Shown piece by piece: positions 1-64,000 of a DNA stretch of 64,000 nt (positions are counted from its first letter, which is position 1; each line of letters begins with the position of its first letter). Source of the stretch: Chloranthus sessilifolius (taxonomy: Eukaryota; Streptophyta; Magnoliopsida; Chloranthales; Chloranthaceae); contig CM037593.1 in the NCBI GenBank assembly GCA_021018995.1, positions 13,296,088-13,360,087 on the forward strand, read 5' to 3'. The position numbers and the translations under genes were made by a program. The notes beneath the pieces were generated by a model. That model was not told where the DNA came from and did not search any database. It saw nothing but the letters and a program-made list of their open reading frames with translations.

Positions 1-67
1 GTATAAACAGTTTCCAATATTCGAACGGTCTTTTTGCAGTTATTACACCTGACAACTGTCATTCATT

Positions 68-177
68 CACGGACGTCCGTCAGTTCAATTCCCAAAGCTT
101 TTTCAAAGCGATTAAATTTTGTTCTCACGGATCTCAAGGTCTTACGGAGGTCCGTGATCTTCTTACGGACGTCCGTT
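68..177. repeat. CGGACGTCCG palindromes upstream of the extra ORF
   Basis: Three copies of an ACGGACGTCCGT-type dyad (one with a single mismatch) lie about 68-80, 143-154 and 164-175, just upstream of the ORF that starts at 274. The same dyad is clustered again inside the 3' LTR at 2055-2130. Duplication of an LTR-type motif in front of an internal ORF suggests a regulatory role, which is inference. Confidence 0.7.
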
Positions 178-273
178 CAAATTTTTTTATAATCGGCTTC
201 TTGAACCGTCTTCTTCATTTTTCACTCAAATTTTTTTTCACTCTCTGCTTTCCATTTCAACGAAAGATAAAGA

Positions 274-1458
274 ATGTCTCTTAATAGGAAAAACTCTAAG
301 AAATCTAAAGGTTCTTTCTCTTCTTCATCGCATGAACTTCAACGTTTTCCTTCTAAAAGCCATGAAGAACGTTTTCAACGTCTATTTCTTACTCGAAATC
401 TCATAGTCGAACGGGTTGTTCTTGACAAATTTCTCAGAGATCATGATATGTATGAGATGTTTGCTTCTCGGGGTTGGCTTTCACTTCTTTCTCTAACGGG
501 CTCTGCTTACACCGATGTGGTTCGGTATTTTTATGCTAATCTCCTCAACGCCAAGATAGTAGAGAGTAGGATGGAGTGTTATGCAGTGACTTACATTTTT
601 GGTAAGCAAATCACTTTTTCTCCTTTACTTATCTCTGAAATCTTGGGCATTCCTTTAAATGAAAATGGGTATAGCTATCCTGTAGATGAAAGTCAAATTC
701 AATCACTGTTTAGTCCTTCCACCGTCTATGACTATGTGTGCAATGTACCGTCTCAACTCACTGGAATTGCATTGCACTATTCTTCCTTGAAAATGAAATT
801 TCAATGGCTTCGCCACGTTCTTTTTGCCACTCTTACACCAAGAGCGGGAAATAAAGATCAAGTGCGTTGGGACATTATTTATCTAATGTTCCTGTTAGAC
901 AAAAATCGTCCTTTGTGTGTATCTTCAATTATTTTTGAATTAATCGTTCGACGCATGAGGGATGATACCTCTAAAATGTCTCTTCCCTTTCCTATAATTA
1001 TTAGCAAGATTGTTGAGTCTCAAATGACTCTTCCTCCTTTTCTGGCTACTTCTAGAGCCATGGCACCATTAGGTAAGTTAAAAAAAATTGGGAAAAGGGT
1101 TACACTAGATTTGGACGATGTTGAATTATTAGATGAAACGTCTGATGAGGATGAGGCAGAAGATTTTCCTGCTCAAGAAGGTTTTCCTCAAGATGCCGCT
1201 GCTCCTCCACCAGTTCCTCCGTATCAGGGTCAAGAGGGTCATTATTATGATCAACATTTTCATAGGATGCATACTGAGATGCAACATATGCATTCTGAAA
1301 TTCAAAACTTATCTAATCGGATTGAAACTGGTTTCAATATCTATGGGGAGCAAATTTCTTCGTTACAAATGACAATGATTGACGGTTTTGAAGCGATGAT
1401 GAATCGTTTTAACAATGTCTTCCCGCCTCCAGGAGCACACTTTCCGCCTCCTGAATGA
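274..1458 (+). CDS. Extra 3' ORF of the copia fossil (putative plant transposon protein family)
   Basis: Open for 394 codons. It starts with a Ser/Lys-rich segment. A globular region of about 230 residues follows and resembles the plant 'putative plant transposon protein' domain (PF20167-like): a VxxxRYFYANL stretch, then YIFGKQITFSPLLISEILGI. Next come an acidic linker (residues about 285-300), a Pro-rich patch, and a Met/Gln-rich, probably coiled-coil C-terminus. Its place between pol and the polypurine tract is where Sireviruses carry an envelope-like or extra ORF. No signal peptide or membrane segment is seen, so an envelope role is not supported. Its function is unknown. The Tekay-type element at 27441-39546 has an ORF of similar architecture in the same relative position. 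Confidence 0.6.
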   Translation: MSLNRKNSKKSKGSFSSSSHELQRFPSKSHEERFQRLFLTRNLIVERVVLDKFLRDHDMYEMFASRGWLSLLSLTGSAYTDVVRYFYANLLNAKIVESRMECYAVTYIFGKQITFSPLLISEILGIPLNENGYSYPVDESQIQSLFSPSTVYDYVCNVPSQLTGIALHYSSLKMKFQWLRHVLFATLTPRAGNKDQVRWDIIYLMFLLDKNRPLCVSSIIFELIVRRMRDDTSKMSLPFPIIISKIVESQMTLPPFLATSRAMAPLGKLKKIGKRVTLDLDDVELLDETSDEDEAEDFPAQEGFPQDAAAPPPVPPYQGQEGHYYDQHFHRMHTEMQHMHSEIQNLSNRIETGFNIYGEQISSLQMTMIDGFEAMMNRFNNVFPPPGAHFPPPE

Positions 1459-1947
1459 TGTTTATTTTGTTATAATGTTGTAATTCTGACAATTTTATTT
1501 TGGTTTGAGGATACATTATGTTTTCGTAATGCTGTAATTCTTCTTTTCATGTCTTAATCTTTTCAATTTTAATATGGTGTTAAAAGTTTCCTTCATTTGT
1601 GCTTAACTTCAAAATTTATATTTGAATGTAGTTTCACTGGTTAAATGTACCCTTTGTCACATTATGACAAAAAGGGGGAGATACTCTTTATATTTCACTT
1701 GTGCTATTAATGTGTTCTATGGTTATTTCAATAGGTGAAGAGCTACAACTAAAAGATAAATTTTTAATATAGTGTTAAGGTTATACTTTTACTTGGCAAA
1801 TAGTTAGGGGGAGCAAATAGAGTTGTAATTTCTGTATTTGCATTCTAGATTGATGTATAGGACTTACAAGGGAAATGAATGTATTGTATTTTCTATTTTT
1901 TCAATCCTTGTAAATTTTTTTGTCATGATTGTGACAAAGGGGGAGAT

Positions 1948-2560
1948 TGTAAGACTTTTTGTCACCATCATGACCCAAAAAACAGTATTGCTTCTTTAGG
2001 AAATAGTTTTGCCAAGTAATTAAGTTTGACAAATTGGTTTGTCATTTTTGGACCCACGGTCGTCCGTAGTACACTCACGGACGTCCGTTGTCACGGACGA
2101 CCGTGAGTGATTCACGGACGTCCGTGATCCTAAAACATATAAATTTTAGGTAGTTCGGGCAGTTTGGTAACTGATCCGAAAATCTTCATTCTAAAATTTT
2201 TGTTAGTCCAAAATTTTGTCATTGAGATTACTTTTCATCTTTTGATTTCATTCTTTAATCTCTTTGATGTTTATGGGTCTTTATGATTTCATGTTTGAGA
2301 GTGTAAGACTTGTGTGAGACAAGTGAACCTTCGCATGAAACGTAGATTGATGGAAATGTTCACTATGGATAGTATGATGGAGAAAGGCTGTCATGTTTGG
2401 TGATTGGAGTGCTAGGGCATATTATTCCAAAGAAGCACTGTAAAGTTTTTTTTGTTCATAGTGAATTTCTTTTTGGATCTGAGATAGATCCCGTGGTTTT
2501 TGCCTGTGATGGGTTTTCCATGTTAAAAATGTCTTGCGTACTTATTTTGATTGTGTGATG
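1948..2560 (+). repeat. 3' LTR of the copia fossil (right edge approximate)
   Basis: The LTR starts with TGTAAGAC directly after a polypurine tract (GGGGGAGAT). It holds a cluster of CACGGACGTCCGTG-type dyads at 2055-2130, and a GGGTTTTCCATGTTAAA segment near 2512 that resembles the distal part of copia LTRs. No partner LTR is in the window, so the right edge is a guess and its age cannot be judged. Confidence 0.55.
2055..2130. repeat. Cluster of CGGACGTCCG-type dyads in the copia LTR
   Basis: Four near-copies of CACGGACGTCCGTG sit head to tail within about 75 bp. Variants are CACGGTCGTCCGTAG, CACGGACGTCCGTTG, CACGGACGACCGTG and CACGGACGTCCGTG. Each is (nearly) self-complementary and contains CG dinucleotides. 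The likely meaning is a regulatory or protein-binding array of the LTR. Confidence 0.8.
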
Positions 2561-2627
2561 ATTGTGAGTAGATTTTAATTGATAAATTTAATAGATTATA
2601 TTAAAAAACCTAAATATCCCAAATTTT

Positions 2628-2830
2628 CATGTTTCATCAAGAGTCGAGGAGGGACTTCTTCATGTTTCGTCAAGAGGAGGGACTTCTTCATGTTTCATCA
2701 AGAGTCGAGGAGGGACTTCTTCATGTTTCGTCAAGAGGAGGGACTTCTTCATGTTTCATCAAGAGTCGAGGAGGGACTTCTTCATGTTTCGTCAAGAGGA
2801 GGGACTTCTTCATGTTTCATCAAGAGTCTC
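2628..2830. repeat. 61-bp tandem repeat, about 3.3 copies
   Basis: Units start at 2628, 2689, 2750 and 2811 (the last partial) with an exact 61-bp period. Each unit is itself a decayed duplication: a 33-bp half beginning CATGTTTCATCAAGAGTCGA and a 28-bp half beginning CATGTTTCGTCAAGAGGAG. The copies look almost identical, so the expansion is recent. It sits directly upstream of the LINE fragment and reads open in several frames without resembling a protein. Confidence 0.92.
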
Positions 2831-2864
2831 GGACGAACAGAACTAGTGGCTATCTACTCCTTTT

Positions 2865-4532
2865 TTGGCTCTCCAAGTTAAGAAGGCTCTATTTCAAATG
2901 CACTCGTTAAAGTCCCCAGGCCTCAATGGCATGCCTCCAGTATTTTTTCAAACATATTGGGATATTATTGGGCATAGTGTTATAAATTCTCTTCTTTCCT
3001 ATTTATATGGAGAGGCGGCCATTAGTGACCTTCACAAAATAAATATCGTGTTGATCCCAAAGAAAAAGAACCCAAACTTGGTCGAGGATTATAGGCTGAT
3101 CAGCCATTGCAATCTGATTTATAAAATCATTGTGAAGGTGTTGGCTAATCACTTCAAAATTGTGCTGCCAAAGATCATATCGGAGAATCAAAGTGCCTTT
3201 GTCTCAGGCCGACTGATCACGGACAATGTTTTGATGTTATTTGAGATCGGGAATCGTATGAAGAATCTTACAAGGAAGAGCAAGGGGTTGTGCCATCAAG
3301 CTGGACATGAGCAAAGCTTATGATCGAGTTGAATGGACATTTCTTGAGAAAGCTATGGCACAGATGGGATTTAATGGACATTAGGTGTCTCTTATTATGG
3401 GGTGTGTGAAGTCGGTTTCATACTCGTTTAGTATAAATGGTCAGGTTTCTGGGAATGTGGTTCCAACTAGGGGTTTACGGCAAGGAGATCCCTTATCTCC
3501 TTATTTATTCTTTATTTGCACTGAAATTTTTTCTTCTTTGCTTCATCATGCATCTATGGCTAACAAGTAACAAGATTTCAGGGGTGTGTCGCCGTGCACC
3601 TTCGGTCTCACACCTTTTTTTCGCCGATGATAGTATTGTTTATGCCAAAGCTGAGGACAAGGAGTGTGCGGAGATTGTACGTATTCTCAAATTTTATGAA
3701 GACGCCTCGGGCCAGAAGATTAATCTGGATAAATCTGCGGTCTCCTTAAGTTCTAATGTGCAAGTCGATTGAAGGTCCCGTCTCCTAATTCTGAGCATCT
3801 GGGCATCAGACAAGGGTCTTTTTAGGAAAAATATATTGGGCTGCCGACGGTTACCAATAGATCAAAAAGAAATGTTTTTGGGTCTGTGAAGGATTGGATA
3901 TGGAGGAAGCTTCAGGGTTGGAAAGGAAACTCCTCTCTAAGGCCGGTAAAGAAACCCTCATCAAAGCTGTGGCCCAGGCGATTCCTACCTGTACTATGAG
4001 TTGTTCCCGTCTCTCGAGTAATCTACTTCATGAAATTTCATAGCTTATCGCTAAATTGGTGGACAATAAAAAATCTAAAGGTGTTCATTGATTGAGATGG
4101 GAGAAGCTTTGCTATCCAAAAGATTGGGGTGAGTTGGGTTTTAAGGAATTAAGTTCTTTCAACAGCGCCATGCTCTCCAAGCAATGTTGGCAGTTGATAT
4201 CCTCCCCCAATTCTTCGGTTGCTCGGATTATGAAAGCGAAATACTTTCACAATTTGGACATTATTATGGCAAAATTGGGAACAAACCCTTCCTTTACTTG
4301 GCACAATATTCATTCAATGATTGCAATCGTTGAAAACGGCTCAATTTCGTGTATAGGAAATGGATGGACAGTGAGGATTTGGAAGGATAGGTGGATCCCG
4401 AGAGAATCCACATTCAAACTGTTCACCCCGAAGACAGCTCAAACAGTTGAAAAGGTCTCATATATTATATCCCAGAACCTCTTGAGATGGAAAGTGGAGG
4501 CTATCCGAGCTTCATTCTGGGTGAAAGATTGA
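2865..4532 (+). pseudogene. L1-type LINE reverse transcriptase, truncated and decayed
   Basis: Segments in different frames add up to the middle and end of a plant L1-type ORF2. A fingers region with INIVLIPKKKNPNLVEDYR and QSAFVSGRLITDN is followed by [10 protein letters not shown] (about 3307-3336), then [13 protein letters not shown] (about 3472-3510), then FADDSIVYAK at the catalytic centre (about 3620). A C-terminal region with CYPKDWGELGFKELSSFN comes last (from about 4110). The 5' endonuclease is absent, as is usual for 5'-truncated LINEs. Frame changes lie near 3290 and 3570, with stops near 3382 and 3770. No poly(A) tail or target duplication was found. Confidence 0.88.
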
Positions 4533-4539
4533 GACGAAA

Positions 4540-5311
4540 AAAAAATAATAATAATCTCCATCGTTTTGAGATTCAAGGTAGCTGACGGTTTTAAAAACTA
4601 CAAAAATATTGGTTGTAATAGAGGGCGATGGGGGAGGTGAATCTACTTTTCATTTTATTTGTTTGGGCTATATCCACTTGGGTACTTTACAACCCAACAC
4701 AAGATACCTCTATTAATGATTTTGCATCATTAATGTTAGACTTTTAATCTCACACCATTCAAGTACGATTATCATTATGGCATGTGGTGAACATATGTGA
4801 TCAATCTACATTGTATAAGTGGCAATCTATCATTAGAACATGTGATGTTGAGAAATTAATAAAGATTGACCGAAAATAATGTACTGATCTGGCTCGAGGC
4901 ACGAGAAATGTCATTGTCTTTTAACTAATATTAAGACAACTAATATTTTTGGTCACCACTTTGATAATTGGTCACCAACAGGTTTCCGGCATATTAGTTT
5001 CAGGATACAACAAATCGGTTGTGTTACTAGTGACTCCCTTACATGTGGTTCCGCCACTGGTTGTGCATTCTTGTTATGAATTTGACGAATTCGATCACAC
5101 TATCCAAACACCAAATATTACAAGAAACTCTAATAAAGACCTTTAATATTAGAACAGAGAAAGATAGAATAAATTGCAGCGTAGAAATCAGGGCCTCGAG
5201 TCCTTTTTATAGAAATCAACCGCACCGTTTTGCAAAAAGACACATCTATTAAAGCAACTTCCGAATTGGACACAATGGTCCAAAAAAGTGAAACGATAAT
5301 AAACCGAACGG
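4540..5311. other. Intergenic DNA, no gene recognised
   Basis: AT-rich DNA between the LINE remnant and the Mutator element. It may include the decayed 3' tail of the LINE, and the block at 4930-5310 looks like old repeat DNA of unknown class. Short open frames at 4949-5424 resemble nothing I recognise. Confidence 0.5.
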
Positions 5312-5420
5312 TTAAAAGATGGGAAATTTACCTGATCGGCCCTGTCAGATACGCCTTTTACGTCAGAAGCCCTGTAGTTTCACCTTTACCCAAACCAACC
5401 AGCTCCAAGCATAGCCAACC
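5312..5420 (+). repeat. Left target duplication (5312-5320) and left TIR (5321-5420)
   Basis: TTAAAAGAT precedes the TIR. The TIR reads GGGAAATTTACCTGATCGGC and continues through CAGATAC, CCTTTTAC, TCAGAAGCCCTGTAG and TTTACCCAAAC. The reverse complement of 14829-14928 matches it almost base for base over the first 80 bp, with scattered C/T and G/A differences, then more loosely to about 100 bp. Confidence 0.96.
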
Positions 5421-5609
5421 CTAAGGAGAGTAAAAGGTCCAAATTACTCCCTTCTATGATTTTCTTTAACCAACAAAGCATCCTCTTATTCCTCATTTTA
5501 TCCTGCAAAAAAGTTAGAGGTGCAAAACCTTAGACGACGTCTCCTTCCTTAGTCTGATCTGCTCCGATTTGCTATTTCGAAGAAAAAAATAGAGGCTTGG
5601 GAGAAGAAG

Positions 5610-6054
5610 ATGACTATATTTCTCCATTGTCACACGAAGAACCTACAGTTTGTCCTTGCGACGCGAGGTATCCTACTTAAACCCCATTTTCAGTTTATTA
5701 GTGTCTCTTAATGATGTAGTATCTCCTATTCGTGCAGTATAGGAAAGTCTTTATATCCTTGGATCGTTTTTTTTTTTAAATATATATCGATTGCAAATAC
5801 AATCGTCATCGACTCCATATACAGTCGATAACGATTATATATACAATCGATATCAATTGTATATATAATCGTTATCGACTGTATATGGAGTCGATGACGA
5901 TTGTATATATAATCGTTATCGACTGTATATATAATCGATATCGACTCTATATATAGTCGTTATCGACTTTATATACAATTGACGAAGATTTATAGTCGTC
6001 TTTTCTCTTTTGTTTCATCAGTCTTATGACCCCTTCCTTCTCATTCTTAAACAG
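5610..6054 (+). other. Possible 5' leader and first intron of the MULE transposase
   Basis: An ATG at 5610 opens a short frame ending at a possible splice donor (GCGAG before GTATCC, 5668). An acceptor-like CTTAAACAG lies directly before the ATG at 6055. Palindromic array 1 lies between them. The phase across this intron does not join cleanly, so the leader may be non-coding. Confidence 0.35.
5781..5998. repeat. Palindromic array 1 of the MULE
   Basis: Repeats of TCGWTATCGA alternating with 12-bp AT-rich spacers such as CTGTATATATAA, giving a 22-bp period. It lies between the left TIR and the first clear transposase exon, probably in an intron. Confidence 0.92.
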
Positions 6055-8802
6055 ATGATGACGGACGTGAGGATTCCTCTTCTTTGTCACTATGATGGCC
6101 TTCTTGTAAACGATGATGGCTTGTATGAAGGTGGCCGACGGAGGGTTATTAACATTTCAATTGATATTTCTTATGAACAATTCATAAGGCGAATGTCTGC
6201 TGTCAGTTTTGCGAATGCGGATGAAATAATTTCCACAAAGTTTCATATGAAGATAGTGAATATGCCTGTGGTTGCCGACATTTAGACTCTGATGATTTGG
6301 CCACCTTATTTACGTTTTATAAATTCGGGGTGGACGTCATAAAAGTATTCATCATTAAGGAATCGTCATCCTTCCCAGTCGAAGCTGAACAAGTAGATCT
6401 CGGCGGGACTGATTTTGTGACTCATTCATTTCAGCCATGTAAGTTTGAGGATGAAACTGTATACGATACCGTCCCGTTAGGAGATGACGGTTATATTGCG
6501 GCGAACGATGGCATAGGGAAAGCAACTTTTGATTTAAACAATGTTCTGATTGAATCGTATGATGACCCAGTAAAATACATGCATGGGTCACAACAATGTA
6601 GTCAATGGTTAGACTACACTTCAGAAAGGGTGGTAGATACCGACGATTTATGTCATATCTTCCTCGGTGGATGGACAACTTGATTTACTCAAGAATTATG
6701 TTCTACCATGCCATCAATGGGAATTACCAGAGAAACTCAACCCCATGTCCATACACATGAGCACCCCTTCAGTGAAGGGCCTAGCCAACTACGCCATTAT
6801 CCATTCGGTGAAGGATCCGATCAATCACATCAGAACCCCTTCGGTGAATGATCTAGTCAACCACCCAAGAACACCGCTAGTGAATGGCGTAGTCGTCCTC
6901 AAGCCACTAATGAAGATACCTTAGAAGAAGAATATGAAAGCGAACCGAATGAGTTTATCAAAAAAGATCCGAAAATTTTTGTGAGAGACATTTACAATCC
7001 CCTAGTAGACGGAGATTACGAAATGTGAGAAACATCGGGCGACTCCTCCGATGAAGAGGTGGAAACTGAATATCGAAATTGGACGTTTAAAATTGGAGAG
7101 ATCTTCCGAGACAAACAAACATTTCAAAGAGAATTGAAAGAGCACGCGGTGGAGAAAAACTTTTAAATTCGGCCTTTGAGGCCCTCTAGTTATCGAGTGA
7201 CAGCCGGATGCTACGAACCCGATTGTTCGTGACGAATACATGCGTCTAAATTGACTGGGCTCAATTCTTTCCAAATCAAGACATTTAATAGTACTCACAC
7301 ATGAGGAGCCGCTAAGATCGGACCGCACAGCCACCATAATGCAACAATCTCCTTCGTAGCGAACTATGTACGGGATAAACTTATGGAGGGATTCGACTAC
7401 ACACTGGCGTCGATAATATTTGATATTGCAAAAGCTTATAATGTGCAAATCTCATATGCAAAGGTTTGGAGGACAAAAGAACTTGCCCTTAATGATAATA
7501 GAGGCAGTTGGGAAGGACAATTTATTGATCTACCGGCTTACGTGAAGGAGATGGAGAGGGTAGATCCTAATGTACAAACATCCTTTCAACTTACGCTTGA
7601 CGGTAAGTTTCAAAGATTTTTTTAGAGTTTTGGCCTATGCATCGGAAGCTACCGCAATACACTTCGTCGCATATTACTTGTAGATGGCACACACCTACGA
7701 GGACGTTTCGAAGGGATCCTACTTATCGCCTCTGCGCAAGATGGTGATGGTCATATATTATCGTTAGCATTTACCGAGGTCAAGTTAGAAGAAGAGGATA
7801 CGTGGATGTGGTTTCTTGAACAGGTAGGTGCGTTCGTGATCGGTGGGTTTAACGAAGATTTCGTATTTATCACGGACAGGTCGAAGGGTTTAATAAATGC
7901 GGTGAAACGTATCTTCCCTAACGCATATCACAACTACTACATACGGCATATGACACAAAATTTGCAGCACAAGTATCCCAAAAATAATGTGAAGGGTCTA
8001 TGGTGGTGCGCCGCGCGTGTATATTCGAAAGAGAAATTTGATTATTTTATTAACGAAATGAAGAAAGATTCTATTGATCCTTGGGCCGTAGAATATATTT
8101 TAAAAATAGATCTGAAGCATTGGGCACGCGCACATATGGAAGAAAGGCAATACGATTCCCTGACTACGAATATTGCCGAAAGTTTAAACAACGTACTAAA
8201 GATAGCTCGAGAGAGACCAATTATCGACTTAATCAGAACTACTAGAGAGAGTCGCCGATCATTTTCAAAAATGCAGAGAGATATCTGAGAAATGGACCAC
8301 CCTCCTCTGCCCGAAAGCAGACGCGCACATGAAGAAGGTGTTGCAATGGGCCGGTAGAAAGAGATCTCAATCATACGGGCGTGATCAATTTCAAGTCAAT
8401 TCCAGAAATTTCATTCATCACGTCGACTTGGAACACAAGACCTGTAGTTGCCGCCATTGGTACATTCATGGCTTGCCTTGCTCCCATGTCGTGGCGGTTA
8501 TCAATCGAAGAAGTTACGACTACCATAATTTTTGTGAGAAATGATTTTTCACCACTTGCTTTAAACAAACATACGATGAGCAATGGGTTCCCACCCTCGA
8601 TAAAAGTCAATGGGAGTTCCAAGCAGAGCAACTCCCTGAAAATATGAAAGTGAGACCACCCTATTATTACCGAAAGGAAGCCGACCGTCCGAGGAAGAGA
8701 AGGATAAGGTCTAAGGGTGAGGTTAGGGCACTACAGTGTAGCAGGTGCAGTGAATATGGTCACAATCGCAGGAGCTGCACGGCAATGGGACCGATGGGTT
8801 GA
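6055..8802 (+). pseudogene. MULE transposase (MURA-like), decayed
   Basis: In order: an N-terminal region (MTDVRIPLLCHYDGLL), an acidic linker, a MuDR-like DNA-binding region (about 7077-7250, from NWTFKIGEIFRDKQTFQREL), and the MULE catalytic domain. The first Asp is in VDGTHL (7683), the second in ITDRSKGL (7875), and a likely Glu in NIAES (8178). Then follow a SWIM zinc finger, CSCRHWYIHGLPCSHVVA (about 8436-8490), and a CCHC knuckle, CSRCSEYGHNRRSC, just before the stop at 8800-8802. One frame runs from about 6285 to 8288 with in-frame stops (for example 6681, 7623, 8286); frame shifts lie near 6280 and 8300-8328. Several stops replace expected Trp, Arg or Gln codons, as C-to-T decay would produce. 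The protein would cut and join the element ends in the nucleus. Confidence 0.93.
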
Positions 8803-8894
8803 TAGTGTATATTTTTAATAATGATAGATTGAATGTAAACGAGAATATATATTTGCTAAGAAATTCAGAATCCATGTTTTTTTACTGTAATAGT

Positions 8895-9231
8895 CTTTAC
8901 CGATTAATCATAGAGTCGTTATCGACTGTATACATAATCGATATCGACTCTGTACAGAGTCGCCATCGACTATCTATAAAGTCGATATCGATTCATTTAA
9001 GAATCGATATCGATCACTTATATAATCGATATTGATTGTATATAGAGTCGTTATCGATTATTTATATAGTCGATGACGACTCTATATAAAGTCGATAGCG
9101 ACTCGATATAGAGTCGTTATCGATTATGTATATAGTCGATGACGACTCTATATATAGTCGATAGCGACTCTATACAGAGTCGTTACCGATTATTTATATA
9201 GTCGATGACCACTCTATATGTAGTTGATAAT
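8895..9231. repeat. Palindromic array 2 of the MULE
   Basis: About fifteen dyads of the RTCG-N4-CGAY type with spacers such as CTCTATATATAG. It fills the gap between the 3' ends of the two convergent genes. Variants with ATGA or ATAG in the core are common here, so single arms drift while the CG-containing ends stay. Confidence 0.92.
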
Positions 9232-10280
9232 GGCTGCGATTTCTACTTTTTAACTACAGCTACATAAAAATGGTGTAATTATATTAAAAAAATTTCATTT
9301 ACAAAGAATATTTCATTTACATTTACAAAAATATTAAAATACAACAACACTACTGCTGCGCCCCCTCCTTTTTTTCGTCCTCCGCTAGTACTCCTCTGCC
9401 ATCGCCGGTGTATGTAGCCGGTGAATGGCCAATTTCTGCCCTGATCTTATCCATATCTGATTGCGCGAAGTCAAATTTCTTCCCCATCATGAAGTACTCG
9501 ACATACTTCACGACAAACACTCCACAATCACACGAGTTGGTCTGTCGGGGGAGGGTTTTGATCTTGCAGTCACTAGATGACCAAGGATAGTTCTTCACGA
9601 TCAGTGCAGTGGAGTTACCGTACGAATATAAAATCGTGGGAAGGTATTGGGTCTATTTCAAAATAATAGAGAAGAGTGTCAGATATGCGAAGCTAACAAT
9701 GATAAAAGATATGCTAAGTAAAATATCTTACCAGCGCTTACAATTGGGACACATATCTTTCCTTGGAGGGCCTATTAAATATAGGGTCGACGATCATTAT
9801 GGATCGTTCGACTACCTTCACGATTGCAAGCACTCAGTGTAGTGATTGTTCTGAATGTATTGACATAAATATCTACAAAAAGTAATATAATCTCAAATGG
9901 TATGATAGAAAAATTAAAAAGAATAATTATAAAAAGGATAAAACCATACAACGCTGCATTCGTGAGCCCACAGATTCCGAAACTCATTGAAGAAGAAAGT
10001 TTCCATCAGCTTCTTCCCTTCGGTCTGTTCTTGTCTATAGGCAGCCCACCGTTGAACTTGAACCTCGAACGATTGTTCGTATAATTTTTCAGCAAGCAGG
10101 AACTTGTTGAAATCTCTCAGTTCATAGCTCATGAACATCAGCGCGGTAGGGTCCATAAGGAAGTTTTTGTGCTTTTTATTCGGATGAATTTTATCATCAA
10201 TAACTTTCAAATGTCTCAGGTAGGCACCTATAACCTGAAGCCAATGCAGTTAGATTAAAATATGCAGTTAGAGTTAAATA

Positions 10281-10512
10281 CATAATCGTTATCGACTCTA
10301 TAAGTCATCAATGACGATGACTTAAGTCATCGTTCTCGACTCTCCAATTAATCAATATCGATGACTTACAGAGTCGATAACGATTACATAGGCCATCGTT
10401 ATCGACTCTATAGGCCATCGATATCGATTAATTGGAGAGTCGATAACGATTACTTAAGTAATCGTCATCGACTCTATAACGAATCGATATCGACTCTATT
10501 TCGAGTCGTCGA
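10281..10512. repeat. Palindromic array 3 of the MULE
   Basis: 22-bp-period dyads inside an intron of the Ulp1 gene, between the exon ending near 10558 and the exon starting near 10218. Spacers vary (for example CTCTATAAGTCA and TACTTAAGTAA) while the RTCG...CGAY ends persist. Confidence 0.9.
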
Positions 10513-11268
10513 CAGCTTTAAATATTCTTGTTTTTGCCTACAGTATGGTAAACTTACAAAGTTATCCACGAACTGCGTGGCCGCTAGACATCTGAAGGAT
10601 TGCACCACCAGTGTATACTTGTCGACAGTGCTTACATAGTCGTTGTATAAATAAAGGCCAACGTAACTAATCTTCACAAAAAATATATAAATAATAAAGT
10701 TAAAGATTCAGGGAAGAATAACTTACTCGTCCTCCTTCAGAGGCTTATTCCATATATCTAGCATATATTTTTGCTCCGCTGTCAGCTCAGGTGAAAGCTC
10801 AGCAGGAGAATCTTCAACCGTAGACCCAGGACCAGCAGTAATGAGTGCCACCGGTCCAGGCTCAGCAGTTGGTCCTTCAGCAGTTGGTCTTTCGCTGGCC
10901 TTCTCGGTAGACTTCTTTACAGCCCTTCGTTGTGGCTTAGGTCTGACGGCAGCTATTTTGCTGAGTTTCCCTTGTCTAGGTCTTAAGCGAAGCTCAGCTT
11001 GTTGGTGAGGCAATTGGGAAGAGGTTTCCTCTTCACCAGCAGGACCCTTATCAATTTGAGTCTCAGGCTGCTCGTCAGCAACTGTCGTCACCTCATCAAT
11101 GGGAGGAGGAGGAACCTGATGCATAGGAGCTGATGGTTTCTTATCGACGGCTGTGTCGCACACCTTCGATATCAGCTCCTCAATAGCCACATCCTGTACA
11201 TCGAAATAATGGTGCAAAATAAGAATTAATTTTTTGTCCCCATTTTTAAATGTCCAAATTGATTTTAA

Positions 11269-11475
11269 ATATAATCGTTATCGACTGTATATATAGTCGA
11301 TATCGATTTTATATATGATCGTTATCGACTCTATAAACAATCGTTATCAATTGTATACAGAGTCGATATCGATTGTAAATATAATCGATATCGACTGTAT
11401 ATATAATCGATAACGATGTTGTATATTATCGTTATCGACTCTATATGCAATCGATAACGATTGTGTATATCGATT
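11269..11475. repeat. Palindromic array 4 of the MULE
   Basis: Dyads of the form TCGATATCGA or TCGTTATCGA with CTGTATATATAA-type spacers. It occupies the intron between the coiled-coil exon (ending 11521) and the Pro/Glu-rich exon (starting 11193). Confidence 0.92.
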
Positions 11476-12149
11476 TATGTTAACAAAACTGAACATATAA
11501 ATCCAGATTTCAAAACATACCTTAAGTCTCGCCTCCAATAAATTTTCAAGGAGTTCTTTTATATTCGCCTGACCCTTTCTGACCAATGAGTTGTAGTGAT
11601 TTAACTTCTGCAACTCCGCATCCCTTGAATTCAGCCGCTCTTTGAAGGAGTTGCATAGTTTCTCTACATAAGCGTAATGTTTAGCCAGGGCCTTATTCTC
11701 TCCCTCCAAATCGCTCACTCTTTGGGTGAGCTTCAAGTTCTCCAGCGTCAAATGGTAGACCCTCCTCAACAAAGAATCATTGGAGGTGGACGGTTCATTT
11801 GGCTATCTTTCATTGAGCTCTCCTTGGTGGCCCCTAGTTCTTAGTGACCCGCTCCCACATGGGACGGGCCCTTTTCGAGGGGTTCTTCTTCCACGACGTC
11901 GTCGTCATCCCATTCTTCCTCTTCAATATTCTCGACCGGAATGTAATTTCTTTTCTTCTTCGGCCGCATCTCTTCCACAGCTTTCTTGACCGATTCTTTC
12001 CTCTTCCCCCCAACCTCCTTTTGAACCTGTAGATATTCTCTTAGCACGGGTATCTCTAATTCAAAGCCCTGAGGCACGAGGGGAGCGCAAACCTTTTGAA
12101 AGAAAAGGAAATATGGTAAATAACAGAATAAAATGATCATATATATAAT

Positions 12150-12401
12150 AAATCATTCTCGATTATGTAAAGAATCGGTACCGACTATTTAATAAATCGT
12201 TATCGATTCTGTACTGAATCGCTATTGATTATTTAATGAGTTGTTATCGACTACTTATTAAGTCGTTATCGATTCCTAAATAAATCGTTATCGACTTATT
12301 AAATAGTCATTATTGATTCTATACTTAATCGTTATCGACTTACTAAGAAGTCGATACCGATTCTGTAATGAATCGTTATCGATTCTAGAATGAATCGGTA
12401 A
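12150..12401. repeat. Palindromic array 5 of the MULE
   Basis: Dyads of the same type with more diverged spacers (for example TTCTGTAATGAA and TTATTTAATAAA). It fills the intron between the DUF1985-like exon (ending 12432) and the next exon (starting 12092). The CG-containing arms are better kept than the spacers. Confidence 0.9.
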
Positions 12402-13321
12402 GTTGCTTTTTGAATTGGCAATACCTCATACCTTGCTGTCAAACATCTGTCCGTGAGTGTAACCTTTGATCCTTGGCTGCGCCCTGTCCGACCATTTCAG
12501 CAGTCGTGGGAAAGGGTCATCGAGGCCTAGCTGGGATGGCGATATATCGGGCAGGATCTCATAAGCCCACCATTGAAGTACACATATGCATCCATATGTG
12601 TTGTACGTCTTCAGGGCTTTATCCATCTCGGCTGTCTTTCTATTCATCGCACCCTTCATTATATACTTGATTAAGTCGTGGTAGATGTGCAGACCCCACG
12701 GAGTTCGGTTAAAGTTCTTCACATCATCGATGAGGTCGATGTGGTCTTCCGAAAGCTGATGGTGGGACCTGGGGAAGAGAAATATGCACAACACAAATAA
12801 AAGGGACAATTTTACGAAGTCCTCATCACTTTTCGCTCTCCAAATTGCAGCATCTATATGAGACCGGAAAATTTTTCTAGGAGGCGTTCCACGAAAGTAT
12901 TTGTGTCGAATTGTTTATTCTGCCGGTGGTTTAACGGATGGGGTATACTTTTTTGGGCCAACTACGGCAAGGCCCAGTATCAATGCAATGTCTATCTTCC
13001 GAAGATAGACATCAGTCTTCCCAATTCTTAAGTGGTTTTTTTCAACCCAAAATGTCAACATCGCATCCACCACATCGGATAGAAATCCCACACCCTTAGG
13101 CATTTGAAATATTCCACCAAAAACTAAATCTCTCAGCAACTTCTTTCAAGTTGGGGTAGCATTTTCGTAGAGACTCGAAATGGCAGTGGACGAACACTTC
13201 GCAACAGCTCGGTGTACAACCATCTTGACGGCCTTTTGAAATGAACTATAATAAAAAAGAAAGGAATGAGCCCCAAACTAACAAGGATAGTTTAAATGTT
13301 GAATGAAATGTAATATATAAA

Positions 13322-13631
13322 ACTGATATCGATTACATATAAGCTCGATATCGATTACATATGTAATCGATATCGACTCTATATGTAATCGATATCGAGT
13401 CTAAATGTAATCGTTATCGACTCTAAATGTAATCGATATTGATTCTAAATGTAATCATTATCGACTCTAGATGTAATCGATATCGAGTCTAGATATAATT
13501 GATATCGACTCTATATGTAATCGATATCGATTCTAGATGTAATCGATATCGACTCCATAGTCGTCATCGATTACATATAAAATCGCCATCGACTATTTAT
13601 ACAATCAGTATTGACTCAATATAAAGTCGCA
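13322..13631. repeat. Palindromic array 6 of the MULE (most regular)
   Basis: The clearest array: TCGATATCGA (10 bp, perfect palindrome) alternating with 12-bp spacers, of which TTACATATGTAA is also a perfect palindrome. The period is exactly 22 bp, so dyad centres recur every 11 bp. It lies in the presumed first intron of the Ulp1 gene. Confidence 0.94.
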
Positions 13632-14380
13632 ATTATCTTAAAATATTTATTTACATTGAATATATTTAATATACAGACTCAAAAGATTTCATGAAGTCGC
13701 AATTGAATCAAAATGTTTCATTTACTTTCAAAAATTTTCAATTACATTCATAATATTTCATTTACAATTAAAAATGAAAATAAAATCTGGCAGCAACATC
13801 CTAAGGAAGATTCTTCGATAAAAGCGGTCCTCCGCTTCTAACCAAAATTTAGGAAGATGGATGAAGAGCAAGTGGTGGATGGGGTGGAGAGGCGGGTGGT
13901 TCCGTCTTAAGTTTCTTTTTCTTTCTTTTATTCTTTTTCTTTTCTTCCTTCTTTTTCTTTTCTTTCTTCTGCAAAATTTCCATTACTTCATCGTACTCGT
14001 CCCACAAAAACTGCAGAGGATCTGATTCTGGTGGTGGTGGTGGGTCCCCCCATACAGGCTCGAACTTGATTGGGTTATAGTAGATTTTTTCTTCGTCGTC
14101 TGACATTGGAAAAAATATGGGCTGGTAGGGATGATAGGTTTGCTAAGTACGAACTAAACCTGTATTTAAAGCTCCTAGATGGTGGAATACGAATCGTTGT
14201 ATTAAATTTTCTCATTCTTCCAAGCTTACTTGCCATAATAGTTTTACAAAAGGGTAGTTGGCAATAAATTTAACATCGGCTGAGATAAATATAAAACCTC
14301 GTATGATTTATTATGGGTTATATCATCGAGGGTAATAATTATAGGGAAATTAATTCATATGATGGGTATTAATTATATGC

Positions 14381-14560
14381 ATAGAGAGTCGATATCGATT
14401 TTTAATAGAGTCGTCATCGACTATTTATATAGTCGATTACGACTACATATGTAATCATTATCGACTCTACATGTAATCAATAGCGACTCGATATGTAATC
14501 GGTAACGATTACATATAAGATAAATATCGATTACATATAAGATCGATATCGATTATATAT
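14381..14560. repeat. Palindromic array 7 of the MULE
   Basis: Dyads of the same type between the 5' end of the Ulp1 gene (14106) and the right TIR (from 14829), that is, in its presumed promoter region. It mirrors array 1 at the other end of the element. Confidence 0.92.
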
Positions 14561-14828
14561 GGGAAAACCTTAAAAAATTATGTCAAAATGTGCACCAAAG
14601 AGAGGAGAAAAAAATAATCTAAAGCAATGGAAGGTAATTTTAATTCCAACTTACAGATTTGGTAGCTTGAAGATTGGAGTTCTGAACGCTAGCGCCTCCG
14701 AAGCGACAACGACTCTCCACCGACTTCGAATGAAAAAGTAAAAAGTAAAAAATGTAAATAGTAATGATTTGAAAAGATGACGGCTATTTATTACATTGGG
14801 GGTAGTTTGGGCATTTCCTAAAGGCAAG

Positions 14829-14937
14829 CGTTGGCTCGGCGCGGAGCGGGTTTGTTTGGGTAAAAGTGAAACTACAGGGCTTCTGATGTAAAAGGTGTAT
14901 CTGATAGGGCCGGTCAAGTAAATTTCCCTTAAAAGAT
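14829..14937 (-). repeat. Right TIR (14829-14928) and right target duplication (14929-14937)
   Basis: The reverse complement of this segment begins GGGAAATTTACTTGACCGGC and follows the left TIR through CAGATAC, CCTTTTAC, TCAGAAGCCCTGTAG and TTTACCCAAAC. TTAAAAGAT follows immediately and is identical to the 9 bp before the left TIR. Confidence 0.96.
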
Positions 14938-16839
14938 TTAAACTTTTGTCAAAGTTAAAAGTTAAAAGGCAGTCACACTATTGCCTAAAGAAATTAACTA
15001 AATGCACCGCAATGACAAGTGTCAGTCTCGTCCTGTCCTGACTCAGCTAGGCGCGCGTGACTAATCGGGTGCATAACGGCAGAACGTGCAAAATTCGGTG
15101 CCGTGGGTGATGGCTGCAGGCCTTTGTGTCAAGGCTACAGCCTTATTTCAAGGCTTCTCAACATAAGCCAAAACCAATTCCCATGGTACCCGATGTATGA
15201 CTATCCTCTAAGGCACAAAGCATTTTTTAAAGCTTAAAACTTTAAAAGATTTTTTGCATATACCCCCTTAAGATATGTCAATATTGCATCAAATCTCCTA
15301 CATTATGAGTATTTATTCTACAATCTTTACTTTTATGTTTTTGTTTCACTAGTAAAAGTGCATGTGCGTTGCACATGTTAATATAAATGTGAAGACATCA
15401 TCGAATTCCTCTGATTTAAATGTCATATTCTAAAGATCTTTGATCTCTATCATACGACTTAACACAATAAATGGTCATCATCTCATCCATATTTGACTGC
15501 TTTGAATTATATAATAGAGATTTTATTTTATACCAATCTTTTGCATTAAACATATTTAGAATATGACCTTCAAATCCGAAGGCTAAGATGAAGTTTCTAC
15601 TTTGCATAAGTCCTCCAAATACCAAGTCTTTCCTTTAAAGGATAACTCTAATTATACCAATCAGATTTCTAAGTGTACTACATTCGAAAAATCATTAACT
15701 GATGTGAACCAGATGATAGAGATCGATTTTCTTTTCAATCTTTCACATAATGGAGCTTGAGATCAATGGTGTACCATTAGACGGTCAATTTATGATTTCT
15801 ATTGCATACATCTAAAAAAAATGATTGAAAATTATGGGGCACGCATCATACTCAAACGTGATTTTCGATCACTTTTTGGGATGTTTTATTTGTACCACAT
15901 GCAATAAAAAATTAACTGTCAGTACACTCATGATCTCAGGATCTACGATTTGGACGAAAACGACCGTTATTGCCTAATTTAAAACAGTCAATGGTATTCG
16001 GCTATGATGTCATTCAAAATTGATTTCTAATTCGATCTTCTATATGATGATCCTGAGGTAAATAGTGTACCATTAGACGGTCAATTTTTAATCTGAGTGA
16101 CACACATCCCAAAACAGTAACTGAAAACCATGTGACAAACATCATGCTCAAACATGATTTTCGATCACGTTTTGAAACGTGCAACACCTGAAATAAAAAG
16201 TTGATTGTCAGTACACCCATGATCTCATACATTATGGGAAAGATTGTGCGACAAACGATCTCCATCTTCTGATTCACAATAGTTAATGGTTATCGGTTAT
16301 AGTACCATTAAAAATTCGATCATTGTAAATAGAACGGTTCGATTTTCGTTTTAATCTTTCATCCTAAAAAATAACTGGAAACCATGTGGCACACGAAAAT
16401 ATAATCATGGGCATACCATCAAAAGGGCAAAGGGTCATATAGCTTACTAATTTTTGGAACATGTACAAGAATTTGGTTCATGCAATTGGCAGACCACCTC
16501 ATGTCATTTGACATTCAATCGATTTATTGGTTATATAGTTAAAAACTTAGAATCATTAACTATAAATCTTATAAAAATGCATGTGCATTACACATGGTGC
16601 CAAAATAAAAATTTTAACTGAAAAATGTGACAGAAGATGTATAATAATCACTTGCATCATGTATCAGTACATGGTGTCAAAATGGTGTCCCATATATAAA
16701 ATCTCTAACCTTAATTTTATATGCATGCCATCATTTTAAAGCCACTTGATTCACATGATCATCATATAAATCATATTTATGTTAAAATAATATTAAAAAA
16801 TAAAAATAAACATATAATTTAGAACTTAAAAGTAGGGTT
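14938..16839. other. Non-coding DNA with MITE-like repeats
   Basis: No gene is seen. A terminus-like segment TTTTTTGCATATACCCCC at about 15250-15345 is matched in inverse orientation near 20880-20960 and 21030-21115. Two palindromic stretches, about 15720-15960 and 16010-16320, carry phrases such as 'acggtcaatttt' and 'gtacacccatgatctca'. They belong to the MITE family seen complete at 18967-19373. CATGTGCGTTGCACATG (about 15361) and CATGTGCATTACACATG (about 16579) are two copies of another palindromic motif. Confidence 0.6.
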
Positions 16840-17440
16840 GCTAATGGGTCGTGTTAAAGGTTTGACTGTCCGATTGGTAAATGACATATACTGACCTGAC
16901 CTGGCCTGATGGTGCACCCTGATTCGACCTAATACTCGAAAGGTCAAGGGTATATGCCCAACCCGACCTAACACTTATCCCGACCTTAACCTGAAGAGTC
17001 GAGTATATATGCCCAACCCGACCTGACACCTATCCCGACCTTAACTTGAAGAGTCGAGTGCATATGCCCAACCCGACCTAACACCTGATTTGACCTGATT
17101 GAAAACACTCTATTTTATTATTATTATTACTACTACTACTACTATTATTAATTATTATATCAAATCTTGTTACTCGAGCTTAGTCGACCAAACCCAACCT
17201 GACACCTATCCCGACCTTAACCTAAAGGGTCGAGTGTATATGCTCAACCCGACCTAACAGTTGACTTGACCTGGTTGAAAACACTCTATTTTATTATTAT
17301 TATTATTAGTTATTATATAAAATCTTGTAACTCGAGCTTAGTTGACCAAATTTTTTTTTAACTCGACCCAATCATAACTATAGATTGTGTCTGACACTTC
17401 ATGCCTGACTTAGCGGAATAACCTAAGTTTAGTACCTACC
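16840..17440. repeat. Irregular tandem repeat rich in CCCGACCT
   Basis: Units of roughly 55-65 bp contain ATGCCCAACCCGACCT, CCCGACCTTAACCTGA and GAGTCGAGT, starting near 16955, 17010, 17065 and 17195. A second layer, GAAAACACTCTATTTTATTATT followed by an ATT microsatellite and CTCGAGCTTAG, occurs twice (about 17100-17185 and 17274-17345). A related GGGTCAGG/GGTCGAGTCAAG stretch lies at about 40815-40995. No coding content. Confidence 0.75.
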
Positions 17441-18757
17441 CCAATAAAAAAGTCAATCTGTTGAAAGCCCTACGTAGAAGTATCATATGTTTGTCCAAGT
17501 CATATAAAGTTAAGTGCTCCCCTAAGTCTTACGACCAACATACGTATGAGTGCAAGTTTTGGGCCGAAATTTGAATCCGATTAGGTAAGATGACAAGATT
17601 TGATCGAGGGTACATTAATCGTGGCTCAGAGGGTTTCAACTTTTCAGTAAATTATTATTTTGATAGCTTTATTAACACCCGCGGAATCTTAAAGGGCACT
17701 TATGCAAAAAACCATTGACTCTTTGTATTAGTTGATGGAGTTCATTTTTCGGCCCAATCTTCCACATAAGAGATCTTGATATCATTGGTTTACCATTAGA
17801 CGATCATTTTTTTATTTCATAAGGTGCAAATTCCAAAATATAGCCCTAAATTTACATGACATACATCATGCTCAAATTTAATTTTTGGGCTATTTTTATG
17901 TGATCTATGCCACATAATTCAAAGCAAGTCAAATATTTTATGGTAAAATTGTTAATTCTCTTAATTTTGTGAATTTCTTTGAAGGTGTTAAAAATAAGGA
18001 AGGAAAGATAACTTTTATGACAAAATTGTTAATTCTCTTAACTTTATGGGTTTCTTTGAAGGTGCTAAAAATAAGGAAAGAAAGAGAATTTATTTGGATA
18101 TCATTATTTTCGTATTCCCATTGGAAAAGAGATTCTATTTGGGTATCATTATTTGCAACCCTTAAAATTGTGACATCGTCAATATCCTCTAATGGGTATG
18201 AAATGACCGCTTTGAATTAGAAGATGGAGATCATCTTTTATCCCCATCTTTTACCTAAATGATCTTGGTATCATGAGAGTATTATTAGACCGTCGATTTT
18301 TTAAAAAATGATATTAAAATCATGTTTGAGAGTGATGTATGCTATTTGATTTTAAAGTCACTTTTTTTGTTGTGCGTCAAGTGAAATAAAAATTTTACCG
18401 CCTGATGATACAAACAGGATGTCAAGATCAACTATATAGAAGATTGAGATAAAAAATAATCTCCATCGTATGATTCAAAGCGAACAATATATTGAGACTG
18501 AAAGAGGTGAGATGAAGTTACAATTTTTTGGATGGTAAATAATGATACCCATTTTAATTTTATTGTCACACAAAGATTGAGAGAAACTATTTTAGCTTTC
18601 ATATAGTAGTAATGATAGGGATACATAAGGAAGAAGATGAGGGTAGGTGGAGTAGCTTAGGGGTATTTTGGCTTAGGGGTATTTTGTTACTAAAAATATG
18701 AAAACACTAAAATTGATAGAAATTATTTGTACTTTTACATAGTAGTAAGGATATCCC
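17441..18757. other. Non-coding DNA with diverged MITE copies
   Basis: No gene is recognised. About 18215-18490 is a palindromic copy of the MITE family of 18967-19373 (AGACCGTCGATTTTT on one side, CCGCCTGATGATACA on the other). About 17750-17930 is a second, partial copy. A short duplication of TTAGGGGTATTTTG lies near 18658-18690. The frame at 17969-18220 is an AT-rich chance ORF. Confidence 0.55.
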
Positions 18758-18966
18758 CGCTTACCATTAACTAGCCGTGAGTTTATGAACTAAGGACTAT
18801 TTTTCCCTTAATGAAACCAATATTTTAAAAATACTACCATTCTAAAAGGCCCTTCATTCATCTATATTTACAAGTCATGCCATTAAATTTTACCACCATT
18901 TTAAAAGGCCATTTATTCACCTTTATTTACAAGTCATGCCATTATAGTTTACCACCATTTTAAAAG

Positions 18967-19373
18967 GAGTACCTTTAAATCCACCCATAATATTTTTGAG
19001 TTCACCCACGTTGAAACACATCAATTGCATTGAATCAGACAATGGAGATTGTTTACAGTTCTAATCTTTCATGAGATCGATCTTTAGATCATGGGTGTAC
19101 CATCAGATGGTCGATTTTTTATTTCATGTGGTACACACCCATAAAAGTGACCTTAAAATCAATTTTAAGTGTGCACGTGATGTTAAGGTCACTTTTCTGA
19201 GATGTGTACCACACGAAATAAAACACTGACCGTCTGATGGTACGCCGATAATCTCAAGATCCATTGTGTGAAATATTGGGAGGATAAATGATCTCCATCG
19301 TTCGATTCAATTCACTCAACGTGTTTCAGCGTGGGTAAACTCAAAGATTCAGTGGGTGGAGTTAAAGATACTC
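18967..19373. mobile_element. MULE-type MITE, 407 bp, in the left arm
   Basis: It starts GAGTACCTTTAAATCCACCC and ends with the inverse of GAGTATCTTTAACTCCACCC. A 9-bp duplication TTTTAAAAG flanks it (18958-18966 and 19374-19382). The interior is itself a long palindrome (GGTACACACCCATAAAAGTG against CACTTTTCTGAGATGTGTAC). With 9-bp duplications and no coding capacity, a non-autonomous Mutator-type MITE is the best call. Confidence 0.8.
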
Positions 19374-20245
19374 TTTTAAAAGGCCCTTCATTCACCCATC
19401 ATATTCAAGACCCATCGGATAGGTGATTCCCCCATTAAAGCATGCCAACGTTTGGATGAACATTCAACAAATGAAAGATTTGTGGCAAACGATGCAATTA
19501 TTCTTGTAAAGAAAACCTTCAATCTATCCACTCAAAATACCTGACCCTCCAATTTGTTATATGATTCAAGACTCATTAGATGAAAGATCGATTGGTATTA
19601 GCCGGTACTTACCGATACAATTTTTTTCTCAGTATTGGTCAATACTTACTGATACAATTTTTTTTCTACATGTTTTTAAAAGGAGACCAATTTGGCATTG
19701 ATGGTATCGTATCTATATTAGCCGATATGTATCAGTGAAAGATGGACCAATACCTGATACCGATATTGATACCCCGAGTGCAGGTCGAATTAGCCAAACC
19801 AAATATAAGAAGCATCAAGGTTTGGCTAATCCGACCTGCACTCGGAGTATTAGTATCAGTATTAGGTATTGGTCCATCTTGCACCGATACATATCGTCTA
19901 AAATGGACACGGTACCACCAATATCAAATCAGTCATTTTTTAAAAATATGTAGAAAAAAAATTGTATCGATAAGTATTGGCCAAGACCGAGAAAAAAATT
20001 GTATCGGTAAGTATCGGCCAATACCAATCGGTCTTTCATTTGATGGGTCTTGAATCATATAGCAAATTGGAGGGTCGGGTATTTTGATTGGATCGATTGA
20101 AGGTTTTCTTTACAAGAATAATTGCATCGTTTCCCACAAATCTTCCATTGGTTGAGTATTCGTCCAAACATTGACATGCTTTAATGGGGGAATCACCCAT
20201 CTGATGGGTCTTGAATCTGATGAGTGAATGAAGGGCCTTTTAGAA

Positions 20246-20655
20246 GAGTACCTTTAAATCCACCCACTGAATCTTTGAGTTCACCCACGTTGAAACACGT
20301 TGATTGAATTAAATGGAACAATGAGAGATCATTTATCCTCTCAATATTTCACACGATGGATCTTGAGATTATCAGTGTATCATCAGACGGTCAATGTTTT
20401 ATCTCACGCGACACACATCTCAAAAAAGTGACCTTATTAGTATCACGTACACGCTTAAAATTGATTTTAAGGTCACTTTTATGGGTGTGTACCATATGAA
20501 ATAAAAAATCGACCGTCTGATAGTACACCCATGATCTAAAGATCAATCTCATGAAAGATTGGAATGATAAACAATCTCCATCGTCTGATTCAATGTAGTC
20601 GATGTGTTTCAGCATGGGTGAACTCAAATTTTGTGAGTGGATTTAAACGTAACTC
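20246..20655. mobile_element. Mirrored copy of the same MITE in the right arm
   Basis: It begins GAGTACCTTTAAATCCACCC and ends near 20655 with the inverse terminus. It occupies the position in the right arm that mirrors 18967-19373. Its presence in both arms means the MITE was there before the large inverted duplication formed, or was copied with it. Confidence 0.75.
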
Positions 20656-20868
20656 CTTTTAGAATGGTGGTAAACTATAATGACATGACTTATAAATAAA
20701 GGTGAATGAAGGGCCTTTTACAATGCTGGTGGTAAACTTTGATGGCATGACTTGTAAATATGGATGAATGAAGAGCCTTTTAGAATGGTGGTATTTTTAG
20801 AATATTAGTTTTATTAAGGGCAAAATAGTCCTTCAGCCCATAAACTCATGGCTAGTTACTGGTAAGGA

Positions 20869-21220
20869 GGTATATGAAACAGAAACACAAATGTAAGGGC
20901 TGTAGAATAAATACCCAAAACTCAGGGAGTTTGATGCAATATCGGCATAATGGTGGTATTTTTAGAGTATTAGTTTCATTAAGGGCAAAATAGTTATTCC
21001 GTCCATAAACTCATGATTAGTTAATGGCAAGGGGAGTATATGAAACAGAAACACAAAAGTACGAGTTGCAGAATAAATACCCATAACTCGGGAGGGTATA
21101 TGCAAAAAACCCAACTTTAAAATATCTAACATGTGAACAAGCTTTAAGCTGAATTTCTCCCCGGCATATAAATGTTTTTTTTTTTGTCATTTCAACATTA
21201 ATTTGGGCAAAAAGAAACCT
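20869..21220. other. Non-coding DNA repeating the outer end of the inverted repeat
   Basis: GGTGGTATTTTTAGA...TATATGAAACAGAAACACAAA...GAATAAATACCC, which ends the right arm, is repeated once more at about 20950-21115. The second copy finishes with GGGTATATGCAAAAAA, the inverse of the segment near 15252. No gene. Confidence 0.6.
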
Positions 21221-21690
21221 ATTTTCTAAATAATAACGGTTATCGATTTACTATTTGGACAAAAAAAAAATACTTTACAGATTCTCCTCGAGATACTAAT
21301 CAAACAAGAGAAATAAATTTTGAATGGCGATCATTTCTTCGTAGCCTAGTCAAACCACAAAGATTTCATTTCACATAAAATCAACCAATAAATGAATTTT
21401 TTTTCTTTTTTTTGATAATCCGGGTGTCCGGACCTCTTAGGGCACCCTATTTTCTAAATAATAACGGTTATCGATTTACTGTTTGGACAAAAAAAAAAAA
21501 CTTTTTTACAGATTCTCCTCGAGATACTAATCAAAGAAGAGAAATAAATTTCGAATGACGATCATTTCTTCGATAGCCTAGTTAAACCACAAAGATTTCA
21601 TTTCACATAAAATCAACCAGGAAATGAATTTTTTTTCTTTTTTTTGATAATCCGGGTGTCCGGACCTCTTAGGGCATCCTAAAAGAAAAC
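21221..21690. repeat. Tandem duplication, unit about 228 bp
   Basis: Two copies (about 21221-21448 and 21449-21690) share ATTTTCTAAATAATAACGG, ACAGATTCTCCTCGAGATAC and GATAATCCGGGTGTCCGGAC. They differ mainly by a few bases and poly(A) length, so the duplication is recent. No coding content. Confidence 0.9.
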
Positions 21691-21764
21691 TCTCTTTGAA
21701 AACGTATATTACAAACTGAAGTCAGTAAATGATAAATACTTATTATCAAGGGTTAAAATATCGG

Positions 21765-22215
21765 ATTTCCGATACGTATCGTCCTGAAGTTCAGGACGAT
21801 ACGTATCGCGTATCGTCCGATACATTGAATGTATCGATTCAATACATTTTTTTTTTTTTCAAAAAATCAAAAAAATAAATTATCGTCCATATCGGACGAT
21901 ACGGGCGATACGTATCGTCCGTATCGTTCGTATCGTTCGATATGTATCGTGTATCGTTCGATATGTATCGCGTATCGGCGATACATTGAATGTATCGTTC
22001 TGAAACCATTTTTTTTTCAAAAAATTAAAAATCAAATTATCGGACGATAATTTGAAATTATCGCCTGATAATTTCAAAGTATCGTCCGTATCGTCCGATA
22101 CGGGCGATACATTGCCCGTATCGGACGATAATTACCCTATTTTTTAGGGGGTATGATACATAGACAATGTATCGTACCGCCCAAGTCCAAAACCGATACG
22201 TATCGGTATCGGACA
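21765..22215. repeat. Palindrome-rich repeat based on CGATACGTATCG
   Basis: Dense, overlapping copies of CGATAC and GTATCG, including CGATACGTATCG and TATCGTCCGATACGGGCGATA, with an internal near-duplication around AATGTATCGTTCTGAAACC. Related patches occur at about 24420-24500, 25085-25280, 25500-25815 and 59035-59065, and inside the inverted repeat. This looks like a dispersed repeat family of unknown class. Confidence 0.85.
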
Positions 22216-22517
22216 ATTTTTTAACCCATGCTTATTATATATTGATCGTCTTAGTAAAATGCTCCCGTATACACAAAATTAATTCTGAAATGAAACTGAC
22301 CATGGCACAAGACAGAAAGAAAAAAAAAATGGGGACTGTAGAAAAAAAAATATTCAGTCTCATCACCTGGTACGAATTTAGGTTTCTTCGATCTCCATTG
22401 AAGAAATATGCCAGTCGGGTTCACTGATTTAATAGCCTGTACAGAAAGTCGATAATTCCGGGTCTAGAATTGCTCGCTTTTATATAGAAACTCGATATAC
22501 AGGAGAAGCCTAAAATT
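22216..22517. other. Short intergenic stretch, 3' of the kinesin
   Basis: No gene is seen. It lies directly downstream of the kinesin stop codon on the - strand and should hold its 3' UTR. No clear polyadenylation signal was singled out. Confidence 0.4.
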
Positions 22518-22954
22518 TCAAGACAAAATTGTGAATTTTCCACGTGGCGAAGAATGGCTTCTTCTAAATTCAGGCATGGCAGGGAGGCTGCTTTCCTTTC
22601 CGTAGCGGATTATGCCATTGGTCAGCTTGTTTTCATGCTTCCCTGACGACAATGGCTCCACTGCATGAACTGGACCTCTGCAACACATTAAAAATGCTTC
22701 TCCATTAAGTGCAAGAGAATACAAGAAAGAAATCAATATTCAAACACATGCATTTACGATGATCTCTGCCGCTCTTACTGGTGCTTCAGCTCAAATCAAG
22801 AGGCCACAAGCTCCTTTTTCTTGTGTTTTGTTTCAAGTGTTATGAGTGTTTTACATAAGACAAAATAGCATTTAAGAATGAATTGAAATTGATCCTATGC
22901 AAATATATATTAAATATGGAACCTATCTCAGCCCAAAGAAACATGCCTATAAGT

Positions 22955-23200
22955 GGATGTGAACCATCCAATTGATGAACTTTAATATCGGTCATCAAAA
23001 TTGAAAACGACAGTTGATATTACAATCACCAGATCAGATGGTTTAAATCTCCCTAAAACACCACTGTCGGTCCTTCAATCTATGATTTATCATCACTTTG
23101 ATGGCGTGAGTCACTCACATCTTAAACCATTGATGGTGTAGGATCATTTAAACACCATTTTTGGTGTTTAAATGACAGTCAGGAGAGTCGAGTCTTTTAT
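22955..23200. repeat. MITE-like repeat in the last kinesin intron
   Basis: Contains GATGGTTTAAATCTCCCTAAAA and TTATTTAAACACCAT-like phrases, shared with about 61915-62140 in the same order. It lies in the intron between 22677 and 23392. Class unknown, and no clear target duplication was found. Confidence 0.65.
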
Positions 23201-24299
23201 AACATTTACACAGGCCAGTATAAATGGTATGAGCAAGATTGTAAACCTCAAAGGGAACACACAAAAGCAAGCTCTCTAGGTTGACTTGTCAGAAACTGCA
23301 GTCATGTAAATAGTCAATTTCTTTGACCCATTGAACCTGTCAGAAAAAATGGTCAGGTTCAACATTTCATAGCATGTGTATAAGCACTTACCTAGGTTCG
23401 AGATTCTAGGAAGCCCTTGTGAAGTTCTGACAAATCTTCTTCACCATCAAAGTACCATGTACCGGGGACCCAGGAAGCTCATTTTCGTTTTCCGGTTCTG
23501 AAAAATCGCTCTTTCGGGCCTCCTCCACCTTTCCTCCTGCATCCACATTAGATTGCCAAGCTAGCGCCACATCAGACTTCTGAATCCTAGCTGGCAGATG
23601 CTTGAGCTTCGCCTTATTAATCTCAGGCTTGCATTTCCTAATGCCACCTTTCCTGACATTAAGTATCAACTTAAACTGCTCTTCTTCATGATCTGTGTTC
23701 GGTTTCCTTGCATGGGGCCGGTGATGGTAAAACGCATCGGATATATTGTCTTGTTTAGCAAGTTCATGTGGGCCCCACCCAAATTTAGACTTCTCATTTG
23801 TTGCCATGGTTGGCATTGCGGGGACGGATTTGATGGCTATTCTGGGTGGAAACTGTAATTTTGATACGGGTTGGTCGTCCAGTGTATCAAGCTTGATCTT
23901 GCTCTTGATGAGTGTGCCTCGATCTGTGGATAATGATCTTCTCACAGGAGGAGATGGAGATCTTGGCTTCTTGGAGTTGGCGAGGCTCTCTTCAGCCACA
24001 AAAAGTGTCTTGGAATTAAGTTCCTTTTCTGAGGATCGAATGGGAAAACGGGGTCTTCTTTGCTTTCCTGAAGAACAGCTTCTGATCTGAAATTCTTTTT
24101 TTTTTTTTTTTTTTGATCATTCTGAAATTCAATTTTTCAGTACAAGATTATAAACTATCTGCAATTTTATATTTATGTGCATAAAGATTTCGTAGGTATG
24201 ATAAATTCTTTGAACATAAAATGGACAATGCAAAGTTAACTACAATTCTTAACTTCAACTACCATCTCAATGTTTGATCTTTACCAAGGTAATACAAGA

Positions 24300-24770
24300 T
24301 ATGGCATTCTATAGGGTAGCAGGCAATGGTCAGGTCCAACTGGTTGAATCAGATATCGGGCCCAACCTGATACAACAAGGTTTTTTATTTTTTTCCTCTA
24401 TTTTTTTCATTATATATATATATTTGATACGGTATTGGCCATACCATATCAGTATCGGTCCAAGATGGGCTGATACTGATACTGATACCTTGGGTTTGAG
24501 GCCTGGAGAAGTTGGGGAGCACACAAAATTTGACCAAGTCTTAACATTAAGCGAATCCCATACACTAAGCAACAGAAGGAAATGGGTCCATGCTGGCTCA
24601 AGATTAGAGTACCTGTATTTAGCAACACTCTAAGCTCCTACAATATTTGACCGAGTCATAACATTAAGTGAATCCCATACACTAAACAACAGAAGGCAAT
24701 GGTCCATGCCGGCTCAAGATTAGAGAACCCATATTTAGCAACACTCTAAGCTCCTACAACAAGCAAACTG
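24300..24770. repeat. CGATAC-type patch and a 115-bp tandem duplication in a kinesin intron
   Basis: A patch at about 24345-24500 carries GATACGGTATTGGCC and GATACTGATACTGATACC. Then a unit running from TTTGACCRAGTCWTAACATT to CACTCTAAGCTCCTACA occurs twice in tandem (about 24528-24645 and 24646-24760) with few differences. A short TA run lies at about 24412-24422. Confidence 0.8.
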
Positions 24771-25084
24771 ATTTAGAAAAATCATAAACTAGTCTAAGCT
24801 ATTGATCTCTTAATTTTGCTAAGAATAAACCAAACTGGTGAAGCATGTTGACTTGACTGTCAAAGAATCAACCGCTTATGATTGGACCCACAAAACAAAT
24901 GACAAGCGTTATAGAACTGTAGGAAAACACCATCAGATTGACATCAGAATCATAATTCAGTAGTTTCTGGGGGCTCAACACATTTGACAGCTATTTCCAA
25001 AGCTGATTAAATACACTCCAGAAACAAAATAAGAAAACTCTTGCCGCAAATTCAATTAGGTCTCATAATCATGGTTCAAAATTT

Positions 25085-25280
25085 CAAACAAAACCAGTAC
25101 ATATTGTCTGATACTAACCGGTTTCAGAGGTCACTGGTACAGTGGTATGATACTGTGAATGTATCGTACCGGTGCCTTACATTATAGGTATGTATCAGAC
25201 GATAGATACCAATGTATTGTCCAGAACCTATATGCATCAGTGTTGGAGCTGGATGATACAGACCGGAAATCCGGTATTTT
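25085..25280. repeat. Diverged CGATAC/GTATCG-type repeat
   Basis: Weak palindromic copies such as GGTATGTATCAGACGATAGATACC, with GTATCGTACCGGTGCC. It is a decayed member of the family at 21765-22215. Confidence 0.55.
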
Positions 25281-25499
25281 AAACCATGCTGGCAATGAAT
25301 GCTGTCCCCTCTAATACTCTTAAAAAATTATGAAAACAGTTTACTATTATATATGAGTAAGAGAGTGTGACTCTGACTTGATGGAGATGATGAATACAAA
25401 TAATTGGTCACTGATTAGCGAAAATGATCCTCAGGAATTTAGGGGAGAGAGATGTTCATTTCTGAAAATGTGTTTCTATTTAGTTTAAATCATGTTGGA

Positions 25500-25618
25500 T
25501 GGCTTCTGAATAAGGAATCAAATATCGGCCGATACCAATACATATCGGCGATATGTATCGGTTTTTCGGCAAACCGATACGTATCGGTATCCAACTCGGT
25601 ATTGATATCGGTATCGGC

Positions 25619-25717
<99 letters not shown>

Positions 25718-25815
25718 TAAACTTTTTCTTTTTTAAATAGGCCGATACGTATCAGTATCGACCGATTCATATCGCTCCTCCAAGGACCGATACCCGATAC
25801 CGATACCGATTCCAA
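25500..25815. repeat. CGATAC palindromes flanking a long (TA)n run
   Basis: ATCGGCCGATACCAATACAT on one side and GGCCGATACGTATCAGTATC on the other bracket an uninterrupted TA dinucleotide run at about 25620-25712. The whole block could fold into a cruciform. The Ile-Tyr repeat frames it creates on both strands are not genes. Confidence 0.93.
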
Positions 25816-26400
25816 TTTTGTTACCTTGCTTCAGAACATGGCTTCTGATGACACGAGTTATATTTTCAATTATTCAAACTTTGATATTCATAGAGGCATT
25901 CAAGTTTCCGTCTAGATTGTCTAACTCACGTATCATTTATGTAGCAAGTTCATGGAGCATCCTCATTTCCAAATGGAGCTGGTAAGTAGTTACCCGATCC
26001 AAGTGCCAAAGGTGGCACTCGGGCCATTCTGCTTATGACCGAATGGTCAAATGTCAAGGAAATGCACTGCTATTTATTTATGAGGACAAAATCAATGAAA
26101 GTTTACCATTGATATGCACTGATTTGGCACTCAAAGTTATCAGCGCCTTTACACCAAGGCACCCAATTGGAGATTAACCACGACAAGAAAAAGGACACCA
26201 ACACGAACTAGAATCAGATGATAAATATGGCACACCTCTTCTTTGAGATCCCTGATTTCACCGGTTTCCTTATTAGAACGAGCTGCCCCAAGTTCTATCG
26301 AGGCTACCCGCTCAGCAAACTTTAGTGTGCTAATTGTCTCTCCAATAGCATTTACTTCCGGATTTATATGCACAAACATTAATGTTTTAGCTTGTCCACC

Positions 26401-27197
26401 TATAAGAACAATGAAAACAACCGTAATGGTTCAAAAAATCATGGGAATAAAAAATGAAAGATTGCGATTAGATTATGAAATTACTAAAGTTGATTTATAA
26501 TCTCTTGCCAAATAATTCTTATGAAAATATTCCAACATGATTTTTGTTGTATTTTTCATTATTAAAAGAGAATTCCAAACCTTTTTCTTTTGACAATCGA
26601 GTATTCCACACCTTTACATTCTCATATATGCATGAAGCAATTTCCTCAAATTGTCTAAGCCACATTACAAAAAGCCCGCCATTTTAGAAGGAAACTTCAA
26701 CAGCTATGAATTTAAAAATGAATAGAATGGTACATAGTTTTCTGTGTGGAAAGCACTCCTTAAAGTTGTTACATACGACAAGCTGTTGTTGTTGCTAATG
26801 GGACAACTTCTGAAAGGAATTCTAGACATTGCATTCAAGGCTTATTGGTTTAGGGTGTATCTAACATCCTCTCCCCCCCTCCCCCCAACAAAAAAAAAAG
26901 AGGAAAAAAAAGGGAAGAAAATCAATTATTCTTGTTGTTGAATATATTTGCATGGAACATGGCCCATGATGCTTGTCTTTCTTGGTTTTTACACAGATTA
27001 TCTGCATTCTCCGATTACTTAGCTTAAATAAGTAGACTATTTCAATCATAGTGGCCAGGAGTTGGAACATGGAATTAGTACGCTTAGGTAAGAAGTTTTG
27101 GGTACATTTTTATTGATATGCCTTCAGTATATGACATAGAAATGAAATAGATATATTATAAGGAAGAAATAAAAATGAAGTAAAGGTGTCATAGGTC
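26401..27197. other. Non-coding DNA upstream of the visible kinesin exon
   Basis: AT-rich, with a pyrimidine run CTCTCCCCCCCTCCCCCC and a purine run near 26870-26920. If the kinesin is intact this is intron, but no further motor exon is seen. Confidence 0.4.
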
Positions 27198-27440
27198 ACT
27201 ACAAAATGGTGGGCTTATACCGGCGCCCACTTGCTGGCACATCTTATATCACCGCCACAAGATTTGCGGGTTTCTTCCGGCTACTAGAATATTGACCGCC
27301 ACTAACTTCGGATATGAATCAGCGCGCCAACTAAAGGCGCCCAACTCAATGCATTTTCAACTCCAATGAGTTTCCCTCCTAAACCATCCTTCCCTCTCAC
27401 ACGTTTCCTCATTTTCCCTCAATCCCTCCTAAATCCCCTC
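27198..27440 (+). mobile_element. CACTA-type terminus, interrupted by the gypsy element
   Basis: CACTACAAAATGGTGGGCTT at 27198 matches the CACTA terminus at 53235 over about 18 bases. It is followed by GC-rich subterminal phrases (ACCGGCGCCCACTTG, GACCGCCACTAAC). The sequence then becomes pyrimidine-rich and is cut at 27440 by the gypsy element; it continues at 39552. No inverted partner terminus was found, so this is a fragment or its other end is lost. Confidence 0.65.
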
Positions 27441-29895
27441 TGTAACGACCCCAAAAAAAAAAAAAAAACTAGAAAACGAGCCCAACTGCTGTGATCCGCG
27501 TGCCCGGCACGGAAACCAAGGTTGATTCAAAAACTTTAGGGTTATATTAGTTTAAATAATGTGGCACCGTGATGAGATGAGATCACGTGTGCAATTTCAT
27601 CTAGATCCTAGATGTGTAGAGGGTAGGTGGAACAAGCGTGTTCATGCTTCACACCGAGCGGGCACCAAGGGCAAAAGCAGAAATTTTGTGAGGAGGTAGC
27701 TTATAGAGGAAGGAAGGAGACAAGAGAGGAGACTTCCACTCTTCTTCTCCTTCATCCCCTTGCCCTAATTGCTCCATAGGTTGGAGATTGTGCTAAGAAA
27801 GTGTGAAAGAGATCCTTTGAGAGAGAAGAAAAGGGTTAACAAGAGTGAAGATGAGGGATTCCTAAGCTAGAGTTGCTAGACCAAGGTGATTGAGTTATTT
27901 GGGGTTTGAGATTGGTGTGAGAGGCCTTGATCCGAAGAGCTTCTCATGGGGTCCGGATCGTGGAGGAGCTCCGAGATCTAGGTTTGAGACCCTCTTTTCC
28001 GGCCATTGCCGGAACCTCAAGGAACCCACGAACAAGGTGAGTTGCGTATGATAAATAGGGTTAAAGGATCGTTTAGAGGGTGTATTTATGCAGTATTAAT
28101 GGTGATTGAACAACCATTAGTGGAGGAGATCAAAATGGATGGGAGGTGAACTCCAAATTTTTTTTCATTGGTGATCGATCACCATAGGGTGGTGATCGAT
28201 CATCGAGGAGCAGTGATCGATCACCAAGGACTGGTGATCGATCAATCTGTATAAGCCTTATGGGGAACAGAGACCCCAGAAGCTAGGAAGTTCTTGCCCG
28301 AGTTGTAGATCGATCACTAAGGTGGTGATCGATCTACAAGGGAGTTGGTGATCGATCACCAAGGTGGTGATCGATCTACAATGAGGTTGGTGATCGATCA
28401 CCAAGGTGGTGATCGATCAATCTGTATAAGATATTGATGTGATGTAAGGGGAGTTTTGAAATTGCATTGGTGATCGATCACCAAGGTGGTGATCGATCTG
28501 AGGTTGGTGATCGATCACCAAGGTGGTGATCGATCAACCTTGACTGTGTTGAGAGAGAGATAAGCAGGTTGGTGATCGATCACCAAGGTGGTGATCGATC
28601 TACAGTGGGTGGTGATCGATCAATGAGGTTGGTGATTGATCACTTACCCTGTTTTTGTCTGTCTTGGCTTTATAAAGTAGACAACCCGGATGTGGTGCCG
28701 GGTAATTCTCTGACACTCCTAACACTTAATGTACTGTGCCTATGGTATAGGATAAACCCTGACACGTCGAAAAAGCTTTGGATTTGCTTAGAAGATAAAC
28801 TGATCTGAGGTAGGAGAAAACCAACCTAAACTGCTTTTGAGTATGATTTCATGTTCATTTTATATCGTACTTCTCGATTTCTATTTTTAACAAGCATGTA
28901 TGCATATCATAAATTCGCTATCTTTGATTGCTTCCGATTCGTATCACGAAATGCTCGATTTCGCTATCTCGATCTGTGAGGTATATATGTATGTGATTTG
29001 ATGATTTAAACGATGATCCCCACCGACCGGTATATCCGATGCACTGGCACACTTGTGCACCGCTTGTAATCCTCGTTGCACTCCATAGATGAGGCATTGT
29101 TGCACTTTCACAATTGTTCATGTGAACGCATTGGTTGGGGTTTCCTATCGGACATTCTGTTTACTCCGTGCTATACAAATACACGGAGTTTCTTAAGTTA
29201 AATAGACACACTTTAAGTACTCGATAATATATCGCATGACATGTGACATCTTGCATAAAGTTCGACTTTTAAGCGATTTGTTTTGAGTACATGATCTGGA
29301 TTTGTCTTACATTATGAGATAGCATGATCGCATATTCAATTCATTTAGATGGTTTTTTCTATTGAGCTATGATGTAGCTCACCACGCTTCTGAAATCTTT
29401 TTAGGTTCGAGGCTGCATTTCAAGCGAGAGTGACCGGACTATCACCGGATCCCGAGGCGAGCGGAAGAGACGAGGAGACCAGACGTCGGCGGACGAGTTT
29501 TATCCGTAACTTTGAATGCGATGCCGACATTTTGTACTTGATCTTTTGGACTATTGTGTGCTGGTGGCCACCTTGTATATACATATATGATTCTACGTTT
29601 ATTTAGTTTATGTTAGTCCACATTCCATTTGAACCACTATCGGGAACCATTGTTTGGGTGATGTCGTCCATCACCGATGGTTCTTCTGGTTCCTTTTGGG
29701 AATGTGTATGTTTTCTTTACATTTAAATATTGTTGACGTGTATTTAGTGTAGAAATTGTTTGACTCGGACTATCATTGCTGGATGTGTCCACCTAGCTTC
29801 CGCTATATGCGCGGACACGTGTGATCGATCCGGGATCATCTAGAGTATGATCCTAACGGCACGGATTTCTGGAGACGGAAATCCGGGCTATTACA
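27441..29895 (+). repeat. 5' LTR of the 12.1-kb gypsy fossil
   Basis: Starts TGTAACGACCCC followed by an A-run and ends GGGCTATTACA. It contains the GATCGATC dyad array (28168-28640) and is directly followed by the primer-binding site. Compared with the 3' LTR, many of the small length differences fall at CTG trinucleotides. Confidence 0.95.
28168..28640. repeat. Array of GGTGATCGATCACC dyads in the 5' LTR
   Basis: At least 15 copies of GATCGATC, mostly as GTGATCGATCAC or GTGATCGATCTA, are joined by CAAGGTG- and TACAA-type spacers. The matching array in the 3' LTR is at 37800-38265, and a third, shorter one lies inside the element at 34977-35165. Confidence 0.95.
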
Positions 29896-29897
29896 GT

Positions 29898-29909
29898 TGG
29901 TATCAGAGC
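29898..29909 (+). other. Primer-binding site (initiator tRNA-Met)
   Basis: TGGTATCAGAGC two bases after the end of the 5' LTR is complementary to the 3' end of plant initiator tRNA-Met, the usual primer of this group. Confidence 0.95.
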
Positions 29910-30003
29910 CTAGGCCTTAGGTTGAACTATGGGTTCATAACGGATTGTTTTTACAATCTATATGTACTGATCAATGTTGTTGTTTTCACAATGACAGACC
30001 AGT

Positions 30004-31160
30004 ATGGGCCCTAAGTTCAGAGGAGGGCACGGCAGAGGTAGAACAGGTCAGAGAGAGATTCCTCTGAGGGATGTGCCCGAGGTTATAGGCTCGTCGAGGG
30101 GCTTGGAGTTCCTCTCACAAGCAAATGCGGTTCCATTGGGACCCAGAGGAGGTAGAAGGAGAAATGAAGAGAGGATGGAGCAGGTGTTGGAAGCATTAGC
30201 TACCAACGTCGCTCAACAGACAGCTGCTTTAGCTCAACAGGCAGCTAGACCACCCCATCAGCCTGGTGGATTTGCGGAATTTAGGAGAATGAGACCTCCT
30301 AACTTCTCAGGTCAAACGGATCCCATTGAGGCAGAAGGGTGGATAGAAGAGATGGAAAAGCTCTTTGGTGAGAAAGTGCGTTGGGGCCACTTTCAAAGCT
30401 GGACGATGACGCCGGGACCTTGGTGGAAGTCGGTGTCACAAAATAGACAGAGAGTTTCCTCACACCCTTGGACATGGGAGGAGTTTACGGAGGTATTTTA
30501 TAATAAATACTTTCCTAAAATTGTGAGGCATCAGTGGGAGGTGAAATTTATAGAGCTGAAGCAAGGTGCAATGACAGTCAGGGATTATGGAGCTGAGTTC
30601 GATAGATTAGCTCGATTTGCACCTCAGCACGTAGCTCTGAATGATGAGGCGAAAAGTTTCTGGGGTGAGACAAAATTCTGAGAAGGATGTCGCCATGTGG
30701 GAAATGGAGACTTATGAGGGAGTGATGACCAAGGCACTGATAGCTGAAGGAGAAAACCAGAAACAATTCTCTAGGGGACAGAAGCAGGCGAGAGAGAGAC
30801 CATTTCAAGGGCAATCTCGGGATCTGAGAGCAAAACAAGAGGGCTAGATATTCAGGACCTCCGAGATACCCTCGCACTCTCGTGGGTGATTTCTTCAGAC
30901 CGAGTTCATATCGAGAGCGCGGCCTACATCTACCGAGATCATTTCCAATTTGGATCTTCGGTAGCGGGGCCTCGGTGACTCGAGGTGGACCTTCAAGAGT
31001 CTCGTCCTTCACTCCCATGATATGTGCAAAGTGTGGGAAACCACACAAGAGAGGAGGCTAGGAGAGACAGGGGCATGCTTCAGGTGTGGCAAGATGGGTC
31101 ACTTGGTTAGGAATTGCCCTGAGGAGAGCAAGGAGCGGACAGGATCGGTATCAACATAGA
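30004..31160 (+). pseudogene. gag region of the 12.1-kb gypsy fossil
   Basis: A basic N-terminus (RGGHGRGRTGQRE) is followed by a retrotransposon gag core ([18 protein letters not shown], then [20 protein letters not shown]). A CCHC nucleocapsid knuckle, CFRCGKMGHLVRNC, lies near 31079. The region is broken. A short AT-rich non-coding stretch separates it from the protease. Confidence 0.9.
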
Positions 31161-31429
31161 GATCATCTCGACCAATAGTCCACGGTCGAGCTTATGCTCA
31201 TCATGACGATGCTCGACATCGAACGATGTCATCCAAGGTATGAATTGAAATTCAATGAATGTGGTTTATTGATATAATGAATTAAGAATTTTGAAAATAT
31301 AGAAATTATTGAGTAATTATGATGTAAATAATATATGTATGCATGCATATTTTAAACGTTTGAAGTAACACTGGACTTGGCGTATAGGTGAACTGAATTT
31401 GTGTAGGAGTTGCGACATTTGCTTTTACA

Positions 31430-34400
31430 GTGCACGAGCCTTGATAGATCCAGGCTCTACGCACTCCTTTATACGACCTCAATTTACTAAGAAATTGGGT
31501 GCCACTCCAGAACAATTAGACTTTATTTTGGCGGTGTCCGCCTCACGGTAATCTGTGAACGCACTCACCGTGTGCAAATCAGTGGTAGTGGCAGTGGAAG
31601 AACACGAGACACGGTGATTTGATTCTCATTAGATATGAAGGGATTTGACGTCATTATGGGAATGGACTGGCTATCCGCATACCGCGCAAGTGTGGATTGC
31701 CTTCGGAAGATAGTGGTTTTTCGTCCACCTAAGCGACGATCATTTAGATTCCTTGGGGAAAAATCTAAGGTGGCCCCGTTGATATCCGCGATTGAGGCGA
31801 AAGGATGATGAAGAATGGATGCGTGGATATGTGGCTTTTCTACAAGAACAACGGAAGAAACAAATGTGCTATCCGATATTCACGTGTGTGAGTATCCCGA
31901 TGTATTTCGAGGAATTGCCCGGATTACCACCGATTAGAGAGGTTGAGTTTGCAATTAATTTAGCTCCGAGCACGTAACCGATATCTAAGGCTCCGACGGA
32001 TGGCTCCAATAATTGCAAAAGTTGAAGGAACAACTGCAAGAACTGCTTGACAAGGGATTTATTCGGCCAAGTGTGTCTCCTTGGGGAGCACCGATGTTGT
32101 TTGTCAGAAAGAAAGACGGCTCAATGCGCTTATGCATTGGTTATCGGCAGTTGAATAAGTTGACGATTAAGAATCGTTACCCGCTTCCTAGGATCGACGA
32201 TCTATTTGATCAATTGCAAGGAGCGAGGTTCTTTACGAAGATTGACTTGAGATCAGGTTACCATCAATTACGGGTCAAGACTGAAGATGTGGAGAAGACA
32301 GCGTTCAGAACCAGATATGGGCACTATGAGTTCTTAGTTATGCCATTTGGATTGACGAACGCACCCGCATCATTTATGGACCTGATGAATCGTATATTTA
32401 AACCACACTTGGACAAGTCGGTGGTTGTTTTCGTAGACGACATTCTTGTCTATTCCAAGACAAAGGAGGAACACGAAGAACATCTACATGTGATTTTGCG
32501 GACCCTTAGAGAACACAAATTATACGCAAAGCTCGGCAAGTGCGAGTTTTGGTTGAACCAAGTGAGTTTCTTAGGCCATATCGTCTCATAAAGGTATACG
32601 GTAGATCCCACAAAGATCGGCGGTTGTGAATTGGGAACGACCTAAGGCGGATGAGGTCCGTAGTTTTCTTGGTTTGGCAGGGTACTACAGGCGGTTTGTA
32701 GAAGGATTCTCTAAACTATCGAGTCCGCTTACTCAGCTTACAAAGAAAAGTGCTAAGTTTGATTGGACGGAACAATGTGAGAAGAGTTTCAAGGAAAGAC
32801 AAGCTAGCTATACCTTCCGCGGAGGAGGCTTTGCTATCTCTGACGATCAGATAGTGGGTTAGGTTCCTCAACCAAAGACAAGAAGGTTATCGACATGGCT
32901 CTAGAACAACGAAGGAACATGAGAAGAACTACCCGACTCATGACTTGGAGTTAGCAGCGGTGATCTTTGCTCTGAAAATTTGGAGGCACTACTTATACGG
33001 TGAGACATTTGACATCTACACCAACCACAAAAGCCTAAAGTACTTGTTTACACAAAGGACTTGAACATGCGACAGCGCAGGTGGATGGAGTTCTTAAAAG
33101 ACTACGATTGTTCCATCCAGTATCACCCTGGAAAAGCCAATGTGGTGGCGGATGCTTTGAGCTGAAGTCTTGACTCAATTGGCACATTTGATCACCAGTG
33201 CAAAGGTGGCATTTATTGGAAGACCGGCCTTATGTGATACGTTGATTGATGTTAAGGGTTGTACTTTGATGGCCACCATTGTGATCGGCCCACCTTGTTT
33301 GACAATATCGTAAACTCCAAATGGTCGATGGCGAACTCATGACGATTAGAAGAGATGTGATCAATGGGATAAGGCGATTTTTTCTATTAAGGATGATGGC
33401 ACCTTGCTATTTCGAGATCGGACATGCATACCGGATACAAAAGATCTAAAGGACACAATTTTGGAAGAAGCGCATAAATCTACGTATGCTATACATCCGG
33501 GTAGCACCAAGATGTACCAAGATCTCAAACGAAGTTTTTGGTGGAGAGGATTAAAGAAGGATGTGGCGGAGTATGTTTCTCGGTGTTTAGTGCCAAATAA
33601 GTGAAAGTAGATCATCGAATCCGAAGTTTGTTACAACCCTTGCGATGCAGTGGAAATGGGAAGCCATTTCTATGGACTTTATTCTAGGATTACCGAGTAC
33701 ACTGAGAAAGAACAATGCAATTTGGGTTATTGTTGACCGTTTGACGAAATCCGCACATTTTCTGTCGTATCGGACTACAATTACAGCCAACAAACTAGCC
33801 GAGTTATATTTGAAAGAAATAGTTCGATTACATGGCATACCTGTCAGCATCGTGTGTGATAGAGATCCTCTGTATACGTCGCAGTTTTGGCGACGGTTCC
33901 AAGAAGGCATGGGTACAAAATTGGAGTTCAGCTCAGCGTTTCATCCTCAGACAGATGGGCAGACTGAGAGAGTGAACCAGATAATAGAGGATATGTTGCG
34001 AGCATGTATGTTAGACTTTCATGGCTCATGGGATCAGCACTTACCTCTGATCGAGTTCGCGTACAATAACAGCTATCAGTCGAGCATTGGGATGGCACCT
34101 TATGAAGCCTTATATGGACGTCGATGCAAGTCTCCATTGAACTGGGAAGAAATCGGCGAGAAGCTTGTCTTGGGACCAGAAATGGTGGATAGTACCACTG
34201 AAACGGTTAGAGTAATACGTGAAAGGTTGAAAATGGCCCAAAGTCGCCAAAAGAGCTATGCCGATCTTCACCGAACGCAAGTGGAATTTCAGGTATAATA
34301 AATTACATTAATGATATATGACCATGGTTAAAATTAAACTACGAAAGAATTGACCCTTGTTTTTAGGTTGGAGACAAGGTGTTTGTGAAAATTTCGCCAA

Positions 34401-34784
34401 CCAAGGGCATCATGCGTTTTGGGAAACGCGGAAAGCTAAGTCCTCGGTACATTGGACCATTTAAAGTACTTGGACGAGTTGGCGAGGTAGCATAGGATCG
34501 CCTTACCACCGCAGTTAGCAAGCATGCATAACGTGTTCCACGTATCCATGCTGCGCCATTACGTACGCGATCCGACTCACGTCTTGGATTTCCAACCGAT
34601 AGAGCTTCAGGAGGATATGACGACGATTGAGGAACCGATTGCTATTTTGGATCGTCGACATCAAGTCCTGCGGACTAAATTAATCCCGCTGGTACTAGTC
34701 AAGTGGAGAAATCATTCAGACGCCGAAGCCACTTGGGAGAGAGCAACCGAAATCCGTGAACAGTATCCGCATCTGTTCACTTGA
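31430..34784 (+). pseudogene. pol region of the 12.1-kb gypsy fossil (PR-RT-RH-IN-chromodomain)
   Basis: In order: a protease with ALIDPGSTHSFI (about 31437), a reverse transcriptase with [10 protein letters not shown] (about 32428), RNase H (about 32870-33170), an integrase zinc-binding region ([19 protein letters not shown]), a catalytic core with [10 protein letters not shown] and [13 protein letters not shown], then the distal region ending with a chromodomain-like [17 protein letters not shown] near 34690-34784. The chromodomain and the initiator tRNA-Met primer site point to the Tekay/Del chromovirus lineage. The region is broken. Confidence 0.93.
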
Positions 34785-34976
34785 TAAGAAAGGTAAGCCT
34801 CTATACTTCGTCTAAGAATTCGTTGCCATAATTATAGATTGATGTGTGAGCATGCACTTGATGAATTTCTCTTTTTGGGAACGCTCTGTATAGCGTGTAT
34901 GAATCGGTAGTCTCAAAATCCGGACCGTCAATATTAGGGAGACTGATCAGATGAAATGTGGTGGTCCTGGCATCAG

Positions 34977-35165
34977 TGATCGATCTACACAAGCTGGTGA
35001 CCGATCACCAATGGGCCGTGATCGATCTACACCAAGTGGTGATCGATCTACAAGGGACCCCGTGATCGATCTACACAACTTGGTGATCGATCAATGACTC
35101 GGATTGGGACTTGAAGATTCCCCCGTGATCAATCACCAATGGGCCGTGAACGATCACCAATGGGC
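34977..35165. repeat. Internal copy of the LTR-type GATCGATC array
   Basis: GTGATCGATCTACAC, GTGACCGATCACCAATGG and GTGATCGATCAATG repeats sit between the end of pol and the extra ORF, outside the LTRs. The spacer phrase CACCAATGGGCCGTG is specific to this array, so it is not a simple fragment of the present LTRs. Confidence 0.9.
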
Positions 35166-35394
35166 GTTAAGTTAAAATGGACGGGGGAGTTCGAAGGGTC
35201 ATTTGCAACATCACAACTGCTAGAGACCAAAGGGCTTGCGGTTTCCGACCTTCCCCAACCATTTTTCGACTATTCTCCGGCGATTTCGTTCGTTCTCTGG
35301 CTCGATTTGAGTGTGCGTCGCCTCATTCACCGGTAAATCTTCCATTTCCTTGATCTTTGATTCCTTTCTTCGCATTTTAACCCAAATCTATACC

Positions 35395-36770
35395 ATGGGA
35401 CCACGCACGAAGAATCCTTCGCGTAAGGTACCCACATCCCGGGCTCGTACTCCGGTACCGCCTTCTATTCCAAATCCCCCGCCGTCCATGCCACCCATGG
35501 CACCGGCTTTGACCTCAACCCCACCCGTTCCCGCATCCGCGCCGCTCACTATTGAGCGTGAAGTCCCCAACCCTTGGTGGGCTTCCAAAACCTTCCTACC
35601 GGAATGCGTTTTTGTGTCCTCACTCTATGAGGACCGACCCGAAATGGCTTGGGCCAAGGGTTACATACAAAAGCTAGGGCTTAAACCCTTGCTCGCGCCC
35701 TTCCATGACCATTATTGCCCACGACAGCGGCTTTTCTTTCAAAACCTCAAATGGGGTGATAGTCGCCATCGACTCGTCACAACCATCGATGGCCTTGAAT
35801 ATAAATTTAACCATTTCCATGTCGCGGCGGCACTTCAATGCCCGTCCGCGTACATCGAGACCAGTGCCCTCGAGCCTCCGTACGTCAAGGAGGTACCCTA
35901 TGCCGATGTGGTCACCAAGATGACCCAAGGCCAACACGGTAGGGGCCAATCCATTTCTAGGGCCCAACTACCTGACCGGTTGTGGATGCTTGATACCTAC
36001 ATCAAGTGTGCCCTCAACCCTTTCCTGCACAAGTCCTCACGGACTGGAGTAGTGCAACAAGCACTATTCTCCGCCTATGAGAACCGTTGGTTCTCTATGG
36101 CAGATCTGGTCATTGATGGCATCATAAATACTGACACCGAGAAGGGTGATCTGGAGCGAAGAAACAGATCCCCTATGCACGCCTCGTCACCAAGCTCGTA
36201 GAGCAGTATGCTGCCCTACGTGAGGCCTACGTCTTGGCTCCCCACGAGCCCCATTTGGAAAACAACACTAAGGTCTTTCACCTGAAAGACTGGACAAAGA
36301 GCTACAACTTGTTGGTTAAGCGTCTTCCTGAGGAGGAGGAGGGCGCGGCTGAGCCCATTCCCCCTGCTGTAGCAGAGGGTTCAGTCCCTGATGTGCCCGC
36401 GACCACAGAGGGCGAGCCACCACAGGACCCACCACCCCAGCCAGAGCCATCTGCCCGACCAGCCCCTGTTCCACCCCGCCGATCAGTTCGTCACGCCCCA
36501 CCCCCTCCCCCACCGTCTTCCTCCGACGATGTCACCGCGATGCTTCGCGAGTTGGTGGAGAGCAACCGCCGCATCCACGAGAGGCTGGATGGCGTTGAGG
36601 CGTTCCAGAGACAGATGCATCGTCGTCTGGACTATCACGCGGGTATGCATGAGCTAGTCATGCAGCACCTTTATGCCACGACGTCCACGCCGATGATCGC
36701 GCACGCCCGCCTGCACAGGGTGGATCCACGCGACTATCATTCACCGCCATCGCGTCAGGACCGCCTTTGA
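35395..36770 (+). pseudogene. Extra 3' ORF region of the 12.1-kb gypsy fossil (putative plant transposon protein-like)
   Basis: From the ATG at 35395: a Pro-rich N-terminus (residues about 20-65), then a globular region with FVSSLYEDRPEMAWAKGY and LGLKPLLAPFHDHYCPRQR that resembles the plant transposon-protein family (PF20167-like). A Pro/Glu-rich linker and a C-terminal, probably coiled-coil segment (MLRELVESNRRIHERLDGVE) follow. The base composition is markedly more GC-rich than the rest of the element. It looks broken about once. The layout (globular domain, Pro-rich or acidic linker, coiled coil) parallels the copia ORF at 274-1458. Function unknown. The related 10.4-kb element (42130-52534) lacks it. 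Confidence 0.7.
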
Positions 36771-37053
36771 TGACGCTGCCCATCCGATGCCCCAGTATTA
36801 CCATACTACTATAGCTTATTAGCCATTTATATGTGTACATCTCTAATTATATTCATTGCATACCTCATAAATTATGTTAATACTTTCATTATTCATGCCT
36901 GATATATATAAACTCCGTAAGTGTTTTAATTACCCTGCATAACACATAGACGAATTATTCTGTATTAGTTAGCATGTAAGTTTTAGAACTACAAAATCCC
37001 TGAATACACCTCTTAGTCATTTTCGAGGACGAAAATTCCTAAGGGGGGGATAA

Positions 37054-39546
37054 TGTAACGACCCCAAAAAAAAAAAAAAAAAAAACTAGAAAGCAGGCAT
37101 TCTGCTGTGATCCGCGTGCAAACACGAAACCAAGGTTGATTCAAAACTTTAGGGTTATATTAGTTTAAATAATGTGGCACCGTGATGAGATGAGATCACG
37201 TGCAATTTCATCTAGATCCTAGATGTGTAGAGGGTAGGTGAAGCAAGCTGTGTTCATGCTTCACACCGGAGCGGGCACCAAGGCAAAACAGAAATTCTGC
37301 TGTGAGGAGGTAGCTTATAGAGGAAGGAAGGGAGACAAGAGAGGAGAGACTTCCACTCTTCTTCTCCTTCATCCCCTTGCCCTAATTGCTCCATAGGTTG
37401 GAGATTGTGCTAAGAAAGTGTGAAAGAGATCCGAGAGAGAGAAGAAAAGGGTTAACAAGAGTGAAGATGAGGGATTCCTAAGCTAGAGTAGCTAGACCAA
37501 GGTGATTGAGTTATTTGGGGTTTGAGATTGTGAGAGGCCTTGATCTCGTCAGAACGGTGAAGAGCTTCTCACGGGTCCGGATCGAGGAGGAGCTCCAGAG
37601 ATCTAGGTTTGAGACCCTCTTTACGGGTCATTGCCGGAACCTCAAGGAACCCACGAACAAGGTGAGTTGTGTATGATAAATAGGGTTAAAGGATAGTTTA
37701 GAGGGTGTATTTATGAAGTATTAATGGTGATTGAACAACCATTAGTGGAGGGAGATCAAAAATGGATGGGAGGTGAACTCCATTAATGATTTTTCGTTAT
37801 TGGTGATCGATCACCATAGGGTGGTGATCGATCGAGTTGATGATCGATCACCAAGGATGTGATCGATCAATCATAAGCCTTATGGGGAGAGAGACCCGGA
37901 AGCTAGGAGGTTCTTGCCCGGGTTGTAGATCGACCACTAAGGTGGTGATCGATCTACAAGGGAGTTGGTGATCGATCACCAAGGTGGTGATCGATCTACA
38001 ATGAGGTTGGTGATCGATCACCAAGGTGGTGATCGATCAATCTGTATAAGAAATTGATGTGGATAGAAGGGGGGAGTTTTTGAAATTGCATTGGTGATCG
38101 ATCACCAAGGTGGTGATCGATCTCTGAGAGGTTGGTGATCGATCACCAAGGTGGTGATCGATCAACCTTGACTGTGTTGAGAGAGATAAGTTGGTGATCG
38201 ATCACCAAGGTGGTGATCGATCTACGATGGTGGTGATCGATCAATGAGGTTGGTGATCGATCACTTACCCTGTTTTTGTCTGTCTTGGCTTTATAAAGTA
38301 GACACCCCGGATGTGGTGCCGGGTAATTCTCTGACACTCCTAACACTTAATGTATTGTGCCTATGGTATAGGATAAACCCTGACACGTCGAAAAAGCTTT
38401 GGATTTGCTTAGAAGATAAACTGATCTGAGGTAGGGGAAAACCAACCTAAACTGCTTTTGAGTATGATTTCATGTTCATTTTATATCTGTGCCCTGATTT
38501 CTGTTTTTAACAAGCATGTATGCATATCATAAATTCCTGCTATCTTTGATTTCTGTTTCCTGATTCGTATCCTGAAATCTGCTTCTGATTTCTGCTATCT
38601 GATCTGTGAGGTATATATGTATGTGATTTGATGATTTAAACGGATGATCCCCACCGACGGTGGTATATCCGATACTCGCACACTTGTGCACCTGCTTGTA
38701 ATCCTCGGTGCAATTGCACACCATAGATGAGGCATTGTTGCACTTTCACAATTGTTCATGTGAACGACGATTGGTTGGGGTATCCTATCGGACATTCCTG
38801 TTTACTCTGCTATCTGATCCACGGGAGTTTCTTAAGTTAAATAGACACACTTTAAGTACTCTGATAATATATCTGCATGACATCTGACATCTTGCATAAA
38901 GTTCCCAGCTTTTAACTGATTTGTTTTGAGTACATGATCTGGATTTGTCTTCTGTTATGAGATAGCATGATCTGCATATTCAATTCATTTAGATGGTTTT
39001 TCTTCTATTGAGCTATGATGTAGCTCACCCTGCTTCAAATCTTTTAGGTTACGAGGCTGCAGCGTTCTTGCACCGAGTGACCCGGACTATCACCGGATCC
39101 CGAGGCCGAGGCAGGGACGAGGAGACCAGACGCCCGTGGACGAAGTTTTATCCGTATGCGATGCCCGACATTTTGTACTTCTGATCTTTTGGACTATTGT
39201 GTGCCTGGTGGCCACCTTGTATATACATATATGATTCTACGTTTATTTAGTTTATGTTAGTCCACATTCCATTTCGGAACCACTATCGGGAACCATTGTT
39301 TGGGTGATGTACGTCCATCACCGATGGTTCTTCCTGGTTCCTTTTTGGGAATGTGTATGTTTTTCTTTACATTTAAATATTGTTGACGTGTATTTAGTGT
39401 AGAAATTGTTTGACTCAGACTACCGCTGCTCGGATGTGTCCACCTAGCTTCCGCTATATGGGCGGACACGTGTGATCGATCCGGGATCATCCAGAGTATG
39501 ATCCTAACGGCACGGATTTCTGGAGACGGAAATCCGGGCTGTTACA
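37054..39546 (+). repeat. 3' LTR of the 12.1-kb gypsy fossil
   Basis: Runs from TGTAACGACCCC to GGGCTGTTACA and is followed at once by the CCCTC duplication. It contains the GATCGATC array at 37800-38265. It is about 40 bp longer than the 5' LTR and nearly identical over long stretches. Confidence 0.95.
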
Positions 39547-41199
39547 CCCTCTCTCCGTCCTGCGACCTCTTCGTCTCTCGCAAAACTCTCACCGCACATT
39601 CACCTCTGCTCAGCTAGCTTGAAGACAAAGATCACAGATTTTCTTCAACGATCGATCCAGGCGAATCCCACCTAACTCAGAATTTCTGGGAAACAAAGGT
39701 GCGTAAAATGATAGATCCCCATCCCGCTTATCTCAGATTTCCTTCAAACTGAAGGGGTGTAAACGATGGATCTCACTGTATCAAATTTTAATATTATTAT
39801 ATTTTTTTTATAAAATATCCAATGTTATATTTTTTCTGAAAAATTCTGCAAAAATATTTCTGAAAATTTCTACAATAAGTTGCAGTTTTTCCCCCCTATT
39901 TTATAAATTATCCAAATGTCATAATTTTTTCAGAAAATCTCACAAAGCTATATCATATTATTTTCCTTTAAGTTTTAGAGAATCTGAATCTCAGAAAATT
40001 TCTCCCCTATTTTAACAATAAGATGCATCCTTAAAGTATTTTATTTGATTATTTTTAGGGTTTATGGTACTTTTTATGCCACAGAAACCACTGATTTTTG
40101 CTTTGGTATTGTTATATTTTTTATTCTAGTCTATATTTTTATTTGATTTGTTTTGAGAAATCTCATCTGATTGTTTTAATTTATTTATTTACTTATTTAT
40201 TATTTTTTCCTATCTTTTATATGTTTGAATAGATTGTTTGTCTAAGACTTGGATTTATGTAGCAGTTGGTCCTTTGGAGTTTAGGGAAAAAATGATTTGG
40301 GTAACTCTAATCACGCCTATAGGACCTCTTTTTGCCCCAATGTTTCAAACTCATGAAACCCATTGAGTTATTTAGATTAGATGACGACAATCTTTACTCA
40401 CCTGTATCTTTCACATTCCTAAAGATTATGTATCTTACCATGTGATGGACATTCCATGTGACATATATCTCAATAGAATGACCTTAAAGATGTGCACCAT
40501 CTAATTTTAGGGCTAGGCTTTTGAGATATCTGATACTTGGAAAAAATAATTGTCCCTATGATGTCGTCCCATTTATGTTCTCAAGATCTAGACCATCAAA
40601 AACTACAAAGTTGTTGTAGGCTCTTGATTGGATTATTTATGGTCGTTTGTTTGTGAGGTAATGGTGATTCACAATTTTGAACTTAGGATGTAAATTTATG
40701 TAGTGTGTTGTCATGTGTGTGGTTAAGATTAGCTATGAATCATTTTGGTGATCTGATTGATCACTTCATACAAACTCCATATGGAAAGGGAAGGGCCCTT
40801 TGATTGGATGGGTTATGGGTCTAGGGATGTTAACTGGTCGGTCTGGTCCATTACCAACCCAAATTTTTTTTAATTGGGTCAGGCTTTTAAACTTGACTTA
40901 TCAATTTGGATCCGGGCATCAAGCATCCCAATCTGACAGGTCGAGTCAAGTTGGGCATGCTCAAATGTCAGGTCGGGGTGAGTCAAGCAAAAATCTGTCA
41001 TATATATATATATATAGGATTTTGATAAGGTCAAACAACAGTGTCTGGGAGATGATAATGATGTTAGTTGGGTGAGGGAATATGCAGTTAGAGTAATTAT
41101 TGGGTGATAATTACCACCTAAAGTCTTTATCCAATTCATTAATGTAGTAATAGTACTCAATTTAGACAATCCATTATTTAGGAGTTCAAAGAATGGTAA
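39547..41199. other. Non-coding DNA between the gypsy element and the pectate lyase
   Basis: 39552-39710 continues the pyrimidine-rich sequence cut at 27440 and looks like a transcribed leader, with a possible donor (AACAAAGGTGCG, about 39693). The rest is AT-rich. A GGGTCAGG/GGTCGAGTC repeat like that at 16840-17440 lies at about 40815-40995, and a short TA run at about 40999-41014. No gene; the 5' part of the pectate lyase was sought here and not found. Confidence 0.5.
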
Positions 41200-44100
41200 A
41201 ATCTTTGGTGGCAACATCATGGCACCAAATGCCAATTCTCTCCATGTGCAGAAGGCAACAAACTTCCCCTTTGTGCAATTGGCTTCGCTGCAAGAACCAC
41301 TGGTGGTGCAAAGGGTTCATATTATGTGGTGAATAGATCTGATGATAACCCGAGTAATCCGGCTCCTGGAACTCTTCATTCCTTTGTCAATTATGCTGGA
41401 GAAAATGAAGGAGGAGCTTGGATAACTTTCAGAGAAAGTATGGTGATTACACTTAAGGACAAGCTATGGGTCAAATCTCACACGACTATAGATGGAAGAG
41501 GTGCGAATGTCACTCTAGTTGGGAACGCACTCGCTCTTGCAACAGTAGAGAATGTAATTTTGCATAACTTTGAGGTGTTCCCGACGGGGCAAAGTGACAC
41601 CGTCCATGTATTTAGTGGGTCACACAATGTGTGGATCAACCACTTGAGTTCACGTGATGGAAATTTAGGGTTGGTCAGTGTCCTTCAAGGGTCAACTGAT
41701 GTTACTATCTCAAATTGTTATCTTTCGAATCACAACTTCAATATGTTGTTAGGGGCAGCAGATGAAGATATCTCTGATAAGATTCTTAGGGTAACTGTTT
41801 ATAGGAATTGGTTTGATTCCTCAACGCAAAGGATGCCACATTGCAGGTACTTCAAATTTTCTTTTGAACACCTCATCGTGAGTGTCAGTGATGGCACTTG
41901 GGTTAAATCTCATTGTTTCCAGTGATCATGCACCTGGATGCATGCATACTTCTATTTATGATCACAAAAATTTGTGACAATTCACTTTTGGCCTTTCACT
42001 AGTTTCTCACAAAAAATTAGTGCAACTATGAGACCTGTCGGCTCCAGATTGACCCAAGTGCCACTATTGGCATTCGGATAGGGGGCCTTATTCTAAGTCT
42101 AGTATTATGACCGATGTCGTAATTTATTGTGTAAAGACCCGTATTTTGAACCCGAGTTAGACTGACCCTGTGTGTGTATTCGGCTCGGCAACCGACGTCA
42201 CCATTTGTTTTGGATTTTTATCTAGATGTGATTGTGCGGACAGATTTTAATTTAGAGCCCATTTGGACCCTCGTGCGAAAGTTGTGCACCGACCTCGGTG
42301 TAGCCGCTCAACACCGGACTTGAGTTTTAAAATTAGAAGTGTATAATACATAAGATGTGTGTGTGTGTTTTACTTTGTGAGCAATCCTATTATAAGAAGG
42401 AATTGCATTCCCGTATTATACTAGGTTTTGTTAAGAGAGGATAGTTACCCAACCGTGTGAAACTCCGTCTTCTCTCTTCTTCAATCATCGTAGGAGATCG
42501 GTTTAGAAAACCTCCTTCTCTAGAACCCTCTTTGTTGAAAGCACTTAAACCTTAGAAAGAACTTGAATCAACCTTGGATTCGTAGTTGGCTATTGGGAGA
42601 GGTTGAGATCATTGGGGGCGTGTTGGAGTTGTCTCTGTGAACTCGTGGGATCGATCGCGGCGCGAATCGTTGAGGAAACCCGTCGGTTTCGTTCCGAAGC
42701 TCCATTCGCGTGACTCATTTCTAATCTAGGAATCCTTAGATTAAAGGTACGTTTTAATTAAACTTTTTTATTAAATCATTAGATTAGCCATGGGTTTTAC
42801 TTTGGGATGTATGGGTTTCGATTCGAGTGAAAACCAGCGAAATCGCGTCGTTGTAGCTCGCTCGAGCGAGCTATTATCATCGCTCGAGCGAGGTATCACC
42901 GAACTCCGACATTGCCTTAGTATTTTAGTCATAACTTTTTATCTCGAACTTCGATTGAGACGATTCTTTTTGCGTTGGAAAGCTAATAGAAAAATCTACA
43001 ACTTTCATGTTTTGACCAACTAATGGATCAATTGTCTTGATGGTCAAACATATATGAGAATGTTACATCAAATCGCTTGAGCGAGCTATTATCATCGCTC
43101 GAGCGAGGTATCACCGAACTCCGACATTACCTTAGTATTTTAGTCATAACATTTTATCCCGAACTCCGCTTGAGACGCTTATTTTTGCGTTGGAAAGCTA
43201 ATAGAAAAATCTACAACTTTCATGTTTTGACCAACTCATGGATCAATCGTCTTGATGGTCAAAAATATATAAGAATGTTACGTCAAATTCTAGGATTGGC
43301 GCAACTTGCCTGTTTTGACTTGTTTTTGAGGAAACACTTAAATAGGTCTATATTATTAGTAATTAGAGTTAATCTTAACGCATGAACGTATATTGTGATG
43401 TAGATTGACGGCGAGAAGCCATCAATAGGACCTTTCTTGACTTCGCATAACTCCGAGTTTTGGTAGGAGAATCTCATCTTTACAGTATTTTATTTTAATT
43501 CGCATGGATATTTTGAATTAAAATCTTTGAACTTGCATATGCCATTGAAATCACATCTGTAAACTGAAATTGATATGAATGACTGAAAATCTAAATCTAC
43601 CTGAATCTCAAACCGAATCGCTTAAGCTCAAAAATCAAATCAAGAACCGAACTATGTATAAGAGACTTGCATCCGATTTATATTAGTATCTGATTTGTTT
43701 TATGATTGACTAACGACCCTCAAAAATTCTGAACAATTTCGGCACAAGTTTCCTCATTACCCAAGGGCTTGTTGCATCTGAAAAAGGGTTCATGAGCAGC
43801 GATGGTAGGTAGGGGTTCCCCATCGGTATATTCCCCGCTCTCGAGATATAGTTTACTCGGGAGGTATTTTAAGTTGAGGATTAAGTCATGAATTACGAAC
43901 TTTACATATAGAAGTTAGAGAAACTAAGACATCAAACATTCTGTTCTTTGAAACTGTTTTCACATTTAGAAATAAATCTTACATATGATTTCGCACCTAA
44001 ATTCAGCTTTATTATACGCTTATATGTTTGACAAGCTATATTCGATATTTGTTTTGAAACCATTTTAGTTAAAGTAAAATGTCAGATGTCTTTCTTCATC

Positions 44101-47100
44101 GAGCTTTGTTGGTTGTGTTCGTAATCGACGCGTGGCTATTCGTGGTGTGAGATCGATCCACTACGCTCGAGGAAGAGCTTGAGGTTCCTCCCGAGGAGTT
44201 TTTCGATAGAACTTATCGATTTTCTTATTTGTGGTGAGAGTTAGACTTGAATTTGTGGGCCCATTTTAGTTGGATACCATAGTTTTATATTTGACGTTGA
44301 TTTCATTTATGAGTTATGTTTCGATGATGGTCGGCCATCATCGGTGGTTCTTACTTTTAATTGCTTCCGCATTTATTTTAGCTATGGATATTTATTACGC
44401 TTTACTCTGATATGTGCCCTGTTTGTCCGGCTTATCGTTTATTCGATAGGTTGGCGAACCGGCCTTTCCTATACCTGAGGGATTGGAAAAGTTGGGTCTT
44501 CACAGTTGGTATCAGAGCTATGGTTTTTTTAGATTCTCTAAGGACCCATGAGAACCAATCGTGACCCAAGACAGCTCGTGACGTAGTCATGTCAAGTAGG
44601 GTCCGTAATCACTAGTACTGCTTTGTGATTGTCTACAATCAATGTTGACTGATGTTGTGGTGTTCATAATGACAGCATCAAGATATTCAAGTTAGAGGCA
44701 GAGGCAGGTAGGGCGGTGCCTTTAGAGGACATTCTGAAGGTGTCGGTACATCAAGGGAGTTGCCTTCGCATCCGGTTCTAATGCAGTCCCTATAGGGCCG
44801 GAGTTGATAGAGTCGAGGTGAAAGAATGGAACAAGTGTTGGAAAGTCGCCACCAACATTGCTCAGAGACCGCATCTATGGCTCGTGCTAGATCGTAATCG
44901 CCCGAAGCGAGGCTGATTTGTTGGACAACAACAACAATTATCAGGATTTGCCGAATTCAGGAGGATGAGACCTCCAAATTTTTCTGGACAGACCGACCCG
45001 ATGGAAGCTGAAGGTTGGTTGGATGAGATGGAAAAGATCTTCGAGGTGCTTCAGTGCACCGATGTCGAGAAGGTTAGATGGGCAACCTTCAAACTAGATG
45101 GACAGGCTGGACATGCTGGACCATGGTGGAAGTCCGTGGCTAGACACCGGGAGCAGGAGTTTCCCAATACTCCTTAGACATGGGCTGAGTTTATCGAGGC
45201 GTTCAATGATCAGTACTTTCCCAAGATCGTTAGGCATCAGATGGAAGTTCAGTTCATCGAGCTGAAGCAGGGGACAATGTCAGTGCGTGAGTATGGAGAT
45301 GAGTTCACGCGACTTTCAAGGTTTGCACCTCAACATGTGGCCACCGATATGATGAAGGCCAGAAAATTTCAGCTGGGTCTTAGGCCGAGTATACAGGAGA
45401 GCGTGGCTATGTGAGAAATGGAAACATATGGAGGAGTACTGTCAAAGGCCCTCATAGCAGAGGAAGAAATTCAAAAGCGGTTTTTGAGAAGCAGTCAGCC
45501 GAACAAGGACAGGGTTGTACAAGGGCAGTCAGGTACTTATGAAAATAAGAGGGCCAAGTTTACAAAGCCGCCATTGAACCTTACTCAACCTGCATTTTCT
45601 AGACCAACATTTTCTTGGACCGACCCTTATCGAGATTGGCGGCATCATCACTGTGCAATCCACGACCAATGAGTTCTAATGCTAGTAGAGCTTGATGTAC
45701 GAGGATCCTCTGTGCACCATCTTTTGTTTGGTCACTATGTGCCTAAGGTGCGGAAACCACACAAGACCGAGGATTGTAGGAGGAACAACGGAGCATATTT
45801 TGGTGTGGCGCAATCGGACACATGGTTAAGGATTGTCCTCAGGAGGACAAGGGAAGAACTAGTTCAGCTTCTACTCAGAGATCGACCCGACCTACTGTTC
45901 AAGGTCGAGCTTATGCCGTGATGGCTCAAGAAGCCGAAACATCGAACGACGTGATCCAAGGTATTATTAAAAGTTGAGATGTCTTCTTATTTTATGTGTT
46001 ATATATAATTGCTTGATATTTAATAAATTTTGTTAATAAGTTATGGATGAACACACATGCTTAGAAACTTTTAATTGAAACGCTTGTCTAAACTAAGGTA
46101 CCCTTTTTATGCATCGGGGGAGCGATGTAAGCAAAACTGAAGCGCGAGTGTTGATAGACCCCGGTCTACGGTCTTTGTTACTCCATTGTTCATTTGAGAA
46201 GTTGGGAATCATTCCCAAGGCCCTTGATTTCATCTTGGCAATTCCTACGGGCAACTCAGTGAGCACCGATACCATGTGTCAATCAGTGATTGTGATGATC
46301 GAAGACCACGAGACAGTGGCTGATTTGATCATTTTGAGCATGGAAGGGTTCGACGTGATACTAGGGTGGATTGGTTATCTACTTACCATGCGAGTGTGGA
46401 TTGTCTTCGAAAGATTGTAACATTCCGCCCGCCGAAGAGAAAATCTTTTCGATTTTGCGGAGTCAAATCTTGTGTGATACCGTTTATCTCTGCTATTCAA
46501 GCTGACCGTATGATGAGGAACGGGTGTTGTGGTTATCTGGCCTACTTGCAAGATCATAAGGAGGAGAAGAAAAATATTGCAGATATTACGATTGCTTGCG
46601 AGTATTCAGATGTTTTTCCTGAAGATCTACCGGGATTACCACCTGACAGGGAGATTGAGTTTGCAATTGAGTTAGCGCCGGGTACTAAACCAGTATCAAA
46701 AGCTCCGTATCGAATGGCGCCTGCAGAATTGAAAGAGTTGAAGGCGACTTCGAACTGCTAGATAAGGGCTTTATCGCGAGTGTGTCACCACAGGGAGCAC
46801 GGTTCTATTTGTAAGAAGAAAGAGCGGTTCAATGCGGCTTTGCATCGATTACCGCTTGACTAAATAAGTTGACAATTAAGAACCGTTATCCACTTCCAAG
46901 AATTGATGATTGTTGATCGATTTACAAGGAGCAAGGTTCTTCTCGAAGATCGACTTGAGGTCGGGCTACCATCGGTTGAAAGTTAAGTCTAAATACATTG
47001 AAGATGGTTCGTAACCCGATATGGGCACTCTGAGTTCTTGGTCATGCCATTTGGGTTGACAAACGCATCTCGCGTCATTTATGGACTTGATGAACCGGAT

Positions 47101-49531
47101 ATTCAAGTCACATTTGGACAAGTCTGTAGTAGTTTTTGTAGATGACATCCTCATCTATTCAAAGACGCGAAGAACATGAGCAACATCTGAGTGGCTCTAC
47201 AAACCCTTAGAGACCATCGGTTATCATAAAACTTAGTAAGTGTGAGTTTTGGCTTGGCAGTCGATTTCTAGGCCATGTTATCTCACGAGACCGGTATTAC
47301 AGTTGACCCAGCAAAGATTGAGTCAGTGATGAATTGGGAACAGCCAAAGAACGTTACGGAGGTTCGTAGTTTCCTCGGTTTGGCAGGATACTACAGAAGG
47401 TTTGTGGAGGGCTTCTCCAAGATATCAGGTCCTCTTACACAACTTACGAAGAAGAATACTAAATTTGATTGGACAGAGCAGTGTGAGCAAAGTTTTCAGG
47501 AACTCAAGAAACGATTGACTACTGCGCCAGTACTTGCTATACCATCAAGCAGGGGAGGCTTTGCAGTATACAGTGACGCATCATATGGGGGTTTAGGCTG
47601 TGTGCTTAACCAAAATGAGAGAGTCATTGCTTATGGGTCTAGACAGCTAAAAGACCATGAGAAGAATTACCCGACGCATGATCTTGAGTTGGCAGCAGTG
47701 ATTTTTGCTCTAAAGATCTGGAGGCATTACCTTTATGGGGAGACCTTCGATATATTCACCGATCATAAGAGCCTCAAGTTTCTCTTCTCACAGAAGGAGT
47801 TGAATATGAGACAGCGTCGATGGATGGAGTTCTTGAAAGATTATGATTGTACCATCCAGTACCACCCCGGGAAAGCAAACGTAGTGGTAGATGCGTTAAG
47901 TCGAAAGTTCTCTGCTCAGTTATCACATATGACCGCAAGGGTGCGACGATGGCATCTATTGGAAGATATGGCTCTAAGTAGCATGAGATTTGACGTAAAT
48001 GGTTCAGGTGCATTAATGGCTACGCTGGTGATTCGTTCCACCCTCTATGAGAACATTCGCAGACTTCAGATGACGGATGATGAACTTATGGCTATCAGAC
48101 GGGATGTGATTGGGGGAGGCAAAATAGATTTTTCTATCAAAGATGATGACACTTTGTTGTTTAGAAATCGGGTATGCGTACCAACTAGTACTGAGCTTCG
48201 GGACACTATTTTGGAAGAGGCTCATAAGTCTATGTACGCTATTCACCCTGGCAGTACCAAGATGTACCAGGACTTAAAGAAAAGCTTCTGGTGGAGAGGT
48301 TTAAAGAAAGATGTCGCTGTGTATGTCTCGAGATGTCTTGTGTGTCAGCAAGTAAAGGTGGATCATCGAAATCCGGCAGGACTGTTGCAACCACTACCGA
48401 TACCTGAGTGGAAATGGGAGGCCATTTCTATGGACTTTATTTTGGGATTGCCAAGAATATAAAGAAAATACAATGCCATCTGGGTCATTGTGGATCGATT
48501 AACTAAGTCCGCACACTTCCTTCCTTATAATACGTCGTATACCACCAACAAGCTCGCAGAATTATACATCAAGGAGATAGTTAGGCTGCATGGTATACCG
48601 GTCAGTATCGTATCCGATAGAGACCCGATGTACACATCTCAGTTTTGGCAACGATTTCAAGAAGGAATGGGCTCTAGGCTCGATTACAGTACAACATTCC
48701 ATCCTCAGACCGATGGGCAGACTGAGAGGGTGAATCAGATTATAGAAGATATGTTACGTGCTTGCATGTTGGATTTTCAGGGATCATGGAACCAACATTT
48801 ACCGCTGATCGAGTTCGCCTACAATAACAGTTACCAGGCTAGCATCGGCATGGCACCCTACGAAGCTTTGTATGGACGACGGTGCAGGTCTCCGCTTAAT
48901 TGGGAAGAAGTGGGTGAGAAACTCATTTTAGGCCCCGAGATCGTGGAGAATACAACAGAGACAGTTCGGTTAATCCGTGAGAGACTACGCATTGCTCAAA
49001 GTCGTCAGAAGAGCTACGCTGATCTGAAAAGAAACCATGTTGAGTTTAAGGTGGGAGATAACGTATTTGTCAAAATCTCTCCTACAAAAGGCGTGATGCA
49101 TTTTGGGAAGCGTGGGAAGCTGAGTCCGCGCTATGTTGGACCTTTCGAGGTATTGGGCCGAGTCGGCGAGGTTGCCTATCGAGTAGCCTTGCCACTGCAG
49201 CTATCGGAAATGCACGTGTTTCATGTGTCCATATTACGAAGATATGTTAAGGACCCGACACACGTACTGGACTACCAGCCCATTGAGCTCCAAGAAGACC
49301 TATCCTTGGTTGAGGAACCGATACGAATCTTGGATCGTAAAGAACAAATCTTACGGACAAAGAGCATTCCCTTAGTACTCGTGAAGTGGCGGAACCATTC
49401 TTCAGAGGAAGCCATATGGGAGCGTGAAGCGGAGATTCGCGAGCAATTTCCACAACTTTTCGAGTGAAGGTATATTGTAAACTATAGTTATGTAAGAAAA
49501 CCATACGTACCTTTAAATTCTTGAATTTGCT

Positions 49532-49567
<36 letters not shown>

Positions 49568-52500
49568 AGAATTTCTTCAAAGTCTTCAATGTTAAATTGG
49601 TTCATAACATCGATGCTTTATATATATATCTATAACGATCACACAATAAAATCTTAAATGTCATATTTATTCATTCTCGGTTAGAACCGTATGTCTGTTG
49701 GAACCCGTGTCATCAGTTAGAACATGTTACCAGGCACGTGATCATGCTTTTGAATAAGTGTTCGATTCTGACATCTGAAATTTCTGCTTAAATAATTACC
49801 AAAAGGGTGAGGTAGGTGTGTGTGTTAGGTTTGTGTCATGGTGAAGTATATTTCCAGGCACGTGACACTTGGGAAGGTATGCATCCATGTACGGATGCAA
49901 TCCTCTATGGCAGTATGGGATGCCACACGCAGTACATCCAGGTTACTACGGATCCCGACCCTTGAGCGTGCTTAGTGAAGCCTACCGCCATGACCAAAGT
50001 TCTTTGACTTTAGTGTTTCAATTTTGCTTTATCGGTGTTAGGATAAGGACTTACCACGATTCGGTTTAGCTTATCCGTACATTTTCGAGGACGAAAATTC
50101 CTAAGGAGGTAGAATGTAAAGACCGTATTTTGAACCCGAGTTAGTGACCTGTGTGTGTATTCGACAACCACGGCGTCACCATTTGTTTTGGATTTTTATC
50201 TAGATGTGATTGTGCGGACAGATTTTAATTTAGAGCCCATTTGGACCCTCGTGCGAAAGTTGTGCACCGACCTCGGTGTAGCCGCTCAACACCGGACTTG
50301 AGTTTTAAAATTAGAAGTGTATAATACATGTGTGTGTGTGTTTTACTTTGTGAGTAATCCTATTATAAGAAGGAATTACATTCCCGTATTATACTAGGTT
50401 TTGTTAAGAGAGGATAGTTACCCAACCGTGTGAAACTCCGTCTTCTCTCTTCTTCAATCATCGTAGGAGATCGGTTTAGAAAACCTCCTTCTCTAGAACC
50501 CTCTTTGTTGAAAGCACTTAAACCTTAAAAAGAACTTGAATCAACCTTGGATTAGTAGTTTGCTATTGGGAGAGGTTGAGATCATTGGGGGCGTGTTGGA
50601 GTTGTCTCTGTGAACTCGTGGGATTGATCGCGGCGCGAATCGTTGAGGAAACCCGTCGATTTCGTTCCGAAGCTCCATTCGCGTGACTCATTTCTAATCT
50701 AGGAATCCTTAGATTAAAGGTACGTTTTAATTAAACTTTTTGATTAAATCATTAGATTAGCCATGGGTTTTACTTTGGGATGTATGGGTTTCGATTCGGG
50801 TGAAAACCAGCGAAATCGCGTCGCTGTAGCTCGCTCGAGCGAGCTATTATCATCGCTCGAGCGAGGTATCACTGAACTCCGACATTGCCTTAGTATTTTA
50901 GTCATAACTTTTTATCCTGAACTCCGGTTGAGACGATTCATTTTGCGTTGGAAAGCTAATAGAAAAATTTACAACTTTCATGTTTTGACCAACTCATGGA
51001 TCAATCGTCTTGATGGTCAAAAATATATGAGAATGTTACGTCAAATCGCTCGAGCGAGCTATTATCATCGCTCGAGCGAGGTATCACCGAACTCCGATAT
51101 TGCCTTAGTATTTTAGTCATAACTTTTTATCCCGAATTCCAATTGAGACACTTCTTTTTGCGTTGGAAAGATAATAGAAACATCTACAACTTTCATGTTT
51201 TGACCAACTCATGAATCAATCGTCTTGATGGTCAAAAATATATAAGAATATTACATCAAATTCTAGGATTGGCGCAACTTGCCTGTTTTGACTTGTTTTT
51301 GAGGAAACACTTAAATAGGTCTATATTATTAGTAATTAGAGTTAATCTTAACGCATGAACGTATATTGTGATGTAGATTAACGGTGAGAGGCCATCAATA
51401 GGACCTTGCTTGACTTCGCATAACTTCGAGTTTTGGTAGGAGAATCTCATCTTTATAGTATTTTATTTTAATTCGCATGGATATTTTGAATTAAAATCTT
51501 TGAACTTGTATATGCCATTGAAATCACATCTGTAAACTGAAATTGATATGAATGGCTGAAAATATAAATCTACCTGAATCCTGAAACCTGAATCTGCTTA
51601 AGCTCTGAAAATCTGAAATCAAGAACCTGAACTATGTATAAGAGACTTGCATCTGATTTATATTAGTATCTACATTTGTTTTATGATTGACCTGAACGAC
51701 CCCTCAAAAATTCCTGAACAATTTCCTGGTACAAGTTTTCCTCATTACGCAGGGGCTTATTGCATCCTGAAAAAGGGTTCATGAACGACGATGGTTGGTA
51801 GGGGTTCCCATCGGCTATATTCCTGCTCTCGAGATATAGTTTAGTCGGGAGGTATTTTAAGTTGAGGATTAAGTCATGAATTACTGAACTTTGCATATAG
51901 AAGTTAGAGAAACTAAGACACTGAAACATCATACATTCTTGAAACTGTTTTCACACATTTAGAAATAAATCTTACATATGATTTCTGCACCTAAATTCAG
52001 TTTATTATCTGCTTATATGTTTGACAAGCTATATTCTGATATTTGTTTTGAAACCATATTAGTTAAAGTAAAATGCCGTAGATGTCTTTCTTCTACTGAG
52101 CTTTGTTGGTTAGCTCACTCCGACTATACGTCCATGTGTTCAGTCTTCGACGTGGCTATTCGTGGCTCGAGATCCGATCCTGACTACGTGCTTGAGGAAG
52201 AGCTTGAGGTTCCTCCTGATGAGTTTTTCCCAGTATAGAACTTACTGATTTTCTTATTTGTGGTGAGAGTTAGACTTGAATTTGTGAGCCCATGTTAGTT
52301 GGATACCATAGTTTTATATTTGACGTTGATTTCTGTTATGAGCCATGTTTCGATGATGGTCGGCCATCATCGGTTGTTCTTTACTTTTAATTGCTTCCGC
52401 ATTTATTTTAGCTATGGATATTTATTACGCTTTACTCTGATATGTGTCCTATTTGTCCGGCTTATCGTTTATTCGATAGGTTGGCGAACCGGCCTTTCCT

Positions 52501-52924
52501 ATACCTGAGGGATTGGAAAAGTCGGGTCGTCACATATTGTATCAAACTTTTTTCTTTTGATGTTTTTGTTAGGTGGGGATATTGCCACGTTGCAAATAAC
52601 TACTACAAAGATTGGAAATATTATGCAATAGGGGGGAGAGTACATGCTAAGATATTTTTGGAGCTAAATGTGTTTGAGCCAGGAGCAAAGTTGGAGGTGA
52701 CACCCTGGTTTGAGTCCTTCACTAATGACGTGACTCCAACTATTGTTTCATCTAACGATGTATTGGAAAATGGGGCAACATTCCACCAATTCTTGAAGTT
52801 CGGAAATTTGGCTTCTCCAGAGTCTCAATTCTCCACGTACAATCTCCCGACTTTGCCAACAAGCTCGCTAGTCAATTTAGTAACTAACTGCTCTGGAATA
52901 ATGGCGGGAGGTAGACTAGTATAG
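41200..52924 (+). CDS. Pectate lyase-like gene, 5' part missing, intron carrying a gypsy element
   Basis: Exon A is 41200-41846. It begins after an in-frame TAA at 41197 with no usable ATG and reads [20 protein letters not shown], then [33 protein letters not shown] and STQRMPHC. It ends at a GT donor (41847). Exon B is 52573-52924. It follows TTTTTGTTAG, resumes in phase with [20 protein letters not shown] and ends at a stop. The split Arg codon (AG|G) joins exactly. The roughly 330 residues have the PF00544 beta-helix pattern: TIDGRG, the [12 protein letters not shown] turn, and the region near MPHCRW. Such secreted enzymes cleave de-esterified pectin with calcium. The signal peptide and N-terminus are not visible, so this may be a 5'-truncated gene. 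Without the inserted element the intron would be about 310 bp. Confidence 0.88.
42130..44504 (+). repeat. 5' LTR of the 10.4-kb gypsy fossil
   Basis: Starts TGTAAAGACCC and ends GGGTCTTCACA. It holds a tandem duplication of about 215 bp (about 42857-43285), each copy opening with two CTCGAGCGAG-type dyads. It is about 45 bp shorter than the 3' LTR, and many small differences sit at CTG trinucleotides. Confidence 0.95.
42857..43285. repeat. 215-bp tandem duplication with GCTCGAGC dyads in the LTR
   Basis: Two consecutive copies begin with GCTCGCTCGAGCGAGCTATT or a close variant, then ATCGCTCGAGCGAGG, then a long AT-rich stretch ending in TGGTCAAAxATATA. The same pair recurs in the 3' LTR at about 50829-51260. 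Confidence 0.9.
44507..44518 (+). other. Primer-binding site (initiator tRNA-Met)
   Basis: TGGTATCAGAGC lies two bases after the 5' LTR, identical to that of the 12.1-kb element. Confidence 0.95.
44690..45925 (+). pseudogene. gag region of the 10.4-kb gypsy fossil
   Basis: A gag core with [20 protein letters not shown] (44965 onward) and [21 protein letters not shown], followed by a decayed nucleocapsid zinc-knuckle region around 45730-45840. It closely resembles the gag of the 12.1-kb element. The region is broken. Confidence 0.88.
46130..49467 (+). pseudogene. pol region of the 10.4-kb gypsy fossil (PR-RT-RH-IN-chromodomain)
   Basis: A protease ([11 protein letters not shown], 46150), an RT with [10 protein letters not shown] (about 47134), RNase H with [17 protein letters not shown] (about 47565) and [13 protein letters not shown], an integrase zinc-binding region with [19 protein letters not shown] and RCLVCQQVK, a catalytic core with [10 protein letters not shown] and [14 protein letters not shown], and a C-terminal chromodomain ([17 protein letters not shown]) ending at 49467. 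The 3' half is largely open. The region as a whole is broken. Confidence 0.94.
49468..50114. other. Untranslated stretch between pol and the 3' LTR
   Basis: No ORF comparable to the 35395-36770 region. It contains an A-run (about 49539-49564), a TA run (about 49620-49628) and ends with ATTTTCGAGGACGAAAATTC and a purine tract AAGGAGGTAGAA. The same ATTTTCGAGGACGAAAATTC precedes the 3' LTR of the 12.1-kb element (37018). Confidence 0.85.
50115..52534 (+). repeat. 3' LTR of the 10.4-kb gypsy fossil
   Basis: Runs from TGTAAAGACCG to GGGTCGTCACA, followed by the TATTG duplication and 33 bp later by the pectate lyase splice acceptor. Confidence 0.95.
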
Positions 52925-53234
52925 TGTATGAAATCCCATAAATAATTCTTTCAAGATGAGTCTTAGAATCAGGTTTTCTTCTCCATTAGTCGAAACTTTA
53001 ACAATGCAATATTGTTAGAAATTTTCTTTCACTGATGCAAAATAAGACATTAACATAATGCATAAGTAGTTAAATAATGGGCCCTAAAGTTTACCAAGAA
53101 GGATTTTATAGCAGGATTTATAAGTTAGTTGTAAGCTCCTTGCACTATAAAAAGTAAGACTATATATTAGCGGCACCAAAAACTGCTGCTATTAGCAAAA
53201 GTACTTGTCGTTTCAATAGCGATAGGACTAGTAG
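52925..53234. other. 3' flank of the pectate lyase
   Basis: AT-rich; it should hold the 3' UTR. A CACTATAAAAAGTAAGAC segment at about 53152 resembles a degenerate CACTA terminus and is followed by GCGGCACC phrases, possibly an older CACTA remnant. Confidence 0.45.
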
Positions 53235-53254
53235 CACTACAAAAATGGTGGGCA

Positions 53255-54112
53255 TTAGGGACACGTGCTTAGTGGCGCTTATTAAATGGCTGCCACTATA
53301 AACCAATTAGAACTTTACTTATATTTGGTTTGAGGTGTTCTATGAACTGCTATTTAGGATTACTAGGTTTATTTATTTAGTTTTGGACTGATAAGAACTA
53401 TATTTAATTTAGGGAGATTACGAGCAGCTAACACCTTAGTAGGATTAGAGTACTTACTAAATTAAATGTAGACTGAAAACTGATGGTTCACATGGTTGGG
53501 AGGAAGTCTACAATGTATACCGTTAGTTCACATGTATCAGTATGCATCACCCCATCTCCACTGGTTATAACAATTATTTATCGTAAGACAATGTTGCCCT
53601 TGTGTGCTGGCTTCTCTATTTCCCCTTTATCTGATTTATAGGTGAGATACTCATATAACACCATCGAAGGGAAAAAAAAGTACTTCACTATTAAAATGTA
53701 AGTAGAGGAGTTGTATTCGGTGAGACAAAAGCATTAAATCTGCTATCAATAGAATAAAAAACTTTACTACTATAATATACATACATATCGATTTAAGGTA
53801 GGTTTTCATGTCCTTAAATATGTTATTTATTATTCTTAATATATTATACTGCATTTTATCTTATCTATAAGTGTTATCAGGTTATGCTTTTGCATTTTTC
53901 ATACCCAGGTTTCTCCAAGGGAAAGCATTAGTAGGTGGCACGTGTACTAATTGGGTGCCACTTGATGTGCTCGAGTGAAGTCATTTTTTAAGTTATATTT
54001 TGCAAGATTTGCAATCACTTTCTATTCATTTATCATTCGTTGTACATGGTTTTAAGGTTTTCCAGAATATTGAGCTAGGAGGTCTAAGATTGCAAAGTTA
54101 ATCTTTCACACG
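53255..54112. other. 5' non-coding region of the CACTA element
   Basis: AT-rich leader and presumed promoter of the TNP2 gene. No clear tandem subterminal repeats beyond the first 80 bp were recognised. Confidence 0.45.
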
Positions 54113-57100
54113 ATGGATAAGAGTTGGATGCAAAAGTCTAGGTATATCATTCTTTCAAAATTAAATTATAGTGTCAATAGTGTTATTATTGTGTGGATTT
54201 GATAAGCAAATCACTGTTTATATGTATGAAATAGGCTCTCTCTCGAGTATAATAAAGGCGTGAAAGAGTTTATCAATCTAGCCATAGCCCATGGAGCATC
54301 TATTGATGGGACGTTAAAGTGTCCGTGCATTAACTGCAACAATATAGAGTATCATGATAAAAACATAGTTGAAGATCATTTGATGAGTGAGGGGATTGTT
54401 CAGAACTATACCAAATGGTTTTATCATGGGGAGGGAATAGCTCAGGCAAATTCTATAAGGGATAATACTCCCGATAGAGGAGTCGATGAGCATCATACAG
54501 GTGATGACATAAGTCAAATGTTGCATGATCCATTTGGAGTCCGTATCCCAGAAGTAGCTTTGGATGGTGTGGCAAATGAAACTGATGATCTACCAAATCA
54601 CAATGCTGCTACATTCTATAGATTAGTCCATACAATCGAGTAAGCTCTCTATCCGGGATGTAAATCACACACAATATTATCTTTCCTTGTTAGGTTATGG
54701 CATATTAAATGCATTGGAGGTTGGAGCAACAAGTCATTTACCATGTTTCTGAACTTGTTAAGGGAGGTACTCCCTGAGGGATCAATGTTACCTGAAATTT
54801 TTTCACAAGGCAAGAAGATTATCTCGGACTTGGGACTCAATTACACTGAAATTGATACTTGCCCTAATGATTGTATGTTGTATTGGAAAGAGTTCGCTGA
54901 CAAACAATTATGCGATGTTTGTGGAACTTCACGTTGGAAGTCTCCAGAAGATCATTTAGAAGGCAAAGAGAAGAGTCCAATGAAGATTCTAAGTTATTTT
55001 CCTTTAAAACCAAGATTACAAAGGTTATACATGTCATCAAAAATTACGTCAAACATGAGATGGCATGAAGAAGGTCGCACCAAAGATGGGATGTTACGAC
55101 ATCCTGCAGATTCTCCAGCTTGGAAACATTTTGATCTCATCAATCCAACATCAATCCAACATTTGCAGCAGACTCTCGAAGTGTTAGACTTGGATTAGCG
55201 AGTGACGAATTCAATCCTTTCAGAACAGTGAGTATTTCACATAACACATGGCCTGTGATACTTATTCCATATAATTTGCCACCATGGTTGTGCATAAAAC
55301 AACCAAATATAATCTTATCGATGCTTATACCTGGTCCATCTGGTCCTGGCAATGACATCGATGTATACTTGAAGCTGTTGATAGAAGAGTTGAAAGAATT
55401 ATGGGAATTTGGGGTTGAGACATATGATGCTTCTCGGAGAGAGATATTTCAACTGCACGCAGCCTTGTTATGGACCATTAGCGATTTCCCAGGGTATGCC
55501 ATGTTGTCGGGTTGGAGCACGAAAGGAAAGTTGGCATGTCCTTTATGCAATAAGGATACATGTAACCTATACCTACGTAATGGTAGGAAGCAATGTTATA
55601 TGGGCCATCGCAGATTCTTACCTTCAGATCATAGATTTCGTAAACAAAAAAAATCTTTTGATGGTACTGTAGAAGATAGACTAGCTCCAATTCCAATGTC
55701 TGGCTCGAAGATTTTGATTGAATTAGAAAATGTCAAACACATTTTTGGGAAGCATTCCGTGAGGAAAAGATTAAGAACCACATAGTCTGAAGATATGCCA
55801 TATAACTGGAAGAAGAAGAGTATATTTTTTGAGTTGCAATATTGGGAGCACAATCTACTTAGACACAATGTGGATGTAATGCACATTGAAAAAAACATAT
55901 GTGATAATTTACTTGGGACTCTATTGGATGTGGACGGAAAAACAAAGGATACTATAAAGTCACGTCTTGACTTGAGAGAAATGAATTTAAGACATGGTCT
56001 TCACCCACGAATAGAGACATGTAAGAATCGAGCTTATCTACCAGCTGCATGCTATTCTATGGATAAAAATGAAAAAGAGAGGTTTTGCAAAATTTTGAAG
56101 AGTTTAAAAATTTCAGATGGCTACTCATCTAATATTACAAGGTGCGTCAATATTAAGGAGCGCAAACTATTTGGACTAAAAAGTCATGATTCACATGTCA
56201 TAATGTAACAATTTTTGCCCTTGGCCATTCGAAAGACGTTGCCAAAGAATGTAACTTCTATAATTTTAGAGTTGAGCACATTCTTCCGCGAATTATGCTC
56301 AAAAGTTTGTCGACCTGAGGATTTGCAACGTCTCGAAGAGCACATCACTATGGTCCTTTGTCAATTAGAACGAATTTTTCCACCTTCATTTTTTGACATT
56401 ATGGTCCATTTGCCCATACATTTAGCTTCAGAGGCACTACTAGGTGGACCTGTCCATTATCGTTGGATGTATCCCATTGAAAGGTATGTCTTGCAGTATA
56501 TATACAATAGTTATTTATTCTACACTTATCTATAAATTCACTCACATAGGTTAATTTTATTATGATCTAGATACTTGTTGACATTGAAGTCATATGTGTG
56601 TAATCGAGCTCAACCTGAGGGGTCCATTGCCGAAGGGTACCTCGCAGAAGAATGTCTAACATTTTGTTCCTGGTACTTCAACAATGTTGAAACGAGGTTA
56701 AATCGACCCTTGAGGAATCCTGAAGTTATTGTGAATAACAGTGCCACATTATTCATGCTCAGCAATGTAGAATGGATACAAGTACACCGCTATTTGGTGT
56801 TTAACCACGAGAAGGTCACAAGTTATTTAAAGTAAGATCTCCACTTTCGTAAAATTATTTTCCATACGTATTCAATGCCTGATATTCACATAGCATTCAT
56901 TTCACATAGGCTTCATGATAATGCATTGCGTATGATGTATCCAAGCGCAAGTCCCCATGAAAGACAAAAATTGCAGAGCGAACAATTTGTTGATTGGTTT
57001 AAGAATCATGTAAGCTAGTGTTGTTGTATCTATCAATATAGTTGTTTTTATAGGAAATCTAGAAAGTATTTAAACCTTTTTTTGCACTTAAAATAGGTAC

Positions 57101-57834
57101 GAAGGGTACGAAAAAATTCAAAAAGTTCATTGTTAGCTGAAGGGTTAGCTGAAGGTCCACATTCACAAGCAAGAAGGCTCACCACTTATACTATTAATGG
57201 CTATAAATTTCGAACAATTGATAAAGAGAAGAAGGCTAAAACTCAAAATAGCGGTGTTGCCGTTTCGAAAACTATTACAAGCTATGCAAGTACAAAGGAC
57301 AAAAGGCCCATTGTAGGAGAGATAACATATTATGGTCGTCTAATAGATATAATCGAGTTAACATATTTTGAGCGTCTCAAATTTATACTGTTCAAGTGTG
57401 ATTGGGTTGATGTGACAACACAAGGTAGAGGAATTAAAACTGATGAGTTAGGATTCGCGCTTGTGAATTTTACCAAATTATTGTTCCCCACTCAGCAAGT
57501 GTCAGATGAACCATACGTTTTGGCCTCTCAAGCTACTCAAGTTTTTTATGTTCAAGATCAAATTGATCCGAATTGGCATGTTGTTGTGAAGACTAAGCCT
57601 AGGGACTTGTTTGATATGAGATGGGATGATAATGCTTTATTAGATAGTGGTACTTATGCCAACCAACAAACCTTCGAGGATGATAAAGATGACAATTGGG
57701 TAAGGGAAGATGTGGTTGGAACAACTGTTGATGCTCCTCCCCAGATGCGTGTTGCTCAACAAGCTCCTTCAACCGATTTCATTGATGATGAAGATGAATC
57801 AACTTTCGAATCTCAAGAGGATGCAAGTGTTTAA
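54113..57834 (+). pseudogene. TNP2 (En/Spm) CACTA transposase, five exons, decayed
   Basis: Exons: 54113-54141 (MDKSWMQKSR), 54235-56483, 56571-56831, 56910-57009 and 57097-57834, all with GT-AG borders that keep phase. Domains in order: transposase-associated region (GASIDGTLKCPCINCNN), TNP2 core (LPPWLCIKQPNIILSMLIPG, DIDVYLKLLIEELKELWEFG, LSGWSTKGKLACPLCNKDT), a DUF4218-like region (HYRWMYPIER, YLLTLKSYVCNRAQPEGSI), a DUF4216-like region (DVTTQGRGIKTDELGFALVN), and an acidic tail. Stops stand at 54641 (TAA), 55783 (TAG) and 56206 (TAA), mostly where Gln is expected, and one frame shift lies near 55185. TNP2 cuts the element ends. Few lesions mean recent decay. Confidence 0.93.
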
Positions 57835-59426
57835 TTTTTGTCAATCAATATTCTTTTTAAAACATTGTCCATCACCTTTATATGAATTTGTATTTATCAA
57901 GTGTGTTACGGGCTGTTTTTTTATCAAGTGAACATTATTTAGTCAAAATAGAAAATCATTTAGTGGCACAATGTGATAGATTTCAATATATGGGCGAAAG
58001 CCATCTCCCATAACTGTAGGGGCTGGTCTCCTCAAGACATTATCAGGTGTTTTTTCTTGGGCTGTTATGTTTAAGATTTTTAGAGGTTGGTCTCCTCAGG
58101 ACATTGTGGACCCTTGGCATTTTTTAATTTCTATAGTATGATTTCTTTCTAACCTGTTGTTGGGCAGTTGGGTGCCCTCTTTCTTTTGTTTTTTTTTCTA
58201 TTAAGGGTCTGCGGACCCACCTTTTTTTTACGACATAGGATGTCCCAACCCTTTTGAGGGAAGGACTAATCCCTATGGGTACAACATGTTTACCATTTGT
58301 AGGTGACCAGGTAATTATCGGAAGGGGATTTAATAGGTGCTTGCTCAAATTTGCAGGTGACCAGGTAATTCGCCTTCATAGGTGCTTACATCTCTTCTAT
58401 GATTCTTTTTTCTTTGTTTGGTGTGGTCATGCTAAATGAAAAATCCTGATTCTTTTTTTTTTTTTTTGTGATCATGCTAAATGAAAAAAGCCATATATTC
58501 AAGTTCCCTTGATTTTATTTATGTCACTGATATAATATGTTGCTTGTGCATATGTTTATTTTTCAATGCTGTCATAAAGCCATAGATCACATAGTCTTTC
58601 TTGGGTTTCATATATATTGGAGTCAACTAGTATAATATTACTCTCCTATTTCTTTGGGCTCCATATATGGACTCCTATTTTATATGTTCTACGTTGACGT
58701 GAAGGTTTTGTGCTCCATATAACGTGTCATGTATGATTAATTTTAATTTAAAGCAGAATGTTAGATACTAAGATCCCAAAAGAAATAGGAGAGTGCTCAG
58801 GCCGATCTTCTTAAGCTTAAACGGTCATGGTTTGAAGGTCCATGATATTATGAGCATGCGAACCAGTAGAAAACATTTTTAGCCTTTCACTAATTTTGAG
58901 GACCCGTCCAAACTCAACCAGGACTCAATCAGATTTTGCCCAATCTGACTTTGATTCATCCCCAAAAGCTGACCCAACTTGATCTAAAAATTGTCCATTC
59001 CAGCTCCCCCACCCACCTTGTTGCAAAAAGACCAATACATATCAGTATCGACCGATACTTGATACCTTGTCAATAAAAATTAAATAATTAAAATTTTGAA
59101 TTTAATTAGGATCATCAATTTCTACCAAAGGAGTAAAAATAACAAAGAGAGAGCAGCAACATGCCAACAGCTGGTCAATTAGCTGCGAAAACAGTCCACC
59201 TGTTGGAGGTTCATATCTATTTATGAGCACAAAAGTCAGTGAAAGTGTGCCTTTGACTGTTCACTAATTTGATGCTGAAAAATTTAACAAAAAATAACAA
59301 TTTGTATGCTTATATTTCTGAGCACAAAAATGGAGTTCATGAATAAATGCATATCTATTTATATGAGCACAAAAGTAATTTTTATCGTGAAAGAATTAAA
59401 GAAAATGGGTTTTTAGTAGCTTTCTA

Positions 59427-59428
<2 letters not shown>
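57835..59428. other. Non-coding region downstream of TNP2
   Basis: AT-rich. It contains a near-repeat of GGCTGGTCTCCTCAAGACAT and GGTTGGTCTCCTCAGGACAT (about 58021 and 58086), and a duplicated GGTGACCAGGTAATT (58302 and 58358). A short CGATAC-type patch lies at 59035-59065. No gene. Confidence 0.5.

Positions 59429-59483
<55 letters not shown>
59429..59483. repeat. (TA)n microsatellite
   Basis: About 27 uninterrupted TA units. Confidence 0.95.
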
Positions 59484-59487
<4 letters not shown>

Positions 59488-59666
59488 TTGGTCTTTAAAT
59501 AGTGGGCTCATTACTGAAGGAATACATCCTCATAAGACCGCCATGATGGAACCATAACCGTACAATGCGAATAGAGTTGATGACGAATCACCACTGATGA
59601 TAGCTGGGTTGGTCACCTACTACCAGCTCTCAACTAGATGGCATATTTAAATATATTTTTATATAA

Positions 59667-59785
59667 GGTTTCATAGTAGATTTGAACAAATTTATATAAT
59701 TATATTATTTATATATGCTGGTTTGAGAATCATTCACATCTTCAAATAATAAGTTTCAAAAGACAATGTTCTTTTACACTTCTAG
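59667..59785 (+). repeat. Direct repeat A, copy 1 (copy 2 at 63219-63339)
   Basis: Starts GGTTTCATAGTAGATTTGAA and ends GTTCTTTTACACTTCTAG. The second copy near the window end differs at only a few positions over about 119 bp, so the duplication is recent. Confidence 0.9.
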
Positions 59786-60895
59786 TTGTAGAGCTTCAAT
59801 AACATTCCTACAAATCCTCACACAGTGGTGTTTTTTTTTCCCCTATTGATTCCAATTATCTCATCAGGTTAGGGTGGATTCCAACCCGGTTCACTTGTGG
59901 AGAATATCATCTTGGACTGAACAATATTACCATATTATGAGAACTTTCTAGTTTCAATTATGTGGAATCTAATTTTTGGGAAATGCAACGACTCTTTTTT
60001 CCATTTTTGGGCAAATAATCTGACCAGATTCCATACCCAAATTCATCCCAGTGTTCAAACCTTTGTCTCTTATTTTATGCTTCTCTTTTTTTCTTCCTGC
60101 AAATGGATTTAAGTGTCGCTAGTTTGCTTGCAAATGGGTCTAGATGTGAAGGGTATGACTATCAATGCATTTGGAGTGACTGATTTTGGTATGAATGCTT
60201 TGGAATTGAACAGTTAAAGGGTTTAGGATTTTGATTTTTAATTGTTGCAAATGAGTATGGTTGTAGATAGTTTTACGAATGAATGAGTTTTAGTAGAGTT
60301 GGGGTTTATGACTGTCAAAGGGTTTTGGCTTTAAATGGTTTTGGGTTTCAATTCTCAAATATTAGAAGGGTTTTTATGATCCTTGAGCTTAGATTTTTCC
60401 TACTTGTTTTGCTTAGGATTACAATAGAACAACCATTGATGAACGCCAATTGATGCGAGCTGATTATTGATCCCATGACTTTACTCATCCCATGAAAGAG
60501 ACATTTTGCATTGAGTTTATATATTCTATACCCAAATATATGGTATCTAGCTTAGTTTTGTAAGTAATCTATTTTCTAGGTGCATAGTTCTTTGATTAGC
60601 TCTATAAACCTCTATATAAAGAGGTATGCTCCATTGATAAATGTACAACTCAAGATAGCAAAGATGTAGTCACATGTATGAACTCCTCTCTTCATCTCTT
60701 CTTATTTTTCTTTGGTTTTTCATATCTCCGTTCTTCTTTTCTTCCCCTTTCCAAACCCTAGCCTTTTAATTTCTTCTATTGTTTTAAAGAACATGTTTTA
60801 CCCTCTCAAAGACAATTAATTAAGGGGTGTGGCATATTTTACTTGAGGATTTTTCAGAATATTCAACAAGGAATTTTGGCATTGTGAATCCAGTC

Positions 60896-61100
60896 TTTCA
60901 CATGATAGATAAGAGTTGGATTCGAAAGTATAGGTATATCATTCTTTTACGGCAATATGAGCAGTTCCTATGTTCATTGCTATGATTAGCTAAGCAAATT
61001 TTTTTCATATTTCATATTTGTTTCTTCATATGCTGATCTTATATCGATGATTCAGAAAAACTGCTGTCATTTCTATAAATGATCCAATCTTCTGCAAAAA
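60896..61100 (+). pseudogene. Direct repeat B, copy 1: duplicated exon 1 of a CACTA transposase
   Basis: ATGATAGATAAGAGTTGGAT followed by TCGAAAGTATAG and a GTATATCATTC donor region corresponds to TNP2 exon 1 (54113-54141) and its donor. The sequence before it (TTCAGAATATT...CTTTCACA) and after it also resembles 54060-54220. A second, nearly identical 205-bp copy is at 62401-62605. Both lack the downstream exons. Confidence 0.75.
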
Positions 61101-61914
61101 GATCCATTGTGTAAAAACTGCTGTCATTTTTTGGATTTTGTACCATATGGAATCGAAAATTGAACTTTTGATAGGTGCACAATGACATCAAGATCCATTG
61201 TGTAAAAGATTGGAGCAAAAAAATCTCCACCTTCCTTATTTAAAGCAATCAATGAATTTTAGCGTAAGTGCCTAAGATACAATGGTTGCGTGTAAAGGTA
61301 CCCTTTATTTGAGGCTTAATTATAACGATAGAAATAAAAAGTTATTAAAACTTTTTATTTTTATTTTTATTTTTTAATGCTAGGGTCTAGGGTGACTAAA
61401 TAAAAAAAAATTTTAAAAAAAAGGCTAATTTGAGCAATGATACAGTGTAGCAGGAACCTACAAGACTACAAGTCACACACACTTTCACGTGCACGCAGTC
61501 TGGCGACTCGTGCTCTCCCTGCTAAAAACCTCATCTGATCATCTCACAAAATGATGAAGTGCGTAGTGCACACTCATTTGCCACATGGACAGCCAACATG
61601 TAATCATCCAATTCAAATAGTGTTTTCATAGCATCTGATTATTTATTGTACAGTGTTACAGGGAGGACATATTTTACGTAGACAAAGTACGGGCCGCTGA
61701 TGTGCGGCTTTGTAATTGGCTGCAAGTGCCACATGACTCAATTAATGTTGGTCGGTACAATCAGTCACATCGTCTTATTTTTTTTTAATATATAGAAGGT
61801 GGCCATCACTCCACAAAACAAACTTACTCTTACTTTCTTTGCTGAATCTAAATTGCCCAACTGATAATCTGTCATTGAAATGTCTCTTCTTAATTAAACA
61901 TGAAACATTCTGAT

Positions 61915-62140
61915 AAGTGACTGTGAACCGTTGGATTGACAAACTTTAATATCACCTATCAAAACTAACAACAATTGTTCATATGATGGTCAACTGATCG
62001 GATGGTTTAAATCTCCCTAAAATATCATTTTTGGGGCCTGCTACACATACTCTATAGTCTATCATGTTGGTGGTTCAGATCACCTACATCTTAAACATTG
62101 ACGGTGTAAGATTATTTAAACACCATTTGAGTTTTTAAGG
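61915..62140. repeat. MITE-like repeat, second copy of the one at 22955-23200
   Basis: GATGGTTTAAATCTCCCTAAAA, CACCTACATCTTAAAC and GATTATTTAAACACCATTT occur in the same order as in the last kinesin intron. Confidence 0.65.
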
Positions 62141-62400
62141 CTGCATTTGACATTGTTCTTTGGGAGAAGAAAAAGAGCACCAACCAACTCTTAGTTATTG
62201 CAAAGAAATGTGGGGAGAGAGAGGCAATAATGAAAATACGTTTAGTTATTTAGAAAATTTTGACCTGCGCTGTTGTTGTTGGGTGTACGTGTACCTAAAG
62301 TCCAACCCGTTAATGAGTACTACGAACAAAAATAAGACACAATCTCAACAAAATAAATTTTGGTAAGTGTTTTTTGTTTTAGAAATAAAATTGAAAAGCA

Positions 62401-62605
62401 TTTCACATGATAGATAAGAGTTGGATTCGAAAGTATAGGTATATCATTCTTTTACGGCAATATGAGCAGTTCCTATGTTCATTGCTATGATTAGCTAAGC
62501 AAATTTTTTTCATATTTCGTATTTGTTTCTTCATATGCTGATCTTATATTGATGATTCAGATAAACTGCTGTTATTTCTATAAATGATCCAATCTTCTGC
62601 AAAAA
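62401..62605 (+). pseudogene. Direct repeat B, copy 2: second copy of the duplicated exon 1
   Basis: Almost identical to 60896-61100, including the exon-1-like start, the GTATATC donor and the stretch through GATCCAATCTTCTGC. Because these two copies match each other better than either matches 54113-54220, one derives from the other. Confidence 0.75.
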
Positions 62606-63218
62606 ACTTGTTGGAGTCTGAATCGAGAAAACCAAATCATGCTTGCATCTACCTCCACCGTATGATGAGATATGTGACTTGTGAGTGGGTGAACAGATCT
62701 GGTTAGAAATTATTATACACTAGATTGTTTACTGTTTTATATGTTGTAATGTGTGCACCGCTGATCTGGAGGTATTTTGACCTTTTATATGATCATGAAA
62801 CTATTCGAAGCACATGTTTTCGGCATCATCCTTTTTCTGATACTCATTGAGAAAAATAGTAGACGTGCCTAACTGAAAACTATAGATTGCTTGTGGCTCC
62901 AAACAATGACTATAGATGCAGGGTCTTGACATTTATGATCTAAATTTCGCCGTGGAAACAATTTTTTGGTCATTGTGAGTAGGGTATCAGACCAATATTG
63001 GTGCTTCGCATAAGGGTGAGTGTCTCCTTAGTATGATAACTTATGTGTTTTATTTACCATGTGCAATTTGCTTAACCAATGTTATCTGATTCACCGGTTC
63101 CCTCAGTTTGAATTACGATTCGTAATTTGCAAGTCGCTACATTCAAGTGAACCCAGTTCTCAAGTCGCTACATTCAAGTAAACCAATGTTATCTGTTTTA
63201 TTAACCGTGCATGATACA

Positions 63219-63339
63219 GGTTTCATAGCAGATTTGAACAAATTTATATAATTATATTATTTATATATGCTGGTTTAAGAATCATTCACATCTTCAAATA
63301 ATAAGTTTCAAAAGACAATGTTCTTTTGCACTTCTAGCA
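63219..63339 (+). repeat. Direct repeat A, copy 2
   Basis: GGTTTCATAGCAGATTTGAA through GTTCTTTTGCACTTCTAG. With copy 1 at 59667 it brackets both B copies (order A-B-B-A, all in the same direction). Confidence 0.9.
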
Positions 63340-63897
63340 TGAGCATCTGATGAGATGAATTGTTCCCATGTGAAATGCTGGTTTATAAAGGTCAAGAAAT
63401 TGCTGCATGATTCTTGCATATTTTTTATTTGTTTTCATTTATTGCGTCTTCCAACAGGTTGGTACCCTGTCTTTTCATAAAAATGAGTGAAGGTCAACCA
63501 TTTTGAAAAATATAAAATGAAGACCAGCTGAGTGAAACACTGTTGTTTTCCACTATTCAGCTAATTCACATCTTCTTTTGGCCAATTATTCATCAGGGCC
63601 ATGCCCATTTAATTTTTATTTTCGGTTTCAAGCTATGTAGCATGCAGTCTACATAATTGCTATATAGACAAAGCTGCTTATATTTATAACGGTTGTTTAA
63701 ATATATATATTTCTATTTAGACCAGCTGCTGCTATAAATATAGATGTATAACACCAACCAATAGTATTTATTTTATTGCAGGCAAGGTCGATTAGCAGTG
63801 GTGTTGTCTTCTAATTACGTATCTCTATAGACAATATTGACCATCTCTTATCAGGTTTTTATCTATGTCAACATTTACTTTGTTCTATTTTGGCCAG

Positions 63898-64000
63898 ATG
63901 AATCCTATTGTAGACACAGCTGGTGAAGGTACTTCAGAATCTGCGGCCTCCCAATCTAAGAAAAGGAAAGGAAGAGGTCGCAGCAAATGCAACTTCATGA
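63898..64000 (+). CDS. Start of the second CACTA protein (Transposase_24/TNPA-like), cut by the window end
   Basis: An acceptor-like TTTTGGCCAG precedes ATG at 63898. The frame reads MNPIVDTAGEGTSES, then a basic patch KKRKGRGRSKC that resembles the start of plant CACTA second-gene products. These proteins bind subterminal repeats of the element and assist the transposase. Only about 34 codons are visible, so the call rests on the motif and on the position downstream of TNP2. Confidence 0.5.
   Translation, partial: MNPIVDTAGEGTSESAASQSKKRKGRGRSKCNFM

Follow-up and report, generated by a model that had tools for sequence, protein, structure and literature searches.

The element at positions 5321-14928 of the 64-kb window (the whole stretch of DNA analysed) is a decayed member of a large family of Mutator-like transposons, and it likely carries a VANC-type system in which the DUF1985 part of the second gene would bind a palindrome and remove silent marks over the element. 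This reading is based on the anatomy of the element, the association of arrays and family in the sampled loci, the stronger conservation of the motif core than of the linkers, the distant homology to VANC21, the catalytic residues of Ulp1, and the match between motif form and protein clade. From these observations we infer DNA binding, dimer formation, loss of methylation, and deSUMOylation.

Structure of the element

The limits of the element are defined by its inverted-repeat ends and by TTAAAAGAT on both flanks; the terminal inverted repeats (TIRs), in a direct read of both ends, are identical at 87/100 positions. A mudrA-type transposase gene with MULE (Pfam E 1.1e-16) and SWIM (3.7e-9) domains lies beside a convergent VANC-like gene encoding a Peptidase_C48/Ulp1 domain (E 3.6e-11), while the DUF1985 (E 2.1e-4) and plant mobile domain (E 4.4e-7) matches of this copy both fail Pfam's cut-offs. 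The Mutator element with a transposase and a DUF1985-like plus Ulp1/C48 gene described in the first-pass annotation is borne out by the TIRs, the TTAAAAGAT duplication, and the Pfam domains. The decay is evident in the DUF1985 exon, which has an in-frame stop at 12912-12914, in the Ulp1 His-Trp segment, which also holds a stop, and in the transposase, which is spread across several frames.

5312..5320, left target site duplication, 9 bp, TTAAAAGAT (direct read; second copy at 14929-14937)
5321..5410, plus strand, left TIR (87/100 against the right end; right limit approximate; other copies end similarly)
6054..8802, plus strand, transposase gene, broken by stops and frame changes (ORFs, Pfam; gene limits approximate)
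7626-8285, plus strand, MULE domain within the transposase gene (Pfam)
8233-8541, plus strand, SWIM zinc finger within the transposase gene (Pfam)
9350..10235, minus strand, VANC-like gene, Ulp1/C48 part, split into three coding pieces: 9350-9652 with the Cys, 9742-9842 with the His and Asp, and 9950-10235 (Pfam; splice sites putative)
10723..11195, minus strand, VANC-like gene, piece linking the coiled coil to Ulp1 (without a Pfam family; matched in other copies)
11530..11802, minus strand, VANC-like gene, piece with a possible coiled coil (all Pfam matches weak)
11841..12105, minus strand, VANC-like gene, coding piece, basic then acidic (ORF reading; comparison with other copies)
12426..13230, minus strand, DUF1985/plant-mobile-domain exon (5' limit approximate; in relatives, the part matching VANC21)
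13849..14105, minus strand, VANC-like gene, first coding piece (ORF reading)
14839..14928, minus strand, right TIR (match to the left end and to other copies; left limit approximate)
14929..14937, right target site duplication, 9 bp, TTAAAAGAT (direct read)

Palindrome arrays

The non-coding parts of the element hold a short family-specific motif in tandem arrays. The 22-bp period of the palindrome noted in the first pass was retained, while the form of the motif was corrected to TCGNTANCGA because positions 4 and 7 vary; this core is mostly embedded in ARTCGNTANCGAYT. The seven arrays already placed in introns, the intergenic gap, and the gene-to-TIR regions account for every TCGNTANCGA site of the window (45/45 inside the element, each within an array), with no site in the remaining 54.4 kb and none inside either TIR. 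In first-order Markov shuffles of the element (500 shuffles) the mean was 0.24 sites and the maximum 3, and there are 17 copies of the exact form TCGATATCGA where 0.07 would be expected. In all seven arrays the offsets between sites are exact multiples of 22 bp, a spacing based on individually examined loci, the window copy included.

5781..5979, array 1: 5 core sites, left TIR to transposase gene (this and all following by motif scan)
8900..9230, array 2: 9 core sites, gap between the convergent genes
10280..10510, array 3: 6 core sites, inferred intron
11262..11480, array 4: 8 core sites, inferred intron
12146..12400, array 5: 7 core sites, inferred intron directly following the DUF1985 exon
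13315..13620, array 6: 7 core sites, first intron (inferred)
14380..14562, array 7: 3 core sites, 5' end of the VANC-like gene to right TIR

Homology of the DUF1985 part

VANC21 is the top structural match of the modelled DUF1985 part by a wide margin (VIA-align, restricted to Foldseek's own candidates), which points to a DUF1985-type domain homologous to VANC21. Two results count against this reading: solved structures searched with a single sequence gave no match, and profile A2 retrieved from the solved structures a single unrelated chain (E 1.2). A protein database search with the DUF1985 exon of the window also found nothing, which says little since the query is too short to reach full-length proteins. 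As VANC proteins themselves contain DUF1985 (PMC5735166), this domain would be a likelier reader of the motif than Ulp1.

Relatives in the genome

In the samples of loci taken, arrays and transposon family co-occur in both directions; outside the family no arrays turned up, and there are relatives that have both arrays and an open DUF1985 exon, so that within these samples two of the conditions named in the first-pass annotation as refuting it are answered. The 20 array regions are the first part of the site-pair listing, covering about 20 of its 26 clusters, and all lie within the first 21 Mb of contig C1; a 10-locus sample was drawn at intervals along a match list, with 10/10 rows stop-free in the match, and a 20-locus sample took roughly each seventh row of a match list. 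The Ulp1 His, Asp, and Cys, which we take to be the catalytic residues by analogy with yeast Ulp1, are retained in most relatives.

Related proteins accompany phased arrays of 22, 21, and 42 bp, and the motif form tracks the protein clade: the sister clades A and B share the core and differ in the C...G flanks. Clade A has arrays of one form around the VANC-like gene and of another to the left of the transposase, where B-like sites are retained. For loci without a DUF1985 exon, clade labels A and B were set before motif forms were counted; those of L007, L011, L013, L020, L021, and L024, and of L006, L014, and L016, derive from Ulp1 and neighbouring coding identity (for L013, from the terminal part). 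L013 was omitted from the family-specificity and motif-form-by-clade counts. The overlapping regions L005/L006, L010/L011, and L016/L017 were counted apart in the conservation, motif-form, catalytic-residue, family-specificity, and motif-form-by-clade counts and merged in the coiled-coil analysis.

CpGs near the arrays were expected to be better preserved, had the family been hypomethylated in the germ line; the opposite was seen, with non-motif CpG decay of 23-33% at 150 bp or less from arrays versus 15-16% at more than 300 bp, and the argument was dropped, this decay giving no support to methylation loss on the family.

The VANC-like self-recognition proposed in the first-pass annotation stands as far as a DUF1985-type gene is paired with arrays specific to the family, upheld by the VANC21 fold, the two-way association in the samples, and the correspondence of motif form and clade. 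Its suggestion that a SUMO-protease partner would be a new version of the idea is not supported, KIU VANC genes with Ulp1 in some VANDALs being already described in the available part of PMC13317346, a 2026 review.

Proposed mechanism

The palindrome arrays are probably the tag by which the putative VANC-like protein finds its own family. The DUF1985 part of the second gene, distantly homologous to Arabidopsis VANC21, would bind ARTCGNTANCGAYT, probably as a dimer, and, since the 22-bp spacing corresponds to about two helical turns, the bound proteins would be aligned on a single DNA face in every non-coding gap. The bound protein would strip silent chromatin marks from the element, so that both genes would be expressed and family members, including those with dead genes, could move. 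The Ulp1 part would probably act locally at the arrays, removing SUMO from silencing proteins. A more elaborate version is offered as a doubtful conjecture: a DUF1985 dimer would coat CpG palindromes every two turns as a tethered deSUMOylase, the fused Ulp1 stripping SUMO across the element; through the CpGs within the site, binding may sense methylation directly, and clades A and B would represent a self-tag in mid-switch.

This reading would extend the VANC principle to a large plant genome, in which 2950 exact tandem site pairs were counted. The related proteins with their differently phased arrays and the two clades constitute a natural series in which the joint change of VANC protein and motif can be tested directly, and with the fused Ulp1 comes a concrete route, also open to testing, by which binding could lead to loss of silencing.

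Alternative explanations

The VANC-like protein could read the arrays as an ordinary enhancer-binding activator of both genes, with Ulp1 as a passenger and no removal of marks. Both gene starts are flanked by arrays, and a transcription-activator route was weighed for VANC21 in the available part of PMC5735166; this explanation is nevertheless unlikely, as arrays also occupy four inferred introns and the gap between gene ends, and Hosaka et al. (PMC5735166, same part) argue, from hypomethylated copies without detectable activation, for an action of VANC21 on marks first. The conserved catalytic residues of Ulp1 argue in the same direction.

Binding sites for the transposase, or for another protein of transposition, aiding assembly of the element ends, are quite improbable. 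Subterminal repeats are found in many DNA transposons and 2/7 arrays have a TIR on one side and a gene on the other, but 5/7 lie between genes or in inferred introns and the TIRs are without sites. Moreover, in clade A the arrays near the VANC-like gene and those left of the transposase have different forms, and the split between clades A and B is shallower in the transposases (median dS 0.31) than in the DUF1985 parts (0.85), the loci compared being partly different.

Very improbable, too, are neutral minisatellites spread by transposition and slippage and read by no protein. Tandem repeats form easily, the copies are nearly homologous, descent would account for motif form, and 10-19% of cells differ in the C, G, and central TA columns of the core, about the exon level (13%). 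In contrast, differences affect 2-3% of cells at the outer T and A of the core, while linkers of the same repeat units differ mostly in 25-40%, and core CpGs are kept in 731/835 cells versus 1256/1918 in exons despite the high mutability of methylated CpG; dyad symmetry and register are also strict across the seven arrays.

The slimmest chance is given to arrays as start points of host small-RNA-directed methylation with no gain for the element, which would agree with the greater CpG decay near arrays and with the available part of PMC10398659, where such methylation hits non-coding VANDAL regions, but selection on the element would be expected to remove or scramble a pure host target, whereas the outer core is its best kept part, and host targeting is compatible with the VANC-type reading, since both can be true together, as in VANDAL21.

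Comparison with known systems

The closest systems are VANC21/VANDAL21 and VANC6/VANDAL6 of A. thaliana, which, in the part of PMC5735166 available, likewise combine a MULE and a DUF1985-type gene with family-specific short tandem motifs in introns, intergenic, and terminal non-coding parts, VANC21 being also the best fold match of the model. Their motifs, YAGTATTAY and AGTTGTCC/AGTTGTAC, have no CpG, whereas the palindrome described here has two per site; the present element differs further in its TIRs, in the Ulp1 domain within the same gene, and in the strict 22-bp register, its function being putative. VANDALs are termed 'non-TIR' in the accessible text of PMC13317346, a character that the TIRs of this element do not share.

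The KIU (Kaonashi) genes of Arabidopsis KI-MULEs/VANDALs resemble the VANC-like gene in having an Ulp1/C48 domain with conserved catalytic residues in a VANC-type gene; as excerpted, PMC13317346, citing Sasaki 2022, states that KIU VANCs recognise motifs in non-coding regions of other KIU VANDALs, leading to hypomethylation. They are also alike in the orientation of Ulp1, reverse to the transposase (PMC2528002, in part), while KI-MULEs are described, in the portions available, as non-TIR. Melon and grapevine MULEs carry Ulp1 as well, in melon including MULEs that have inverted repeats, and in direct or reverse orientation; the available account in PMC2528002 gives no DUF1985 link, no arrays, and no use of 'tandem'. 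Finally, FUG1, an Arabidopsis host SUMO protease, similarly links an Ulp-type protease to silencing at an intronic repeat, but according to the available part of PMC12177298 it is a host gene needed for silencing, whereas the Ulp1 part proposed here would serve escape from it.

Structure of the element and its arrays

The limits of the element are given by its inverted ends and its target duplication:

5321–14928: Mutator-like transposon (MULE) with a transposase gene (plus strand), a VANC-like DUF1985/Ulp1 gene (minus strand) and seven motif arrays

The inverted ends are identical at 87 of 100 positions, and a 9-bp duplication, TTAAAAGAT, flanks the element on the left and on the right. The plus strand carries a broken transposase gene with MULE (1.1e-16) and SWIM (3.7e-9) domains, and the minus-strand gene, whose splice sites are predicted from open frames, consists of several coding pieces including a DUF1985/plant-mobile-domain exon, with an Ulp1/C48 domain at its end (3.6e-11). 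The TIR match, the duplication, and the domain matches bear out the first-pass annotation, which had placed a transposase and a DUF1985/Ulp1 gene in one MULE. The window copy is dead because of an in-frame stop within the DUF1985/plant-mobile-domain exon, a second stop in the Ulp1 His-Trp segment, and a transposase spread across several frames.

All 45 sites of the core palindrome TCGNTANCGA in the 64-kb window fall in the seven non-coding arrays of the element and stand within each array in exact 22-bp register; Markov shuffles of the element (500) gave a mean of 0.24 sites and a maximum of 3. In 20 fetched array regions plus the window element, successive sites (at most one mismatch) are separated by 22 bp in 249 cases, 44 bp in 81, and 66 bp in 24, other distances being few. 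Each consensus unit contains a dyad in the core and another, 11 bp away, in the AT-rich linker; the 22-bp spacing is about two helical turns, and every core contains two CpGs.

Association of the arrays with the MULE family

Exact pairs TCGATATCGA-N12-TCGATATCGA occur 2950 times genome-wide and the reversed pattern is absent from the same count (2.17 Gb, 32 contigs). In the 20 regions fetched around the first clusters of these pairs, all on one contig and representing 17 non-overlapping loci, MULE family sequence is always present, with coding matches in 19 and a terminal part only in the remaining one (L013); with the element masked, the rest of the window gave no match to 28 family protein queries and two TIRs. 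Starting from the protein side, the window DUF1985 exon gave 150 scored matches among 5509 candidates, with 83–90% identity (self excepted), from which ten were chosen, spread along the list, stop-free in the match and with arrays not known beforehand. All ten loci have 8–14 sites flanking the exon on both sides, and the exon is open over 283 codons in three of them and over 282 in one, so family copies with an open DUF1985 exon and arrays exist. Both expectations, that the arrays are tied to this family and that some members keep gene and arrays together, are upheld in these samples, the second as far as the DUF1985 exon goes.

Motif form and protein clade

The family includes two sister clades, A and B, with a common core and different motif flanks; the clade B DUF1985 exon (among loci L005–L024) is 35–43% identical to that of the window over the second half of the exon. 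Clade B prefers the longer form CARTCGNTANCGAYTG, the outer C and G being both present at 58, 53, 53, and 43% of sites according to compartment, versus 31% left of the transposase and 0–4% elsewhere in clade A. The per-element ranges are disjoint (up to 0.21 in A, from 0.38 upward in B) and, with overlapping regions merged, 10 A and 7 B elements are fully separated (exact p 5e-5, shared descent ignored). In a DUF1985 tree of 42 rows, in which clade A support is only 84/85, long branches are flagged by the program, and the two third-motif rows are one place fetched twice, each motif group is set apart by a branch (5 changes versus 23.6 in shuffles).

The same motif pattern could be obtained from descent alone. 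Among loci L005–L024, the median synonymous divergence between A and B is 0.85 for DUF1985 (80 pairs) versus 0.31 for the transposase (35 pairs, partly from other loci), which suggests that transposase halves have been exchanged between clades and that the arrays near the VANC-like gene go with that gene.

Conservation of the core and CpG decay

Twenty loci were projected onto the window in a descriptive column comparison, in which the copies are related and whole-unit alignment slips are possible within arrays. Differing cells amount to 2.2 and 2.5% in the outer T and A columns of the core, 10–19% in its C and G columns, 11–12% in the central TA, 35 and 25% at the two free positions, and mostly 25–40% in the linkers (11% in a single linker column), the reference levels being 13.1% for exons and 15.3% for the remaining non-coding sequence. 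Conservation clearly above that of exons is thus confined to the outer T and A; the C and G columns vary about as much as exons do, although they form CpGs.

CpGs are retained in 731/835 core cells, 1256/1918 exon cells, and 143/241 other non-coding cells. Outside the motif, 23–33% of CpGs are decayed within 150 bp of arrays versus 15–16% beyond 300 bp, an excess seen both in exons and in non-coding sequence when clade A copies are compared over the window arrays and their flanks; C-to-T changes outside CpG, near versus far, are 10.8 versus 10.5% in exons and 10.5 versus 6.9% in non-coding parts. This stronger decay near arrays counts against a simple protection of the region, and a well-kept core beside decaying CpGs looks like the product of selection on the sites rather than of a zone kept permanently free of methylation. 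If the surroundings of the arrays are heavily methylated, this would agree with small-RNA-directed silencing, which acts on non-coding parts of VANDALs (PMC10398659).

The Ulp1 domain and a possible dimer

The Ulp1 protease was probably under selection during the spread of the clades, since the median dN/dS between them is 0.47–0.58. The catalytic residues His, Asp, and Cys are retained in the window copy and in 16/16, 15/16, and 13/14 covering rows, respectively (overlapping regions counted apart). A coding piece near DUF1985 has a coiled-coil look (heptads, weak Pfam matches only), which would be compatible with a dimer on the palindrome. Silencing at an intronic repeat depends on FUG1, a host Ulp-type protease (PMC12177298), a link between this enzyme class and the silencing of repeats.

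Other DUF1985 lineages

Among 20 loci taken at roughly even steps from 150 scored DUF1985 family matches (4046 candidates), none contains TCGNTANCGA. Three (L032, L038, L043) have 42-bp repeats with AAGCGATNNCGC-type half-sites in the segment following the exon; at L030, similar half-sites occur without a scored array. At L041 (the same place as L055), 21-bp arrays of TAGCGNNNCGCTA lie before the DUF1985 exon and also 5' of a transposase of 45% identity, with Ulp1 in between; element ends were looked for at this locus and not found. The cross-table of motif against group is almost clean: clade A loci have 426 counts of the core motif and clade B loci 190, against 0, 1, 0, and 0 in the four other groups, and the second (4) and third (7) motifs of other lineages are each confined to their own group. 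The two remaining groups (9 and 6 loci) lack all of these motifs in the roughly 1 kb on either side of the exon, and some of their loci show short tandem repeats or recurrent words. In another lineage (L035, L042), CAAAATTTTG-like words are repeated near the exon, their periodicity not being clear.

Other features of the window

Arrays of the palindrome GTGATCGATCAC, spaced by about 19–23 bp (28169–28643, 34976–35165, 37802–38264), surround a Ty3-type gag-pol (29995–34295), a second transposon class with phased CpG palindromes; this region has no match to the DUF1985, Ulp1, or transposase queries of the family. A 215-bp unit containing the palindrome TCGCTCGAGCGA occurs as two similar tandem pairs (42858–43288, 50831–51261), which lie near pectate lyase matches, good at 41200–41922 and weak at 52412–52921. 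The window also holds a Transposase_32 protein (271–1455) and, at 54644–57831, tnp2 and DUF4216 fragments that may belong to a CACTA element.

Comparison with known systems

Gain and loss of Ulp1 and a helical periodicity are reportedly mentioned in the abstract of Sasaki 2022. The Ulp1 partner had been proposed as a new version of the self-recognition idea, a novelty that is not supported, since some VANDALs are already described in a review as having VANC genes with Ulp1 that recognize like elements by their motifs; the review gives the exact function of Ulp1 as unknown (PMC13317346). Ulp1 MULEs are likewise known from grapevine and, with inverted repeats, from melon (PMC2528002). No report of palindromic, CpG-bearing, 22-bp-phased VANC-type arrays was found among the papers listed in literature searches, judged by title and abstract opening, most subscription papers lying outside their coverage. 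VANC proteins with DUF1985 and family-specific tandem motifs in VANDAL non-coding parts, coevolving with VANC, are already published (PMC5735166); the Arabidopsis motifs given there, YAGTATTAY, AGTTGTCC, and AGTTGTAC, lack CpG, whereas each core here has two. The element is VANC-like in protein and architecture but, because it has inverted repeats, falls outside the VANDALs proper.
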